From Promethearchaeia archaeon (GTDB taxonomy: Archaea > Asgardarchaeota > Lokiarchaeia > Sigyniarchaeales > SOKP01): a stretch of 64,000 nt of DNA. Both the position numbers and the translations under genes were made by a program. Position 1 is the stretch's first letter, and every line of letters starts with the position of its first letter. Under the pieces are notes generated by a model. It was given only the letters and a program-made list of their open reading frames with translations. It ran no database searches and had not been told where the DNA came from. Of this stretch, positions 1-64,000 are shown piece after piece. The stretch is taken from positions 1 through 64,000 of the forward strand of contig JAHQWG010000025.1 in the NCBI GenBank assembly GCA_029856045.1, given 5' to 3'.

Positions 1-581
1 ATCCTATTCCAATCGGAAGAATCTAAATAAATTCCAAAAATACCATCTGTTATATTATTGTAATATATAGAGTTGTTGGAACAGCCTTTGATAAGATTTA
101 TTCCATAGCCGCCATTATTTGTACAATTATTATCAACAATCGTCCCATTTGCTGTATTATTTAAGAGAATTCCAGCGTTTGGTGTGCTTCCAGAATCACT
201 AATTGTACAATTTTCGATTCTGAAATATTTATTATGAGAGTTATTTATTTTGATTCCGCTACCTCCACTGGCATCTATAATTAAATCTTCTAAAGTATAA
301 GGATCAGTAAAGGTTCCAGATCCATTTACCCAAGGATTAGTACCCCATGCTCCTTCTCCATCAATGAATATTGGAGGGGCTATTAATGCGAGTTTGGGGT
401 TAAAATTCGGTGGATTAGTTAAATCTTCCAAATCTAAATCAGAATTACTATTATTACTTATAATATCATTAGAAACTCCAATTTGACTTATTAGAAAGAA
501 TCCCATTGCTGTAAACGTAAAGATACAAAGTAAATATGTAATATTTCTATTTTTATTTAAATATTTATGCAAATTTCTCAC
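1..581 (-). CDS. Secreted right-handed beta-helix (NosD-like) protein, N-terminal part
   Basis: The gene runs off the left edge, so only about 193 residues are visible. The reading frame opens with GTG at 581 (an in-frame TTG lies one codon before it, and a stop follows six codons further upstream). An N-terminal basic stretch is followed by a hydrophobic segment (LLCIFTFTAMGFFLI), which looks like a signal peptide or signal anchor. A short Asn/Ser-rich linker leads into repeats typical of parallel beta-helices, with N-rich turns such as GILLNNTANGTIVDNNCTNN and NSIYYNNITD. Proteins of this NosD/PbH1 type are usually exported and bind or cut polysaccharides, but no catalytic residue can be assigned here. 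The next gene downstream is outside the window. Confidence 0.7.
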   Translation of the reverse strand, partial: MRNLHKYLNKNRNITYLLCIFTFTAMGFFLISQIGVSNDIISNNSNSDLDLEDLTNPPNFNPKLALIAPPIFIDGEGAWGTNPWVNGSGTFTDPYTLEDLIIDASGGSGIKINNSHNKYFRIENCTISDSGSTPNAGILLNNTANGTIVDNNCTNNGGYGINLIKGCSNNSIYYNNITDGIFGIYLDSSDWNR

Positions 582-820
582 CAAAATCTTGAAATTTCTT
601 TTTTAGATTTTAAAAAATTAAATTTTTTATAATTAATAATATCTTACAATAGCGAACAATATAATAATAACTACGTAATAATTTTTAGATTGATCTAATC
701 CCAAAAGAACGGAAATTAATATAATAAAAATTGAATAATTATGAATTCGTAATATTCTTTTTTTTAATAAAGTTAGATAGAGCCATTGGAGATCTTGGTT
801 TTATTGAAAAAAAAGACAAA

Positions 821-2329
821 TTAATTAAATCTCTTTCGATATTCTGAATATTTTACTAACACACTCATACATTTTGTTGGATAGTCCCAAAAATCGAAAA
901 TAGGAACATCGTGAGAGATAAACTTTTGATACCAAGGATATCTATAAGGATATGGACCAACATAAAACACAGGAATTGAATGTTTTTTCATTAGACGTTT
1001 AATTGGTTTCAGAACACGGAGATCTATTATTTGTGATAAACTTTTCATTGTTTCGTCAATATACATTCCAGATTTACTCATAGTTTCCATAACATCATCA
1101 AAGTCGAAGACTCCATAAATTATTATTGCGTCTATCTCATTTGATTTCATTAAAAGTTTAGGAAATTTGAGAAACATATTCAAAAAGTCAATATCGAAAG
1201 TTACGTCAATAGGATTACATGCACTGGCAGTAGGAGGAATATATTTTCTAATTTCGGATTGTAAATATTCAGAAAACTCAGGAACTTCAAGACCATACAT
1301 TTCGGCGGTCTTAACCATCATTGAACCGGAGCCTCCAGAATCTGTAATTATTCCCAATCTATTTCCGTTTGTAAATATTTTATTATTTTGAGCAAAAGAT
1401 AAAGTTCTAAGATAATACAAAAAATCTGTCATAGAATCAGTGGAGATAATGCCTGTTTCCTTGAAGACTGCATCATATATCTTTTGATTTCCTCCAATTG
1501 CACCTGTATGGCTCATGATTGACCTTGTTGTAGCTTTTGTCCCACCAGCATAAATCGCTACAATTGGTTTTTTAGGAGTTATTTCCTTTGCTAATTTAAT
1601 AAATTCTTTTCCACGCTTAATTTCTTCTATATATAATCCAATTACGCTTGTTTGAGGATCTTCTTTGAAGAATTCTAAGAAATCAACTAAATCAATATTG
1701 TTTTCATTACCCACTGATATTGATTTACCAATTTTAACAGCCCAATCCCTAGCTTGCCAAAATGTGTGACATGCAATAGTTCCAGATTGACTCGCTATGG
1801 AAATATTACCCCTTTCAGGGAAATAATAAATCCACATTGTATTAAAATGAGATTTTATAATATCTGGCTGATACCAACCATTATATACGCCTAAACAATT
1901 TGGTCCAATAAACCTCATATGATATTTCTTCGCAATATCATCTATCTTTTGTGAGAGTTTAATTCCATCAGAACCAACCTCTCTGAAACCACCTGATGTA
2001 ATAATTAAACGTTTTATTCCTTTTTGACCACATTCTTCCATTATTTTAGGGATAATTTTAGGGGGTAAAATAATAAATGCTAAATCAGGGGTCTCGGGTA
2101 AATCTAATACATTCTTATATGCTTTCATTCCTTGAACTTCGTTTAACCTAAGATGAATTGGGTATATTTTCTCTTTGGGAAAACCTCCAGCAATAATATT
2201 CCTCAACTGCATTGACCCCATTGTAGTAAGTAAATTATTATTTGCTCCAAAAATGCAAATACTCTTAGGATTTAATAAAGAATAAAGAAAATGTGCTTTA
2301 TTTAAGTCTTCTTCATGATTTGAAATCAT
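821..2329 (-). CDS. Acyl-CoA synthetase (NDP-forming) alpha-subunit-like protein
   Basis: A 502-residue protein with the layout of the alpha part of ADP-forming acetyl-CoA synthetases. A CoA-binding Rossmann domain covers about residues 10-150, with SGGFREVG and FIGPNCLGVYN motifs. A succinyl-CoA-synthetase-like ligase domain follows (GNISIASQSGTIA, VGNENNIDLVDFLEFF). The SHTGAIGG motif carries the histidine expected to be phosphorylated during the reaction acyl-CoA + ADP + Pi = acid + ATP + CoA. The remaining C-terminal region is a third flavodoxin-like domain. In this family the ATP-grasp beta part is either fused or encoded separately. Here it is not fused and not next door, so the partner must lie elsewhere. 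The substrate cannot be told from sequence. Confidence 0.75.
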   Translation of the reverse strand: MISNHEEDLNKAHFLYSLLNPKSICIFGANNNLLTTMGSMQLRNIIAGGFPKEKIYPIHLRLNEVQGMKAYKNVLDLPETPDLAFIILPPKIIPKIMEECGQKGIKRLIITSGGFREVGSDGIKLSQKIDDIAKKYHMRFIGPNCLGVYNGWYQPDIIKSHFNTMWIYYFPERGNISIASQSGTIACHTFWQARDWAVKIGKSISVGNENNIDLVDFLEFFKEDPQTSVIGLYIEEIKRGKEFIKLAKEITPKKPIVAIYAGGTKATTRSIMSHTGAIGGNQKIYDAVFKETGIISTDSMTDFLYYLRTLSFAQNNKIFTNGNRLGIITDSGGSGSMMVKTAEMYGLEVPEFSEYLQSEIRKYIPPTASACNPIDVTFDIDFLNMFLKFPKLLMKSNEIDAIIIYGVFDFDDVMETMSKSGMYIDETMKSLSQIIDLRVLKPIKRLMKKHSIPVFYVGPYPYRYPWYQKFISHDVPIFDFWDYPTKCMSVLVKYSEYRKRFN

Positions 2330-2598
2330 TAATTGTGATAATTAAAATTGATATTTAGATTTTTTTTAATTCGAAATCCAATAATATCACAATTAGAACT
2401 GAAATTATTTATTTCTGAAAACGATATAAATAGTATAAAAAGAGCGTATAAGAAAATAAATTAAATTTTAATACCGATTTATAATAAAAATCTCTAAGAT
2501 GTGCTCCAAAATTGTATTTCATAAATCCTCCAAGCTCATTATTAGCCTTTGGAACGAAATCCGGGGTAGAATTAGGAGGAAATAAATGCGTTTTAAGT

Positions 2599-3522
2599 AT
2601 GGATGATGTTAGCAACTTAAAATTTGAACAAGAAATATTCACGGAGATTTCATGGGGTGAGTTTTATCGTGAAGAAGGTATTGAGGATCAGATTAAAAGT
2701 TTTACCACACAAGAATATTCATCAATTAGAGAAGATCCTGAAGAACTAACGAAAAGATTGGTAAATGTAATTTATAAAATAATGAATGAAAAGAAACTTT
2801 TTTTTGGGATTTTAGATGTTGAGGTTGATGCCTTTATGAATGAGAACGTTGCAATTAAGGGATTAGAATTAGATTATAAAACAGTAAATAGATTAATGAA
2901 AGCTCATAAACATGGAAGGGACTTAGATCTTTTCCCAGATTTAATTACTTCTTCAATTGAAAAAGAAGATAGAATAAATATAGAATTTCAGGGCAAAGCA
3001 AAAAATTTATTTCATATAATTGGAGAAAAAATTGAAGATTTAGCAGATAAAATTAGAAATGCAAAGGGATTTGGCATTGGATTGGTTGCTACTTCGAGAG
3101 GTGCGGCAAATTTTTACATTTTGACCGAAAATATTGTAATGAAAGAAGGAGAGGTAAAGGAAATGCAAATTGATCAAGATAATATAGATGCAGTTTTTTA
3201 CGCCATCCAGAGAGAAGTAATAGTTCCAATTTGTTGGTTTAGAATCGATATGGGTATAAGCGCGATAGAGACTTTGGAGTTATGGGAAAAAATAAAGGAG
3301 AAACCAGAATTAATTAAAGCAATAAAAAGATATGATGATTATATTCAGGCTTTAATCTATAAAAAATATAAGGGTATGTCTCAGCCTCCGAGGGGTAAAG
3401 ACATTAGGAAAGATTCTAATGATATAACTCCTGAAGAGAGAGAAAAGGCATTGCGAGAGATGAGGAAAACTATGGAAATTTTAACCAACCACCTAAAAGA
3501 AGCGAAAGAAAGAGAAAAATAG
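2599..3522 (+). CDS. Unknown conserved-looking protein, about 307 residues
   Basis: I do not recognise a family. The frame is open upstream to a TTG at 2512, but the ATG at 2599 (start MDDVSNLKF) gives a more plausible acidic N-terminus. The start is uncertain: a GGAGGA at 2575-2580 lies about 18 bases before it, and a TATA-like TTATAATAAA at 2479-2488 would place transcription start near 2512. The protein is soluble, alternates charged helices with short strands (GFGIGLVATSRGAANFYI looks like a buried strand-turn-strand), and ends in a charged helix rich in Glu, Lys and Arg. It faces gatC tail to tail with a 25-base gap. Confidence 0.6.
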   Translation: MDDVSNLKFEQEIFTEISWGEFYREEGIEDQIKSFTTQEYSSIREDPEELTKRLVNVIYKIMNEKKLFFGILDVEVDAFMNENVAIKGLELDYKTVNRLMKAHKHGRDLDLFPDLITSSIEKEDRINIEFQGKAKNLFHIIGEKIEDLADKIRNAKGFGIGLVATSRGAANFYILTENIVMKEGEVKEMQIDQDNIDAVFYAIQREVIVPICWFRIDMGISAIETLELWEKIKEKPELIKAIKRYDDYIQALIYKKYKGMSQPPRGKDIRKDSNDITPEEREKALREMRKTMEILTNHLKEAKEREK

Positions 3523-3547
3523 TATCTTAATCTATTTCTATTATTTT

Positions 3548-3859
3548 TTATTCTTTAATTATTCTAGGGGCTTTAAAAAAGCCATCTTGCTTCTCACGAG
3601 CATTCTTTAAGGCTTCTTCTTGAGTGAGGGATTTTCCAGGAATATCTTCTCTAAAAACATTTTTTAAACCATCAATTACATGTCTTGTTGGTTTGATGTT
3701 TGAAGTGTCAAGTTCATTTAGTTTTTGAAAATAATCTAATATATTGTTTAATTGCTTCGAGATATTTACTTTTTCCTCTTCGCTTAAATCAATTAAGGCT
3801 AATCTTGCAAGATGTTCTATTTTTTCTCTTGAGATTATTTCTTTTTTTTCCATTAACAT
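3548..3859 (-). CDS. gatC: Asp-tRNA(Asn)/Glu-tRNA(Gln) amidotransferase subunit C
   Basis: A 103-residue GatC, the small subunit of GatCAB, which amidates misacylated Glu-tRNA(Gln) or Asp-tRNA(Asn). Family marks are the N-terminal IEHLARLALIDLSEEEK helix, the ILDYFQKLNELDTSNIKPT segment, and the REDIPGKSLTQEEALKNA and DGFFKAPRII motifs near the C-terminus. Length is typical (about 95-105). The methionine at residue 3 is an equally likely start. It stands alone here; gatA and gatB are not in the window, as often happens in archaea. GatC clamps around GatA and stabilises the complex rather than catalysing. Confidence 0.92.
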   Translation of the reverse strand: MLMEKKEIISREKIEHLARLALIDLSEEEKVNISKQLNNILDYFQKLNELDTSNIKPTRHVIDGLKNVFREDIPGKSLTQEEALKNAREKQDGFFKAPRIIKE

Positions 3860-3995
3860 TCAATATTTTTTTTTAATATAGAAATTTTCCTTTTATAAGA
3901 AAAAAGGTTTTAATTATTATAAATATGAATTATTATTTTTATTGAAGGTAATATTGAAATTAAAATTAACTGATTATAAATAAATGAGATAAACA

Positions 3996-4364
3996 ATGAC
4001 TGAAAAGGATTTATGGGATGAAATTCCTTATATGGGGTATATTGCTCTTGGAAGAAGGGGTATGGAAAAAATTGAACTTACTCAATGTTTTATTCCGGGT
4101 TGTGAAAATAAAGATATTGAGAAATTAAAGGCGATTAAAAAAGAAGAAAATGAAAGTGATACCAAATTAATCCAAACTTATTCCATCCATTGTGAGGAGT
4201 GTAATAAAACATTTAAGCTTTCATTTGAAACACTAAAGAAAGTAGCTAGAAAAAAGAAAATATCAATAGATGAAAATAATAAAGACCAAAATGAAATCCT
4301 TTCTATGGGTGTGATTTATGTATTTGATGATAACGGGAAAAAAATGCATTTAGGTTATTTCTAA
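3996..4364 (+). CDS. Small protein with two Cys pairs, unknown function
   Basis: A 122-residue soluble protein I cannot place in a family. Two cysteine pairs, CFIPGC near residue 28 and CEEC near residue 66, are spaced like the halves of a treble-clef or zinc-ribbon site, so one structural metal is likely. A Lys/Arg-rich helix (LKKVARKKK) follows the second pair and could contact nucleic acid, though this is only inference. The ATG at 3996 follows a spacer of more than 130 bases with a TATA-like run. The next gene (HAD hydrolase) starts 30 bases after its stop, so the two may be co-transcribed. Confidence 0.6.
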   Translation: MTEKDLWDEIPYMGYIALGRRGMEKIELTQCFIPGCENKDIEKLKAIKKEENESDTKLIQTYSIHCEECNKTFKLSFETLKKVARKKKISIDENNKDQNEILSMGVIYVFDDNGKKMHLGYF

Positions 4365-4394
4365 GTTAAATTTCATAATAGGAGAAATTTAAGA

Positions 4395-5105
4395 TTGAAC
4401 TTTAATTACATCTTATTTGATTTGGATAATTGCCTTGTTGAAATTCCTAATATAGGGAATTATTTTGATAAATTACTTATAGAAACATTGAATGAATCTA
4501 ATGTTAAGAGAATTCCCGAATTCAACGAGAGAAAACAGATTTGGTTTGTTGGAAAGCTATATATTAATTTGTTAGAATCTTGGGGCATAGAAAACCATCA
4601 AAAATTCTGGGAAGTGCTTGATTTAAAAGATTTTAGACAACGAAAGAAATTAATTCATGATGGCAAAATTATGCTTTTTGAAGATGTTTTACAAGTTCTT
4701 AAAGAACTTTCAAGATTGAATAAAAAAATGGGCATAATAAGCAATACTCCGGAAAATATTATAGAATATCAATTGAAACATTTTAAAATAAAAAAATATT
4801 TTGATATTGTGGTTGGGTTAGGTGAAGATCAAACCATTTGCAAGCCAGAACCAACTGGAATAAATATTGCATTAAAGTACTTCTTGGAAACCGAGCAGAA
4901 CAAAAGAGAGAAAAGTATTAAAAACATCCAATCAGAAGCGATTATGATTGGAGATTCTATAGTGGATATTATTTCTGCTAATAGAGCGAAAGTCAAATCT
5001 TGCTTAATATTAAGAAAAAAACATTATTATACTGAAGAAATTAAAAGTTGGGAATACCAACCTAATTTTATTATTAATCAATTAGATGAAATTTTAAAAC
5101 TATGA
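4395..5105 (+). CDS. HAD-superfamily hydrolase (phosphatase-like)
   Basis: A 236-residue HAD-like hydrolase. Motif I is FDLDNCLVE (nucleophile Asp and the +2 Asp), motif II is ISNTPE, the motif III lysine sits in CKPEPTG, and motif IV is MIGDSIVDI. All catalytic positions are present. A helical cap is inserted between motifs I and II, as in phosphoglycolate phosphatases and related C1-cap enzymes. The start is TTG at 4395, chosen because GGAGAAAT ends a few bases upstream and no ATG precedes motif I. The substrate cannot be predicted. It probably forms a two-gene unit with the Cys-pair protein just upstream. Confidence 0.82.
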   Translation: MNFNYILFDLDNCLVEIPNIGNYFDKLLIETLNESNVKRIPEFNERKQIWFVGKLYINLLESWGIENHQKFWEVLDLKDFRQRKKLIHDGKIMLFEDVLQVLKELSRLNKKMGIISNTPENIIEYQLKHFKIKKYFDIVVGLGEDQTICKPEPTGINIALKYFLETEQNKREKSIKNIQSEAIMIGDSIVDIISANRAKVKSCLILRKKHYYTEEIKSWEYQPNFIINQLDEILKL

Positions 5106-5204
5106 AAGAAAAAATAAAATTTTAATTAAATTTTTAAACTGAAATTGATTTTTATTTTATGAAAGGACTTAACCGACAATCCGATTTGTATAATTTGAGA
5201 ATGG

Positions 5205-5735
5205 TTATCGGCTATGATAGAGATAGATTGTGCTTAATAAAATTTCAGCTTTAATAATTCCAATAATAATCTCATTGATAACTACGTTCTCGTATCTAAC
5301 TAGGACATTTATTCCTAGAAGGATTAAAGCCACAAATAAAATTAAAAAAAGACCGAACTCCACTAATAAATTAATAATGACAAAAAATATGGATTTTTTA
5401 TGTTCCATTTTGTATAATTTATCCGTCACAAAAAAGCCTATGATGAAATTTAGAATAAATCCTAGAAAAATAGCGAAAAAGTTGAATGCGAGTGAGATTC
5501 GAAAATGATTTTCATATTCTCCTCTTCCAATAAGAGCATAGAAGTCAAAATAAAGAAGAATCCTATTTGAGTACCATATAATATTTAAAATTAATGAATT
5601 TTTCAGAGAATTTGTAAAATTCTTAAAATCCGCATAATATTTAGTAATCAATATATTAAATAAAAGATGAAGGATTAAAACTGCAAAAATTGATTCTGGT
5701 AGGTATTGTTGAATGATATTTATCAAATTCTCCAT
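5205..5735 (-). CDS. Small multi-pass membrane protein, unknown
   Basis: A 176-residue protein, largely hydrophobic, with about five predicted membrane segments (near residues 13-30, 47-65, 80-105, 115-140 and 150-170). One loop carries a positive patch (DKLYKMEHKK). No family signature is recognised. It is on the same strand as, and downstream of, another small hydrophobic reading frame (5757-5984) and the unknown HTH-like protein (5935-6543), so these could be one transcript read leftwards from the TrmB gene. Confidence 0.6.
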   Translation of the reverse strand: MENLINIIQQYLPESIFAVLILHLLFNILITKYYADFKNFTNSLKNSLILNIIWYSNRILLYFDFYALIGRGEYENHFRISLAFNFFAIFLGFILNFIIGFFVTDKLYKMEHKKSIFFVIINLLVEFGLFLILFVALILLGINVLVRYENVVINEIIIGIIKAEILLSTIYLYHSR

Positions 5736-5756
5736 ATTTAAATCAACTCTATAAGC

Positions 5757-5984
5757 TTATAAAATATTGATATGTAGGATATAAACTAAACTCAATAAAA
5801 AATCGAAAGATAATATGATTAGGACTAATAATAAAGAATCTCTGATAATTTGACGATAAATGATTAAAATAAGAAGAAGAGCAATTGGAAAAAAAAATAA
5901 ATATTGAATTAAAAGAAAAAGAGGATGGAAAAATTTAAAAAAAAGAACTAGATTTCTTATTGAATTCTTTTTCTCCCAAATCAT
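5757..5984 (-). CDS. Possible small two-helix membrane protein
   Basis: A 75-residue hydrophobic frame whose ATG lies about 50 bases inside the 3' end of the upstream gene. Two or three membrane segments are predicted. The overlap and the low-complexity Leu/Ile/Phe composition make this a weak call; AT-rich sequence readily makes such frames. The argument in favour is that it fills an otherwise empty 200-base gap between two same-strand genes and is followed by another small membrane protein. Confidence 0.3.
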   Translation of the reverse strand: MIWEKKNSIRNLVLFFKFFHPLFLLIQYLFFFPIALLLILIIYRQIIRDSLLLVLIILSFDFLLSLVYILHINIL

Positions 5985-6543
5985 CTCGTATAATATTCAT
6001 AGCAGAAGTAATTGACACTCTCCATTTGACTGCAATCTTGCGTATAGGATCTGGATTTTCGGAGCGACCGTCTTTAATTATGCTCTCTCGTTGCTCATCG
6101 GATATACTATCTTCAGACTTTGGAAACCTTTCTTCATAACCTTTCTCTGTTAAAACCTTATGGGAGATCTTTATTAATGTATAGAGGGATACCTTTAAAT
6201 TCATTTCTTCTAGTTTTTCACGAATTTTATTCTGTGAAATCTTTGTATATCTGATATAATATTTAAGGAGATTATTTAGATTTTTATTTTCATTAAATTT
6301 ATCTATTCTTTTTACTAAATTATCTTTCTCTTCTTTAGTTAGTGCATCATTTTCTTTACTTTTAATAAATTTAATAAATTTCTTAGTAAAATGAGTACCC
6401 TTATAGGCAACACCATCATGTTTCTTTATTATTTCTTGCAATTTTATTAATGCAGGGCTCGATGGCAGATATTTATCTTTATCGAAATCCCCATATACCT
6501 TTTCTATTATAAAACCAACCTTAGTAAACAACTGTTTGGTCAT
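5935..6543 (-). CDS. Unknown protein with a C-terminal HTH-like helix pair
   Basis: A 202-residue, lysine-rich, mainly helical protein with no recognised family. The last 60 residues (SISDEQRESIIKDG, then DPIRKIAVKWRVSITSAMNI) look like a helix-turn-helix of the kind found in small DNA-binding proteins, with DPIRKIAVKWRVS resembling the first helix and turn. It ends with a Ser/Phe tail. The 11-base gap from the upstream TrmB gene suggests co-transcription with it. A DNA-binding role is inference only. Confidence 0.55.
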   Translation of the reverse strand: MTKQLFTKVGFIIEKVYGDFDKDKYLPSSPALIKLQEIIKKHDGVAYKGTHFTKKFIKFIKSKENDALTKEEKDNLVKRIDKFNENKNLNNLLKYYIRYTKISQNKIREKLEEMNLKVSLYTLIKISHKVLTEKGYEERFPKSEDSISDEQRESIIKDGRSENPDPIRKIAVKWRVSITSAMNIIRDDLGEKEFNKKSSSFF

Positions 6544-6554
6544 TAAAAATAATT

Positions 6555-7436
6555 CTAAACGCTTTGTATTTCTCTTTGAGATATGTTAGTTTCAATATCC
6601 AACAATTTTCTTTCTATATCAATAGAATTATTCCATAATTGTCCAAAAAAATTTTTCAAAACATAAATCAAAGGTTTGCAATTCGTCCAAAATCCAGCTT
6701 TTTCCCGATGGTTTTTATTTTTTGGTGTAATTCCAAAAAAAATTTCCTTATTATCTATAATTATCAAAAAATGTATTAAATTTGGATCAATATTAACATG
6801 ATGAATATTACTTTTATGATGCACACTTAAAATTTCTTTATTTAAAAATCTCATTATTTTAAAATTTTCTTCTGTAATACAAGTTAATAACCTAATTTTT
6901 ATAATATCTTTATTTATAGCATCTTTAATACTGATAACTGAAGGATTTGAACGAGGGCCATTAATTTTCGTTAAAATAGCCAATATCTCTGTGTCAGCAT
7001 TTTCAATCATTTGTAAAAATTTGGAAAAGAGAATATATTCACCTTGGATGATTGTAAACTTTTCTGAATCATATTCATAATTTTTACTCTTAATACTTGA
7101 CCATAAACTGATCGAATCATTTCTTTTATCTTCTAAAAATCTTACTTCTCCTTTCTTTGTTTTAATAAGTAAATCCAAAACTTTTTCAAATGGAATTGCC
7201 GTAAATCGCATTGGGGATTCCATACTTACCTCTATTATTCCGTAATTTTGCAGATTCTTGATAATATGATAAACCTGAGCTTTATGCAAATTCATTTTTC
7301 TAGATATATCAATTGCCTTATGTGTTCCATTCTTAGCAAGAAAAATGTACACTTTTGATTCTAATTCCGTTAAACCTGTGTCTTTAAGAGCCTCTACAAG
7401 CCATATTTTTTCTGAGAGGATTTCATTATCTAGCAT
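6555..7436 (-). CDS. TrmB-family transcriptional regulator
   Basis: A 293-residue protein. The N-terminal winged helix (about residues 12-85) has the TrmB pattern LKDTGLTELESKVYIFLA, then HKAIDISRKMNLHKAQVYHI as the recognition part. A short linker helix (EVRFLEDKRND) joins a C-terminal sensor-like alpha/beta domain (residues 110-280) containing SKFLQMIENADTEILAI, resembling the phospholipase-D-like domain used for ligand binding in many TrmB proteins. TrmB regulators in archaea commonly control sugar uptake and central metabolism. It is transcribed away from the TetR gene, with 122 bases between their starts, and borders the sugar island, so it may take part in its control. Confidence 0.85.
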   Translation of the reverse strand: MLDNEILSEKIWLVEALKDTGLTELESKVYIFLAKNGTHKAIDISRKMNLHKAQVYHIIKNLQNYGIIEVSMESPMRFTAIPFEKVLDLLIKTKKGEVRFLEDKRNDSISLWSSIKSKNYEYDSEKFTIIQGEYILFSKFLQMIENADTEILAILTKINGPRSNPSVISIKDAINKDIIKIRLLTCITEENFKIMRFLNKEILSVHHKSNIHHVNIDPNLIHFLIIIDNKEIFFGITPKNKNHREKAGFWTNCKPLIYVLKNFFGQLWNNSIDIERKLLDIETNISQREIQSV

Positions 7437-7490
7437 TATTATCTGATTAGTTTTGTTATTTCATGTAAAATTGAACATGCATTAATTATA

Positions 7491-7510
7491 AGTGACCTTG
7501 TGACCATTTA
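7491..7510 (+). promoter_or_regulatory. Putative TetR operator upstream of tetR (divergent spacer)
   Basis: AGTGACCTTGTGACC at 7491-7505 is similar to the AGTAACAATTGTGA box found before six other units of this island and also reads as two GTGACC repeats. It lies about 18 bases before the TATA-like ATATTTAAAT (about 7527-7536) that serves the tetR gene. It is the weakest member of the set and autoregulation is inferred. Confidence 0.35.
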
Positions 7511-7558
7511 AATATTTTCATTCATAATATTTAAATTACTTTTATTATAATAGTAATT

Positions 7559-8173
7559 ATGCCTAAAGCTTTTTCAGATAGAGAGAAAAAGATTATAAAA
7601 AAGAAATTACTCGAAAAAGGTAAGGAGTATTTTAGAATATTTGGATTAAAAAAAACAAATATAGGAGAACTAACAAAATCTATAGGCATAGCCAAAGGAA
7701 CATTCTATAATTTTTATAAATCGAAAGAAAAACTATTTTTAGATATATTAGAAAAAGTTGAACAAGATCATGTTGATTTCCTGTCTAAAGAAATCACTAA
7801 TATTGATAAATCTCCAAAGGATATATTTAAATTTTTTCTTAAATATCGATATAATGTTATTGAAACTGAACCTATAATAAAGATGCTCCTTACTAGTGAT
7901 GAAATGGATTACCTTTTTAGAATATTACCAGAAACCACACGTATAAACTTTATTCGTAGAAAAATAGATAATGAATATATGATACAATTTAACAAAAAAT
8001 GGCAAGAAGATGGTTTGTTAAAAAAAATTGATCCTGAAATTTTGGCTAACTTATATCGAATATTTGCTGTAATTAGTATAGGTAAAGAACATGTTGGTAA
8101 GTCGAAGATTAATGAAACAATTGATTTACTTATAGATATTTTAGCAGACTACTTAATAATTCCGTCAGAATGA
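7559..8173 (+). CDS. TetR/AcrR-family transcriptional regulator
   Basis: A 204-residue TetR-like repressor. The N-terminal HTH (about residues 10-55) is textbook: FGLKKTNIGELTKSIGIAKG followed by TFYNFYKSKEKLFLDIL. The rest is an all-helical ligand-binding and dimerisation domain. The transcript is almost leaderless: a TATA-like ATATTTAAAT lies about 25 bases before the ATG. It sits at the head of a sugar catabolism island whose units share one palindromic box, which makes it the best candidate for the protein that reads that box. This link is inferred from position and from the palindrome, as TetR dimers bind inverted repeats. The inducer is unknown. Confidence 0.88.
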   Translation: MPKAFSDREKKIIKKKLLEKGKEYFRIFGLKKTNIGELTKSIGIAKGTFYNFYKSKEKLFLDILEKVEQDHVDFLSKEITNIDKSPKDIFKFFLKYRYNVIETEPIIKMLLTSDEMDYLFRILPETTRINFIRRKIDNEYMIQFNKKWQEDGLLKKIDPEILANLYRIFAVISIGKEHVGKSKINETIDLLIDILADYLIIPSE

Positions 8174-8325
8174 TTTTTTAGGCTATTTTAATCCAAACTA
8201 TGCTAGAAGTACTTAATATTTTACGTATTATTGTGAAAATAATCAATCACTTTTCTTCAAGTTTAAAATTCTAAAATTTTTATTGATAGAACTTTTAATA
8301 TTTCTTTAGAATTATGCTATTAGTA

Positions 8326-8356
8326 AGTAACAATTGTGAATGAATAATTTTTATTA
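8326..8356 (+). promoter_or_regulatory. Island operator plus TATA before the dehydrogenase gene
   Basis: The box AGTAACAATTGTGA occupies 8326-8339, with the perfect palindrome ACAATTGT at its core. ATGAATAA follows, then the TATA element TTTTTATTA at about 8348-8356. Start of the gene is at 8394, leaving a leader of roughly 15 bases. The arrangement is the same as at 9622, 15777, 17527 and 19997. Confidence 0.65.
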
Positions 8357-8393
8357 GTGAAACGATAATAATTTTAAAATAGTTGTTAAAAAA

Positions 8394-9524
8394 ATGCCGA
8401 AAGAATTAGTATTTTTAGGACCTAGAAAAGTTGGATTTAGAGAATACGAGGAGCCTCCTTTAAAGGACACCGAAGTAAGAATTAAGACCCTATATTCTGG
8501 GATTAGTAGTGGTACAGAATTAGCTATTTATAGAGGGCAAGCACCCATGTTTAAAAGAACCATTAAAGATGGTTTGTTTGCTGATGGAGAACCTATATAT
8601 CAATATCCATTGGTTTATGGATATGAAGAATATGGAGAGGTAATTGAAATAGGAAAGAAGGTGGAAGAAGAAAACAAGTATAAAGTTGGATCTTTCGTGG
8701 CAGCATCATATGGACACAGAGAAACAGGTGTTGTTGATGCCTTTGAATCAATTAAAGAATCACTAAATTTCTATGGATTAATCGAAATTCCGCCCCCACG
8801 AAAAATGCCCCCATCTGTTAAAGATAAAAAATTAGCTAAAAGAATGATGGCAGTTTCATTAGGAGGATTATCTTATGATGGGATAGTCATGTCAGGCATC
8901 CAAGCAGGTGAATCCGCAGTAATTTTTGGTCAAGGACAAATTGGACTTTGTTGTACTTTAAGTTGTAAACAAATTGGTGTCAATCCAGTAATAGCAGTTG
9001 ACGTGGTTGATGAGAGGCTTGAACTTGCGAAAGAATTTGGAGCAGATTATGTTTTTAATCCAAATAAGTGCAATGTAGCAGAAGAAGTAAGAAAAAAATT
9101 AAAAACAAGATATGCCCTTCCCGGTGCTGATGTAGTTTTCGACGCCTCAGGATCATATAAAGCGCTTAAAGATGCTATTAGATGTGGAGCTCCTGGATAT
9201 GGAAAAGTTATTGCAATTGGCTTCTATAAAGGACCTGCTACCGAACTTGATTTGGGAGAGGAGTTTCACCACGGTCTTGGTGCAAGTACAATCATATCTG
9301 TTGGACCATATGCTCGTCAACTATATCGAGCAACGGCTCCTGGAAGAAAATGGGATATGAAAAGAGTAGGGATGGCCTATTTCCGTTTAACTTTAGGGAA
9401 AGAAGATTTAATTGATAAATTGGTAAGTCATACTTTTAAATTTGAAGATGCGTTGAAAGCATATGAAATTTTAGACAAACATCCCGAGAATTGTCTTAAA
9501 ATGCTCTTAACTTTTCAAGAATAA
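8394..9524 (+). CDS. Medium-chain dehydrogenase/reductase, zinc-ligand-free (BchC-like)
   Basis: A 376-residue MDR-superfamily enzyme with an N-terminal GroES-like domain and an NAD(P)-binding Rossmann domain (VIFGQGQIGLCCTLSCKQIG, residues about 175-195). The usual catalytic-zinc ligands are absent: where alcohol dehydrogenases have Cys it reads SGISSGTELAIYRG, and where they have GHE it reads GYEEYGEV. This pattern is that of the SGISxGTE branch, which includes bacteriochlorophyllide dehydrogenase BchC and many uncharacterised sugar-cluster enzymes. A hydride transfer on a sugar or polyol hydroxyl is likely, but substrate is unknown. It carries its own copy of the island operator and precedes the sugar transporter. 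Confidence 0.78.
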   Translation: MPKELVFLGPRKVGFREYEEPPLKDTEVRIKTLYSGISSGTELAIYRGQAPMFKRTIKDGLFADGEPIYQYPLVYGYEEYGEVIEIGKKVEEENKYKVGSFVAASYGHRETGVVDAFESIKESLNFYGLIEIPPPRKMPPSVKDKKLAKRMMAVSLGGLSYDGIVMSGIQAGESAVIFGQGQIGLCCTLSCKQIGVNPVIAVDVVDERLELAKEFGADYVFNPNKCNVAEEVRKKLKTRYALPGADVVFDASGSYKALKDAIRCGAPGYGKVIAIGFYKGPATELDLGEEFHHGLGASTIISVGPYARQLYRATAPGRKWDMKRVGMAYFRLTLGKEDLIDKLVSHTFKFEDALKAYEILDKHPENCLKMLLTFQE

Positions 9525-9550
9525 TATCATTTTTTATTAATATAATACTA

Positions 9551-9561
9551 TTTTTTTTTTT
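9551..9561 (+). terminator. Oligo-T terminator after the dehydrogenase gene
   Basis: A run of 11 T residues lies 26 bases after the stop codon. Archaeal RNA polymerase ends transcription at such T-tracts without a hairpin. Confidence 0.5.
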
Positions 9562-9621
9562 AATTTATTTAGCTTTTGAGAAATTCAAACAATCATCATT
9601 ATTTAATTCTCTAGTAATAAG

Positions 9622-9655
9622 TCAGTTATAATTGTTACTAACTAATCTTTAAATG
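9622..9655 (+). promoter_or_regulatory. Island operator plus TATA before the sugar symporter gene
   Basis: AGTTATAATTGT at 9624-9635 is followed by TACTAACTAA and the TATA-like TCTTTAAATG. The box matches the consensus AGTAACAATTGT at most positions and keeps the same distance to the TATA element. The flanks GTCAG and AAATGTAGA are also found at the 19997 site, so the similarity extends beyond the core. The gene starts about 90 bases downstream. Confidence 0.5.
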
Positions 9656-9733
9656 TAGACTTATTATAATTAAATTGTTTAGAATTTGTATTAATTTAGT
9701 TCTATCTACAAAAAAATATTTAAAGAAGACAGG

Positions 9734-11167
9734 TTGAATATTATGAGTAACGAAGATAAGTCCAAAAAAAATGTAGCTACTCTTGACGTACCATCGCACT
9801 CACTAAAAGTTATGGCTTCTTTTTCGGTTGCTAGTTTAGGATTAGGAATCATTACATCTGCGATTGGAATGCAACTGTTATATTTCTATGAAGTTCTCTT
9901 GCAAATGCCAGCAGCATTATTCATCATAGGTAACGGAATTTATGTGATTTGGGATGCTATCGATGATCCTTTGCTAGGATATATGTCTGATCGCCCAAAG
10001 CGCTTTTGGGGAAAATGGGGTAAGCGATATCCTTGGGTAATGGTATCTTTTGCTCCAGTTTGTATAACCTTTGCCTTGCTTTATGGGCCTCCATTCAGTG
10101 ATGAAATGCTTTTACTTGCTTGGTTAATTGTTAACCTCTTTATATTTGATACTTTTCGATCGTTGTGGAACATTAATTTTAGTGCACTCTTATATGAAAA
10201 ATATATCACTGATGATGAACGGACTAAGATATCTGGATTTAACAACATTTTCCGGCAACTTGGTGGAGTTTTTGCTATGATAGTGCCTGGATTTTTGATT
10301 AATTATATGGATCCTAGCACTTTTTTAAATTATGGAATTTTTGTTTCAATATTATCTGCTATATGTGTGATCATAGCCATACCAGGAATGAAAGAAGATA
10401 AATGGATGAAAGAAAGAGCTGTTTTATTAGCTCAAAGTGGTGTGTATAGAGGATCAACTCTCGTCGATTTCTTTTCAACAATGAAAAGAGGATTTAAAAC
10501 ACGAAACTTCAGTGTGTTTTTAATAGTCGGTACATTATTTTTTCTTATGTCAATAATGCAACAAGCTTCAATACCTTATTATATTTCTTATATTTTAGTA
10601 TTGGGTGCTGAAGCTCAGCTTCTAATCTATATGCCATATCTCATTATTGTAATAGCAGTGACTCCATTCGCAGTAAAAATTGCTAAAAAAATTAATCCAG
10701 TAAAAATGTTTAAGTATTTATTATTTACTTATGGAATAGGGGCATTCCTACTGTTAATTCCAACGGATTTGATTAGTGCTATAATAGTACAATCCATAAT
10801 TGCATTTATATCTGGATTTACAATAATCGTCCTAACCCCTGTAATTGGGATGATGCTTGATGAGGCCACCTTATCCTTTAAAGCACATAAAGAAGGTATT
10901 CTACTCGGAATCTATATTTTTTTCCAGGCTTTAGCTGGATTCGCTAGTACTTTGATTATTTTGTTAGTTCATTCGCTTACAGGGTTTGATCCTACACTAG
11001 GTGCATCACAAACTGCTTTAGCTTTTTTCGGCCTCCGATTACAAATCGCAATTATCCCCGGGATTATAATGATGATAGCAGGGATAATTTTCATGTTTGG
11101 TTGGACACTTACAGATGAAAAAATGGTAGAAATTCGAGCAAAGTTGAAAGAGTTAAAACTTAGGTAG
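9734..11167 (+). CDS. GPH-family sugar:cation symporter (MFS)
   Basis: A 477-residue, 12-helix membrane transporter of the glycoside-pentoside-hexuronide (MelB-like) branch of the major facilitator superfamily. The signature is seen near the N-terminus: WDAIDDPLLGYMSDRPK followed by GKWGKRYPWVM. A second conserved cytoplasmic loop after helix 6 contains RGSTLVDFFSTMKRGFK. It should import a sugar or glycoside with H+ or Na+ into the cytoplasm. The frame starts at TTG 9734, but the ATG at 9743 (MSNEDKSKKN), about seven bases after ACAGGT, is the more likely start. The island operator lies upstream, tying uptake to the catabolic genes around it. Confidence 0.85.
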   Translation: MNIMSNEDKSKKNVATLDVPSHSLKVMASFSVASLGLGIITSAIGMQLLYFYEVLLQMPAALFIIGNGIYVIWDAIDDPLLGYMSDRPKRFWGKWGKRYPWVMVSFAPVCITFALLYGPPFSDEMLLLAWLIVNLFIFDTFRSLWNINFSALLYEKYITDDERTKISGFNNIFRQLGGVFAMIVPGFLINYMDPSTFLNYGIFVSILSAICVIIAIPGMKEDKWMKERAVLLAQSGVYRGSTLVDFFSTMKRGFKTRNFSVFLIVGTLFFLMSIMQQASIPYYISYILVLGAEAQLLIYMPYLIIVIAVTPFAVKIAKKINPVKMFKYLLFTYGIGAFLLLIPTDLISAIIVQSIIAFISGFTIIVLTPVIGMMLDEATLSFKAHKEGILLGIYIFFQALAGFASTLIILLVHSLTGFDPTLGASQTALAFFGLRLQIAIIPGIIMMIAGIIFMFGWTLTDEKMVEIRAKLKELKLR

Positions 11168-11205
11168 GTATTAATCTCAATAATTAATTTATTACTTTTT
11201 TTTTT

Positions 11206-11218
11206 TTTATTTTAATTC
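11206..11218 (+). terminator. Oligo-T terminator between convergent genes
   Basis: A run of 13 T residues lies 38 bases after the symporter stop and just before the end of the convergent dehydrogenase gene. Confidence 0.5.
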
Positions 11219-11240
11219 TAAAATATTTTTTTTAATGATT

Positions 11241-12485
11241 CTATAAGTCAAAATGCTTATTAATGTCATTTTCATAGAAGGAGGTTTTCCCTTTCTCAAT
11301 ATCATCAACCAATACCGAACGATCTAAATATGAGGATTCAATAATGGCATAAGCAATAGCTAAATCTTTTAATCCTTCTTTCCCACTGATTTCCATTTCA
11401 TTCCCTTCAAGAATGGCATTTAAAAAATCTAAAGTCTCCAATGCTGCTGCGTCAGTTAGACCGTAAGGAAAAAATTTGTCTTTTATTCCTTGGGATGCAT
11501 TTTCATCAAATAATTGATTAACACTTGTTTTTGTTCCATCATCTAAATTGACAATATTCGATTTTATTGACCCTTTAGTCCCATATATAGTGGGAAACAT
11601 CATTATTGGCGGACCATGTAAAGCCCATGAATATGATATTTGACCTAGAGCTCCACTTTTGAATTTTAAAATAGCCAAGAAGGTATCATCAACTTCACTT
11701 TTAATTCTTTGAATAATTTTTCCTGTCTTATCGCGATTTACCCTAGTATCTTCAAAAATTCTAACAATTCCTTGAACAGATTCAACCTCTCCACAATAAC
11801 TTCTCAGAAGACTGAGGAAATGTACACCCATGTCTAATGTTACTCCACCTCCAGCCTGTAGTTTTAAATGACGCCAAGGGGTTTCTGCAACAATCTTATC
11901 GGGAGACCACCAACCTCCTAATCCGGCTTGAAATACTAACTGAATGTTACCAATACATCCTTGGTCAATTACCCACTTGGTTTTTCTCATTCCGGGTATG
12001 AAATGTATGCCTTCGCCTACACCTAATACTTTTTTAGCCTTTTCTGCCGCTTCTACCATTTTCCGTGCTGCTTTCACAGTAATAGCTATTGGTTTTTCCA
12101 CCATAACATGCTTATCTTCATATAAACTATCAATTGTGATAAAATGATGAGTATCAACGCTAGTATAGATATCCACGGCATCAATATCGGCTTCTTTAAG
12201 CATATTTTTATAATTATCATAAAGTTCAATATCAATGTCACTTTTTTGAAAATCTGAAACATATATGTGAGGTGCATGAAGTGGATCTCCTGGAGGACCA
12301 ACCGGGTCTTTTGGTTGTGACCCCTCACTACGCTTCCTAAATCTTAAAGCATTTTCAATATGCTTATCACATAATGCTCTAATCTCTACTTCAAAGCCCT
12401 TTTCCATTAATGCTTTGTATCCATGTAAATGGATAGGCATGATTCTACCGCACCCTACCAATCCTACTTTAATTTTTTTTGACAT
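11241..12485 (-). CDS. Gfo/Idh/MocA-family dehydrogenase
   Basis: A 414-residue NAD(P)-dependent sugar dehydrogenase. The N-terminal Rossmann domain opens with VGLVGCGRIMPIHLHGY. The family's catalytic-lysine motif is intact as VEKPIAIT (about residue 136), and LDMGVHFLSLLRSYCG supplies the GxHxxD-like region of the C-terminal alpha/beta domain. Residues 50-75 hold an unusual Pro/Gly-rich insertion (KDPVGPPGDPLHAPHIYVSD) between the first strands. It is the last gene of a leftward unit with two TIM-barrel genes upstream (13447 and 14344). AGGAGAAA precedes the start. Members oxidise sugars or their derivatives, often at C3 or C1; the precise substrate is not readable. Confidence 0.85.
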   Translation of the reverse strand: MSKKIKVGLVGCGRIMPIHLHGYKALMEKGFEVEIRALCDKHIENALRFRKRSEGSQPKDPVGPPGDPLHAPHIYVSDFQKSDIDIELYDNYKNMLKEADIDAVDIYTSVDTHHFITIDSLYEDKHVMVEKPIAITVKAARKMVEAAEKAKKVLGVGEGIHFIPGMRKTKWVIDQGCIGNIQLVFQAGLGGWWSPDKIVAETPWRHLKLQAGGGVTLDMGVHFLSLLRSYCGEVESVQGIVRIFEDTRVNRDKTGKIIQRIKSEVDDTFLAILKFKSGALGQISYSWALHGPPIMMFPTIYGTKGSIKSNIVNLDDGTKTSVNQLFDENASQGIKDKFFPYGLTDAAALETLDFLNAILEGNEMEISGKEGLKDLAIAYAIIESSYLDRSVLVDDIEKGKTSFYENDINKHFDL

Positions 12486-12538
12486 TTTCTCCTACTTTTG
12501 GATTATTATTATTATGGTCTAATAAATATGCAAGCTTC

Positions 12539-13447
12539 CTACATCATTTTTTCCAAAAATTCATGAGTCCACTTTATGTCATTTATTCTTTGCTCTGTGG
12601 TTGCCATTTCTCTTTCAATTATTAGGGGGCCATTATAACCAATTTCATTTAGTTTTTGAATGAACTGCTTGGCTCCAACTTGACCCTTTCCAAATGGAAC
12701 TTCTTTGACCATGTGAGGTTTTCTTTCCCTTGCTTCAACTTCTGGAAAAAGCCCATCTTTACAATGAACTCCTTCTATGTAATCCTTGAGTAATTCCAAG
12801 GATGCGATAAGATCTATTTCAATGCCATTCATCCAACCATAATATAGAAGATTAGCTGGATCAAAATTAATTTTTAAATTCTTTGCTCCAACATCTTCAA
12901 TAAAACGTACTAAAGTTTCAGGGGTTTCTTGACCTGTTTCACATAACCAAGATTGATTATTTTTATCAAGAAATTCTGTTATTTTTTGCATGGCATCAAC
13001 TAGTCCTTTATATATAATTCTATGATAAAGATCAGATGTGTTTTCAGGTATATAACCAACATGTTGAGCAAGTTTATCAACTCCTAAATCTTTAGCGAAA
13101 TCCGATGTCATAAAGACATGCTTTATTCTCTCTTCACGGTAAATAGGATTAATTAATCCAATTGTTTCTTTTTTTACATAGTTAGTTCCTTTCCAGTGTA
13201 CAAATATAGCAGATATTTTAATTCCAGTTTCTTTTAATTTTTTAATTAATTTCTCCTTTTTTTCATCTATAAAATGTTCAATTGGAGGAGAACCAAGGTG
13301 CATAGTTTTAAATCCTAAAGAATCAACCCATTCAATTGCTTCTAAAGCATCCTTCCCCTCCCAGGTCATAACACCAATATCAAAAGCTCCCATCTTAAGT
13401 GTCGCAACCAAATATGAGAATGTTATGTTATTATTTTCAAATTTCAT
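12539..13447 (-). CDS. Sugar phosphate isomerase/epimerase-like TIM barrel (IolE-like)
   Basis: A 302-residue AP-endonuclease-2/xylose-isomerase-like TIM barrel. Likely divalent-metal ligands are Glu in CETGQETPE, Asp in INFDPANLLYYG, His in EGVHCKDG, and Glu in LIIEREM. The pattern LxxDYIxGVHCKD and PFGKGQVG is shared with inosose dehydratases and 3-keto-sugar isomerases or lyases. An alternative start at residue 19 (MGAFDIGVMTW) fits the family's usual beginning better than the annotated one, since barrel strand 1 starts there. It lies between the Gfo/Idh gene and another TIM barrel in one leftward unit. Confidence 0.8.
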   Translation of the reverse strand: MKFENNNITFSYLVATLKMGAFDIGVMTWEGKDALEAIEWVDSLGFKTMHLGSPPIEHFIDEKKEKLIKKLKETGIKISAIFVHWKGTNYVKKETIGLINPIYREERIKHVFMTSDFAKDLGVDKLAQHVGYIPENTSDLYHRIIYKGLVDAMQKITEFLDKNNQSWLCETGQETPETLVRFIEDVGAKNLKINFDPANLLYYGWMNGIEIDLIASLELLKDYIEGVHCKDGLFPEVEARERKPHMVKEVPFGKGQVGAKQFIQKLNEIGYNGPLIIEREMATTEQRINDIKWTHEFLEKMM

Positions 13448-13525
13448 TTACCAATTGCTATTGAAATCTTACTATACTTGATACTTATTTGACTATTTTA
13501 CTAAAGATTTGTATTAACATCATAA

Positions 13526-14344
13526 TTAAATTAAACTCCTCACTATAGCTAACAAATTCCTTATACCTTCTCTTTGATCATATTTACCCATAGGTGGAAG
13601 TTCTAAAGAATAAAAACCGTCAAAACCCGTTTTTTTCACAATATCCATGAACGGTTTCAAGAATTTTTCACCTACTTCATTTGGTACTGTTTTTGCATGT
13701 ATAATGCTTGCATATTTACTCATTTTTCTTATACCCTCTTCTCTTATTTCAGCAGGAAATAATATGGCATTTCCTAGATCAGGTAACGTTTTCATAATAT
13801 CTGGACCTACCTCCTCGATAATCTTAATAATATTATCAGGATTTGTGGTCATACCAGGACCGTGATTTTCTATGAGTAGTTTCACACCAATTTCCCTTGC
13901 AATAACTGCGAGTTCTTTATAACCATAAATGGCTCTTTGAAGAGCATCTTCAGTCGAATCAATCTTAGCCCTAGGTAAAGGAGAATCTGGATTTACTCTT
14001 ATGGATGGTGATCCTAAATATTTGGCAATCGAAAACCATCTTTTAATTATTTCAAATTCCTCCTTCCTTTTCTCTGGATTTGGTTCTGAAGTTGTCCCAA
14101 TGTCAACACATATATTAGTAACATTTACATTTGAATCCTTTAAAGATTCTTTCATTTTTTCAATAAAATCCATTTCTACTGATGGAAATTGCATTTGGCA
14201 AAGCTCAATATTGTTTAATCCTATTTCCTCAACACAGATCTTGGGAAACTCAAGGATTGTGATCTTATCACCCCCGTATTGAGGAAAAAGATAATTTGGC
14301 AACTCACGAGAAAGGCTAAAAGAATTTACACATATTTTCTCCAC
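13526..14344 (-). CDS. Sugar phosphate isomerase/epimerase-like TIM barrel
   Basis: A 272-residue TIM barrel of the xylose-isomerase-like superfamily, typical length. Candidate metal and active-site residues are Glu in LCQMQFPSVEMD, Glu-Asn-His in LLIENHGPGMT, Asp in TLPDLGNA, His in IIHAKTVPNE, and Glu in YSLELPPMG. It is the first gene of the leftward unit (14344 to 11241), and diverges from the Gfo/Idh gene at 14617. The spacer contains a shared palindromic box. Isomerisation, epimerisation or C-O cleavage of a keto-sugar are all compatible with this family. Confidence 0.8.
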   Translation of the reverse strand: MEKICVNSFSLSRELPNYLFPQYGGDKITILEFPKICVEEIGLNNIELCQMQFPSVEMDFIEKMKESLKDSNVNVTNICVDIGTTSEPNPEKRKEEFEIIKRWFSIAKYLGSPSIRVNPDSPLPRAKIDSTEDALQRAIYGYKELAVIAREIGVKLLIENHGPGMTTNPDNIIKIIEEVGPDIMKTLPDLGNAILFPAEIREEGIRKMSKYASIIHAKTVPNEVGEKFLKPFMDIVKKTGFDGFYSLELPPMGKYDQREGIRNLLAIVRSLI

Positions 14345-14469
14345 TTTAAAATCACTCTTAAATTTTTTAATATAATAATTATATTTTTTCTGAAAAAGTT
14401 TTATTAGATGCTTTTTAATGAAAATTATTTTTTATTAGAGATACTCACAGATAGGAAAAATATTACGTG

Positions 14470-14550
14470 GCAAATTTATAATAATTATTTAGTAACAATT
14501 GTGAATAATCAATTTTTATAAGTAATATTTCTAAATAATTTTTATAAATC
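14470..14550. promoter_or_regulatory. Bidirectional promoter with shared island operator
   Basis: AGTAACAATTGTGA at 14491-14504 is flanked on both sides by TATA elements: rightwards AATTTTTATAAGT (14511-14523) and, on the other strand, a TTATTATAAATTT-like element (about 14472-14485). The spacing from the palindrome to each TATA is similar, so one bound dimer could block both directions. A second rightward TATA (AATTTTTATAAATC, 14538-14550) continues into sequence almost identical to the promoter of the 15842 gene. It serves the 14617 gene rightwards; its role for the 14344 gene leftwards would imply a leader of about 100 bases. Confidence 0.55.
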
Positions 14551-14616
14551 AATATCAATTTTATAACCTAAGTTTTAAAACTTATAATAATTATTTAAGA
14601 GGAGGTTGAGAATTAA

Positions 14617-15729
14617 TTGACCAGAATTGTTAAATTAGCACAAGTTGGGTGTGGAAGTATAGCTCAGAGAATGATAATGAATAGGCTAAAAGCTCCCAGT
14701 GTTAAAGAAAAGGTTGAATTGATAGCTACTATGGATGTAGTTTCTGAAAGAGCTAAAGCTTGTATGGAAAAGTTTGGGGCGAAAGAATGGTATGACGATT
14801 ATGATAAGATGTTATTAAATGCAGATATCGATGCTGTAACTATTGCTACACCAATAGGATTGCATTATGAACAAGTGATTAAAGCAATATATGCAGAAAA
14901 GCATGTTCATTGTCATAAAACTATTACTACTAATGCTAGAGAAGCTACTGATATAATTGAAGTTGCTAAACAAAAAAATATTAAAGTTGTCGCTTCTCCT
15001 GGAACAAGCGTTATGAGTCCTATAGTTACCAAGATAAAACAGGTTTTAGAAAAGGGCACCATAGGAAAGGTTTATTGGGCTCAATTGGGAAGGCAATGGG
15101 AAGGGCATGAATATGAACCTTTCAGGAAATTTGGTAATATTTTAACCGATGTAGATCCTTCATGGTATTATAAAAAAGGTGGTGGACCTATGTATGATAT
15201 GGGTGTGTATGAACTTACCGAGCTCACGGCAATTTTTGGTCCTGCTAAAAAAGTATCAGCCATGTCAGGTATAGGCCTTAGAGAAAGGAAAATTAAAGAT
15301 AAAGCGATAGATGTAGAAATGGATGATAATACAATGCTTCTTCTTGATTTTGGTAATTCAATGTTCGCTTATATATTTGCAACTTTTTCAGCACTGGCGG
15401 ATGAGGGTCCTGTACCTCCCTTCAGTATTTCTGGAAGTGAAGGAGGAATGAGACTAGGTAAATTCAAGAGTGAGAGATATAAATCAATATTGGATATATG
15501 GAGTCCTTCTTTACCCGAAAAACATGAACAGGAAATTATTTCAGGTTACAGGGAAGATGCATTCTTCGATGTTATGCATCTTGTTGATTGCGTAAAAAAT
15601 GATGAAAAACCGATTGTAATGGATAATATTGAGAGCATGCAAATTGCCAGACATGTAATAGAGATTATTGAGAAAGGTTACATTGCTGCTAAGACAGGAA
15701 AAACACAAGAATTAGAAACAACTTTCTAG
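14617..15729 (+). CDS. Gfo/Idh/MocA-family dehydrogenase with altered EKP motif
   Basis: A 370-residue family member with the NAD(P)-binding motif AQVGCGSIAQRM at the N-terminus. At the position of the usual EKP motif it reads CHKTITTNA: the catalytic lysine is kept, but the Glu and Pro are replaced by His and Thr. The C-terminal domain has GGGPMYDMGVYELTEL, where the family's common histidine is a tyrosine. Start is TTG at 14617, chosen for GAGGAGG about 10 bases upstream. It has its own operator-bearing promoter and a promoter sequence closely matching that of the next TIM-barrel gene. Catalytic activity may differ from canonical members. Confidence 0.82.
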   Translation: MTRIVKLAQVGCGSIAQRMIMNRLKAPSVKEKVELIATMDVVSERAKACMEKFGAKEWYDDYDKMLLNADIDAVTIATPIGLHYEQVIKAIYAEKHVHCHKTITTNAREATDIIEVAKQKNIKVVASPGTSVMSPIVTKIKQVLEKGTIGKVYWAQLGRQWEGHEYEPFRKFGNILTDVDPSWYYKKGGGPMYDMGVYELTELTAIFGPAKKVSAMSGIGLRERKIKDKAIDVEMDDNTMLLLDFGNSMFAYIFATFSALADEGPVPPFSISGSEGGMRLGKFKSERYKSILDIWSPSLPEKHEQEIISGYREDAFFDVMHLVDCVKNDEKPIVMDNIESMQIARHVIEIIEKGYIAAKTGKTQELETTF

Positions 15730-15776
15730 TAGAAATATTACTGATAATTCTCAAATGGTAAAGTACAAATTAAGTC

Positions 15777-15810
15777 ATAAATATTTGTGACTGAATAATT
15801 TTTATAAATC
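15777..15810 (+). promoter_or_regulatory. Island operator plus TATA before the 15842 TIM-barrel gene
   Basis: ATAAATATTTGTGA (15777-15790) matches the right half of the box, then CTGAATAA and TTTTTATAAATC (about 15799-15810). The left half is degenerate. The TATA lies about 32 bases before the ATG, so the transcript is nearly leaderless. The sequence after the TATA is almost the same as at 14538-14575. Confidence 0.55.
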
Positions 15811-15841
15811 CAATAGCAATTATATAACATAGGTTTTCGCA

Positions 15842-16654
15842 ATGAAATTAGGATTAAGAGTTAATGCTTTTGATTTAGGAATTTGGTTAGATAAGAATGC
15901 AATGCCACCTAAAGATGTATGGGAACCGTCCGTAAAAAGAGCAGCTGATCTTGGGTTTGATGGTGTTGAATTATGTGTGTGGTTTCCACTTTCAGAATGG
16001 TTAAATGAAGAAGATATAACTAAAATGATAGAAACTGCTAAAAAACATAATATTGAAATTGCTACTATATCTGCTGATTGGTGTCACAGTTATAGTGCTT
16101 ACCACACAAGCTTGAGTGATTGGTTAAGATGTGGCAACGGAATTGAATTATTTAAAGGTGAAATAAAATTAGCAGCGAAACTCGGAGCAAAATCAATGTT
16201 ATGGCATTTGGGTAGAGCTAAGGGTACGATGGAAGAACTTAAAAAGATTTTTTATTATTTTGCAGAAGAGGCAGAAAAACAAAAAGTCAAAATTGGCATA
16301 GAAAGCAGTTTTTGGCCAATTATTGGCCTTGGTGATCAATATATTCTAAAAGAATTATTAGATGAGATTAATAGTGAATATTTTGGAGTATATATTCATG
16401 GTGGTCGAAAAGCTGTTGAAATAATGGAAAAAAGAAGCGTGGGATTTCATTTTTATGTAATGCCTGGATTTCCCACACTTGAAGAGAAATATGATTATAA
16501 AGCATTGTTTGATACGTTTAAAAAATATTATGATTATTATATCGTTTTTGAACCCATTTCTCATTATACAAAACCTTACTCTGAATACTTATCCGATAAA
16601 TCTTTGGAAAAAGCTAAAATAGATTTTGATAGAATATTCACTAAATATCGGTAG
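15842..16654 (+). CDS. Sugar phosphate isomerase/epimerase-like TIM barrel
   Basis: A 270-residue xylose-isomerase-like TIM barrel, beginning MKLGLRVNAFDLGIW with strand 1. Candidate active-site residues include Glu in GVELCVWF, His in MLWHLGRAKG, Glu in KIGIESSFWPIIG, and Glu in YIVFEPISHYT. The sequence is divergent from the other two barrels of the island, especially in the HGGRKAVEIMEKRSVGF segment, which suggests a distinct substrate or step. It is first in a unit with the small protein at 16688 and perhaps the methyltransferase at 16990. Confidence 0.78.
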   Translation: MKLGLRVNAFDLGIWLDKNAMPPKDVWEPSVKRAADLGFDGVELCVWFPLSEWLNEEDITKMIETAKKHNIEIATISADWCHSYSAYHTSLSDWLRCGNGIELFKGEIKLAAKLGAKSMLWHLGRAKGTMEELKKIFYYFAEEAEKQKVKIGIESSFWPIIGLGDQYILKELLDEINSEYFGVYIHGGRKAVEIMEKRSVGFHFYVMPGFPTLEEKYDYKALFDTFKKYYDYYIVFEPISHYTKPYSEYLSDKSLEKAKIDFDRIFTKYR

Positions 16655-16687
16655 AAATATAAATATAAAAAAAAAAAGTAATCTTTT

Positions 16688-16951
16688 ATGAGTGAGATTG
16701 ATAAGATAGTCAAAATATTCGACGAAAGCATTGAAGAGGTGCAACCATTTCACGAAGAAGGTGCTGATTATATAAGAAAATTCCAAGAAGTCATAAAAGA
16801 TTTAGATGCTGAAGGTAATAAGGAAAAAGCTAAAGAATTATTTCATATAATTTTTGATCCCATGGTTGAATATGAAAGTTATGTTCCCACATCTGTAGCA
16901 CATTTTAAAAAGATTAAAGAAATTCTTATAAATAAGGGAATTGAATTATAA
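16688..16951 (+). CDS. Small acidic protein, YVPTSVAHF family (copy 1)
   Basis: An 87-residue, helical, acidic protein with no family known to me. It is clearly homologous to the 82-residue protein at 20062: both begin MSEI, both have a pattern of EE-V-x-P and EG-x-D-x-IR, and both end in YE-[ST]-YVPTSVAHF followed by a basic-hydrophobic helix. The conserved SVAHF tail is the most constrained part, so it is probably the functional or binding surface. It starts 34 bases after the TIM-barrel gene and should be co-transcribed with it. A role as an accessory subunit or chaperone of an island enzyme is a guess from context. Confidence 0.7.
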   Translation: MSEIDKIVKIFDESIEEVQPFHEEGADYIRKFQEVIKDLDAEGNKEKAKELFHIIFDPMVEYESYVPTSVAHFKKIKEILINKGIEL

Positions 16952-16959
16952 CCTAACTA

Positions 16960-16976
16960 TTTTTTTTCTTTTTTTT
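16960..16976 (+). terminator. Oligo-T terminator after the small protein gene
   Basis: A T-rich tract interrupted by a single C lies 8 bases after the stop. It would end the 15842-16951 unit, although the next gene begins only 14 bases later. Confidence 0.4.
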
Positions 16977-16989
16977 AAAAGTATTAAAC

Positions 16990-17520
16990 ATGAAAGTTTT
17001 AAATTCAAATAATAGAACTCATGCAAAATCTACAATCTGGCCGCTTGTTTTTAATTGGATTAATGAATGTTTTGAATCTTCAAGCTTAATTTTAGATTTA
17101 GGTTCTGGAACTCACATCTGGTATATGGATAAATCAAGAATGATCCGAATTGATCATTTCAAACAAAAAATTGAAACTAATCATGAAAGTTTTATCCTTA
17201 ATGACTTAAATCGTGGGATTCCCTTAAATAATAAAACAGTTGATTATGCTGTGGCAGTTGAGGTCATAGAGCATTTAGAGAATCCACTTTTCTTTTTACA
17301 GGAAATTAGACGAGTCGTTAGGAAGAAAGCAATTATAACATGCCCAGATGGAATTGAAAGCGGGTGGTATACTCCTTGGACTTATACTTTCTTTGGTCAT
17401 ATTTCCATTCTTTCAAGTTGGTTATTAGAAAATCATTTTAGACGTGTGAAACTAGAAGTTTTAAAAAAAATGCATGATTCTGAAAAGAAAGAGATTGTCC
17501 TATATATGATAAAGATATAA
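16990..17520 (+). CDS. SAM-dependent methyltransferase (class I)
   Basis: A 176-residue, short class I methyltransferase. Motif I is LILDLGSGTHIWYMD, motif II is IRIDHFKQ, and motif IV is YAVAVEVIEHLENP, which matches the Methyltransf_11 type. The protein lacks an obvious N-terminal cap or C-terminal substrate domain, so it is a minimal Rossmann fold. It follows the small YVPTSVAHF protein after 38 bases, but it carries no operator of its own, and its link to the sugar island is uncertain. The substrate is unknown. Confidence 0.75.
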   Translation: MKVLNSNNRTHAKSTIWPLVFNWINECFESSSLILDLGSGTHIWYMDKSRMIRIDHFKQKIETNHESFILNDLNRGIPLNNKTVDYAVAVEVIEHLENPLFFLQEIRRVVRKKAIITCPDGIESGWYTPWTYTFFGHISILSSWLLENHFRRVKLEVLKKMHDSEKKEIVLYMIKI

Positions 17521-17526
17521 ATTATG

Positions 17527-17560
17527 AGTAACAATTGTGACTGAATAATTCTTATAAATT
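17527..17560 (+). promoter_or_regulatory. Island operator plus TATA before the PIG-L deacetylase gene
   Basis: AGTAACAATTGTGA (17527-17540) is identical to the boxes at 8326 and 14491. CTGAATAA and TTCTTATAAATT (17549-17560) follow with the same spacing. The gene begins at 17629, giving a leader of about 45 bases that contains GTGAAGGA as a ribosome site. Confidence 0.65.
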
Positions 17561-17628
17561 AGCACATCTAAGTATATTTTACTAAATAATATCTTTATGG
17601 TTAAAAAATTAAGTGAAGGAAAAAAGAC

Positions 17629-18396
17629 ATGGAAAAAAAAGAAAAGTTACACGTTGTTTTTATCGGGGCTCATCCTGATGATGAAGGATTTTGTTCTGGT
17701 ACTCTTGCTAAGTACGCAAAAAAAGGACACAAAGTAACTATAGTATCTGCAACAAAAGGAGGTAGAGGACATTATGAAATTCCAACTGAAAAATTAAGAG
17801 AAATTAGAATGAATGAATTACAAAACGTTGCAAGAATATTAGGTACTGAAGTGATGTTTTTAGATTATGTTGATGCCGACATCCCTCCTCCAAGTGATAT
17901 GAAAGATGATTTTGTGAATTTATTACGGAAGTTAAGACCCAATATCGTAATTACATGGCATCCCTATACTGATAGAGATGATCATAGAAATATTGGGCAA
18001 GTTGTATATGATGCTTGTTTCAAATCAAGTCTCCCTCTTATAATGACGGATGATTCCTTTATCCCCCTCCCTAGAATTTATTTTATTGGTGAACCTGTGT
18101 ATCCTTCAGAGCCAGACGTTTATGTGGATATTACTAGCGTGATTAATATTAAAATTGAAGCTGTCAAAGAACATAAGAGCCAACTTGAAGAATGGATACC
18201 ATGGTCTTATGAGATGGGAACTGGAGGGAAAATCAAGCCAAACTTAGATCAAATAATAAAATATTTTGTTAAGGAACGAGGACGTAAATTTGGAATTGCT
18301 TCAGGTGTAAAATATGCAGAGGAATTCAGGATAATTGGGGCAGGAATGCCTAAAATAAAAGCTAAACAATTGCTACCTTATACAATTACTTTCTGA
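17629..18396 (+). CDS. PIG-L/LmbE-family deacetylase
   Basis: A 255-residue zinc-dependent N-deacetylase-like protein. The first metal motif is AHPDDEGFCSG near residue 15 and the second is HPYTDRDDHRNIGQ near residue 115, which supplies the later His ligand. Family members remove acetyl groups from GlcNAc moieties in glycolipids and small thiols, or act on other amide bonds. Length and motif order are normal. It has a clean copy of the island operator, so it should be expressed together with the dehydrogenases and TIM barrels. This suggests an amino sugar or acylated sugar as the island's substrate. Confidence 0.85.
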   Translation: MEKKEKLHVVFIGAHPDDEGFCSGTLAKYAKKGHKVTIVSATKGGRGHYEIPTEKLREIRMNELQNVARILGTEVMFLDYVDADIPPPSDMKDDFVNLLRKLRPNIVITWHPYTDRDDHRNIGQVVYDACFKSSLPLIMTDDSFIPLPRIYFIGEPVYPSEPDVYVDITSVINIKIEAVKEHKSQLEEWIPWSYEMGTGGKIKPNLDQIIKYFVKERGRKFGIASGVKYAEEFRIIGAGMPKIKAKQLLPYTITF

Positions 18397-18600
18397 ATTT
18401 ACTTCAATTCATTATTTTTTTATTTGAATAATTTATTTATCTTTTTGGAAAAGGTTTTATCATGGGAGGGGATTAAACATTCATTAATTATTAAACCTTA
18501 TACAAATAAAAAAATTTTATAAATTCATGAATATTTCAATAGAATTTCTTATTATTTTTAAACAAATTTCCTTAAATTAATTGTCAACTTAGAAGAGAAG

Positions 18601-19863
18601 ATGAAGAATTATAAAATACGAGACGATTTATGGGAAAGAATTCGTAGTAAGATGGATGAGATAAAAATTGTAGACACTCACGAACATTTAGGTCGTGCAT
18701 TTCCAATATTTACTATAAGCAAAAAATACAACATGAATTTGATAACATTTTTAGCACATTCTTATCTTTATGGCGATTTAATTTCTTCAGGAATGAAAAT
18801 GATTCCTCCAGAAAAAATGAGTTGGCAACAACTCAAGCCATTTCTAGAAAACGTGAAAAATTCAATCTATTTCAGATATTTACTGAGAGCATTAAAGGAT
18901 TTTTATGGACTTAAGGAAGATAATATAAATGATAATAATTGGAAAGCAATATCTTATCTAATCAGTAAAAAAACTGAAAACCATATTCAATGGTCCTTGG
19001 AAGTGCTTGATTTAATGAATATTCACCGCATGATTCTTGATATAAGTAAGGGATGTATAGTGAATACTGAAATGATTAATGACGACCGACTAGTTCAAGT
19101 TGTAAAAATGGATGATTTTATCATGGGGGGGTTAAATATTGTTAAAAAATTTACTAATAACTCGGTAGATAAGCTTGACGATTATTTGGAAGTACTTGAT
19201 ATGGCTTTCGAAATAGCAAAAATGAATAAAGTAATAGGAGTTAAATGTGCAATAGGATATAATAGAATCATCAGCTTTGATTCTATAGAGAAATCTGAAG
19301 CTCAAAAAATCTTTAGTAATGGTATTAGAAATGTAAGTTTAGCAGATAGAAAAAAATTCCAAGATTATATGATGCATATTGTTTGTGAAAGATCCATTAA
19401 ACATGATCTTCCTATCCAAGTTCATACAGGATTGCAAGCAGGAAATTTTAATGATATAACAAATGCTAAACCTACACATCTAACTAATTTATTTAAAAAG
19501 TATAAAAAAGCACGTTTTGTTTTATTCCATGGAAGTTATCCTTACATACAAGAAGCTGGAGTTTTAGCAAAATACTTTCCCAATGTATATCTTGATGCGT
19601 GCTGGTTATCTCATATCTCTCCATCATCATATAGACGTGGATTGGATGAATGGCTCGACATTGTACCATCTAATAAAATTTTTGCCTGGGGTGGTGATCA
19701 TGAAATAATAGAACATAGCTACGCTTCATTGATGCTTGCGAAAGATCTTATTACTGATGTCCTAGTTAATAAAATAATATCGGGAGATTCCAGTGAAAAA
19801 ATCGCGATTTCGCTAATGGAGAAAATTCTTCATGGAAATTCCATTAACTTTTATGGTCTATAA
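18601..19863 (+). CDS. Amidohydrolase-superfamily protein
   Basis: A 420-residue metal-dependent hydrolase-like TIM barrel. It carries the HxH motif in VDTHEHLG (residues about 24-31), a His in PIQVHTGLQAG, FHGSYPYIQEAG, and the final Asp in FAWGGDHEI. The large central insert (residues 50-200) and the YLDACWLSHISP strand recall the Amidohydro_2 and uronate isomerase-like branches, so both hydrolysis and aldose-ketose isomerisation are possible. It has no island box; its TATA is ATTTTATAAAT at about 18514-18524, followed by a leader of about 60 bases. It sits between two genes that do carry the box. Confidence 0.75.
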   Translation: MKNYKIRDDLWERIRSKMDEIKIVDTHEHLGRAFPIFTISKKYNMNLITFLAHSYLYGDLISSGMKMIPPEKMSWQQLKPFLENVKNSIYFRYLLRALKDFYGLKEDNINDNNWKAISYLISKKTENHIQWSLEVLDLMNIHRMILDISKGCIVNTEMINDDRLVQVVKMDDFIMGGLNIVKKFTNNSVDKLDDYLEVLDMAFEIAKMNKVIGVKCAIGYNRIISFDSIEKSEAQKIFSNGIRNVSLADRKKFQDYMMHIVCERSIKHDLPIQVHTGLQAGNFNDITNAKPTHLTNLFKKYKKARFVLFHGSYPYIQEAGVLAKYFPNVYLDACWLSHISPSSYRRGLDEWLDIVPSNKIFAWGGDHEIIEHSYASLMLAKDLITDVLVNKIISGDSSEKIAISLMEKILHGNSINFYGL

Positions 19864-19996
19864 ATCTCTATTTTTACAAATTATCAATTATACTTAAAAA
19901 AATTAAATTTTAGATTATATAATTTAAGTGTTAATTGATGATCCCAAGGGACTAAATTCAATTGTTCTTAAGTAATAAGAAATGCGTTTTGTAGTC

Positions 19997-20030
19997 AGTA
20001 ACATTTGTGAATGAATAGCTTTTTTAAATG
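19997..20030 (+). promoter_or_regulatory. Island operator plus TATA before the second small protein gene
   Basis: AGTAACATTTGTGA (19997-20010) differs from the best boxes at one base. ATGAATAG and the TATA-like CTTTTTTAAATG (20019-20030) follow. The gene begins at 20062, about 32 bases after the TATA, so the leader is very short. Confidence 0.6.
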
Positions 20031-20061
20031 TAGAGATAATTATTTAAATTGAGTTATAATT

Positions 20062-20310
20062 ATGAGTGAAATAGAAGAATATATAAAAAAACTTAATGAA
20101 AGTGCAGAAGAAGTAGAACCATTAAGCCCTGAAGGAGGAGATCGAATAAGAGACATTATAGAACTGGTTAAAAATATAAATGAAGGAGATAATAAGAAAA
20201 AAGCTTTAGATTTAGTAATGGAGATACTTGAAAGGATGGAGGAATATGAAACTTATGTTCCCACCTCTGTCGCACACTTTAGATTTCTTAAGGAGGAATT
20301 CTCTAAATAA
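20062..20310 (+). CDS. Small acidic protein, YVPTSVAHF family (copy 2)
   Basis: An 82-residue paralogue of the 16688 protein, sharing MSEI at the start and YETYVPTSVAHFRFLKEE at the end, with the same helix lengths between. It is transcribed alone from its own operator-bearing promoter, so control by the island regulator does not depend on a neighbouring enzyme gene. A GGAGGA inside the 3' end is coding, not a ribosome site. No function is known to me; two retained copies in one catabolic island argue for a specific partner. Confidence 0.7.
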   Translation: MSEIEEYIKKLNESAEEVEPLSPEGGDRIRDIIELVKNINEGDNKKKALDLVMEILERMEEYETYVPTSVAHFRFLKEEFSK

Positions 20311-20323
20311 AATTTTTAAATCT

Positions 20324-20350
20324 TCTTTTTTTTAATGCTCCCTTTTTTTT
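20324..20350 (+). terminator. Oligo-T tracts ending the sugar island
   Basis: Two T runs (about 20326-20333 and 20343-20350) follow the last island gene and could end its transcript. Confidence 0.4.
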
Positions 20351-20405
20351 ATTGTTTAGAATAGGATTATCTCAGTGAACAAAAAATTTAAGGAAATATT
20401 TGTAT

Positions 20406-20878
20406 CTATAGATTTTCTCGAATAAAATTCCAAATTACATTGTTAACTTTTTCCGGAGCTTCAATTGTTAATCCATGACTTAATCCTGGAAGAATTTCTA
20501 CTTTTGAATTTGGGATTCTTTCATCACTTGACTTTGAAATAAAGGTATTGGTAGTTCCATGAGTGCTCTCTATAGCATTCAACTTAGTAGGTTTAATCCA
20601 AGCGACAATTGCGAACTCATTATTAAAGGGGCTATTATACGATCCAAAAACATCATTAAGAATATCTCCGAAATAGTTACTCGAATTGAAAGATAAGGTT
20701 TCTTCTTTATATTTTAGGGAGTCATATGTCTTTATACAAAATTCTCATCAAGATACGCTTTAAATACTAATGCTGGAGGGAGCGAAGGATACCCGATAAT
20801 TAATTCTTCTATATATCCTTCAAAGGAAGAGGTTAACACGAAACTCAGGAAACATTCATTAACATGAATATGGTACCT
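20406..20878 (-). pseudogene. Decayed mosaic of LamG-domain and alpha/beta-hydrolase fragments
   Basis: Read leftwards there are two overlapping open stretches without start codons. The first (20878 to 20732) gives SSFEGYIEELIIGYPSLPPA, resembling the end of a LamG/concanavalin-like lectin domain (FxGYIDELRI). The second (about 20747 to 20406) gives FNNEFAIVAWIKPTKLNA and TNTFISKSSD, resembling the start of a LamG domain. It then changes within a few residues to KVEILPGLSHGLTIEAPEKV, the typical C-terminal end of an alpha/beta hydrolase with the catalytic His, and stops at TAG. The parts are out of order and frameshifted, so these are relics joined by recombination. No complete gene is present. 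Confidence 0.4.
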
Positions 20879-20910
20879 TGAGATGAATTATTTGTTTTTT
20901 TGCCTAATTT

Positions 20911-21765
20911 AACACACTTTATTTCTTTTATCAAGACTTTTAACCACCCCGATTTTAAGCGATAAAAAAGTATAGTGTAGGGCAAAGGCGTTAGAGATTA
21001 CATAGTAATAAACAGGAGGAAGGACTTCTTTTAACCTTAGATTTCGCAGTCCTTTATTTCATATGTCGGTATTTTGAATTACAACAGAGTAAAATATGAG
21101 AGTTGGATATTTTAATATTTACTAAAGTATTTGATTATTTTAAGCTAAAATTAACAAGTGTGAATTCTTTAATCCTTTTTTCACTTGGAATTGGTTTTGT
21201 TTTAACTATTCATATACGATATATGGGTTGATAATCAGTATAATTAATTGATATTTATTTTATGTAGAATGCTTTAACTTTTTTTATTCTTAGATTCATT
21301 GATTGGACTTGAATTTGCTAATGATTTTTTAATTGTTGGAGCATATGCTGTAAAGAAAATTTATAAGACTATTAAATCTCTCTAAATTTTTTAAAAATAT
21401 ATTATATAGTTAAATAAATCTTGTCTAAAATTTATTTCCAAAGAATTACTTGAATGAAATAACAAATCTCTCTTCCCTCATATCGAGAAGGTTTTTAATA
21501 TTACTGAAGATTGAATCTACAGCTGGTTCATTTTTACCGTTAACATTAAGTAAAATTAATGTTAATTATGTTCCTTTACCTTAATGTTTAATCGTCGATT
21601 GTTTACTAAGAGTTGTAACATCCAAAATAACGAGGTTGGAAAATTATTTTCAAAATTTTATATATTTTAGAAGGTCTTATGACGAAATATGCACATAATT
21701 TTATAAATTCATGAAAATATAATAGGATGAACCGTGTTAAAAAATGCAATCCATGAAGAATAACA
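20911..21765. other. Intergenic, no gene recognised
   Basis: About 850 AT-rich bases with stops in all frames and no ORF I can support. A promoter-like ATTTTATAAATTCATGAA at about 21699-21716 precedes the reading frame at 21766. The stretch is probably eroded coding DNA, as relics lie on both sides. Confidence 0.4.
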
Positions 21766-21999
21766 ATGTTTCAATCCATTTCACAAATTCAAATAACAAT
21801 TTTCATCTTAAATGAAATTTTAATATCTTTAAGATTACTAACTATAAGTTTAGCCAGTTTTTTTATTATTCTATACTACACAAAAAGTAAGAAATGGAAT
21901 TATTTATTTAAGTATGCATTAACTGTTGCTCTATGTCTTTATGGTGTACATTTAATATTCTTCTTATTTTTAATAAGAAATTTCATAAAAATATATTAA
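21766..21999 (+). CDS. Membrane N-terminal part of a probably frameshifted gene
   Basis: A 77-residue frame with two to three membrane helices (TIFILNEILISLRLLTISLA, then FKYALTVALCLYGVHLIFF). It ends at 21999, overlapping by 67 bases a longer frame in another phase (21933-22568). A reader switching frame near 21965-21985 would pass from the last membrane helix directly into the basic NKKFHKNILKLIGFENHK segment, as expected at a membrane-to-cytoplasm boundary. I therefore suspect one gene, split by a frameshift or by a sequencing error in the T-rich stretch. Confidence 0.4.
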   Translation: MFQSISQIQITIFILNEILISLRLLTISLASFFIILYYTKSKKWNYLFKYALTVALCLYGVHLIFFLFLIRNFIKIY

Positions 22000-22568
22000 A
22001 ATTAATAGGTTTTGAGAATCATAAATTAATTGAAAAAATCGCCCCACAAGATTTTGATGAAAAAAGGAAAAAATCTCCAGATGTTCCAATACTCATTTCA
22101 GAGCCCAAAATTTATACTACTAGTAAAAAACGCTGTAATAATGCATTTAAAAATGATAAAAAATATCTACAAATACTTCTAAAAGACAAAATCGCTAAAG
22201 AGTTAAAAATTGATCCTAAAAAATTAGACCACATAAAAGTTGTGCTTTTTGATTATACCAGTTGGTTACAGAAAGTTAACATCATGGATAAGATTGAGAA
22301 ATATCAACATTCCAAAATTATGTTATTTATTGTCGGGACATATTGGTTTCAAAATTGGATAAGTCGAGTTAAGAAACTCCCTAAAGATAAAAGAATTAAA
22401 TATCCCGAAAATATTCGAATTATTAAATGGGATCTTTTTGCCAATTTGTTAAATCTGAGTGATGATAACCAGAAGCGACTTAAGGTAATCATTAAATTAA
22501 GTAGATCAAAAGATTTAGAAACCTTGAGAAAACTTAACGAACAAAATAATTATAAATTGCATCGTTAA
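21933..22568 (+). CDS. Cytoplasmic part of a probably frameshifted membrane protein
   Basis: A 211-residue frame. Its first 15 residues are translated from the other frame's membrane helix and look unnatural; from about residue 16 (FHKNILKLIGFENHK) onwards the protein is basic, soluble and well mixed. Strand-like segments HIKVVLFDYTSWL, KIMLFIVGTYWFQNW and NIRIIKWDLFANLL suggest an alpha/beta domain. I do not recognise the family. No other start codon is available before the middle of the domain, which supports the idea that its true N-terminus is the frame at 21766. Confidence 0.45.
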   Translation: MSLWCTFNILLIFNKKFHKNILKLIGFENHKLIEKIAPQDFDEKRKKSPDVPILISEPKIYTTSKKRCNNAFKNDKKYLQILLKDKIAKELKIDPKKLDHIKVVLFDYTSWLQKVNIMDKIEKYQHSKIMLFIVGTYWFQNWISRVKKLPKDKRIKYPENIRIIKWDLFANLLNLSDDNQKRLKVIIKLSRSKDLETLRKLNEQNNYKLHR

Positions 22569-22708
22569 AAAAAATCAAAAACTAGAAAAAAAGGGTTTAA
22601 TTACAATTTAGATGCATTTTTGTCGAAAATTTAAATAAAGAAACAGAAGAAGAGGTAAAATTTGAAGAAAAAGATTTAAAAGATTTGGAAAAATCTAAGA
22701 CTTCCCAA

Positions 22709-22935
22709 TTAGGGTAATGCATCAAACATTTCGATAATAAATTCTTTATTTTCTACTTTTTTTATCGTTCCAGTTACGACAATATTCTCAGCCTTCTTTT
22801 CTGATAATAGAATTCCATGCAAATAAACATGATGGATGCTGAAATGTTAAGAGATGGTCAAAAACATCCTTAGAATTATAAAAACTTGCTTGTAAGAGTC
22901 ACAGGGTACAATGCTTACTTCCACACCATCGGTAG
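22709..22935 (-). pseudogene. Relic of an OB-fold (IF-1/S1-like) protein
   Basis: Two short leftward fragments lie in different phases. The piece at 22846-22709 reads KAENIVVTGTIKKVENKEFI before ending in a stop, resembling the opening strands of IF-1/S1-type OB folds. The piece just upstream (about 22935-22850) reads DGVEVSIVPCDSYKQVFII, resembling the closing strands (compare the GDxVxVxxSPYD pattern of IF-1). The order is reversed relative to a normal domain, and both are interrupted by stops, so this looks like the remnant of two tandem copies. The rest of 22569-23035 contains nothing recognisable. Confidence 0.25.
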
Positions 22936-23035
22936 AGAGCGATCAAAATAATAGCAAAAAATATCAGCAAGGAATATATTGGATGGAATTTCTGCCATCA
23001 CATAAACTTTTAAATCATTTTTACCTCTTACAAGT

Positions 23036-23452
23036 ATGATTGATCAACTGAAACAGAAACTTCAAGAACTCGAAATAAAAAAGAGTGAAATCCAACCAAA
23101 AGTTGAAGAGTTGGAAGAAAAAAAAAAGGAAGAAATCGAAGCTGTAAATCAAAAATATTTCCATTTAATTCAAGAAATTACAATGGACGTTGAAAGATTT
23201 GAAAAAGAGATAAATAATGGTTTTATAAATTCTTATGTAGATATCGTAATGGAGGAGATTGATACAAAGAGAAGTACAGATGAATATACAGTTACAGACA
23301 GAATTAAACAATATCGAGAAGAAATTTCAACGGTAGAAATATTTCCTAAGAAATTAATTGAAAAATTAGATAGAGTAATTAGTGCGGAAGACCAGATAGA
23401 AGAGATCGCGTATTATATTGATGATATTAAAAAAGAATACATAAAATCCTAG
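23036..23452 (+). CDS. Coiled-coil protein, unknown
   Basis: A 138-residue charged protein. Residues 1-70 form a long heptad helix (LKQKLQELEIKKSEIQPKVE and on), and a second helical hairpin follows after a short break near residue 85. It resembles prefoldin-like or tubulin-chaperone-like helical hairpins in outline, but I see no motif that fixes a family. It is convergent with the membrane-anchored FKBP-like gene and has no operon partners. Confidence 0.55.
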   Translation: MIDQLKQKLQELEIKKSEIQPKVEELEEKKKEEIEAVNQKYFHLIQEITMDVERFEKEINNGFINSYVDIVMEEIDTKRSTDEYTVTDRIKQYREEISTVEIFPKKLIEKLDRVISAEDQIEEIAYYIDDIKKEYIKS

Positions 23453-23483
23453 ATTTTTCAAGTTATTTGTTTTTTATCGAGTT

Positions 23484-24059
23484 TTAAGTTATTGTAGCAT
23501 TAGCTTTTTGTATTGCTAAAATTTTATAGTTTATTATAATTGTTCTATTATATAATAATAATCCATCTCCTGGAAATCCATAGCCTAATGCATCTTTATT
23601 AGTTACATCATCAATACCATCTTCATCAAGATCGACAGTTGCACTAATATTAAATGTACGGCCATACCCAACAGATTTTCCTAAGAGTTCATTATAAAAT
23701 CCTAGTATAAAACCTTCCTCTGCATCCTCATCATACCGTGAAGAAACATTTAATGTAGCATTATACATTTTAATAACAGGATTTGAGTAATTATAATCAT
23801 GATTTTCCTCAGCCCAAATAGTATAATCTAGTAATACTAGATCGTATTTCTCAATTATTTCTGTTTCTCTCGGAGTAAATGTAATAAAAATCGCAATGAT
23901 TAAAATTCCAGATATGACTAAAAAGATAAGAACCATCCAAATGCTTGTTCGGGATTTGCGATATACGTACTTTTTGGGAGGTGATGGTTCTTCTTTATTA
24001 TTATAAGTTTCTTCTTTTGATCTTTTCGGATTGCGTTTTAAATTACCCAACGTGATCAA
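23484..24059 (-). CDS. Membrane-anchored protein with FKBP-like outer domain
   Basis: A 191-residue protein with a basic cytoplasmic tail (residues 1-38, with RNPKRSKEE and KYVYRKSRTS), one membrane helix (about 40-62) and an outer domain. The outer part reads like a worn FKBP-type peptidyl-prolyl isomerase: VLLDYTIWAEE opens it, then GFILGFYNELLGKSVGYGRT, and it ends with GLLLYNRTIIINYKILAIQ. In FKBP/SlyD proteins these correspond to the first strand, the GxVIxGxxxxLxGMKxGE stretch, and the last strand. An inserted DLDEDGIDD resembles a calcium-binding loop. Activity cannot be assumed, as several active-site aromatics are not evident. Confidence 0.4.
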   Translation of the reverse strand: MITLGNLKRNPKRSKEETYNNKEEPSPPKKYVYRKSRTSIWMVLIFLVISGILIIAIFITFTPRETEIIEKYDLVLLDYTIWAEENHDYNYSNPVIKMYNATLNVSSRYDEDAEEGFILGFYNELLGKSVGYGRTFNISATVDLDEDGIDDVTNKDALGYGFPGDGLLLYNRTIIINYKILAIQKANATIT

Positions 24060-24284
24060 TCATTAATTTAATTATCTATATTTAGAATAGAAATAAGAAT
24101 TTTAAAAACTTATTTTAGAAAAATATTTTCAATTATCCTTGTTTAATTAAAAAATATTACAGAGAGATCAATTTTTTGATCTTAATATTACACAATTGTC
24201 CCATTAAAAACATATTTTTATAAATAGAATTTCTTAATAAGTATAAAACTGAATTTATTCATCAAACCTAATATTTGAAAGAAT

Positions 24285-26030
24285 TTGCCGACAAAAAAGA
24301 GCTTAGTTCAGAATAAGGAGTTAAATAGTAATTTACTGCGCAAGAAAATTTGGAAGATTATAAATTTGCTTGAAGCAAATCAATTATTTGTTCATTCACG
24401 TAATATTGAAGTATCTTTCACTCCAGAGGGAAAGAAAAAAGTTGAAAAAAAAAGCCTTCCGGAAATTTTAACAATCTGTATGCTTAATGCAATAGCTCCC
24501 AATTCTGCAATGTTATTAATTGGGGGACACGGAGGCGGTAAAACCTCAATTTGTAAACTATTAGGCAGAATGATTACAGGGAAATCACTCAAAGAAATAG
24601 AATCTTCAATAATTCGAGGACATCCACAATTAACGGAGGAAAAATTAATAGGAACTTTAAAATTAGGGGAATTGATGCAAGGAAAGGAAATAGTCAGTTG
24701 GAGAAAATTTGTAATAGATTTTTGGAAAATAATAGATGAAGTGAATCGTTTGTCTCCATATGCTCAGGATATATTACTATCATTATTGGCTGAGGGGCAA
24801 GTTAAGTATTTTGATGAGGTTCAAAATATTTCAAAATTTTCCTTATATGCAACAATAAATCCGCAAGATGTGGGAACTTTTGAATTATCGGAACCTTTTT
24901 TAGATAGATTTGGTATATCAGTTCCAATTTCCATGCCAACAAGTCATGATCTTCAAATTATATTAAAAGGCAAAGATGAAAAATATAGTGGTTACGATGA
25001 GCTTGTTCAAGTGCCCCAGGTATTAACTCTTGACGATCTTATGGAGATCTGGTATCAAGTCGATAAGATAGATTGCACCACAGATGCTAATAATATCATT
25101 CATGCAATAATTCGTGAATTTACTTTATGTATGCGAGTTGATAAAGGAAATATTGAGCAATTAAAACCAGGTGAAGGGTTGTGTTCCGGTTGCCATTTTA
25201 ACACGAAGGCAAATATTTGCAATAAGGTTTCTTCAATATTAAGTGTTAGAGTAGCAAAAGACCTTCTGAGATATTCAAAAGCATTGGCATGGTTAATGAA
25301 TTTAAATAAGGTAGAGCTCCCTTTAGTAGTAAATGTTGCACCATATGTGATTTCTCATAGAGTTGGTTTTACTGATAGAGAATTGAACGCTAGTCCATAT
25401 TATGGAAATAAATTGAATTATACAAAAGATTTAATTGATAATGTTAGAAAGAGATATTTAAACCGAAAAGAGGCTTATGATGTTTTAGATAAATTTAGAT
25501 TAGGTGAAGGTTCAGAAACTGATTTGCAGACATTGAATAAATATGTTAATAATGATTTAATAGTTAAAATGGATTTAGACCCATTAATAAAGACATTAAA
25601 TAATAAAAAATATGCAGAAGTCGCCAAGGAAATTACGGCTGCTTCAAAGAGAAATGACATTGAGATACTTTCTAAAATTAAAAATGAACTATTAGAGAAC
25701 ATTGAATTTCCGAATCGGGGGGATCTAATAAATCGTTGCAATGAAGAGTTATATAAACAAACCATAAGGGTTTTTAATTTCAAATATAAATATTGGCAAG
25801 ATATATGGGCTTCAATAGCCGTTGAATTTCCTGAGTTGGATGAATTGATTAAACAATCTTTTGAGAAACGGCAAACGAAACAAATCAGGACTAAAGATTT
25901 ATTAATTGAGATAAATGTCTCTGGTACAAGTGAGAATTCAACGGTAAATTTTGGAATTTCTGGTGGATCAGATGCTTTAAAATTGAAAAAACTAATTGAA
26001 AAAGAACCTTTTATCGAGGAGAATGAATAA
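24285..26030 (+). CDS. MoxR-type AAA+ ATPase with Cys cluster
   Basis: A 581-residue AAA+ ATPase. Walker A is GGHGGGKTS (residues 80-88), Walker B lies in FWKIIDEVNR (147-155), sensor 1 is in YATINPQ (188-194), and the arginine finger in FLDRFG (205-210). The middle carries four cysteines (282, 300, 303, 312; core LCSGCHFNTKANIC), placed after the ATPase core, able to bind zinc or an iron-sulfur cluster. The remaining 270 residues are helical. Start is TTG at 24285, as no ATG precedes the conserved region. It is followed after 21 bases by a VWA protein, the standard MoxR-VWA pairing in which the ATPase remodels or loads metal into targets presented by the VWA partner. Confidence 0.85.
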   Translation: MPTKKSLVQNKELNSNLLRKKIWKIINLLEANQLFVHSRNIEVSFTPEGKKKVEKKSLPEILTICMLNAIAPNSAMLLIGGHGGGKTSICKLLGRMITGKSLKEIESSIIRGHPQLTEEKLIGTLKLGELMQGKEIVSWRKFVIDFWKIIDEVNRLSPYAQDILLSLLAEGQVKYFDEVQNISKFSLYATINPQDVGTFELSEPFLDRFGISVPISMPTSHDLQIILKGKDEKYSGYDELVQVPQVLTLDDLMEIWYQVDKIDCTTDANNIIHAIIREFTLCMRVDKGNIEQLKPGEGLCSGCHFNTKANICNKVSSILSVRVAKDLLRYSKALAWLMNLNKVELPLVVNVAPYVISHRVGFTDRELNASPYYGNKLNYTKDLIDNVRKRYLNRKEAYDVLDKFRLGEGSETDLQTLNKYVNNDLIVKMDLDPLIKTLNNKKYAEVAKEITAASKRNDIEILSKIKNELLENIEFPNRGDLINRCNEELYKQTIRVFNFKYKYWQDIWASIAVEFPELDELIKQSFEKRQTKQIRTKDLLIEINVSGTSENSTVNFGISGGSDALKLKKLIEKEPFIEENE

Positions 26031-26051
26031 CTGCCACCTGAATCAAAAAAA

Positions 26052-27785
26052 GTGAAATTCAAGAGTCGAAAAGAAGTCTCTAAAAAGCAATTGCTGCAAA
26101 ACGAAGAAAAACTAAGAAATCTTGCTGGAATTGCATGGTCTAAGGCTTTGGAAGAATATTTTTTCCCACCTTTATCAATTCCAAACTTTAAATTTGATTA
26201 CACTCGTATTGAAGGTTTTTATATAGATATATCTGAACAATGGCAAATCACCATGAATTTAGCTCAAGCACCATTGTTTATAGAAAATGATGATTACGTA
26301 AGGTATTTTTTTGTTAATGCTATGCACGAAATTGGACATTATGATCTTATTCCTTATGATGGGTTAATAAATGCACGTTTATTAAGTGCGGCAATGAAAT
26401 CAGTAGCGAATATATTTGCCCCGATCGTTGTAAATTTTTTTGCTGATTTAATTATAGATACAAAACTACATCAGAAATATCCAGAGGATATGTTATGGGA
26501 AGCACAACACACCTTTAATGGAATAATAAGTAAGAAAAAGAAACTTGCACATTTTGCCGAATTGATCTTTAGATGTTATGAACTTTTATGGAATCAAAAA
26601 ATTGATGAAAAATATGATTTCAAGGAAGTTAATGATACTGCAAAGAGAATTACCAAAATTATTAATAAGAATTTTGAAGATGATTCAAAATGGGAGGAAA
26701 AAACGAGAAAAATTGCCGCAATATTAAAACCTATTGTTAATGATACATTTACACTTATCGGAATTGGGGCAAATCCCTGTACTGAAGGAAGTACTCGTAG
26801 ATTTTCTGATGATGGTAAAGGAAATATTATAGAAATGCCTGAAGAAATTGTTCAGATAATGGGAAATCCATTAGAAAATCGGAATTCTGATAAGATTAAA
26901 AGTAATAATAAGGATGCGAAAAATAAGAAAGCCGAAGATTTCGCAAAAGAAAAGAGTTTGAATGAATTTGGATCACCGGCAGTACAAGCAGGAATTTTAA
27001 AAGACGGTGAGGTATTAAATACATGGTATAGAGGTTTAGCTAAAGACTTAATTTCAATTAAATTATATGAGAAAAAACCAAGTGGATTAATGCCGGCATA
27101 TCCAGAAACTTGGAGGATTGGAGACTCTCTAGAAGAACTTGATGTTGTTCAAAGTTTATTGAATTACCCCAAACTTATTCCTAATATTACTACAAAAAAG
27201 TGGGTTTCTATAGAAGGTCCTGGAATTATGCAAGAAAAACAACTTCCGGATTTAATGATTGTTTTAGATTCATCTGGTTCGATGAATTGGTCCTATTCTA
27301 AAAGAATAAGTAAGAACTCAAAATCTCCATATCATATTGCCTTAGTAGCAGCATTCGCGGTATTACATTATGTTGCTAAAAAAGGTTGTAAATTCAGTAT
27401 CATCAATTTTTCAGGTAGAGCCGATATTTGTGATTGGACATTTGATTATATTAAGGCGGAAAAAAGATTATTAAAATATCAAGGAAGTGGGACAGTTTTA
27501 CCGATAAAATCTATGAAAATATTAGCAGAGAAGGCTGAAAAAAACATTTTAATTATCTTAATCACTGATTTTGGGTTATATAATTGGAAACCTGCAAGAA
27601 AAGGAATGTTGGAATTATTAAATAAAGGACATAAGATTGTTGGTTTTTTTATCAGTCCATCTATTAGACAAGATGAGGATAAACGATTTAAAGAATTATA
27701 CGATAAGGGAGCAATCTTTTATCAAATTTCAAATATTAGTGATTTGATTAATTTAGTCATTAAAGAAGTAAAAAAAAATTATTAA
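26052..27785 (+). CDS. VWA-domain protein with N-terminal HEIGH metallopeptidase-like domain
   Basis: A 577-residue partner of the upstream MoxR ATPase. Residues 85-145 carry a zincin signature, NAMHEIGHYDL (His92, Glu93, His96), followed by FFADLIIDTKLH, so a metal-dependent peptidase fold is likely; a further ligand cannot be fixed by eye. A charged, disordered linker (280-300) leads to the C-terminal VWA domain with an intact MIDAS motif, LDSSGSMNW (Asp406-Ser410). Start is GTG at 26052. A degenerate copy of its last 120 bases lies beyond the following methyltransferase gene. The combination resembles DUF2201-type VWA proteins with a putative metallopeptidase part. Confidence 0.82.
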   Translation: MKFKSRKEVSKKQLLQNEEKLRNLAGIAWSKALEEYFFPPLSIPNFKFDYTRIEGFYIDISEQWQITMNLAQAPLFIENDDYVRYFFVNAMHEIGHYDLIPYDGLINARLLSAAMKSVANIFAPIVVNFFADLIIDTKLHQKYPEDMLWEAQHTFNGIISKKKKLAHFAELIFRCYELLWNQKIDEKYDFKEVNDTAKRITKIINKNFEDDSKWEEKTRKIAAILKPIVNDTFTLIGIGANPCTEGSTRRFSDDGKGNIIEMPEEIVQIMGNPLENRNSDKIKSNNKDAKNKKAEDFAKEKSLNEFGSPAVQAGILKDGEVLNTWYRGLAKDLISIKLYEKKPSGLMPAYPETWRIGDSLEELDVVQSLLNYPKLIPNITTKKWVSIEGPGIMQEKQLPDLMIVLDSSGSMNWSYSKRISKNSKSPYHIALVAAFAVLHYVAKKGCKFSIINFSGRADICDWTFDYIKAEKRLLKYQGSGTVLPIKSMKILAEKAEKNILIILITDFGLYNWKPARKGMLELLNKGHKIVGFFISPSIRQDEDKRFKELYDKGAIFYQISNISDLINLVIKEVKKNY

Positions 27786-27841
27786 AAATGCATTCTTTAT
27801 ATAATAAGACTTAGGATGAATTTTTGCCAAAATGATTAATT

Positions 27842-28441
27842 ATGAAGTCAGTTATGTATCTTTCTCCAAAAATTTACAATTTTTTTCTAAGAATAATTCA
27901 CAGAAAATATTTTTTATTTAGATATAAAGAAATTGCAAGAATTATTGGAAAAAATAAAAAAGTTTTGGATTTAGGATGTGGAACTGGGTTATTATATAAA
28001 TTCTTAGATAAATCGTGTGAATATGAAGGATGGGATTTAAATAAAAGATTTTTAAAAAATATGGATGGAATTAATACCAAATGTAAAAATGTTTTTGATT
28101 TTGATGACTATCCAGCTTCAGATGTGATTGTTATCTGTGATCTACTTCATCATGTAATGCCCAGACATAAAGAATTATTAATAAAAGCAAAAGAAAAAAC
28201 AAAAAGACTTATTGTTTTAGAGTCAAAAGCAGCTATAGTTAAAATAAAAAATAGAATTATATATTTTATATATAAAGCATTTGATACACTCCTAGGAGAT
28301 AGTGATGGAATTAATAGTTATGATGAAAGAATGAAATATTTTGATAATAAAGAAGATACTTTTAAATTCTTTTCGGATTTTAATCCATTATATATTAAAG
28401 AGATTGGCTCAGATTATTTAATAATTTTTAGTAACGCTTAA
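27842..28441 (+). CDS. SAM-dependent methyltransferase (class I)
   Basis: A 199-residue methyltransferase. Motif I is VLDLGCGTGLLYKFL (residues about 42-56), the acidic loop ending strand 2 lies in EGWDLNKRF, and motif IV is DVIVICDLLHHVM with the paired histidines seen in Methyltransf_11/23 proteins. The region between residues 130 and 170 (KAFDTLLGDSDGINSYDERM) probably shapes the substrate site. It starts 56 bases after the VWA gene, but lies between that gene and a relic of its 3' end, so it may have been inserted there with the duplication. The substrate is unknown. Confidence 0.8.
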   Translation: MKSVMYLSPKIYNFFLRIIHRKYFLFRYKEIARIIGKNKKVLDLGCGTGLLYKFLDKSCEYEGWDLNKRFLKNMDGINTKCKNVFDFDDYPASDVIVICDLLHHVMPRHKELLIKAKEKTKRLIVLESKAAIVKIKNRIIYFIYKAFDTLLGDSDGINSYDERMKYFDNKEDTFKFFSDFNPLYIKEIGSDYLIIFSNA

Positions 28442-28455
28442 TGATAAATTTATCA

Positions 28456-28576
28456 AATAAAGGACATAAAAATTTTGTTTTTTTTTATCGCTCTATATTA
28501 TAGATAAGATGAGGATGATAAATTTAAAGACTTATATGAAGAAGAAGTAATCTTTTATCAAATTGAAATTATTAGG
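28456..28576 (+). pseudogene. Degenerate duplicate of the VWA gene's 3' end
   Basis: The stretch AAATAAAGGACATAA and what follows through ATCTTTTATCAAAT repeats 27620-27740 of the VWA gene with point changes and small indels. The shared parts include GACATAA, GATAAGATGAGGATGA (against GACAAGATGAGGATAA), and GTAATCTTTTATCAAAT (against GCAATCTTTTATCAAAT). The frame is not kept. It is a tail-only relic of a tandem duplication that once spanned this locus, or a leftover from insertion of the methyltransferase gene. Confidence 0.65.
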
Positions 28577-28599
28577 TTCTATTTTGCATTTGAAAATTT

Positions 28600-29193
28600 C
28601 TACAGAAATTCTTTAAGGTTTATTGGTGAATTATCCTTTAATTCGAAATAATCATAAAAATGAGTAGTTAGAGTAATCTTTTTATTGTTTTCTTCAATAA
28701 GTCTTTTCTTTTTTAGTGTTTTTATATAATTATATGCTGAACTTCCAAATTTGGAAGCGATATCTCTCTTACTTGCCTTGGAGTGCTTAAATATTACATA
28801 TGCTAATATTTTAATCTCAATTTGATTGATTAAGTCACCGAGTGTAAATTTTTCAATTGTATTTATTATCTCTTTTTTTACAATTAATTCAAATCGTTGA
28901 TCGGAAGATTCTACGATTTTTAATACGGTATCAAATAATTTGTATTCTTTTTGGATGTCATGAATTGCATTTATTATTCTTTCTTTTGAGGTTTTTTTTA
29001 AAACCTTTAAAAATTCTCGAATTTTAACAGGCCGCCGTGCTTGAAATAATATAGATTCAATAGTTCTCTTAAACTCATCATATTCTAAAATTCGCCTTAA
29101 ATGTATTTCCGCTTTATCAATAAATGCTGAATCCTCACAAGCGAAATTAATATCATGATTATTGAATCCATTTTCAATTTTATTACTCAGCAA
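28600..29193 (-). CDS. scpB: Segregation and condensation protein ScpB-like
   Basis: A 197-residue protein with two winged-helix domains in ScpB order. The first contains FKRTIESILFQARRPVKIRE, matching the ScpB opening (xxEAlLFAxxxPVxxxxL). The second has LAYVIFKHSKASKRDIASKF and YIKTLKKKRLIEE, matching the ScpB IIAYxQPITRxEI and LxxxGLI pattern. ScpB dimers bind the kleisin ScpA and regulate the SMC complex. The gene overlaps the 3' end of smc by 11 bases and must be translationally coupled with it. ScpA is not in the window. Identity is clear by context, though the residues have diverged. Confidence 0.75.
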   Translation of the reverse strand: MLSNKIENGFNNHDINFACEDSAFIDKAEIHLRRILEYDEFKRTIESILFQARRPVKIREFLKVLKKTSKERIINAIHDIQKEYKLFDTVLKIVESSDQRFELIVKKEIINTIEKFTLGDLINQIEIKILAYVIFKHSKASKRDIASKFGSSAYNYIKTLKKKRLIEENNKKITLTTHFYDYFELKDNSPINLKEFL

Positions 29194-32100
29194 TTTGATT
29201 TAAAGCCTCCTCAATATTGATATTTAATACGGAACTAATACCATCGGTGATTGAAATTCCTAATAATTGATCGGTTTTTTCCATAGTTGGTTCTCTATGA
29301 GTAATTAGAATAAATTGGGATTTAAGAGATAATTCTTTAATCATATCTGCAACAAGTATTGTATTAGCCTCATCTAAAGATGCATCAATCTCGTCTAGAA
29401 TATAATATGGTGAAGGAACATATTGTTGAATTCCCAATATCAGGGCAATAATTGTGAGTGTTTTTTCTCCACCGGACATTGACCGAGTTAGGCACCACTT
29501 TTTCCCGCCCGGTCGCGCCATTATTCTTAGACCACCCTCAAAAGGATCATCAAGGTTTTCTAATTCTAGCTTGGCTTCTCCATTTGGACTTAATTTTGAA
29601 AAAATCATACCGAAATTTTCGTTTATTTGATTAAAAGTTGCCATAAAAACATTTTTTTTCTCTGTTTCAATTTGTTCAATGAAATCAAGAATTGATTGTC
29701 GTTCTTTTGCAACTTGATCATGTTTTTCAATTAAATCATCATATCGGTTCTTAATTTTATCATATTTCTCAATTGCTCTCATATTAACAGGTTCAAGAAA
29801 CGCTTTTTTCTCTATACAATCTTTAATAATTGCATCTAATTTTTGCTGAGAAATCGATATTCTTTGTTTGATTTCTTGAGGGATGTTATTTTCTTCCTTC
29901 TCAAAAAAAAGCTCGAAATTTTCTCCGAATTCGGTTTTATATTCGTTCAATTGTTCAATTAGATTTTCCATTTTATTCTCTAATGTATTAACTTGAAGTG
30001 ACTTAGGATGAATTGATGATTTCATCTCTTCAATTTTTATCCTTAGATCTGTAATTTTTTTTAATAATTGATTTTTATCATCGATATATTGCCCAAGAAT
30101 CTGATTTTCTTCCAATATCTTCTCATTAATTGTTTGCATTTCTGAATTTATTGATTTAAGAGATCCATCAATGGATGCAATTTCAGATAAATTATTTTTG
30201 ATTGTTTCTTCATTTTTAGAAATCGTTTGTTCAATTTCTTTAATGCGATTTTCAAGGAAATCCTCTAATTTTGCTTTGATTTTTGTTATTTTTAATTCAA
30301 GTTCTGAAATTTTACTCGAGATGTTGCCTGTTTCTTCCTCTAAAATTTGAATTTCTTTTTTTAGTTTAATATTTTTACTGTTTTGAATCCCTTCCTGTAA
30401 TTTTTTTTCTTGATCTTTTAAATCAGATATTTGATTAGCAATTCCATCTAATATATTCTGTTTCTCAGTAAAAATTACTTTTACTTGATTATTTTCATCG
30501 TCTATTTTTTGAATCTCGCTCTCTAAGGAATTTAACTCATTTTCTTTTTCATTTATTCTTTCTTCAAAAAGGTTTAATTGTTGTGTTATTTCGTTTAGAG
30601 AATTATTTCCTTGAATTCTTGTATGATAATATTCAGTTATTTTAATGTCAATCTGCTTAAGTTCAGTATGTAACATATTCTCTTTATTTCTTAGTTTATT
30701 TAGGTCTTCTTCAAGTACTGGAATTTCAGATTCTTCAATAGTTTTAAATGATAACCCTATTCTTTTTTTGTGTGAACCTCCATGCATTAGATGCGAAACT
30801 TCCACGATATCTCCTTTTAATGTAACTTTTCTCGCACTTATTGGCAATTTTATTGCTGTTTCCAAATCTTTAACGATTACTGTTTTACCAAAAACAAACT
30901 CAAACGCTTTTACAAATTGAGAGTTAAATTGGATTAAATCAACAGCTCTACCGATTACATCTTCATTATTATTAATTGTAAAATTTGGGTAATTTACCTT
31001 AATTTTATCCAATGGAATAAATGAAGCACGACCAATTTTATTTTCCTTCAAATATTGAATACATTCTTTAGCAGTTTTTTGAGAATCTACTATAATATAA
31101 TTTAATTTTGCACCACCAGCTACTTCAAGAGCGATATTATATTTCGAATCAATTTTTCCCAACTGTGATATGGTCCCAAAAATTTCTCCATTTATTACAT
31201 CTGTACCCTTAATTTTTAAAATTGCCTCTACTGCTCGATTTTGACTAAAATTTTTAATTGTCTTTATTTTAGATTTGAGAGAAATAAGTTGAATATGTCT
31301 ATCTTCGATGATTTCTTGTAATCTTTTGAGCTCGTTATCTATTTTGATTTTTTCACTTTCTAAATTTTTAATATTATGAGTAATAGTTCCTGTTTTTTCA
31401 TGCTCTTTTCTTTTTTCATTTAATTGGATTAGGTTTTCTTTAAAATTCTGGAGTTCTCTTTTTAATTTAGTTATTTTATCTTGTGCATTGAGTTTAATAT
31501 TTTCGGAATTTTGCTGCTTATTTTCCAGGACTTTTATTTCGGAATATAGTTGATTTTTTATCTCTTGGTCTTTTGAAATTTTTTCTCTTAAAATTGATAA
31601 TTGCTGTTGAATTTCCATATAGTTGGAATCGATTTTTTGTAATTCTTTTTTCAAAACATCCAATTCTTGATTTTTAATTGTTAAACCATTTTGATGTATC
31701 TCTTTTTCTTTCTCGAATTGAATTAATTCCTGTTTTAAATTCTGCTTTTCTTTTTGAATATTTCCTTTTTTATTTACTGATTCGATTATTTCTTGCGATA
31801 ACTTGTCTATTTCTTTATTTAAATGTTCTTTTGAAGTTTCATATTTCACTTTTTCTGTTTTTAAATCATTAATTTTTTTTGTTAATTCTAATAATTCATC
31901 AGATTCTAGATTCTTTATCTTTTTATTAATAATTTCGAGATTTTCATTTATATCACTTAAGAGATTTCTATTGTCTATAATATTTTCTTCTATTTCATTA
32001 ATTTCTTGATTAATTGCTAATTTTTTCTCTTCAATTTCCCTTATATCAGTGCGAATAGAATTAATTTTTACAATCAATAAAGCTTTTTCCGTATTTTTTT

Positions 32101-32770
32101 GTTCCTTATCTAAACGTTGATAATCTAGTGCATCATTTTTTTCAGACTCAAGATTGGTCAATTGAATAGAAACTTCGTTTAAAAGAATAGTAATACGAGA
32201 TATGTTTTCTTCAACTTTTTCCAGCTGTTTTACTGCGCTTTCCTTTTTTTCATTATAAGATGCAATCCCAGAAATTTCATCAATTAAAATGCGTCTTTCC
32301 AAATTGGTCATATTTATTATTCGAAATAACTCTCCCTGTAATATCAGATTCGTAGAATTTGGAATAAGATTACATAAATCCATTAAATCTTGTAAATCCC
32401 TTCTGGTTGTTCGTTTTCTATTAATATAATAATTACCATTGCCTTTAATATCAATTTTTCTTGAAATAATTACATCTTTACTATCAATAGGAATTTTTCC
32501 ATCAGAATTATCGAAAATAATATCAACTTGTGCAAAATTAGAGGGATTCTTCTCAACAGAACCCCCATTACATATTAAATCCCTCACGTTTTTTACTCTC
32601 ATTTTGTTTCCTGATAATTCGCCAAGAGCAAAAACGAAAGCATCTAATATATTAGATTTTCCTGATCCATTAATCCCTACAATTGCGGAAAATCCCTTAT
32701 CAAAGTATATTATAGTTCTATTTCGAAAACTTTTAAAACCTTGACATATCATTGATTTAATATATGCCAT
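29183..32770 (-). CDS. smc: Chromosome segregation ATPase SMC
   Basis: A 1195-residue SMC of standard length. Walker A is GINGSGKSN near residue 33. Two long coiled-coil arms flank a hinge at about residues 515-680 (GTISQLGKIDSKYNIALEVA, then KIGRASFIPLDKI). The C-terminal head has the ABC signature SMSGGEKTLTI and Walker B YYILDEIDASLD. SMC dimers hold and compact DNA, moving along it with ATP use. It overlaps scpB at its 3' end, so the two products are made together. The 5' side opens on a 237-base spacer with no obvious regulator site. Confidence 0.95.
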   Translation of the reverse strand: MAYIKSMICQGFKSFRNRTIIYFDKGFSAIVGINGSGKSNILDAFVFALGELSGNKMRVKNVRDLICNGGSVEKNPSNFAQVDIIFDNSDGKIPIDSKDVIISRKIDIKGNGNYYINRKRTTRRDLQDLMDLCNLIPNSTNLILQGELFRIINMTNLERRILIDEISGIASYNEKKESAVKQLEKVEENISRITILLNEVSIQLTNLESEKNDALDYQRLDKEQKNTEKALLIVKINSIRTDIREIEEKKLAINQEINEIEENIIDNRNLLSDINENLEIINKKIKNLESDELLELTKKINDLKTEKVKYETSKEHLNKEIDKLSQEIIESVNKKGNIQKEKQNLKQELIQFEKEKEIHQNGLTIKNQELDVLKKELQKIDSNYMEIQQQLSILREKISKDQEIKNQLYSEIKVLENKQQNSENIKLNAQDKITKLKRELQNFKENLIQLNEKRKEHEKTGTITHNIKNLESEKIKIDNELKRLQEIIEDRHIQLISLKSKIKTIKNFSQNRAVEAILKIKGTDVINGEIFGTISQLGKIDSKYNIALEVAGGAKLNYIIVDSQKTAKECIQYLKENKIGRASFIPLDKIKVNYPNFTINNNEDVIGRAVDLIQFNSQFVKAFEFVFGKTVIVKDLETAIKLPISARKVTLKGDIVEVSHLMHGGSHKKRIGLSFKTIEESEIPVLEEDLNKLRNKENMLHTELKQIDIKITEYYHTRIQGNNSLNEITQQLNLFEERINEKENELNSLESEIQKIDDENNQVKVIFTEKQNILDGIANQISDLKDQEKKLQEGIQNSKNIKLKKEIQILEEETGNISSKISELELKITKIKAKLEDFLENRIKEIEQTISKNEETIKNNLSEIASIDGSLKSINSEMQTINEKILEENQILGQYIDDKNQLLKKITDLRIKIEEMKSSIHPKSLQVNTLENKMENLIEQLNEYKTEFGENFELFFEKEENNIPQEIKQRISISQQKLDAIIKDCIEKKAFLEPVNMRAIEKYDKIKNRYDDLIEKHDQVAKERQSILDFIEQIETEKKNVFMATFNQINENFGMIFSKLSPNGEAKLELENLDDPFEGGLRIMARPGGKKWCLTRSMSGGEKTLTIIALILGIQQYVPSPYYILDEIDASLDEANTILVADMIKELSLKSQFILITHREPTMEKTDQLLGISITDGISSVLNINIEEALNQIAE

Positions 32771-33007
32771 TTTTTAACCCATAGATGAAAGATGTTGATA
32801 TTAAAACTGATTTTTTCAAAAAAATATCTAGATATATTTCTAAATAATACAGAAAATTATCAAATAGAATAACATCCACGTAATATGAATGAATAGCTAA
32901 CTTTAATTGACTTTATTTATAACTAATCTATTGAAAATAGGATATATCATTAATATAAGGAAAATAAGTAATTATTTTTAAGTGATTAAATTTTAAGTTA
33001 GTGAATT

Positions 33008-35302
33008 CTACACTTCTCTTCGTATTTCTTCTATCACAATAGCATATTTTTCAAGTAGTTTTATTAATTTCTTATTATCAGGAACGCTCTTTAATTTTTT
33101 TTCGTATTCTGGATAATATTTAATTAATTTATTATATAAAGAATTTAGAGATTCTTGTAAATCATTTTCTTTTTTGAAATTTTTAGAAATTGATTTTAAT
33201 GCATCTAAATGTTTTGGTTGTTCTAGGCAAGAAATTAATTTTTTATAATAGAGAATTATAATTTTTGAGTATTCTTCGGGATGGAAATTAACTAAATAAT
33301 CATCAATATCAAAATCCCAATGTGGTATAAAACTTATATATTTATCAACAGGATTTTCTTTATTATCTAAAAGATTTAATTCAAGATTTGATTTATTTAA
33401 CTTTTCCAATAAAGGATATAAAATACCGGGACTAACTTTTGTTTCTTGTTCAATTATTGGTGCAATGTCAGAGATTAATAGTCTATATTCTGGGTATTGT
33501 TCAGGGTTTTCAATCCGATATATATATTCGTTTTTAATTAAATTAATAATTTCATCTTCAAGAATCATATCACGTTCTTTTACAAATGAGACAGTTCTAT
33601 CCTTTATGGATTCAGTATGTTCTTGTTCCGATATAAGTTTTTTTGAAAAATCAGTTGAGAGAGATTGAATGAATTTATCTGAAGCTTTTTCTTTATCAAT
33701 TTTTTTTTGAAGTTGCATTGTATCACCAGGTTGCTTCTGAAGGGATTCTACTAGTTGTTCTGATAAATAATGTCTTGCTTTTTTAGCAGCTTTTCCTTTC
33801 TTTTGAAATTTTTCGGTAATTGAAGTGAATTCAGCATATTTTCTTTCTGTACCTTCTTTTTCTTGTCGGATTATTACTCTAAAATCAACTTTTTTATCAT
33901 CAATTTTGCGAATAATTGAATAAACAATTCCCTTAGATAATTGGGATGCCTTTATTAATTCAATTTCAATTAGATCAATTGGAAAGGCTTCACCCCTTCG
34001 AATAAATTCATTCCTCAAAATTTTTAATATTGTTTCTATACTTTTTTCTTCTTCTTTAACAATCTCTTTTTGAATTCGCATAAACATTGAAGTTTCATGA
34101 GGTTTTAAGTAATAAACTAAAATAGTTAATCCTAATAAGAAAATCATAATAATTGAAATTAGATAACGATCATGCGCTAATAATTCTGAAAATCCACCAA
34201 TTTCTTGGTTTGGAGCGCTAGTAGCTACAGCGAATCGTGATATGGTTTGTCCTAAAACACAAGCTAGAAAAAACATTATTAAACCATCTTTTTTAAAGAA
34301 TAAAATTCGCCATCCCAGAGTAGTACCAATTTTTCGTATTATTCTTACTAAAAATATCATTGAAATAATAAATTCAAAGAAAAATAGGTATCCGATTACA
34401 TTTGAAGCTCCACCAAAAGCTCCTTTTAACGCATCTGATGTTTCTGGTAGAAGAATTGTATATAATGTCACTTGGTAAATTTGATAAAAAAATATGAAAA
34501 AAACAATTATAGCAAATGTAAAATTATCAAATAATCCCGCTCTTCTGGTTTCTGCCCGCTTTCTAGTAAGAACGAATTCAATAATTATGAATACAATAGT
34601 TGTAATCAGTGAAATATATATTAATGGCATTACTCTTTTCATTTCAATCAGATAAACTTCAATTGATCCTATTGGATTTATAGTTCCCAAGAAATCTAGA
34701 GTGAGAAAAACAATAAAAGCTCTAAAAGACCAAGATATAATCACTAAAATTCCTAAAATTAGAAATGGAATTAAAAAGATTGCAAAATTTCTTATAACTG
34801 AATATTTTGCAACTACTTTTGCCTCAATTTTAGTAGAAAATTTTCTTGAATATGTATAAAATCTTGAACTTTGTAAAAATAGCCAGATCATCGCTAACAT
34901 TAAAAGAAAGCTCATATAATTTAATTGAAATATGGTGTCTATTAAGAAAAATAGAAAATAACATCCTGTAATTAATCCGAAAAAAATACCTATCTGCTTA
35001 ATAACAGTATTTTTTTCAAATATAAATTGCCTTATTTTATCCACGCTAAATAATATAGAGAGTGAAAAAAAAAATAAAATTAATGCATTTCCAAAAATAA
35101 AAGGGTTTCCAAACATCATAATTTGGAAAAAAAGATTATCTGGATTATTGATATTAAAAAAAATCATAAAAGAAAAATATAAAAAAATTCCAAATAATCC
35201 CCAAAATTTTTTTCCATAATAAGATTTTGGAGGTTCTTTCCCTTTTACATAAATCTCTTTATTAAAAATGACTTTTTTAAGATTTAAATAAATATTTTTC
35301 AT
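33008..35302 (-). CDS. Large membrane protein with two cytoplasmic winged-helix-like domains
   Basis: A 764-residue protein without a recognised family. Residues 30-400 hold roughly ten membrane helices with short loops. The C-terminal half is soluble. It contains two similar helix-turn-helix stretches: EIELIKASQLSKGIVYSIIR (about 450-470) and IIEQETKVSPGILYPLLEKL (about 620-640), both of the form SxGIxYxxxxK seen in PadR-like winged helices. A lysine-rich segment (KKGKAAKKARH) lies between them. This layout suggests a membrane sensor or transporter with a DNA- or protein-binding tail. It is on the same strand as smc, 237 bases upstream of it. Confidence 0.65.
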   Translation of the reverse strand: MKNIYLNLKKVIFNKEIYVKGKEPPKSYYGKKFWGLFGIFLYFSFMIFFNINNPDNLFFQIMMFGNPFIFGNALILFFFSLSILFSVDKIRQFIFEKNTVIKQIGIFFGLITGCYFLFFLIDTIFQLNYMSFLLMLAMIWLFLQSSRFYTYSRKFSTKIEAKVVAKYSVIRNFAIFLIPFLILGILVIISWSFRAFIVFLTLDFLGTINPIGSIEVYLIEMKRVMPLIYISLITTIVFIIIEFVLTRKRAETRRAGLFDNFTFAIIVFFIFFYQIYQVTLYTILLPETSDALKGAFGGASNVIGYLFFFEFIISMIFLVRIIRKIGTTLGWRILFFKKDGLIMFFLACVLGQTISRFAVATSAPNQEIGGFSELLAHDRYLISIIMIFLLGLTILVYYLKPHETSMFMRIQKEIVKEEEKSIETILKILRNEFIRRGEAFPIDLIEIELIKASQLSKGIVYSIIRKIDDKKVDFRVIIRQEKEGTERKYAEFTSITEKFQKKGKAAKKARHYLSEQLVESLQKQPGDTMQLQKKIDKEKASDKFIQSLSTDFSKKLISEQEHTESIKDRTVSFVKERDMILEDEIINLIKNEYIYRIENPEQYPEYRLLISDIAPIIEQETKVSPGILYPLLEKLNKSNLELNLLDNKENPVDKYISFIPHWDFDIDDYLVNFHPEEYSKIIILYYKKLISCLEQPKHLDALKSISKNFKKENDLQESLNSLYNKLIKYYPEYEKKLKSVPDNKKLIKLLEKYAIVIEEIRREV

Positions 35303-35402
35303 TTTTATTTAGAGTTCTTTATTATTTAATCCCTTAACTAAATAAATTCACATATATTGATAATACAATCTAAATTTAATAATATAATATTTAATTTCTG
35401 GT

Positions 35403-35626
35403 TTAATTAAAATATTTTATAACTAAAAAATTTAATAGCCTTTTAAATTTAAATAAGATTGGAAATGAAGATAGCAGTCTCTGGAAAAGGTGGAACAGGT
35501 AAAACACTTATTGCAGGAACACTAGCTAGATTATTTGCTCAAGATGGTTATAAGGTTCTAGCGATTGATAATGACTCATCAATCTTAACTTACATTTTGT
35601 ATGTATACATACTAATTATTCACTAA
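35403..35626 (+). pseudogene. Truncated duplicate of the CooC/MinD ATPase 5' end
   Basis: A reading frame from ATG 35465 begins KGGTGKTLIAGTLARLF as in the full gene at 36241, and stops after 53 codons once the similarity ends (about 35590). Bases 35492-35562 are identical to 36268-36338 (71 of 71), although the preceding 27 bases differ at about a quarter of positions. About 60 bases of promoter region are also duplicated (compare 35400-35460 with 36130-36185). Walker A is kept, but the Walker B part is missing, so the product should be inactive. Confidence 0.75.
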
Positions 35627-35675
35627 TAAACTTCTTAATTCTTTAGGAACATTTTATCAATTATTATTATCTTTT

Positions 35676-36089
35676 TTATCTATTATCATTGAAAGGATGA
35701 TTCTTTAATATTTCTCTAATTTCTTCTTCTAGTTTTTTCGAAAAATCAGAATTTATGTTCTTCATAAACTCTAATTGTTTCCTAAAAAGCTCTCTCCTAA
35801 AATCTTGATTATTTACTCTATTCTTTACTTCATAATCACATGCCATCTGAAATGTAACATCATTAAATATCCAGTAAAGAAGTTCATTCAAATTTTGAGT
35901 TGTACTTCTTTCCCACTCTATTCCTCGTTCTACGACAACATAATGGTAATTTTTTTTATCTACTTCTATATGAGGATTACCAAAATCTCTGGTGCTACCA
36001 AATGTAGGAAGTAGATCTCTAGGAGCATTAATAATTCTAGCTATATCTGTTGTCTTTTTTCTTATGGTTGCTAAAGATAATATCTTCAT
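35676..36089 (-). CDS. Imm63-family immunity protein
   Basis: A 137-residue protein closely fitting the Imm63 pattern. NPHIEVDKKNYHYVVVERG is followed by LNELLYWIFNDVTFQMACDY (the conserved LLYWxFxDVTFxMAxxYE core), then DFRRELFRKQLEFM and the terminal EEIREILKNHPF. Imm63 proteins protect bacteria from polymorphic toxins. No toxin gene lies beside it. It sits on the opposite strand in a roughly 530-base insert between the two copies of the CooC-like 5' end, which suggests arrival by recombination rather than shared ancestry with its neighbours. Confidence 0.8.
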   Translation of the reverse strand: MKILSLATIRKKTTDIARIINAPRDLLPTFGSTRDFGNPHIEVDKKNYHYVVVERGIEWERSTTQNLNELLYWIFNDVTFQMACDYEVKNRVNNQDFRRELFRKQLEFMKNINSDFSKKLEEEIREILKNHPFNDNR

Positions 36090-36240
36090 AATTTGATTAT
36101 TTTATAAATTAATACTCTTTAATTAGAATATTCAATTATAAAATTTTATAATTAAAAAATTTAATATCCTTTTATATTTAAATAAACTTTCTGCTTTCTG
36201 AAAATAGGTAGTAGAATCATAATTAACAGCGGCATTAGAA

Positions 36241-37038
36241 ATGAAAATTGCAGTGGCTGGTAAGGGAGGAACAGGTAAAACACTTATTGCAGGAACACTA
36301 GCTAGATTATTTGCTCAAGATGGTTATAAGGTTCTAGCTATTGATAATGATTCATCTATGAATTTAAGTTATTCTTTAGGGATTGATGAATATATCCGTC
36401 AAAAGATAGTCCCAATAAAAGAAATGCTTGATCTTATAGAACAAAGAACGGGACAAAGACCTGGTGCAGCAAGTGGGGGGATATATAATATAAACCCTAA
36501 AGTTTCCGATATTCCTGATAAATATAAAATCTATGGACCTGATGGAGTTCAATTGCTTGTTGTTGGTTCAATTGAGGAACCAGCCACGGGATGTCTTTGC
36601 CCGGAAAATGTATTAATTAGAACTCTTCTTTATAATCTTTTTGTGCAAAGAAATGAAGCAATAATTGTGGATTTTGAAGCTGGATTAGAACATTTGGGAA
36701 GAGGTACTGGTAAGGGAATAGAGATCATGCTTATTGCAACAGAACCGTCAATAAAGTCAATAGAATTAACTCAACATATACTAAAATTGTCAAAAGGATT
36801 AGGAGTAAAAAACAATTTAATTGTATTGAATAAAATTATAGACAAAGCAGAATTAGAGATTATTACTAAAAAATTGAAAGAAATTGGATTAAATTCATTT
36901 CATGTTATTCCTTTTGACCCAGAAATTGGAAAAGCTGATTTAGAGGGGATTGCATCACTTGATTTTAATCCAAACTCAAAAGCCATTCTATCTATTCGAG
37001 ATTTATTTGGAAAATTAAAAGAATTCAAAAAAAATTAA
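36241..37038 (+). CDS. CooC/MinD-family P-loop ATPase
   Basis: A 265-residue deviant Walker-A ATPase of the ParA/MinD/NifH group. The P-loop is KGGTGKTLIAG (residues 7-17), switch I holds DNDSSMNLSYSLGI, and Walker B lies in AIIVDFEAGLEHLGRGTG. The CLCPENVLIRTL motif has a Cys pair like the metal-binding pair of CooC, which inserts nickel into CO dehydrogenase using ATP. No CO dehydrogenase gene is in the window, so a general metal-cluster maturation role is a fair inference but not proven. Its 5' end is duplicated upstream. Confidence 0.8.
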   Translation: MKIAVAGKGGTGKTLIAGTLARLFAQDGYKVLAIDNDSSMNLSYSLGIDEYIRQKIVPIKEMLDLIEQRTGQRPGAASGGIYNINPKVSDIPDKYKIYGPDGVQLLVVGSIEEPATGCLCPENVLIRTLLYNLFVQRNEAIIVDFEAGLEHLGRGTGKGIEIMLIATEPSIKSIELTQHILKLSKGLGVKNNLIVLNKIIDKAELEIITKKLKEIGLNSFHVIPFDPEIGKADLEGIASLDFNPNSKAILSIRDLFGKLKEFKKN

Positions 37039-37093
37039 TAGTAAAAAATTTATATATGAAAATTTGATTTTACAATATAGGGAAAATTTTTTT

Positions 37094-37357
37094 ATGAGCG
37101 AAGATAATTTAAAAATCCAAGAATATGTCAGAAAAGCGATAGAACTCTTATGTCAAAAGAACTTTTCAGATGTAGTTATATTAAGCTCTTATAAAATCAA
37201 TTCCGTTTTAAGAGAGTATTTTGGTGTAGATATTAAAGTGGATAGAATTGGTCGAATGCTTGCGAATATTGCCAAGCAAAATCAGTTAAAAAGACTTAAA
37301 ACAAATATTCCCAAATATTCCCTAAAGATCTCTCGTTTATCAAAACTTAAATTCTAG
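37094..37357 (+). CDS. Small helical protein, unknown
   Basis: An 87-residue protein from ATG 37094 (the frame is open from a TTG at 37064). It is helical with the pattern of a small winged-helix or RNA-binding fold: KAIELLCQKNFSDVVILSSY, then DRIGRMLANIAKQNQLKRLK, a basic helix that could contact nucleic acid, and a basic tail. I do not recognise the family. It lies 55 bases after the CooC-like gene on the same strand and is convergent with the JAMM genes. Confidence 0.55.
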   Translation: MSEDNLKIQEYVRKAIELLCQKNFSDVVILSSYKINSVLREYFGVDIKVDRIGRMLANIAKQNQLKRLKTNIPKYSLKISRLSKLKF

Positions 37358-37379
37358 ATCTACCGAATTAAAAAAGAAG

Positions 37380-38795
37380 TTATATTTTTTTTACTTTCTT
37401 AATAGATTTTTGTAATGTTTCTAATTGAGAGGCCAATTTTTCAGTTTGTTCATTAATTACAGATAATCCATCCGAGATATTATTAATTTCCTCATTTAAG
37501 ATCTCGTTGAATTTGGTTGATATTGTATTAACTTTCTGATTTATTCCCGATATTGTTTTTTCCGTATTTTCATTTGAATTATTAACAATTTCAGTTTGTT
37601 TATTTACATCTTGAGTGATTTTTTCTTGAATTTTTTCCAAATCCTTAAAAATTTTTGAATTTTGTTTTATTTTTTCTCCAATTTCATTAATTTTTTGAGT
37701 AATATTCTCATTGATAATCTTGACAATGTCTTCAACGATAAGATCGATGTTCTCATTAATTTCTTTTGTAAGTTCAATTTCAGAATCTAATCTTTCTTGT
37801 ACTTGGTTTTTAATTTCCAACTTAAATTCTTCCATTTGAGTTGATAAGGTCTTTTCAAACCATTCTTCTACTTTTTTAATACCTAAATTTATTGAATTCT
37901 GCATAGTAGAAATAGTATTAGCTATAAAAGCTGAACTTTTTGAAGTACCAACTGTAATATCATGCGTCCATTTATTTATTTTGTCTTGAAATGTTGGTAA
38001 AAAATTGTCTTTAAGTTCTTGGGTGCCCTTCATATAACCATCTATAGTAGGCTTTAAGGGAGATTTCTCTTTTATTTCAACAATCTCTCCTTCAGTAGGT
38101 TTAGGAATTTCTTGAAGGTCTCCAATTTCATCATACTCTTTTATTATAATGGGACTTTCTTTTTGGGATTCTTCAACTAGATTTTTAATAATTTTGAAAA
38201 AATCTAAGGATTTTGAAGGCTCGAGTTCAACAACGATTTCATGATAATCACTTTTTTCACCTAATTGATAATTATCTAATCTGAAAGACTTAAACCCAAA
38301 AGAATCTTTTTTTCCCATTAGTGAATGATCAAATACAACTGCAAAGGCATCGGGTGTTCCTTCCTTTTGCCAAAATAAATGGTTTTTAATATCCATATTT
38401 GTAAAAATTAACCCTAATCTCGGGTGGCTATGATACCAACCAATTATAGACATTTTCTTTTCATTGGCCTCTTTATCAATAGAAGTAAATTTCTTGTAAT
38501 CTAGCTCATTAAATTCGACATCCATACCTGATCCATGATTTACCGGAACAGCTTCATAACAAATTAGATCTTTTCCTTTTTCTGCCTTTTTTCCGATACA
38601 AACACCTAGAGCTTCTACGCTTTTCTCAAGACCTTCGTTACCGAAGCGTAAAACATGAGAAATCATAGCAATATAAGCATCTGATTTTATTATTACTTTT
38701 CCTTCATGTGAAAAATCTTTATCAACTACTTTATCTTGAGAAAATCTTTTGCCAGGTGGCTTAAGTCCATTACTCGGAGGTGGTTCTGGAGACAT
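37380..38795 (-). CDS. JAMM (MPN/Rpn11-like) metalloprotease with coiled-coil tail, copy 1
   Basis: A 471-residue protein. The MPN domain covers about residues 35-200. The catalytic Glu lies in EALGVCIGK, and the zinc motif is complete: GWYHSHPRLGLIFTNMD (HxH, then Thr and Asp at the JAMM positions). Such enzymes cut isopeptide or peptide bonds after ubiquitin-like tags. From about 285 to the end the protein is a long, Asn/Glu-rich coiled coil suited to oligomerisation or tethering. It is separated by 3 bases from an equally long paralogue upstream, so both are made from one transcript. No ubiquitin-like gene is adjacent. Confidence 0.85.
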   Translation of the reverse strand: MSPEPPPSNGLKPPGKRFSQDKVVDKDFSHEGKVIIKSDAYIAMISHVLRFGNEGLEKSVEALGVCIGKKAEKGKDLICYEAVPVNHGSGMDVEFNELDYKKFTSIDKEANEKKMSIIGWYHSHPRLGLIFTNMDIKNHLFWQKEGTPDAFAVVFDHSLMGKKDSFGFKSFRLDNYQLGEKSDYHEIVVELEPSKSLDFFKIIKNLVEESQKESPIIIKEYDEIGDLQEIPKPTEGEIVEIKEKSPLKPTIDGYMKGTQELKDNFLPTFQDKINKWTHDITVGTSKSSAFIANTISTMQNSINLGIKKVEEWFEKTLSTQMEEFKLEIKNQVQERLDSEIELTKEINENIDLIVEDIVKIINENITQKINEIGEKIKQNSKIFKDLEKIQEKITQDVNKQTEIVNNSNENTEKTISGINQKVNTISTKFNEILNEEINNISDGLSVINEQTEKLASQLETLQKSIKKVKKI

Positions 38796-38798
38796 TTT

Positions 38799-40214
38799 TT
38801 AAGAACCTCCTTGATTTTTATCATTGATATCTTTTAATTTTTGAATATTATTAGACACTGTATCTAAGATTGAAATAGTAGAATCTAAAGAACTAATAGA
38901 ATCTTCTTGCTTCTTTTTAATTTCATTAATCTCCTTTATTAAAGGCTTTAGAGTTTTTTCTAATTGTTTTTTAATCTTTTCCGTGTTTGAATCTATTTCT
39001 TGCACCGTTTCATTACTTAGTTGATTAATTTTCCTGGAAACCTCATCAATTAATTTAGTATTTTGAATTATATGATTAGAGTTATTCTCATAACTAGATT
39101 TTAATGAAGTAAATTTTTGTTTACTGTTATTGATTAATGAATTTGTTTCATTAATTATTGCATTTATTTGTTCTGTGAATATTTTAGATGTATTCGATTC
39201 AATAGTATCTTTTAGTTGGTGGATTGAATTTTTTAATGCGGTTTTATTAATATCTAATGTATCTAATTTATCATCAATATATGTTTCCATATCTCTAAAT
39301 ATATCCATAATTGCAAATTTAGTCCAAGTGTGTAATTCCCTCAGACCAATTGATAGGTTATTCTTTAAGGTTATTAGATTTTCTCTAGTTTTTAGATTGA
39401 TATCAGTTGTTAATTTAGTCGTTTTTTGACCCCATTGGTTTAGATATCTAAATAATGGTTCAAAGAACGAATAAATAAATTTTGAAATACCATCATTCAA
39501 TGATTGCAATAATACCATTAAATTTAAATCAGGTTGTTTTGCCATAATTTGACTTTGACTGGGAATAGAAATTTCTCCAAAGATATCTGGAGTTTCATTA
39601 ATTTCTAAAATGACAGGTTCTTTTTTATGAATGTTATCTATTAAATTTTTAATTTCATGATAAAATCCAATATTATCAGGAGGTTCCACAACAAATTTTA
39701 CCTCATGATAACTAGTTGGTATTTCCGTAAAAGAAGGTTTATCTAATCGAAAAATTTTAAAACCCATATTTCCTTGCTTCTCTAATAGTTCATGATCGAA
39801 GACAATTCCAATTGCACTGGGATTTGGATTTTGAAATCCTAATTGATTTATGAGGTCAACTGCTGAAAAAAAGACGCCTAGACCAGGATGAGAGTGGTAC
39901 CAACCAACGGAAAACCACCCCTTATCAGCAACCTCTTGATCTACACTTGCAAAAGCTATATAATCGGCTTCTGCAAATTGTACTTCAATTTGACCTCCAT
40001 GATTTATTGGAATCGCATCTCTAACTATAACATCTTTAATTTCTCCAGAACCTTCTAATTCTCCTAATAACACACCCATACATTCACGGTAATTATCAGG
40101 ATCCTTAATTTTTGAACCAAACCGTAAAACATGAATAAGCATTTTATAATAAGCTAATGGTTTAATGATTACCTTCGAGTTATCAATGAAATTTTGCTTT
40201 TGTGTGTGTGCCAT
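38799..40214 (-). CDS. JAMM (MPN/Rpn11-like) metalloprotease with coiled-coil tail, copy 2
   Basis: A 471-residue paralogue of the downstream gene. The MPN domain (about residues 20-190) has the catalytic Glu in ECMGVLLGE and the motif GWYHSHPGLGVFFSAVD with the full HxH, Ser and Asp set. A hydrophobic segment near residues 230-255 (LNLMVLLQSLNDGISKFIYS) is followed by a coiled coil to the end. The MPN sequences of the two copies have diverged more than expected for a recent duplication, so they may form a catalytic heterodimer as Rpn11-Rpn8 does, but here both keep the zinc ligands. Confidence 0.85.
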   Translation of the reverse strand: MAHTQKQNFIDNSKVIIKPLAYYKMLIHVLRFGSKIKDPDNYRECMGVLLGELEGSGEIKDVIVRDAIPINHGGQIEVQFAEADYIAFASVDQEVADKGWFSVGWYHSHPGLGVFFSAVDLINQLGFQNPNPSAIGIVFDHELLEKQGNMGFKIFRLDKPSFTEIPTSYHEVKFVVEPPDNIGFYHEIKNLIDNIHKKEPVILEINETPDIFGEISIPSQSQIMAKQPDLNLMVLLQSLNDGISKFIYSFFEPLFRYLNQWGQKTTKLTTDINLKTRENLITLKNNLSIGLRELHTWTKFAIMDIFRDMETYIDDKLDTLDINKTALKNSIHQLKDTIESNTSKIFTEQINAIINETNSLINNSKQKFTSLKSSYENNSNHIIQNTKLIDEVSRKINQLSNETVQEIDSNTEKIKKQLEKTLKPLIKEINEIKKKQEDSISSLDSTISILDTVSNNIQKLKDINDKNQGGS

Positions 40215-40411
40215 ATTTAAAACTTCTTAATTAATTAATCTCATTTTAATTTTCCTATACCAATATTATTTTTTGAGTTTTTATAATATTATCCAAATTC
40301 AATTATTATTCCAATTAGCTGTGTTTAATAAAAATTTAATATTAATTTTAAGGATATTATTTAGATTTATAACACCGAAAGTTAATATTAAAAAAAACTT
40401 TAAAAAGAGTA

Positions 40412-41089
40412 TTAATTGTAGTCCTTGAATTCCTTTCCACAACTTGGGCAATGCTTTATCTGAAATCCACAGAAAGGACAAAAAATCTTTCCCAAAGTTT
40501 GTTTTTTTAAATCTTCTGTTTCAGCAGTATCTTTAGATGGAATCTTGGGAAGTTCTTTCTCAGTTGAAATTATTTTAGGAGCTTCTTCTTGAATAATTGA
40601 TTCTTTTTCAACATTAAGTTTTTTAGAAATTGCTTTAGCTTTTGTTCTTTGGAGAAAGTGTTCACGTTCCGATAATTCCGGAATATGTTCTTTAACCCAC
40701 CCTTGAGCTTTAACCCTTTTTAATTCTGATTCTGGAACTTTCTCTAACTGTACTTCCTTTATTTCTTGAATTGGAGCTATAACTTTCTTCTTATCTTTAT
40801 TCTCCTTTGCCTGTCTCAATAAAAATTGAGTTGTTTTCATGATTTGATGAGGATTGATATTTGGGATTGCAACTGTTTTGAGGACCCAACTAACGATATG
40901 ATTTCCATTAGGTATATCTTGGTCTACATTGTCGTAAATATAAGAATCTATAATTGTATCTTTTCCTTTCATTAATCTAGATGCCCATTTTTCATTAATC
41001 ATTCCTAATTGTAATCTGTAGGAAGTCCCAGCAATTCCAAGCTGAGAAGTGAGTGGTTCAAAATCTTTTTCTGACATGATTTTACCCAA
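40412..41089 (-). CDS. Protein with C-terminal zinc ribbon, possible JAMM partner
   Basis: A 225-residue protein on the same strand, 197 bases upstream of the tandem JAMM genes. The C-terminus is a short zinc ribbon, CPFCGFQIKHCPSCGKEF, with two CxxC knuckles. The N-terminal 90 residues form an unknown domain (SQLGIAGTSYRLQLGMINEK, then NGNHIVSWVLKTVAIP). The middle is charged and likely disordered. The frame has two starts, MGK and MSE (residue 5). A substrate-adaptor role for the JAMM pair is inference from position only. Confidence 0.65.
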   Translation of the reverse strand: MGKIMSEKDFEPLTSQLGIAGTSYRLQLGMINEKWASRLMKGKDTIIDSYIYDNVDQDIPNGNHIVSWVLKTVAIPNINPHQIMKTTQFLLRQAKENKDKKKVIAPIQEIKEVQLEKVPESELKRVKAQGWVKEHIPELSEREHFLQRTKAKAISKKLNVEKESIIQEEAPKIISTEKELPKIPSKDTAETEDLKKQTLGKIFCPFCGFQIKHCPSCGKEFKDYN

Positions 41090-41405
41090 AATGAATTTTA
41101 TTAATGATATAAATTATTTTTCTATTTTTATAATTTATTCAAAATTATTATATCTTTATAATTTTTGACTGAAATTTTGTTTATGTTTAAATATAAAATT
41201 GATGAAATTTTTTAATATTAAAATTCTCTATAGTTGTTGATATTTTACAGAAATGATATTTTTTATATTATGTCGATTCTCTCCTTATATTTAAAAAGAA
41301 TATTCCCCTAAATGTTAATGCTACAATAAATATTCTTAAATATTGTGGAACTTCTAAAATCAATGGAATTAAAAAGAATAATTTGTATTTTTATTAAGGG
41401 AGAGT
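41090..41405. other. Intergenic spacer before nrdJ
   Basis: A 316-base divergent spacer, very AT-rich, with no ORF. TATA-like elements are frequent and none can be singled out. AAGGGAGAG just before the ATG at 41406 is a good ribosome site for the reductase gene. Confidence 0.4.
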
Positions 41406-44400
41406 ATGAAAAAATTGGAAGATTTTAATGAAAATGATGAGGATTTCAGTTTAATCGATTTATACCCAAAATATGTAATCAATTCTAAAGGAATACTTAA
41501 GGATTTTGATATAGCATATGTAGCAAGATCAATTAATAGAGAAACCGGATTGGAATTAGAAACTTGCGAAGTAATTGCTCAGGAGGTTCTACGAAAAATA
41601 ATCGGGCAAGGGTTAAAAAGAGTTTCTACCAATTATATTAGGGAGATAGTATGCCTTGAATTAACTGCAAGAGGATTAGAAAAATTTAGAAACATTTATG
41701 CTCGTTATATTAACATTAGTATGACCAAATTCTCTTTAGATGTGGATTTCATTGAAAAATTTAAAGAAATTCATCCAAAATGGGGTCCCTTAGGTTATAT
41801 TACTTATAAGAGAACTTATGCAAGATATATCGAAAAAGAAAATCGAAAAGAAGAATTCTGGGAAACACTGAAAAGGGTTGTTGAAGGATGTTTCTCAATT
41901 CAAAAAGAGCATTGTGTAAAATTAGGATTACCTTGGAATGAAGATAAAGCTCAAAAATCTGCTCAAATAATGTTTCAAAAAATGTGGAATTTTAAATTTA
42001 TTGCTCCAGGTCGTGGATTATGGATAATGGGAACCCCATTTATTGACCGACACGGAAGTATGGCCCTTAATAATTGCGGTTTTGCCTCAACTGAGGATAT
42101 TGATATTAAAGGGACGATTCCATTTGAATGGACAATGGATGCATTAATGCTGGGTGTTGGTGTTGGATTTGACACAAAAGGGGCAGGAAAAATAATTATT
42201 AAGAAACCTAAAAAAGATGATTTTCTATTTCGCATTCCAGATAGCAGAGAAGGATGGGTTGAAGCACTAAAATATACTTTAGAGGCATATTTTTTTGAAA
42301 AAACCATACCAAAATTGGATTATTCCTTAATAAGACCGGCGGGGGAATTAATTAGAGGATTTGGAGGAATCGCCTCTGGACCAGAACCGCTTGAAAAAAT
42401 GATTGAAAACATTAAAGATCTTTTAAACCAACGTATTGGAGATAAACTTCGTTCAACAGATATAGTCGATATCATGAATTTTATTGGCAAATGCGTAGTT
42501 GCCGGGAATGTCCGCCGGAGTGCTGAAATAGCCCTTGGAGATATAAATGATACGGAATTTATAACTATGAAGCAAGATAAGGAGAAATTAACGTCCCACC
42601 GCTGGGCGAGTAATAATTCAATATTTGCAAAAATAGGTATGGACTATTCATTTGTGGCTGAACAAATTGCAAAAAATGGTGAGCCAGGTGTATTATGGTT
42701 AGAAAATTCAAGAGCTTATTCAAGAATGGCTGAACCCCCCGATTATAAAGACAAAAAAGTGGCTGGTGTAAATCCTTGTATTACAGGAGATACTTTAATA
42801 GCGGTTGCAGATGGTCGGAACGCTGTATCAATTAAGCAGTTAGCTGAAAAAGGATTGGATGTACCTGTTTATTGCAGGGACAATAATGGCAGAATTGTTA
42901 TAAGAATAATGCGGAATCCAAGAATTACAAGGATAAATGAAGAAATATATGAAGTCAAATTAGATGATGGAAGTCAAATAAAATGTACGGGTGATCATAA
43001 ATTCATTTTAAAAGATATGAGCGAAAAGGAAGCTAAAGATTTACGAAAAGGTGACTCCCTTATGATTATGGCAAAATGGCAAACATCTTGGGATGAAATG
43101 ATGGGAAGTGAGCGTAAGGAGAAAAAAACAATTTATTGGATGATAAATGACGGGAGAAAAAATATTTTTGAACATACATTTATTTTTGAGTCGTATTATA
43201 ATAAAAAGGTACCTAAGAACCATGTAATACACCATAAGGATAACATTGGAACTAATAATGATATAAAAAACCTGGAGATGATGTCGAAGGAAGAACATGA
43301 TTTATTACATGATATATCTGGCGATAAAAACCCAATGCGACGATGGTGGAGCAAGGCTTCGAAAGAGGAGAAAAGGAGATATAGAGAGAGTATGTCGAGA
43401 GCGGTTTCTGGGGAAAAAAACCCACGATATTCGGGATATTCAGATGATTTGATATATAATGAAATGGTTAATTTAATTAAACGGAATGGAGCACCATTAT
43501 CTAGCGGAATATGGAGAAAGCATGCAAAAAAGATTGGAATGCCATTTACATCCCCAAGATGGGGTCATACTCAAACTCCTACTAATTTAATGAAACGTGC
43601 TAATATTGAGTGTGGGTATGAATATCAAAAAGATCCTGTTTCTAGAAGGGAATACAATAGATTTATTAAGCTATTAAAAAGTTCTGACTTAAAACTATCT
43701 TTTGAAAAAGGTATAATTTATGTAGAAAAAAAATGTGAGGGATGTGGAAATTCATTTAAGATAAAATATTCTAATAGAGAACAAGCTTATTGTTCAAGAC
43801 CTTGCTTATTACGATCAATACATGATAAAGGACAAGAAGCTCTTAAGAAGAAATATAAAAAAATTCGAAAAAAAAAGCAAGAGTTGATTTTTAAATTATT
43901 AATTAAGGAAATTTCTTTAAAGAAAAAAATTCCTTCAAAACACGATTTCCTGAAAATTTTAAGAGAGAATGGAATTGCTGACTTTCGAAGTGCTGGTATG
44001 TCTGATAGTTATGCGTACATCCTCGATCAAATTACTGAGAACTTTAAAACAATTAAAGTAGATTCTAAAAAATTATCGCGTGATGAAGGCTATGCAAAAT
44101 TAGTTGCTAGTAGATGGATTGAAAATGGAGTAAATTATAACCATAAAATCGTATCTGTCAAGAAGATTGGAATAGGAAATGTCTTTAATGGAACGGTGGA
44201 TGAATTTCATAATTTTGGAATTGTTTTAGATGAGAAAAAGACTAAATCTGAAAGAATTAAATTGGAAATAATATTTACAGCGAATTGTGGAGAACAGAGC
44301 CTTGAATCATATGAGCTATGCTGCTTGGTGGAGTCCTTTCCTTCAAATCATGAATCCTACGAGGAGTTTCAAGATACGCTAAAATATGCATATCTTTATG

Positions 44401-45176
44401 CAAAATCAGTTACTTTATTAAATACACATTGGAAGCAAACAAATGCAATTATGGGCAAAAACAGAAGAATTGGCACTTCCCAATCGGGAATAATTAATGC
44501 CTTTATTAAACATGGGCGTAGGGAAATATTTAAATGGTGTGAAAAAGGTTACAAATACTTAAAGGAGTTGGATTCAAAATATTCAGATTGGCTAACTACC
44601 CCTAAGTCAATTAAGATGACTTCAATAAAGCCCAGTGGCAGTGTAAGTTTACTTCCGGGAGTAACTCCAGGAATACATTATCCGCATTCTGAATATTACA
44701 TACGTAGGATTCGCTTTAATGAAAATTCAGATTTGCTTCCATTTCTTAGAGAAGCCGGATATGAAATTCACACAGATAAATACTCTCCCAACACAAGCGT
44801 TGTAGAATTCCCTATTCATGAGGAATATTTTGAAAGGGCAAAGAAAGACGTATCGATGTGGGAACAGTTAGAAAATGCTGCTGCATACCAGAAATATTGG
44901 GCTGATAATCAAGTGTCCATCACAGTTACTTTTAAAGAAAAAGAAGCAAAAGAGATTAAAGTTGCTTTAGAAATATTCGAAGATAAGTTGAAAGGAGTTA
45001 CATTCCTTCCCTTGAATGAACACGGTTATGAACAAGCTCCTTATGAAGAAATTACACAAGAACAGTATCATGAAATGAAATCGAAATTAAAACCACTCAA
45101 CCTGAGTACAGTTAAAAGTGAAGCACTGGGTGAAAGATTTTGTGATGCAGATTTCTGTGAGATTAAATTCAAATGA
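41406..45176 (+). CDS. nrdJ: Adenosylcobalamin-dependent ribonucleoside-triphosphate reductase, intein-containing
   Basis: A 1256-codon class II ribonucleotide reductase precursor, of the monomeric Lactobacillus leichmannii type. After removal of the intein (residues 458-960) the enzyme has 753 residues, close to the usual 740. The catalytic cysteines fit that enzyme: MALNNCGFAST (first redox Cys), CGEQSLESYELC across the splice site (radical Cys, then the partner 11 residues later), and the C-terminal shuttle pair in GERFCDADFCEIK. ERKP-like substrate-site residues GGIASGPEPL and the SIKPSGSVSLLPG segment are present. It makes deoxynucleotides without oxygen, using B12. A N-terminal ATP cone is not evident. 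The next gene is mre11, on the same strand. Confidence 0.92.
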   Translation: MKKLEDFNENDEDFSLIDLYPKYVINSKGILKDFDIAYVARSINRETGLELETCEVIAQEVLRKIIGQGLKRVSTNYIREIVCLELTARGLEKFRNIYARYINISMTKFSLDVDFIEKFKEIHPKWGPLGYITYKRTYARYIEKENRKEEFWETLKRVVEGCFSIQKEHCVKLGLPWNEDKAQKSAQIMFQKMWNFKFIAPGRGLWIMGTPFIDRHGSMALNNCGFASTEDIDIKGTIPFEWTMDALMLGVGVGFDTKGAGKIIIKKPKKDDFLFRIPDSREGWVEALKYTLEAYFFEKTIPKLDYSLIRPAGELIRGFGGIASGPEPLEKMIENIKDLLNQRIGDKLRSTDIVDIMNFIGKCVVAGNVRRSAEIALGDINDTEFITMKQDKEKLTSHRWASNNSIFAKIGMDYSFVAEQIAKNGEPGVLWLENSRAYSRMAEPPDYKDKKVAGVNPCITGDTLIAVADGRNAVSIKQLAEKGLDVPVYCRDNNGRIVIRIMRNPRITRINEEIYEVKLDDGSQIKCTGDHKFILKDMSEKEAKDLRKGDSLMIMAKWQTSWDEMMGSERKEKKTIYWMINDGRKNIFEHTFIFESYYNKKVPKNHVIHHKDNIGTNNDIKNLEMMSKEEHDLLHDISGDKNPMRRWWSKASKEEKRRYRESMSRAVSGEKNPRYSGYSDDLIYNEMVNLIKRNGAPLSSGIWRKHAKKIGMPFTSPRWGHTQTPTNLMKRANIECGYEYQKDPVSRREYNRFIKLLKSSDLKLSFEKGIIYVEKKCEGCGNSFKIKYSNREQAYCSRPCLLRSIHDKGQEALKKKYKKIRKKKQELIFKLLIKEISLKKKIPSKHDFLKILRENGIADFRSAGMSDSYAYILDQITENFKTIKVDSKKLSRDEGYAKLVASRWIENGVNYNHKIVSVKKIGIGNVFNGTVDEFHNFGIVLDEKKTKSERIKLEIIFTANCGEQSLESYELCCLVESFPSNHESYEEFQDTLKYAYLYAKSVTLLNTHWKQTNAIMGKNRRIGTSQSGIINAFIKHGRREIFKWCEKGYKYLKELDSKYSDWLTTPKSIKMTSIKPSGSVSLLPGVTPGIHYPHSEYYIRRIRFNENSDLLPFLREAGYEIHTDKYSPNTSVVEFPIHEEYFERAKKDVSMWEQLENAAAYQKYWADNQVSITVTFKEKEAKEIKVALEIFEDKLKGVTFLPLNEHGYEQAPYEEITQEQYHEMKSKLKPLNLSTVKSEALGERFCDADFCEIKFK
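42777..44285 (+). mobile_element. Intein with HNH homing endonuclease in nrdJ
   Basis: A 503-residue in-frame insertion. Block A begins with Cys1 (CITGDTLIAVADG). Block B is GSQIKCTGDHKFILK with the TxxH motif. Block F is VFNGTVDEFHNFGIV, and the intein ends in Ala-Asn before the extein Cys. The penultimate His of most inteins is thus replaced by Ala. The middle carries an HNH nuclease motif, VIHHKDNIGTNNDIKNLEMM, a DNA-binding region, and a four-Cys zinc site (CEGCGNSF, then CSRPC). Splicing should restore the NPCGEQ active-site sequence. The insertion site is a known favoured intein position in this enzyme class. Confidence 0.92.
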
Positions 45177-45317
45177 ATTAACATGAAATATCATTCAATT
45201 ATTAAAAAGTCAAGAGATTTTAGACAAATATTATTAAGTTTATTAAGTAAATAATCTTAATAATTGTGAAATACCAATACTTATTATATTACAATATAAA
45301 GAAAAGGTTGAAAGATA

Positions 45318-46592
45318 ATGGTAAAAATTATTCATCTTGCAGATACTCATCTTGGTTTTCGATTAAGAAAGAACTTTAAAAATGACTGGTTTAAATTTGG
45401 TGAAATTCGATGGTATGAAAATGATTTTTATAAGAGATGGGATGATTTTTTTAATTATTGTATTGATAATAAGGATAATATCGATTTTATAGTTCATTCG
45501 GGAGATATTTTCCATACTCCATTCGGAGAAAATCCATTTCCACCACCAGAACCGGCAAGAGAAGTTGTCGTTAAAAGCTTAAAAATTTTTTTTAAAGAAA
45601 CTGAAAATAAAATTCCCATTATCTTAATTGATGGTAATCATGGTATTTATCAAGGATATAGATATTCAATTATGGACAGCATTACTTCCATCTTTCCAAA
45701 ACTCCATTATTTTTCCGTCTGGGACTTAAAACATGCAATAACTAATACTCAACAATTAACTTTAGAATTTCCAGATAAAAGCACTCGATTTTATTTGTTT
45801 CCTTATTTTGAATTTACTCTAAACAATGATATTAAAGTTGAATATGATAAATGGATTGAAAAACAAAGACCTAAAGAGGATATAGTCGAGATTGCTGTAG
45901 TTCATGGATCTGATGTCGATAAAACACTTCACGAGAAATTAAAATCATTCAATTACTCATACATTGCATTAGGCCATGAACATAACCAAAGAAAAATTTC
46001 CGGTAATGCTTATTATTCAGGATCATTTGTACCACTTAATTTTGATGAGGTAAATATTTCAAACGGGTATTTAGAAGTTATAATTGAAAAAAATAAGAAA
46101 CCCGTGGTCAAGAATCATATTTTCGAGAAAAATCGTGCTTTTGAAGAAATTGATATAGAAGTAGACCCATCAACTACAAGTAATTCAATATTTTCTACCA
46201 TAGAAGAAAAAATTGAACCATTTAAGACCCAAAAATGGGAAGGGGTTTCTGCCGCTCGATTAAAAATTAATTTTAGAGGTAATATTTCTCTTACAAGTTT
46301 TTGGAATTTAAGCGAAGAATTAAGATCATTTCAGTCTAAAGTTATTAATGAAGGGAATTATAATATTTTACAACTTATTATCGACTGGCATGAAGTTTCG
46401 AAAGATTTGGGTGATGAGTTAGCTCCTGAAATCATAGAAGAATACGTATTAAGTAATCCTAAAGAGGAATTTCTGGAATATATTCACGGAAAAATTAAGC
46501 CAGCTGAAGGGTATAATGTAGATTTATTAGCAGAAATCGCAATAGAAGCAATTGAAACATCTTTAAAAAAATTTGGCGGAGAAACTGATTGA
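45318..46592 (+). CDS. mre11: DNA double-strand break repair nuclease Mre11
   Basis: A 424-residue phosphoesterase with all Mre11 metal motifs: LADTHLGFRL, HSGDIFHTPFG, DGNHGIYQG, VVHGSDVDK and LGHEHNQRKIS. The C-terminal third is the capping and Rad50-binding region. It processes broken DNA ends together with Rad50, HerA and NurA, which follow in this order. Its stop codon overlaps the Rad50 start by four bases (ATTGA), a sign of coupled translation. GNH is followed by Gly rather than the common Asp, a minor variation. Confidence 0.93.
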   Translation: MVKIIHLADTHLGFRLRKNFKNDWFKFGEIRWYENDFYKRWDDFFNYCIDNKDNIDFIVHSGDIFHTPFGENPFPPPEPAREVVVKSLKIFFKETENKIPIILIDGNHGIYQGYRYSIMDSITSIFPKLHYFSVWDLKHAITNTQQLTLEFPDKSTRFYLFPYFEFTLNNDIKVEYDKWIEKQRPKEDIVEIAVVHGSDVDKTLHEKLKSFNYSYIALGHEHNQRKISGNAYYSGSFVPLNFDEVNISNGYLEVIIEKNKKPVVKNHIFEKNRAFEEIDIEVDPSTTSNSIFSTIEEKIEPFKTQKWEGVSAARLKINFRGNISLTSFWNLSEELRSFQSKVINEGNYNILQLIIDWHEVSKDLGDELAPEIIEEYVLSNPKEEFLEYIHGKIKPAEGYNVDLLAEIAIEAIETSLKKFGGETD

Positions 46593-48694
46593 GAATCAAA
46601 AAAGTGGAATTTAAAAATTTCAAATGTTTTCCAGATTTAATACTTCCTGAAAGAGAAGACGAGAATTTCTCTGAAGGTTTATTTTTAATACAAGGGACAA
46701 CTCCTGAGAGGTCAAATAGTTTCGGGAAAACAAGTTTTGTTGAAGGAATTCTTTTTGGCTTGTTTGGACCGAAAAGCACAATTTTATCAATCAATAATTT
46801 AATTACTTTTGGACAAGAAAAAGGAGAGATAAAGATAATATTTGAGCTCGACGGTATCGATTATATGATACAAAGATTATTGAATAGAACGAGTTCAAGT
46901 GGTTCCCAAAAATTAAGAACTTATATAAGAGTTAATAATAATTGGAAATCCGACAACACGATTAATATTGAGGAATTAATAGAGATAAAGAGAGAACAAG
47001 CATTACAAACAGCTTTTGTAAAACAAGGTCAAATAGAGAGTTTGGCATCAGCTAGTCCAGCGAAATTACGGGATTTAATAATAGATTTATTTCGTTTAAA
47101 TATTGTTGATTATGCTTCAGATTATCTTAAGAATATGAATAAAGTTGCAATAAATCGGATAAAAGCTATAAATAAAAATTATATTTCTCCTTCAGAAATT
47201 GATAAAAATATTAATAAAAAAGAACAGCAATTAGCAGAAAATAGCATAGACCTTAAAAATAATTTCACAAAAATCGATACGTTAAAAACTCAGTTAAAGA
47301 ACTTGCCTGATAAGGGAAAATTAATTGAACTTAATGAAATTAAGGAAAAAATTAAACAAGGTATTGGCAAAATTGAGGTATTCTTAGAACAATTAGCCAA
47401 TAAATTAAAAACTTTAAGCTCAGATGATAATATCCAAGAGTCCAATATTGATCATTTTATAAAAACAAAAGAAAATGAAATCACTAAATTAGAAAGTAAT
47501 AAAGATACACTGTCAGAAGCATTAAAAAAAGTTCTTTCAGAAATGAATAAGAAAAAGGGAATTATTTCACAGATTGAAAAAAACAAAAGTAAAATAAGTA
47601 AAAATTTTAATTTTAAAGGAGGAAAGCAAATAGCTAAGTGTCCAACTTGTACAAGAGAGATAAGTTTTCATGATGCTCAAGAGATTATAAATCACTATGA
47701 CAGTGAGATTAATAATTTAAAAAATGATATAAATAAATTAAAACCAAATTTGGGAGAATTAGAAAATAAAAAAGGAGATATCGAAAATAGGTTGGATTAC
47801 TTAAAATCAACTCATAGAAACCTGCAAGAGATTAAAGATATTTACATAAAAAAGAAGAAATATGAAGTAGAGATAGAAAATAATAGATTAGAGAACTTAA
47901 AATTATTAAAAAAATTTAATACATCAACAGAGAAGGAATTTTTAGAAAAATTTAATGTTAAAAATATCGATCAATTAAGAGAAAAAATAATCAAAATCGA
48001 TGGTGAAATAAATTCCCTAATACAAGTAAATAAGAGAATCGAAAGTGAAAATAATTATTTAAAGAATGAAATCCAGGAGCTCAAATTAAAAAAGGAGAAT
48101 ATGATCAAACTTCGAGATGAAAGAGAACAGCTAGAGACGAAAATTAAGCATATTGATAAAAATAAAGAATTAGTAAAAGGATTCATAACAGAATATATGG
48201 TTGAAAAGAGACTAATCCATAATATCCAATATGAAACTAAAAGATTTCTAAAATATTTTTCAGGTGGTCAATACTCCAATCTAAATTTAACAAGCATTGA
48301 TAAAGGACGTGGAATAAAAATTGATGTATTTGATGAATTTAGCCAAACTATTAAAGATATTGATTTTCTTAGTGGAGGAGATAAAGTTGCTCTTGGATTT
48401 GCTTTAAGAATGGGGATCTCAGAGTTAATGACAAAAATCAGACCAACCAAAAATTCTCCAAAGAAAAATCCTAAAATTGATTTTATGATTTTAGATGAAC
48501 CATTAGCAGCATTAGATAAAGATCGTAGAACACAAGTATTAACAACTCTTGAAAGTCAAAAAGATTTTAATCAAATATTTTTAATTACACACACAAATAT
48601 ACCAGAAGAAATTAAGCCAAATTTTATAAAAATCGCTAAAAATTTTGAAAATGGGCTAAGTTCGGCCATTTATATAGATAAAGAAAAAAATTAA
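46589..48694 (+). CDS. rad50: DNA double-strand break repair ATPase Rad50
   Basis: A 701-residue Rad50, shorter than the 850-900 residues usual in archaea, so the coiled coils are short. The zinc hook is CPTCTREI, near the middle. The ABC signature is FLSGGDKVALGFALRMG and Walker B is FMILDEPLAALDKD. The P-loop is unusual: it reads TTPERSNSFGKTSFVEG, so the first glycine of GxxxxGK[ST] is replaced and an insertion precedes it. Lys and Thr of the loop are kept. Start is TTG at 46589, overlapping mre11. The next gene, herA, begins 27 bases later. Confidence 0.9.
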   Translation: MRIKKVEFKNFKCFPDLILPEREDENFSEGLFLIQGTTPERSNSFGKTSFVEGILFGLFGPKSTILSINNLITFGQEKGEIKIIFELDGIDYMIQRLLNRTSSSGSQKLRTYIRVNNNWKSDNTINIEELIEIKREQALQTAFVKQGQIESLASASPAKLRDLIIDLFRLNIVDYASDYLKNMNKVAINRIKAINKNYISPSEIDKNINKKEQQLAENSIDLKNNFTKIDTLKTQLKNLPDKGKLIELNEIKEKIKQGIGKIEVFLEQLANKLKTLSSDDNIQESNIDHFIKTKENEITKLESNKDTLSEALKKVLSEMNKKKGIISQIEKNKSKISKNFNFKGGKQIAKCPTCTREISFHDAQEIINHYDSEINNLKNDINKLKPNLGELENKKGDIENRLDYLKSTHRNLQEIKDIYIKKKKYEVEIENNRLENLKLLKKFNTSTEKEFLEKFNVKNIDQLREKIIKIDGEINSLIQVNKRIESENNYLKNEIQELKLKKENMIKLRDEREQLETKIKHIDKNKELVKGFITEYMVEKRLIHNIQYETKRFLKYFSGGQYSNLNLTSIDKGRGIKIDVFDEFSQTIKDIDFLSGGDKVALGFALRMGISELMTKIRPTKNSPKKNPKIDFMILDEPLAALDKDRRTQVLTTLESQKDFNQIFLITHTNIPEEIKPNFIKIAKNFENGLSSAIYIDKEKN

Positions 48695-48721
48695 TTATAT
48701 AAAAATATTGAGTGAAAAAAA

Positions 48722-50479
48722 ATGATAATTAATATAAATGCATTAGAGAGAGTTATTGAACTTAATATTGAACAATATTATCCTGTTCATAGTTATATAA
48801 AATTAGATTGCCCGAAAGATAAACCCAAATATACTATTTTATGTATGAACCAGCAAGTTATGACTGTCGAAGAATATATTGAATTAAGACGTCAAACTGC
48901 AAATATTGAAATCAACGAATATTTAATAAAATTGCTTCAGACGGGATTAAAATATGTCTTATTCGCAGCACCTATCCTTTTAATAGATCATGAAAAAGAA
49001 ATGAAAGAGTTGAAAAAAACTAAACCTGATAAGAATAATTATGTGATGAAACGAAATGTACTCATTGAAATTGAAAAGCTTATGCAAGGTGGTGTGTTAT
49101 CTCCCCATACTTCAGAAATTTCTGAAGATCAAAGTGATATACCAGTTCTATTGGAAAATATTTTTCCTCAATCAAATGGGGTCTTTATTGGGCGTTTATT
49201 GTATGATAAAACAAATGTATATATTCCAATCAAGTCATTACCGGTTCATTTAGGAATTATTGGAACGACAGGAGCAGGGAAATCTAATTTAATGCAAGTT
49301 ATGATTAATGGAGCAGTTGATCATAATTTAGAAGTAAAAACTAAGAATTTAACTAATATTCCATTAGTTTCTTCACTTGCAATAGACCCACATGATGAAT
49401 ATGCTTTGGGACCAGAAGGGAGGGGATTATATCACCTTGTTAATTTATTAGATTTAAAAATTAGAAATGATATTTTTGGTTCTTTTTTCTATTTATATCC
49501 AAGGGGGACAAGAATTCAAAGCATATTATCTCCTTTTTCTTTAGAATGTGTTATAAATTACGAGGAAATAACTCCTTTGGATGTATTAAATGTTCAAAGT
49601 TTTACTGGGGTACAATCTGAAGTTATGGAAGCAGAGTATTTTGTTGCTCATGATGATTGGATTGAAGATATATTAACCGGTACTTTAACCTCATCTGGAC
49701 ATCATGATGCTTCTATAGCTGCTGTACGAAGAAGATTACGTCCTATTGAAAGATCTAATATTTTTCAGCCCCAATCAGCGAATAGTTCAACCTTGCCTGA
49801 AATTATTTACGCTTTGGAAAGTGGTAAAACTTTAGATTTTAATTGTTCCTTGTTAAGTGATTTTGAAATGTTTCTTTTTAATACAGTTGTGGCAAGAACA
49901 ATTTTCAATATTAGGAAAGCGCTAAAAGCATCAGCTACTATGACTGATTTTAAGGCTCAATTATTCTCTCGTTTGCCCAACTCGTTCGTTAAAAGTTATG
50001 AAAATAAATTGAACATATATATTACCAAAGGAAACGAAGTTAAAGATCCAACAGATATGCCAATTGTAGTTTTTACAATCGAAGAAGCTCCCTCTATACT
50101 CAACCCAGATTTGATGAGGGGCCCAAATATCTTCAAAGATATAGCAAGACAAGGAAGAAAATTTCATATTTCATTGGCTGTGATTAGTCAACAGATTTCT
50201 ACATTAGATAATGCAATAATTTCAAATCTTAACACATATATTGATTTACCTGTTGGTAGTGATAAAGAGAGAAGAGGGCTTATTGATAATGCTTCAAGCT
50301 CAATCCAGATAAATGATCTTAAATCTTTGGAGGGGACATTAGGCGTTTCAATAATAAACGGAAATTGGCTTACAAAATTTCAAAAGATCATTATTCCAAG
50401 ATATAAAGATCATTTTGAAGAAAATAAAGCAAAATATAGTAGATATAAATCAATAGGTACGAAGACTCCCTTGATTTAA
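48722..50479 (+). CDS. herA: DNA double-strand break repair helicase HerA
   Basis: A 585-residue hexameric translocase of the FtsK/HerA group. The N-terminal beta-barrel (HAS) part is followed by Walker A GIIGTTGAGKSNLMQ near residue 178, Walker B VVFTIEEAPSIL, and the arginine-finger region DIARQGRKFHIS. Sensor-like QQISTLDNAIISN follows. HerA drives NurA along DNA to produce 3' single strands for recombinase loading. It lies 27 bases after rad50 and 26 bases before nurA, in the classical archaeal order. Confidence 0.92.
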   Translation: MIININALERVIELNIEQYYPVHSYIKLDCPKDKPKYTILCMNQQVMTVEEYIELRRQTANIEINEYLIKLLQTGLKYVLFAAPILLIDHEKEMKELKKTKPDKNNYVMKRNVLIEIEKLMQGGVLSPHTSEISEDQSDIPVLLENIFPQSNGVFIGRLLYDKTNVYIPIKSLPVHLGIIGTTGAGKSNLMQVMINGAVDHNLEVKTKNLTNIPLVSSLAIDPHDEYALGPEGRGLYHLVNLLDLKIRNDIFGSFFYLYPRGTRIQSILSPFSLECVINYEEITPLDVLNVQSFTGVQSEVMEAEYFVAHDDWIEDILTGTLTSSGHHDASIAAVRRRLRPIERSNIFQPQSANSSTLPEIIYALESGKTLDFNCSLLSDFEMFLFNTVVARTIFNIRKALKASATMTDFKAQLFSRLPNSFVKSYENKLNIYITKGNEVKDPTDMPIVVFTIEEAPSILNPDLMRGPNIFKDIARQGRKFHISLAVISQQISTLDNAIISNLNTYIDLPVGSDKERRGLIDNASSSIQINDLKSLEGTLGVSIINGNWLTKFQKIIIPRYKDHFEENKAKYSRYKSIGTKTPLI

Positions 50480-50505
50480 ATAGTTAAACAAAAAGTGGAT
50501 TATTT

Positions 50506-51669
50506 GTGGGATTAAAAAAATATAAATTAATAGAATTAGAAGAATCACTGAAAAAGGCAGAATTACCCGCTCAAATAGAAGAATTAAAAAAAGAACACGT
50601 TCAGTGGACCAAGGAAAAAAAAGAATTAAGAGATAAATATAAAGAAGAACTTGAAAAAGAAAAAACAGATATTATTATTAAACAAATGAAGCATAAGCCT
50701 ATTAAAGGCGTAGATGAAACATTTTTTAAGCAAGGAGGGTTATTAATTGGATTTGATGAAAGTCAAAATTCAAAGATTGGCACTTATGCAAGAGTTTCAT
50801 GCTTTAAATTCGGAGAAAGTCAGGTAAGTTATGAAGATAGTAGATATAAATATAGAGATTATATGTATGAGCCATTATTTGGATATTTAGAAGATAGCTA
50901 TCAAAAAATTAAAATTTATACTGATGCAATAGAATATTTTGTGAAAAATTTAGAAGATGAATTCAAAGGAACCTTTTTGAAACATTCAGTTACCGAAATA
51001 AGAAAATGGTATGAAAAAGTATTTCCCGTGGAAACAGGATTAGAATGGAAACATAATTTACCTTCTGTAGGTCATGTTGCTGATCGTATTAGAACAGCAG
51101 ATGAATTATTATGTACCGTTATAAGAATGAAACAAATTAAGACTGAATTTCCAGATCGAGATATTATATTTTTAGGAGATGGTATTAGTGCTTTTAGACC
51201 TCATATTTTTCCCCCAATTCATTTTGTTCAATTTTTTCTTAAATTTCTCAAGGAATATAAATTAAAATATTATACTTTTTCAAAAACTTGTAGATTACGT
51301 GAAAAAGATACTGGTGTTTTTATTTTACCCGTGTTTTCTAAAATTATTGAAAAAGATCCATTTATAGTAGAGATACCACAAAAACATTCAGTAAGCAACT
51401 CTCACCTTGTAAGATTGATAAAAAGAGATATGCCTGCCTTGAGATTTGACGTCCCAAGAGAGATTGATTTAAGTGGAGCAATTGCAATTGTTAAAAAGAT
51501 TATTCCACTTTCTCCACTTGGCTATCCATTATGTCTAGAGCACGCTCATAATGCAGGTAGATTGACGAATTTGGAATGGAGAATATTAGATATTAAATTT
51601 AGAGGTGCTCAAGAAGATCCTAGAACTAAAAATTTAGTTTCAAATTTAAGAAAATATGTTCTACCTTAA
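50506..51669 (+). CDS. nurA: 5'-3' nuclease NurA
   Basis: A 387-residue NurA. An N-terminal charged coiled coil (1-65) precedes the nuclease domain, which begins GGLLIGFDESQNSK, where the Asp is the first metal ligand. FPDRDIIFLGDGISAFRPH supplies a second acidic site, and LKYYTFSKTCRLREKD is the family's KT/K region; the C-terminal LCLEHAHNAGR is typical. NurA works as a dimer at the mouth of the HerA ring. Start is GTG at 50506. The operon ends here: 181 bases separate it from the next gene. Confidence 0.9.
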   Translation: MGLKKYKLIELEESLKKAELPAQIEELKKEHVQWTKEKKELRDKYKEELEKEKTDIIIKQMKHKPIKGVDETFFKQGGLLIGFDESQNSKIGTYARVSCFKFGESQVSYEDSRYKYRDYMYEPLFGYLEDSYQKIKIYTDAIEYFVKNLEDEFKGTFLKHSVTEIRKWYEKVFPVETGLEWKHNLPSVGHVADRIRTADELLCTVIRMKQIKTEFPDRDIIFLGDGISAFRPHIFPPIHFVQFFLKFLKEYKLKYYTFSKTCRLREKDTGVFILPVFSKIIEKDPFIVEIPQKHSVSNSHLVRLIKRDMPALRFDVPREIDLSGAIAIVKKIIPLSPLGYPLCLEHAHNAGRLTNLEWRILDIKFRGAQEDPRTKNLVSNLRKYVLP

Positions 51670-51850
51670 AAAAGAAGTCTTTCTTTCTCAAAAGTATTGA
51701 ATAACCTTAAGATAGAATAAAAATTAAAAATTTGATTCATAAATCATTTTTAAATAATGAGATAAATATCGTTTGGTTTATAAGGAATTACAAAAAATAA
51801 AAAATGAAATTTTCAAGAATTCATAATTTACAACTTAAAAGGTATTAGAA

Positions 51851-53008
51851 ATGGGGAAAAAACCAATTACCGCAAAAAAATCTACCCCTCCGAAAAAAGA
51901 TTCCACTCAGACTAATAAAGAACAAGTAAATAACACCAAAACTCCCGAAAAAAGGAAAATTACTACTAAAGGCTCCATAAACAAAAAGAAATCAACTTCT
52001 ACAAAAAAAAAGGAACCCAAGGAAAAATTAAATTCCTTAAAAATTCTTAAAAAATCTCCATATTTAAAACACTCAACCTCCGTTCAAAAAAATAAAAAAG
52101 TACTTACTTTGAAAGAACTTTTTGAAAATAATCTCGTTGATAAAAAGGAAAATAAAATGGAGATTATTTTAACTGGGCAATATCAAAAAGTAATTGAATT
52201 GATAATGGAAACAGATGCAGCTAATTTAACTCCAATATTGGTTGGGCCACCTGGTGTTGGTAAAACAACATTATGCAGATATTATGCTCAAATAAGGGCT
52301 GAGATAACTGGAAATGATTCTTTTGAATGGTTAACATTTGATGAATCAACTAAACCATCTCATTTAGTAGGTTCTTTTAATCCAGCGATAACAATTCAAA
52401 AGGGATTCTTGTTTGATGCTTTCAATCCCGGTCCACTTACAAAAGCGATGTTGATGGGTGGAGTGTTTCTTGCAAATGAAATTAATAGAGCAACGGAATA
52501 CACTCAAAATTCTTTATTAGAACCATTGGAAGAAAGAATGATTTCTATTCCTCATATTGGACGAATAAAAGCATCACCTGGTTTTTTCTTTATTGGGGCA
52601 ATGAATCCATCGGAATTGGTAGGTACACATCGACTTGGAGAAGCGCTAAAGGATCGTTTTAATGTTTGGATAGAACTTGATTATCCCAAGAAACAGACGG
52701 AGATAAAAATAATCGAGCATAATAACCCATACTTTAAAATTGAAGAGGGTTTATTGGAAAAAATATATTTACTTGTTAATCGAACGCGAACTCACCATCA
52801 GATTCAGATTCCAGCAAGCCTAAGGAGTGGTATTACAATGGCTCGGCTTACTGGTATCAATATCTCAAAAAATCAAAAATTGAATTCAAATAAAATTTTG
52901 GGAGAAGTGGCAAATTATGTTTTAGCTGGATCTATTCAACCTAAACCTGGTATTAAAGCAAAAGATATCGTCAGAAGTATTATTACTCAAGTTATTGGAA
53001 CTTCTTAA
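51851..53008 (+). CDS. MoxR-type AAA+ ATPase (YehL-like)
   Basis: A 385-residue AAA+ ATPase preceded by a lysine-rich, disordered tail (residues 1-85) that could bind nucleic acid or acidic partners. Walker A is VGPPGVGKTTLCR near residue 138, Walker B is VFLANEINRAT, sensor 1 is IGAMNPSE, and the arginine finger is ALKDRFNVW. The C-terminal lid contains RSGITMARLTG. It is the first gene of a three-gene unit with a VWA and a SWIM-finger protein, the same set as Escherichia coli yehL-yehP-yehQ. The function of that set is not established. Confidence 0.85.
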   Translation: MGKKPITAKKSTPPKKDSTQTNKEQVNNTKTPEKRKITTKGSINKKKSTSTKKKEPKEKLNSLKILKKSPYLKHSTSVQKNKKVLTLKELFENNLVDKKENKMEIILTGQYQKVIELIMETDAANLTPILVGPPGVGKTTLCRYYAQIRAEITGNDSFEWLTFDESTKPSHLVGSFNPAITIQKGFLFDAFNPGPLTKAMLMGGVFLANEINRATEYTQNSLLEPLEERMISIPHIGRIKASPGFFFIGAMNPSELVGTHRLGEALKDRFNVWIELDYPKKQTEIKIIEHNNPYFKIEEGLLEKIYLLVNRTRTHHQIQIPASLRSGITMARLTGINISKNQKLNSNKILGEVANYVLAGSIQPKPGIKAKDIVRSIITQVIGTS

Positions 53009-53042
53009 TTAAAAAATTGCAATGATCAAAAAAGGATAAAAA

Positions 53043-55607
53043 ATGGTATTATTTCCTGAAAATCCAGTGACGTTTTCAATTAAATTAATTCGAACGTTAA
53101 GAGATTCCCCGAAATGTTCGAATAAACCTTCACTTCGTCAAGCTATCGCGATTTGTAGACTTATTTTATCGAGATTTATGTATAGAGGTCGTTGTGATAT
53201 TGAAGATTTCGTAGAAATCGCAGTTATAACTAGCCCATTAGAAAATCAGGAATTGGTTAGAAAAATTGCAATAGAACTTTTTACATATAGAGATGATTCA
53301 AAGAAAAACACCATGAAAGATTTATTAGACAATTCTGAATTATTAAGTGATAAAAAAGCTAGCTCACTTATTGACGATGAAATGGATGAATTAAGCGATT
53401 TGGAAAAAGTGTTCGATGATTTAGAATATTTAAAAAATAATTTAGAAGCACTTGAGGATTTAAAATTAGATCAAAAGGAAGATTCAACATTTGATGACCT
53501 ATTTAATAATTACGAGAAATTTTTAGAGGAACAACCGTATAAAACTGCTTTAAATGTTGTAGAAAATAAAGAAACTTTTAACTCTAAAAATTTAAATGAT
53601 TTAAACTCACTCCTTGAACGCGCAAAAGAAATTATAAATGAGAAAATAAATAATTTGGAACCAGAGGATATTGGCGCCGCTAAAAATTTAGAGATGCTAG
53701 ACGAGATAGTTGATAAAGTGAAAAAACCTCAAGAAAAATTAGTTTCAGAATATGCAAAAGATAATGACCTTGAAAAATTTTGTGAATCTTTGGAAGATAT
53801 TTTTCAAAATAATTTTGAAGAGGGATTAAATGCATTAGATTTTGCGTTAAAATCTGAATTATTAGATACCAATTCACAAAAAGATGCTAAGAATGTATTA
53901 GAAAGAAAAATGTCTGAGATGGGTAGAAATGTAAATGATTTATTTAATGCGTCAAAAACTTTGGGGACTAAAATAGATTTAGATGAAAATGAGCTAGGTG
54001 AGATTTTAAAAAATAGTTCTGATTTACCCTTTGAAGAAACTTATCAAAATATTAAGAATTTTGACCAATATTTTGGAGGAAATCTATGCGATCAATATTT
54101 AGACAATTTATCTAATAATATAGCTCAAATTGATAATGATGAAAATATTCGAGATGAATTAATTAAAAACCCAAGTAAAATTCCTGGATGGAGAAAGATG
54201 GTAGATAAACTTATTGATAAAGAGACCGAACAAATTTATAATGATTACCAAAATTCTCCAAGCTTACCTATTCAACTCAAAAATTATGCAGATAATTTAA
54301 TTAAATCACAATTAGATTGTACTGAAATGCATTGTAGAACCCAACTAGGTAATAAAATTTCTGATTTGGTTAACAAAACTGTAGAGTCTTCACCAGATAA
54401 AGAATATTTAAAAAATATTGTAAAAAGTTTTGAAAATATGGGTTATATCCCAGATATTGATGCTATTAAAGAGACTGGGAAAAAATTAAATATGACTGAG
54501 GAAGAAATATTAAACCTAATACAGCCAAATTTTCGATATCTTAAAAAAGAAGTGGAAAGAAACGAAGGTTCTTATGAGGAATATAAAAATCTTATTAATC
54601 ATATAGACCTTAGTCCCTCTCAAGTTAATCAACTAGTTAATTCCGCTGTAGGAGGAGATTCGCCGAATTTGGAAGTACTGACAGCTTTATGTGAAAATCA
54701 TCTTGGAAATGTAATAAATGCTGCAGAAAAACTAGGAGAACAAGCTCTTGAAAATGTTTTATCAGCTATAGGTGCTGGAGGTGGGCTAGATCTCTTAGAA
54801 CAATGGTATTTATCTAGACATAATATTTCACCTAGAGTTAGGAATAAAATAAAGGAATTGATAAGAGAGATAATGATTGATTTGGGTATTAAATGCGCTA
54901 ATTCATTTATTGGAAGTGCAAATGCGGGACCTTTGGTTGAAAATGTTGTCATTCCATATACAATTGGAGATGATTTCGAACTAATTGATTTAGAAGATAC
55001 TATAAATAACTTAATGGAATCGGGAAAAAATGTAGAAATGATTTCTAATGATGATTTTTTAGTTCATAAAACTTCTCAAGGCCTTAGAAATTTGGTACTT
55101 GAATTAGATATTAGTGGAAGTATGTCAGGAGATAAATTAGCTTATATGGCATTATGTGTAGTTATGTTAGTATATGCATTCAAACCTGAAGAAATCGCGT
55201 TAACATTTTTTGAATCTAATACACATAAGCTTAAGGATCTCGACGAAGAAGTAGATATAGAAGAGGTTGTTGATGAATTATTGGAGATTCGTGCACGAGG
55301 TGGAACTTGTATTCATTCTGCGTTAAATTGGGCAAATCTTCAATTTGAAAAGAAAGCTAGATCTAAAGTAAATATCAATATTCTTTTTACAGATGCTGAT
55401 GTTTTCGATTTTTCCAACTCAATGGAAGAGCTCGAAAAATTAAAGGAAAAGGATGTAAGGTTTGTAATGGTAGTTCCTAAATTTGGATATTCTCCAGTTA
55501 TGGCAAAAAAAATGGTTGATGCTGCAGATGGCGTTTTATTGACATTAAATCAGTGGAGAGATTTTCCGAAATTAATCTCTCAAATTATAACAAACCAGAT
55601 GTTGTAA
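53043..55607 (+). CDS. VWA (CoxE-like) protein of the MoxR-VWA-SWIM triad
   Basis: An 854-residue protein. The first 640 residues are acidic and almost wholly helical, with no recognised domain. The C-terminal VWA domain (about 670-850) has the MIDAS motif LELDISGSMSGDK and the later ligands in ARGGTCIHSALNW and LFTDADVFDF. VWA partners of MoxR ATPases are thought to bring a metal-coordinating surface to the ATPase ring. The start ATG follows AAAAAGGATAAAA. It lies 34 bases after the ATPase gene and 15 bases before the SWIM gene. Confidence 0.82.
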   Translation: MVLFPENPVTFSIKLIRTLRDSPKCSNKPSLRQAIAICRLILSRFMYRGRCDIEDFVEIAVITSPLENQELVRKIAIELFTYRDDSKKNTMKDLLDNSELLSDKKASSLIDDEMDELSDLEKVFDDLEYLKNNLEALEDLKLDQKEDSTFDDLFNNYEKFLEEQPYKTALNVVENKETFNSKNLNDLNSLLERAKEIINEKINNLEPEDIGAAKNLEMLDEIVDKVKKPQEKLVSEYAKDNDLEKFCESLEDIFQNNFEEGLNALDFALKSELLDTNSQKDAKNVLERKMSEMGRNVNDLFNASKTLGTKIDLDENELGEILKNSSDLPFEETYQNIKNFDQYFGGNLCDQYLDNLSNNIAQIDNDENIRDELIKNPSKIPGWRKMVDKLIDKETEQIYNDYQNSPSLPIQLKNYADNLIKSQLDCTEMHCRTQLGNKISDLVNKTVESSPDKEYLKNIVKSFENMGYIPDIDAIKETGKKLNMTEEEILNLIQPNFRYLKKEVERNEGSYEEYKNLINHIDLSPSQVNQLVNSAVGGDSPNLEVLTALCENHLGNVINAAEKLGEQALENVLSAIGAGGGLDLLEQWYLSRHNISPRVRNKIKELIREIMIDLGIKCANSFIGSANAGPLVENVVIPYTIGDDFELIDLEDTINNLMESGKNVEMISNDDFLVHKTSQGLRNLVLELDISGSMSGDKLAYMALCVVMLVYAFKPEEIALTFFESNTHKLKDLDEEVDIEEVVDELLEIRARGGTCIHSALNWANLQFEKKARSKVNINILFTDADVFDFSNSMEELEKLKEKDVRFVMVVPKFGYSPVMAKKMVDAADGVLLTLNQWRDFPKLISQIITNQML

Positions 55608-55622
55608 GAATAAGTTCATAAG

Positions 55623-57995
55623 GTGATATTTATTAATCTTAAAAATAATTTGGAAAATATATCCTTGTTTAGAAGTCGAGTAATCGGTGCTCGATTAAGT
55701 AGAGGAAAAAACATTCCCAATAAAAATATTTTAAATTTTAATATTATCACGGAACCACTCATTAACATATTAGCTAATATTCAAGGTTCGGGGGATAATA
55801 TATATGTAATAAATATTTTTGAAGAAGAAGATAAAAATTTTAATATTATTCACGATTGTCCTGATTTTAAGAAAGGAAATAATTATTGCAAGCATATTGT
55901 TAAATTATTTCTTGTTCTAGATAATGAAACTTGTAAAAATATTTGCTCTAATTTTATTCATTTTACATCAGATTTTAACTCAATAAAGAAAAGTAAAGCA
56001 AATAGTTATATAATTAAATCAGAAAATTTAATTAAAGAGTCTAAATACCTTGAAGCAATTAATTATTTAAAGAGTGCTTATGAAGAATCAAAAAATTTTG
56101 AATATATTGAAAAAATTTTAGAAATAGCGAAGAAATTTGATCTGCCAGATCAATTTATTAAATACGTTAAAAAAAAGGATGAGACTGTTCAAAAACATAA
56201 AGAAGTATTTCCAAAATTTATTAATTTAATTTTTAAGAAAATAAATGAATATACATACCAAAATTTTATAGATATATTAATTAGCATACGAGAAATCTTA
56301 ATTAAATTACCAGAAAATGATGCAATTAATATATTAAAAGAAATTAAACTGGATTTATTGAAAGATCCGCTATTTAAATTTATGTTATTATACCAAATTA
56401 GTCCAAGAATTGAAATTAATAAATATTATCCCGAATTATTGAAAGAATTTCAAATTAAAGAAAAAAATGTAGAAAAAATAAACATAAAAACTATTTTGGA
56501 AGGATATTTTTCAAATTTACTTAATGAAGCAATATTAAATATGGAATCCGAAGAAGTAATTGATTCCTTTTTGAAAATTGCTGATATTTTTAGATTTACC
56601 AGTTATACAAGTATTTTAAGAAAAATAAACGATTATAAAAAGAAATTGGAAAAAATCTATTTAGAAGGCTTAAAATTAAAGCATGCATTTATAAGATCTC
56701 TTGTTATTACTAATACTAATACAGACAAACTTAGACAGATAAAGTTTAATTATAGATATAAATATCCTTCATTGATATGGGCGGGTGTTAGGAAGAAACA
56801 AGAAAAACCTTTATTTTTTTTCATATTAGAAAAGTGTGGATTCGATAAACACCATTTACAATATACCCATATCGACAATTTTATTGAAAATTTTCCGGTT
56901 TTTTCGGAAATATTTGATGGTAATAATCCCATTCCTAATAAAATTAGAACTTTTTGGGAGACTGATAAACCAAAAATAACAAATATTATTCATGAGTCCT
57001 TTTTAACTGAATTGGATTTTGAAGTAAATTATGATAACTTAGATAATTACATTTTGATTGAATGGGATTTGGCGCAGAAACCGATTTTGGGAAGTTATAT
57101 TTGTCAATTTTTTGAGGGATATTTAATTCCCGATCAAAACCATCCTTTAACTTACGAGATTAAACCCTTTGATTTAATTCTTTGTGAACATAACCCAATA
57201 ACAATTAAAGGAAATAATGTAAAGGTTTATCAACCAATAAAAAGAGTTAATGTAAAAACAGCAATTGAATTAGTCTATGCAGGTATTAGATTTATTGTTA
57301 ATTATTTGCCATTTAACGTGATACAAGATCTAAAAGATATGAAATTAGATGAAATTGATGCTTATAATCAAGTAAGTAATCAGCTTGCAAATATTTTTAG
57401 TCCAAAAAAAGAACAATTCAAAAATGCATTTAATAATTTTGTTCATAATAAAATTAGCATGGATCTCAATAAGATATATTTGAAAACTATCAAGAAATCC
57501 AATTATAAAGAAAAAGTTCTGAAAATGGTAGGATTTTATCGTTATTCTAAAATCTTTAATGAAAAAGCAGCTTTACAACCGTTTGGATTTAGTAATTTAA
57601 AGAGAAATTCTTTACAAGAGTTAAAAATGGACTTGAAAAAGTTAATCTCAAAAAAACTTACAGACGTAATAAAATTTAAAAAATTTGATCAAATTAATAT
57701 TGAAACTTTAAAAAAATTTTCAGAATTTAAAAAATGGACTGTTGGATTAATATATGAACTCAAACAACAACTTGATGAGTGTAAAATATACCAAATAACT
57801 AAAGAAGAATATGAAATACATGAATTATTCGAAACTTATTATGGGAAAGCGATTATTGGAGGGGATATTATTCTAAATCTTAAAAAAAAAGATGTAGATG
57901 GAAAAAAAAGATATTCAATTTCAAAAAAAGAGCTCTTTAAAATAATTGAAAATTTTAAATTCTTAAAAATCCAACCTCCAGAAATTATTAGCTAA
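55623..57995 (+). CDS. SWIM zinc-finger protein of the MoxR-VWA-SWIM triad
   Basis: A 790-residue protein starting at GTG 55623. The SWIM finger is HDCPDFKKGNNYCKHIVKL, residues about 80-98 (C-x-D, then CxH, a common variant). The rest is a large, lysine-rich, helical protein with TPR-like pairs around residues 130-180 (YIIKSENLIKESKYLEAINY) and an alpha/beta part near 480-560 (IEWDLAQKPILGSYICQFFE). SWIM fingers bind DNA or proteins. The position in the triad matches yehQ-type genes. Only 15 bases separate it from the VWA gene. Confidence 0.75.
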   Translation: MIFINLKNNLENISLFRSRVIGARLSRGKNIPNKNILNFNIITEPLINILANIQGSGDNIYVINIFEEEDKNFNIIHDCPDFKKGNNYCKHIVKLFLVLDNETCKNICSNFIHFTSDFNSIKKSKANSYIIKSENLIKESKYLEAINYLKSAYEESKNFEYIEKILEIAKKFDLPDQFIKYVKKKDETVQKHKEVFPKFINLIFKKINEYTYQNFIDILISIREILIKLPENDAINILKEIKLDLLKDPLFKFMLLYQISPRIEINKYYPELLKEFQIKEKNVEKINIKTILEGYFSNLLNEAILNMESEEVIDSFLKIADIFRFTSYTSILRKINDYKKKLEKIYLEGLKLKHAFIRSLVITNTNTDKLRQIKFNYRYKYPSLIWAGVRKKQEKPLFFFILEKCGFDKHHLQYTHIDNFIENFPVFSEIFDGNNPIPNKIRTFWETDKPKITNIIHESFLTELDFEVNYDNLDNYILIEWDLAQKPILGSYICQFFEGYLIPDQNHPLTYEIKPFDLILCEHNPITIKGNNVKVYQPIKRVNVKTAIELVYAGIRFIVNYLPFNVIQDLKDMKLDEIDAYNQVSNQLANIFSPKKEQFKNAFNNFVHNKISMDLNKIYLKTIKKSNYKEKVLKMVGFYRYSKIFNEKAALQPFGFSNLKRNSLQELKMDLKKLISKKLTDVIKFKKFDQINIETLKKFSEFKKWTVGLIYELKQQLDECKIYQITKEEYEIHELFETYYGKAIIGGDIILNLKKKDVDGKKRYSISKKELFKIIENFKFLKIQPPEIIS

Positions 57996-58144
57996 AATTA
58001 TAGAAGACTTTTGATCATTTTTGAACAAAATAATTTGGTTAAATTAAATTTATTTAGAAAAGTTTTTTATCTGAATTTTTAATACTCCAAATTTTAATAA
58101 GCAACAAAAAATTCTACGAACTATCCAATATTCTGATCTATTAA

Positions 58145-58942
58145 ATGAAAAGAAAAATGTCTGAAACCAAAATATTAATTCCCCGAAGTTCAGGAGGTTC
58201 TTTAAGTGCAATTCATTTTATTACCTCGAACAATTTATTTAAGGATTCAAATAAAAAAGCTCCATTTGTAATAATATGTCATGGATTCACTGGTGATAAA
58301 TATGAGTGGGGTCGCTTTACGAAAACGGCGAATATTTTGAATGATGAAGGATTTGATGCGTTGATTTTTGATTTTTCAGGTTCTGGTGAGAATCAACGAG
58401 AACTCAAATTACTTTCTAAACAAGTGAAAGACCTTGAAGATGTTTACGCATGGGTAAAACAACATGATTATTCTTGGATTGCTATTATTGGTCTTTCCTT
58501 TGGTGCTCTTACTGTATTAAATGCTAATCTTTCTGGAATAAAGACAACTATTTTTTGGGCTCCTGGCTTTAATATTAAGAGAATATTTAAAAATGGAAAT
58601 ATTGAGTTAATTGAAATCTTAAAAAATCTTAGGAAACCTCCACTTAAAATACCTTCCTCAGGTGATAATGAACCTATTTGGTTAGATTACAGTTTTATCG
58701 AAGAGATTTTAAAAATCGATATAAATACACAACTTCGAACATTTACAACTCCAGCATTGATTGTACAAGGAAAGGCTGATACTACTGTTAAGCCCATTTA
58801 TACAAGAGAATCATTTGGATATTTTCCTCGAGATGAACACCATAAAATGATTGAAATTGATAATGCAGGCCATGATTTTAAAGATGAGCATCTTATAGAA
58901 TTTATTAATGCGACCATCGATTGGCTAAAAAAATACTTATAA
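58145..58942 (+). CDS. Alpha/beta hydrolase (esterase/dienelactone hydrolase-like)
   Basis: A 265-residue serine hydrolase. The oxyanion region is VIICHGFTGDKYEW, the nucleophile elbow is GLSFGA (Ser about 119), the acid is in IVQGKADTTV, and the catalytic His is in IDNAGHDFKDEH, so the triad is complete. The lid region (160-190) is short. Similar proteins cleave acyl esters and thioesters or act as acyl-peptidase-like enzymes. It stands alone between the triad and a secreted protein. The start could also be at residue 5. Confidence 0.85.
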   Translation: MKRKMSETKILIPRSSGGSLSAIHFITSNNLFKDSNKKAPFVIICHGFTGDKYEWGRFTKTANILNDEGFDALIFDFSGSGENQRELKLLSKQVKDLEDVYAWVKQHDYSWIAIIGLSFGALTVLNANLSGIKTTIFWAPGFNIKRIFKNGNIELIEILKNLRKPPLKIPSSGDNEPIWLDYSFIEEILKIDINTQLRTFTTPALIVQGKADTTVKPIYTRESFGYFPRDEHHKMIEIDNAGHDFKDEHLIEFINATIDWLKKYL

Positions 58943-59227
58943 CTAAAAAAAATAACGTGATTGAGAATAATTAAAAAAACCCATAAAAACATATAGAATT
59001 AATTTATATTTATTTTGAATCATTCTATCTTTTAAAAGTAAAAACTTCTTTGTGATATTTGCAACAAACTAATTGTTTATAGATTTAATTATAGTATGGT
59101 TCTTTATTTGATTTCTATTCCTTAAAAGATTAATTATATCTTTGATTATTGCTGAATCAAGATTTCATATTGGTTTATCGGCTTAAATTTTTAATGAATC
59201 ATTTGCAAGAGCTCTTGCATAAAATAA

Positions 59228-59818
59228 TTAAGATCTTAATTTAACGAAGATAAATAAACCTATCCCAACAATTGCAACAATTATCCCAATAAGCGGGACT
59301 AATATAAATGTGCGAAAAAAATAAGAATCATACTGAGATGGATCTTGATGCCAATAGAAATATACTTCCATATCTTTTCCTTCAAACCACATTGTACAGT
59401 AGTCTGGGTAATAATCTCCATTATAGAGCATAATTTCATACTCTCTACCTCCCCCTAGCTCATATGTCATAAAACCAATTACACCGTTTCTCTCCTTATG
59501 ACAATAACAGATATTTAAAACATCGCCATCCCCAGGATATTCTAGAAGAAAAACAGAAAAGATTGATTCATTGCCATAATTCGAAAGCCATATATTTACA
59601 GAATCATTTTGATGGTGTTTTATAATTTTGTAATAATTAAATTCCCAATCTTCAGTCCACCAAGTATGATAACAGGTATTATTAGTATCGTCTGAGATCT
59701 TAAAAGGGGGGTATAATAATGCATTATAATCTTGAAAAGTAAAGGCTTCAACATAAACAATAAATGATGTGAGTAGAGGAAAAAATAATAGTGAAATTAA
59801 ACAGATATTTCGTTTCAT
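59228..59818 (-). CDS. Exported protein with C-terminal membrane anchor
   Basis: A 196-residue protein with a clear signal peptide (MKRNICLISLLFFPLLTSFI, cleavage likely after EA at about residue 25) and a C-terminal membrane helix (about 170-190, LVPLIGIIVAIVGIGLFIFV) with a short basic tail. The outer domain is rich in Trp, Tyr and Asn, with four or more cysteines, which may form disulfides. This is a surface protein of unknown role. I see no family. It is divergent from the JAMM gene at 59891, with a 72-base spacer. Confidence 0.65.
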   Translation of the reverse strand: MKRNICLISLLFFPLLTSFIVYVEAFTFQDYNALLYPPFKISDDTNNTCYHTWWTEDWEFNYYKIIKHHQNDSVNIWLSNYGNESIFSVFLLEYPGDGDVLNICYCHKERNGVIGFMTYELGGGREYEIMLYNGDYYPDYCTMWFEGKDMEVYFYWHQDPSQYDSYFFRTFILVPLIGIIVAIVGIGLFIFVKLRS

Positions 59819-59890
59819 TAAATTATTTTTGTTTTTCAGATTTATAATTTATACCATATTTTTTAGGCTGAATTTTTCTTTATATAATTA

Positions 59891-60838
59891 ATGACAGTTA
59901 TTATTCCAAAAAAAGCATATTTAACAATTGTTGCATCAGCAGTTAGATTTGCTAATGCACGAATACCAAAAGATGATTGGTTGGAAGTTAGTGGTGTAGT
60001 AATTGGTAAGAATGTTGGTGATGATGTGTTAATCTCAGCCGTATATCCAATCATGCATCAAGAATTAGATAAGGATGCAGTGATTGATCAATATAAATGG
60101 AAAGATGAAGATTATGAAGCACTGTCTATAATTGATGATGAGGCATTTTCGAGAGAAGAATTCACCGTTGGATGGTTTCATAGTCACCCCGGTTTTAAAG
60201 TAATGATGTCACATATCGATATCAGAACAACATTAAGCTATCAAACAAATAATCCTTTAGCGATTTCATTAGTATTTAACCATATGAGATTAATAAAACA
60301 AATCGAATTGCCTGATAAAAAAGGAGACCCTGATATCCCTTTAGAAAACGATCCGGGTTTTAAAATTTTTCGATTAGATGAAGTAAGAGGAATTGAAGCA
60401 AGTTATCATCCTATCGATTTTAAAATAGAAGGATATGAGAGTATACAACAATTAATTCAAACAACCCAAGCTTTTGTTGTCGATGTAACAAATATACTCC
60501 CTAAAGAAGGCTTAATCGAGTCATATCAGAATCAAGTGAATAAATCAATAGAGGAATTAAATTCTCAATTAATTGGAACAGAGGAATATCTCAAAACACT
60601 TGCAAGAGAGGGAGCAACTTCGAGGATTCCAGAAGTTCTTTTGAACCAAACTAGGGATATAAATAAATTTGTTGAAAGAGTAAATAAAAAAATTGAGAAA
60701 ATGAAAGAATTCTTAGATTACTTAGAGTATAAAGAAAGAGAATTAATTTTACATCAAGTTTTAGACGTAATTAATCAATGGGAACAAAAAGTAGAAAATT
60801 TAGAAACTGATTTACGTGTATTATCTCAGAAATTTTAA
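59891..60838 (+). CDS. JAMM (MPN/Rpn11-like) metalloprotease, copy 3
   Basis: A 315-residue protein whose MPN domain (residues 1-185) has the catalytic Glu in WLEVSGVVIGK and the complete motif GWFHSHPGFKVMMSHID. The tail is a shorter coiled coil than in the tandem copies at 37380-40214, ending LETDLRVLSQKF. The insertion DEDYEALSIIDDEAFSREEF before the motif is its own. It starts leaderless or nearly so. A magnesium-chelatase-like AAA-VWA fusion follows after 133 bases on the same strand, which puts an isopeptidase beside an ATPase with a VWA domain. Confidence 0.85.
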   Translation: MTVIIPKKAYLTIVASAVRFANARIPKDDWLEVSGVVIGKNVGDDVLISAVYPIMHQELDKDAVIDQYKWKDEDYEALSIIDDEAFSREEFTVGWFHSHPGFKVMMSHIDIRTTLSYQTNNPLAISLVFNHMRLIKQIELPDKKGDPDIPLENDPGFKIFRLDEVRGIEASYHPIDFKIEGYESIQQLIQTTQAFVVDVTNILPKEGLIESYQNQVNKSIEELNSQLIGTEEYLKTLAREGATSRIPEVLLNQTRDINKFVERVNKKIEKMKEFLDYLEYKERELILHQVLDVINQWEQKVENLETDLRVLSQKF

Positions 60839-60971
60839 TAAATAAAATGTATATTCGCGTTCTATCTCAACTCTTTCAATGATTATTTGTATGAAAAGTT
60901 ATATAAATTATATGGGTTTTATTTTCTTAATTTAGAAGTTTTTGGACAATTATATAGCTGATTTTAACTAG

Positions 60972-63173
60972 ATGAAAAAAATCAATTTTCCTTTTACGGC
61001 GATAATAGGGCATGAAAAAATGAGAATTGCATTAATTCTCAACGTTATTGATCCTTTTATTGGAGGTGTTCTTTTATCAGGTCATCGTGGTACAGGAAAA
61101 TCTACAGCAGTCCGTTCTCTTATAGATATAATGCCCGAAATCAAAGTTATAAAAGAATGCTCTTTTAATTGTGATCCTGATTCTAATCTTGAAGATTTAT
61201 GTGAGATTTGTCTTGAAAAAGTCAAAAGTAGCAACTTTGAAGTAGAAATAAGACAGATGAAACTTGTTAATCTTCCATTAGGGGCTACAGAGGATATGGT
61301 TTGTGGAAGCTTGGACATAGAACGAGTCTTAGCGGAAGGAATAAGAAGCCTTCATGCTGGTTTATTAGCAAAAGCACATAGAGGGATTTTATATATAGAT
61401 GAGGTAAATCTTTTACAAGATCATATAGTAGATACGCTATTGGATGCTTCTGCATCAGGGGTAAACATCATTGAGAGAGAAGGAATTTCAGTAATGCATC
61501 CTTCAAGATTTATTTTAGTTGGTTCAATGAATCCAGACGAGGGAGATTTACGACCCCAGATTGCAGATCGTTTTGGTTTAGAAGTAAAAATTGTAGCACC
61601 TTCAGATCCAAAAGTAAGAGCTGAAATTACTAAAAGAGTCATAGATTTTTATGATAATCCGAAAGAATTCATTATACAATATCAAAATAACCAAAAACAA
61701 TTAAAACAGAGAATAATTCAAGCCCGAATGATATTGAAAGATGTAAAAGTTTCTGACCGAATTTTCCAATTTGTATCAGAAGTTGTAAGTGAATTAGGTA
61801 TTTTTTCACAGAGAGCTGATATTTCATTTATTCGGTGTGCTCGAGCAAATGCAGCTTTTAATAATAGAACTTATATTCTAAATGAGGATTTAGAAATTGC
61901 TTTAGATCTTGTTTTTGAGCATAGGATGGAATCAATTGATGCAACAATGACAGCAAAAGAGATAAAAGGCAAAATTATCGATGCTTATGGAAAAATTCAA
62001 GAAGCCTATGAGAACTTAGACGTTTACAAACCAAATGAAGAGACTGAAGGTCCTTTAAAATCCACTGATGAACCACAAGAGCAGTTTAAAAGAAATCCAA
62101 TAGATAAAGATAAAATTAATTTACCAGAAACTAAAGAACAAAAACTTCCTCCTCCAAAAGAAGAGGATAAAAACCATAAATATGATCCTGCAGGTGGTTG
62201 GAAAGTTAAGAGATTGCCATCTAAGGAATTTTATAATAATAGAGAAGATAAACCTATTAATTTGCAAAAATTTGCATATAAATTGGAGGATAAGATAATT
62301 TCAATTTTGAACAACATCAGAAATACTAAGAGAATATCAAATTTTGGTGGTCGAGGCGTAGGAAACAGAACAAGATTTACTTCAAGCAAAAAGGGGCATT
62401 ATAGTTCTTTCCGAAGACCACTAGAATATCCTAGAAATATAGCATTAGATGCTTCTATTAGAAGCTATTTAAAAAATTTGACCTATAATCCTACTAAAAT
62501 TGAATTTCCATTAAAATTAGATAAAACTGATATAATGGAAAAGGTTTTTGAATTTAAAGCACCTTTAGCTTTATTCTTTATTTTAGATGCTTCCGCATCT
62601 ATGTATAGTGTTTTAAAGCAAATGACAAATGTAATCGAGGCACTCCAGAGAGAAGGTTATAAGAAAAAGGATAAAATATGTATTATTATGTTCCGTGGTA
62701 AAGATGCGATTGTACTTCAAAAACCAACTGTCGCATTAAGAAATGCACTTAGTAAAATCAAAAATATTGAAGGTAAATCATATACACCCATGGCTTTTGC
62801 ACTAAATAAATGTTTGGAGATGATAAACATTGAGAAAATGAGAAACCGAAACATTTTTCCTGTCATATTTATTTGTAGCGACTGTGGTGCAAATATCTCT
62901 TATACTCATCCTGATCTAGTTGCTCAAATTGAATCAGACTATAATTTGATTACTAAGGAATTAAAAGATATTGCAAAAATTATAGCAAAAAGAAAAATAA
63001 AAGTGGTAATATTAGAACCCAGAAAATCTTGGGCTACAAAAAATTTGGGAATTCATCCATTTTCCGCAGAAGAAATAAAAAAGAATTTTAGACAATACTG
63101 TAAAGCAGATATTTTTAAATTCAATGAGATTGACCCAACCCAAACAATCCTTAAATTAAAGAGAGTTCTTTGA
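60972..63173 (+). CDS. Magnesium-chelatase-like AAA-VWA fusion protein
   Basis: A 733-residue fusion like BchI plus BchD. Residues 1-340 form a AAA+ module: Walker A SGHRGTGKSTAVR (about 37-49), a chelatase-type insertion with LPLGATEDMVCGSLDIER, Walker B GILYIDEVNLLQD, sensor 1 VGSMNPDEGDLRPQ, and the arginine finger in IADRFGLEV. The Cys-rich CSFNCDPDSNLEDLCEIC segment is typical of this branch. A proline-rich acidic linker (about 355-420) precedes the C-terminal VWA domain with MIDAS FILDASASMY. No chelatase H subunit is nearby. Such stand-alone fusions occur in non-photosynthetic prokaryotes and their metal is unknown. Confidence 0.88.
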   Translation: MKKINFPFTAIIGHEKMRIALILNVIDPFIGGVLLSGHRGTGKSTAVRSLIDIMPEIKVIKECSFNCDPDSNLEDLCEICLEKVKSSNFEVEIRQMKLVNLPLGATEDMVCGSLDIERVLAEGIRSLHAGLLAKAHRGILYIDEVNLLQDHIVDTLLDASASGVNIIEREGISVMHPSRFILVGSMNPDEGDLRPQIADRFGLEVKIVAPSDPKVRAEITKRVIDFYDNPKEFIIQYQNNQKQLKQRIIQARMILKDVKVSDRIFQFVSEVVSELGIFSQRADISFIRCARANAAFNNRTYILNEDLEIALDLVFEHRMESIDATMTAKEIKGKIIDAYGKIQEAYENLDVYKPNEETEGPLKSTDEPQEQFKRNPIDKDKINLPETKEQKLPPPKEEDKNHKYDPAGGWKVKRLPSKEFYNNREDKPINLQKFAYKLEDKIISILNNIRNTKRISNFGGRGVGNRTRFTSSKKGHYSSFRRPLEYPRNIALDASIRSYLKNLTYNPTKIEFPLKLDKTDIMEKVFEFKAPLALFFILDASASMYSVLKQMTNVIEALQREGYKKKDKICIIMFRGKDAIVLQKPTVALRNALSKIKNIEGKSYTPMAFALNKCLEMINIEKMRNRNIFPVIFICSDCGANISYTHPDLVAQIESDYNLITKELKDIAKIIAKRKIKVVILEPRKSWATKNLGIHPFSAEEIKKNFRQYCKADIFKFNEIDPTQTILKLKRVL

Positions 63174-63200
63174 TCAATAATGATTTAAATTTATTTGAAG

Positions 63201-64000
63201 ATGATTAATAAAAAAAAGAAAGTTCTTATCTCAGGTTTTAATGCTCGACCTTTATCTAAATCGTTATATAATTCAAATTATGAAGTATATGCTGTAGATT
63301 TTTTTGGAGATTCAGACTTATTTCCTTATATTAAGGATGCTTTAATTATTACTAAAGAATTGAAAACCAATTTTCAAAAATTAAAATTCATTTACAGTAA
63401 TGTTTTAACGGATTTAACCCTTCAAATGATTGAGAAATATCCCTATTTAGATTATTTAATAATAGCAAGTGGTTTAGACGATAATATTATTGGGCGAGAA
63501 AAAATTTTTAAGAAAATTAAGAAATTAAATCATCCAATTCGATATTTAGGTAATAATATAAACCAAATTATAAAGGCAAGAGATATCTTAAGTATTAATT
63601 TAATTTTAGAACAAATGGGATACAAAGTTCCTAAGACTTTAACTTTTAATTGTGATTTAATTGATAATAATCTAATAAATTATCCAATTATTTTGAAAAA
63701 AAAACAAAGCTCTGGCGGTTTAAATATTTTTAAAATTAATTCTAAAGCTCATTTATTAAGTATTGTTAAAAATAATGAAGAATTTGATGAAAATTCTGAA
63801 AATTGGTTATTTCAAGAGTACATAGATGGAATTGATGTTAGTTGCACGACGATCAGCAATGAAGTTGATGCAAAAATTATTTCAATAAATGAGCAGTTAA
63901 TTGGAAAAGAATTTTTAAATGCACCAAGTGAATTTATATATTGTGGTAACATTGTTCCTGCAGATCTTAATTTTTCTCTTCAGAATAAAATTTCAGAAAT
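63201..64000 (+). CDS. ATP-grasp enzyme, N-terminal part
   Basis: The gene runs off the right edge; 266 residues are visible from ATG 63201, 27 bases after the AAA-VWA fusion. The N-terminal preATP-grasp domain begins KKVLISGFNARPLSKSL. The ATP-grasp lobe contains QIIKARDILSINLILEQMG, YPIILKKKQSSGGLNIF (the lysine and glycine-rich loop that grips ATP), and WLFQEYIDGIDVSC. This resembles archaeal carboligases of the MfnD/COG2232 type, which join a carboxylate to an amine or thiol. The catalytic acidic residues would lie beyond the edge. Confidence 0.75.
   Translation, partial: MINKKKKVLISGFNARPLSKSLYNSNYEVYAVDFFGDSDLFPYIKDALIITKELKTNFQKLKFIYSNVLTDLTLQMIEKYPYLDYLIIASGLDDNIIGREKIFKKIKKLNHPIRYLGNNINQIIKARDILSINLILEQMGYKVPKTLTFNCDLIDNNLINYPIILKKKQSSGGLNIFKINSKAHLLSIVKNNEEFDENSENWLFQEYIDGIDVSCTTISNEVDAKIISINEQLIGKEFLNAPSEFIYCGNIVPADLNFSLQNKISE

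Follow-up and report, generated by a model that had tools for sequence, protein, structure and literature searches.

A palindromic promoter module in a sugar-related genomic island of a Promethearchaeia archaeon and its candidate regulators

The island and its genes

The window analyzed here, a 64,000-nucleotide stretch of the Promethearchaeia contig JAHQWG010000025.1, contains a genomic island of about 17.9 kb (5108-23031) that three congeners lack at the corresponding site. The sequences on the two sides of the island (786-5107 and 23032-25437) adjoin in one of these genomes (G004, L092), where they are 92-93% identical to the window and separated by about 60 bp, and likewise in G002 and G001, so that the 17.9-kb block stands in place of the intergenic stretch of ~60 bp in the congeners. 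The simplest interpretation is that this lineage gained the block, although its loss in the congeners may be the alternative. With respect to tRNA-associated integration, no tRNA was found in the window. It seems that the block brought along a control circuit of its own.

Two regulators with a common intergenic region of 122 bp are encoded inside the inserted block. One is a TrmB-like protein of 293 aa (6555-7436, minus strand) with a TrmB DNA-binding domain (PF01978, 57.4 bits against a cutoff of 25.6; 1.3e-15), no match to another Pfam domain, for instance to a C-terminal sugar-binding domain such as sugar-responsive TrmB proteins have, and no sequence relative in PDB at E<=0.01. This protein has no match at E<=1e-10 in the other family members searched and two weak matches in one genome of the order. 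The other is a TetR-family protein (7559-8173, plus strand) with an N-terminal TetR_N helix-turn-helix (PF00440, 29.3 bits against a cutoff of 24; 7.4e-7); elsewhere in the phylum it has six orthologues, which are 35-41% identical to it.

The cargo, as assigned by Pfam, includes a zinc dehydrogenase (8394-9524), a GPH/MFS_2 sugar symporter on the plus strand (PF13347, 4e-45), two Gfo/Idh dehydrogenases, three xylose-isomerase-like TIM barrels, a methyltransferase, a PIG-L deacetylase (PF02585, 6.9e-28) and an amidohydrolase. NCBIfam yields sub-cutoff similarity only, mostly to inositol and 3-keto-sugar enzymes. At E<=1e-40, none of 116 relatives has a homologue of the Gfo/Idh protein encoded at 14617; relatives of the island dehydrogenase are found at 36-37% identity only, and searches of genome contigs returned only a 37% relative from Halanaerobium and a 24% relative from Gastranaerophilales. 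Two small proteins of 82-87 aa (16688-16951 and 20062-20310) are paralogues, 49% identical, the second of which has its own box promoter; neither has a Pfam match or, at the thresholds applied, a homologue in the 116 relatives. On the minus strand at 20412-20670, an open stretch of about 80 residues that follows several stops and has no Pfam match has the look of a gene remnant; by eye, it resembles the C terminus of an alpha/beta hydrolase.

A palindrome at fixed distance from BRE and TATA

Within the island, a box recurs at the six positions given in the initial annotation (8326, 9624, 14491, 15777, 17527 and 19997), and together the copies form a 20-bp palindrome, TNAGTNACAATTGTNACTNA. The box sequence AGTAACAATTGTGA is present in exact copies at 8326, 14491 and 17527 and with 1 mismatch at 19997, whereas two copies are degenerate (9624, AGTTATAATTGTTACT; 15777, ATAAATATTTGTGACT). 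Across the window, AGTAACAATTGTGA with up to 3 mismatches has 32 matches against 13.5 expected, with a maximum of 30 among 100 shuffles.

Each box precedes a TATA element and a gene or operon. Box 1 (8324-8343) is followed by TTTATTAGT at 8350-8358 and the zinc dehydrogenase gene, and the degenerate box 2 (9622-9641) by TCTTTAAAT, the 9-mer of which starts within 9646-9648, and the symporter gene. On the plus strand, box 3 (14489-14508) is followed by TATA at 14515-14523 and one of the Gfo/Idh/MocA dehydrogenases (14617-15729). Box 4 (15775-15794), with a degenerate left arm, has TTTATAAAT at 15801-15809 and a plus-strand unit that consists of a TIM barrel (15842), the small protein at 16688 and the methyltransferase (16990). 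Box 5 (17525-17544), the best copy, has CTTATAAAT at 17551-17559 and the deacetylase gene on the plus strand (17629), and box 6 (19995-20014) has TTTTTAAAT at 20021-20029 and the small protein gene at 20062. All these boxes lie on the plus strand, except for box 3, which is bidirectional. The amidohydrolase gene (18601) lacks a box but has a TATA of its own; it is possible that it is expressed by read-through from 17629.

At 14491, a TATA element lies at +16 on both strands, so that two BRE/TATA elements in opposed orientation flank one palindrome at equal distances. The minus strand reads ACAATTGTTACTAAATAATTATTATAAAT, which matches the module pattern with 0 mismatches, and its TATA is ATTATAAAT (14474-14482). 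This minus-strand module brings into the set the divergent operon at 11241-14344, which encodes two TIM barrels (13526 and 12539) and the second Gfo/Idh dehydrogenase (11241); thus, the six boxes serve seven promoters, one more than originally described. The plus strand has a second TATA, stronger than the first and 26 bp beyond it (offset 42), and either of the two may be the one in use. The 14491 site would lend itself to experiments on whether a single dimer is able to govern a pair of BRE/TATA promoters that point in opposite directions.

The claim that the TATA box follows at the same distance holds for six of the seven promoters, in which the TATA-like 9-mer starts at +16 from the dyad, but not for 9624, where it starts at +14. 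The summed TATA score was reached by none of 2000 random placements of seven random intergenic positions each, and a binomial estimate for the fixed spacing, with 70 offsets allowed for, is about 5e-8. The edge of the palindrome falls at +10 from the dyad and the TATA 9-mer begins at about +16-17, that is, the operator is directly upstream of BRE/TATA, flush with the upstream edge of BRE and without TATA overlap. The helical phase of the palindrome relative to BRE is constant before all seven promoters. When the promoters are aligned on the dyad, T at -10 and A at +10 are present in 7/7, and, accordingly, what had been described as a TGAATAA spacer is the proximal palindrome edge plus the BRE position. 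The TATA elements match the consensus at 7-9 of 9 positions and are near-canonical in most modules. Predicted leaders are about 13 nt for 8394, about 10 nt for 15842 and 20062, 47-71 nt for the remaining plus-strand genes and, by the same rule, about 105 nt for the minus-strand operon at 14344.

Identity among the aligned promoters is 80% in the box, 72% in the spacer (36% when shuffled) and 75% in TATA, with sharp limits at -10 and +25 relative to the dyad; the flanks, at 38% and 34%, are at the shuffled level (35% and 34%). Because conservation is so sharply bounded, the promoters are not recent copies of one another, and it is the module itself that has been kept; recent duplication is ruled out by the flanks. 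In principle, the module could be a promoter cassette that multiplied by duplication in the island, with the box as a by-product that has no dedicated reader. The conserved spacer and the partial resemblance by eye of the promoters around 14530 and 15790 fit this scenario, but box and TATA persist where the flanks do not, both arms of the palindrome are kept, and one dyad is common to the divergent promoters, all of which makes a cassette of this kind very improbable. The resemblance itself extends over 14524-14570 and 15779-15830, around and after TATA (TTTATAAATC.AATA.CAATT.TATAAC), and suggests one partial promoter duplication within the island.

Confinement of the module to the island

We scanned the 3.34-Mb genome with patterns that allowed mismatches, using the reversed pattern as the control. 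When no more than 1 mismatch is allowed, 5 places match the 16-mer AGTNACAATTGTNACT, and 4 of them fall in this 12.5-kb stretch (binomial probability about 1e-9). The fifth place (C27:205208) has no TATA at the module distance, nor has any of nine additional places with two mismatches that we looked at. For the box combined with BRE/TATA at up to 2 mismatches, 5/5 genome places are in the cluster, against 0 for the reversed control. Thus, the box does not recur at random genomic positions at a similar rate, a host-wide regulon is ruled out, and the regulon of transporter, dehydrogenases, TIM barrels, deacetylase and small proteins delineated in the initial annotation stands. Among 116 relatives, the box + TATA pattern has four scattered matches, within the reversed-control range and hence at chance level; a longer pattern with three mismatches, run on 228 genomes of the phylum, recovered five island places and isolated single matches. 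Viral contigs were rejected as a source of further modules: the three near-identical matches there all come from one unrelated, higher-GC phage-like sequence and have no TATA behind the box. Judged by sequence, the island sites are copies of one operator-BRE-TATA module and would constitute a closed, island-private regulon.

The looser copy reported before tetR (7491-7505, plus strand; AGTGACC-TTGTGACC) did not hold up as a further module: its center is shortened by one base, its geometry is different, and there is no TATA at the module distance. Only 4 places in the 3.34 Mb match the pattern AGTNACN{1,3}TTGTNAC, about as many as for the reversed control, and the inverted-repeat score of this variant with a -1 gap was reached by 5/200 shuffles. 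The notable part is its location in the trmB/tetR intergenic stretch, which does not discriminate between the two regulators.

Candidate regulators and the mode of control

If a regulator of the host read the box, one would expect further module promoters in the genome, and there are none, so an island-encoded reader is likely. We infer that a dimeric regulator encoded in the island would bind the palindrome. The initial annotation singled out the TetR protein; an island regulator, with TetR as the favored candidate, is still the likely reader, but the second island regulator, the TrmB-like protein, had been overlooked.

The palindrome, to which binding is predicted, is present before genes that neighbor tetR. 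In the window, a box half-site, TTATGAATGA (7518-7527, minus strand; score 10.2), lies directly upstream of the tetR TATA and is a possible autoregulatory site. The orthologous tetR genes lie outside any such island, divergent from a short-chain dehydrogenase (SDR) gene, and four of their promoters have the half-site TTATGACTAA just upstream of TATA, in the position of TTATGAATGA in the window; the half-sites in the other two (G015 and G066) are weaker. The expected number of half-sites per promoter is 0.00-0.03 for the four, 0.06 for G066 and 0.14 for G015. This evidence is modest because, among the six relatives, four are nearly identical to one another. On these sequence comparisons, TetR is modestly favored as the putative reader of the box.

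That the TrmB-like protein reads the box instead, a possibility that overlaps with activation (below), is supported by its island location, its membership in a family of sugar regulators and the intergenic region it has in common with tetR, and also by the box itself, in which the half-sites of AGTCAC-N4-GTGACT are oriented like those of TATCAC-N5-GTGATA, the TrmBL1/Tgr site (PMC4158304). However, the box spacing is one base off that site, trmB lacks the box module, and half-sites are found in tetR promoters of genomes without an adjoining trmB. We regard a TrmB-like reader as unlikely.

Several archaeal systems resemble the island regulon in part. The TrmBL1/Tgr regulator of Thermococcales, which activates from upstream sites and represses from downstream ones, recognizes the TGM, a palindrome that, as in the island, is found in promoters of sugar transport and metabolism, has the half-site TCAC/GTGA and, when activating, lies upstream beside BRE/TATA (PMC4158304). 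The TGM regulon, in contrast, is global and belongs to a different phylum, whereas the island operator AGTNACAATTGTNACT occurs in one island only; membership in the TGM regulon is ruled out given that this operator differs in the center (N4) and the outer bases. A palindrome just upstream of BRE/TATA, as in the island, is also characteristic of TFB-RF1, whose promoters have a weak BRE (PMC5937170), and of Tar/TK0271, which has such sites at three operons (PMC6737238). Both are proven activators, and the likeness drawn here concerns site position. FadRSa of Sulfolobus acidocaldarius, also a TetR protein, represses one catabolic gene cluster from few sites; its 16-bp dyad motif and autoregulation count as likenesses to the island, where binding is predicted, but its cargo is for fatty acids rather than sugar-like, and most of its sites are >130 bp from promoters, whereas the island sites are all flush with BRE at fixed spacing (PMC6449355). 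By analogy, the island promoters may work like known archaeal operator-BRE-TATA promoters within a cluster-local regulon similar to that of FadRSa. What sets the island regulon apart is a promoter geometry of unusual uniformity, along with one bidirectional site that is dyad-symmetric.

Most TetR proteins are repressors. Our best explanation, to which we assign a probability of about 0.45, is that the TetR protein represses the module promoters as the reader of a private regulon. A TetR dimer would bind the palindrome before the seven promoters and would also control its own promoter through the weaker related sites; when bound, it would cover BRE and hold off TFB/TBP, until the operator is freed by a ligand that derives from the sugar-like substrate after import, so that transporter and catabolic genes would be switched on together. 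If so, this would be a compact regulon in a group of archaea whose regulators have received little study, with one palindrome, seven promoters and two candidate proteins, in which one box predicts the gene set of a sugar-like pathway; it would also suggest that catabolic islands of archaea are able to take both promoter and regulator along when they move.

The sign of control is the weakest step. The family of the regulator and the near-canonical TATA elements fit repression in an inducible catabolic cluster, but an operator upstream of BRE is in the usual position of archaeal activators (Ptr2, TFB-RF1, Tar). The fixed spacing, taken earlier as a fit to a repressor that blocks TBP/TFB, is confirmed but also compatible with an activator: the palindrome edge and BRE share bases, so the spacing alone does not decide. 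The regulon could be closed and the regulator, TetR or TrmB-like, could be an activator that touches TFB or TBP and thereby recruits them. An activator bound flush upstream of BRE would require fixed spacing and phase; the +16 spacing in 6/7 promoters and the symmetrical service of two promoters from 14491 are consistent with this mode, and known activators bind upstream of BRE/TATA (PMC5937170; PMC6737238; PMC4158304). However, TATA is close to consensus in most modules, unlike the weak TATA/BRE of activator-dependent archaeal promoters (PMC5937170), and the general tendency of the TetR family toward repression also counts against activation. We therefore hold activation as a tentative yet serious alternative, with TetR repression slightly ahead of activation by either candidate. 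A narrower version, a horizontally gained catabolic island with a complete private circuit, with the module ahead of almost all units and the dyad-symmetric operator serving two divergent promoters, in which the island TetR activates through contact with TFB/TBP, appears improbable.

The relatives of tetR offer one further observation. In G031, G057, G042 and G043 (L036-L042), the tetR/SDR intergenic region contains four GTCA repeats with an exact 8-bp period, probably an operator array of that TetR group. These repeats dominate the tetR promoters of the relatives, including those with the half-site TTATGACTAA, differ from the island palindrome and are absent from the island boxes, which counts against the TetR reading. 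The tetR promoter in the window contains two TGAC at 8-bp spacing.
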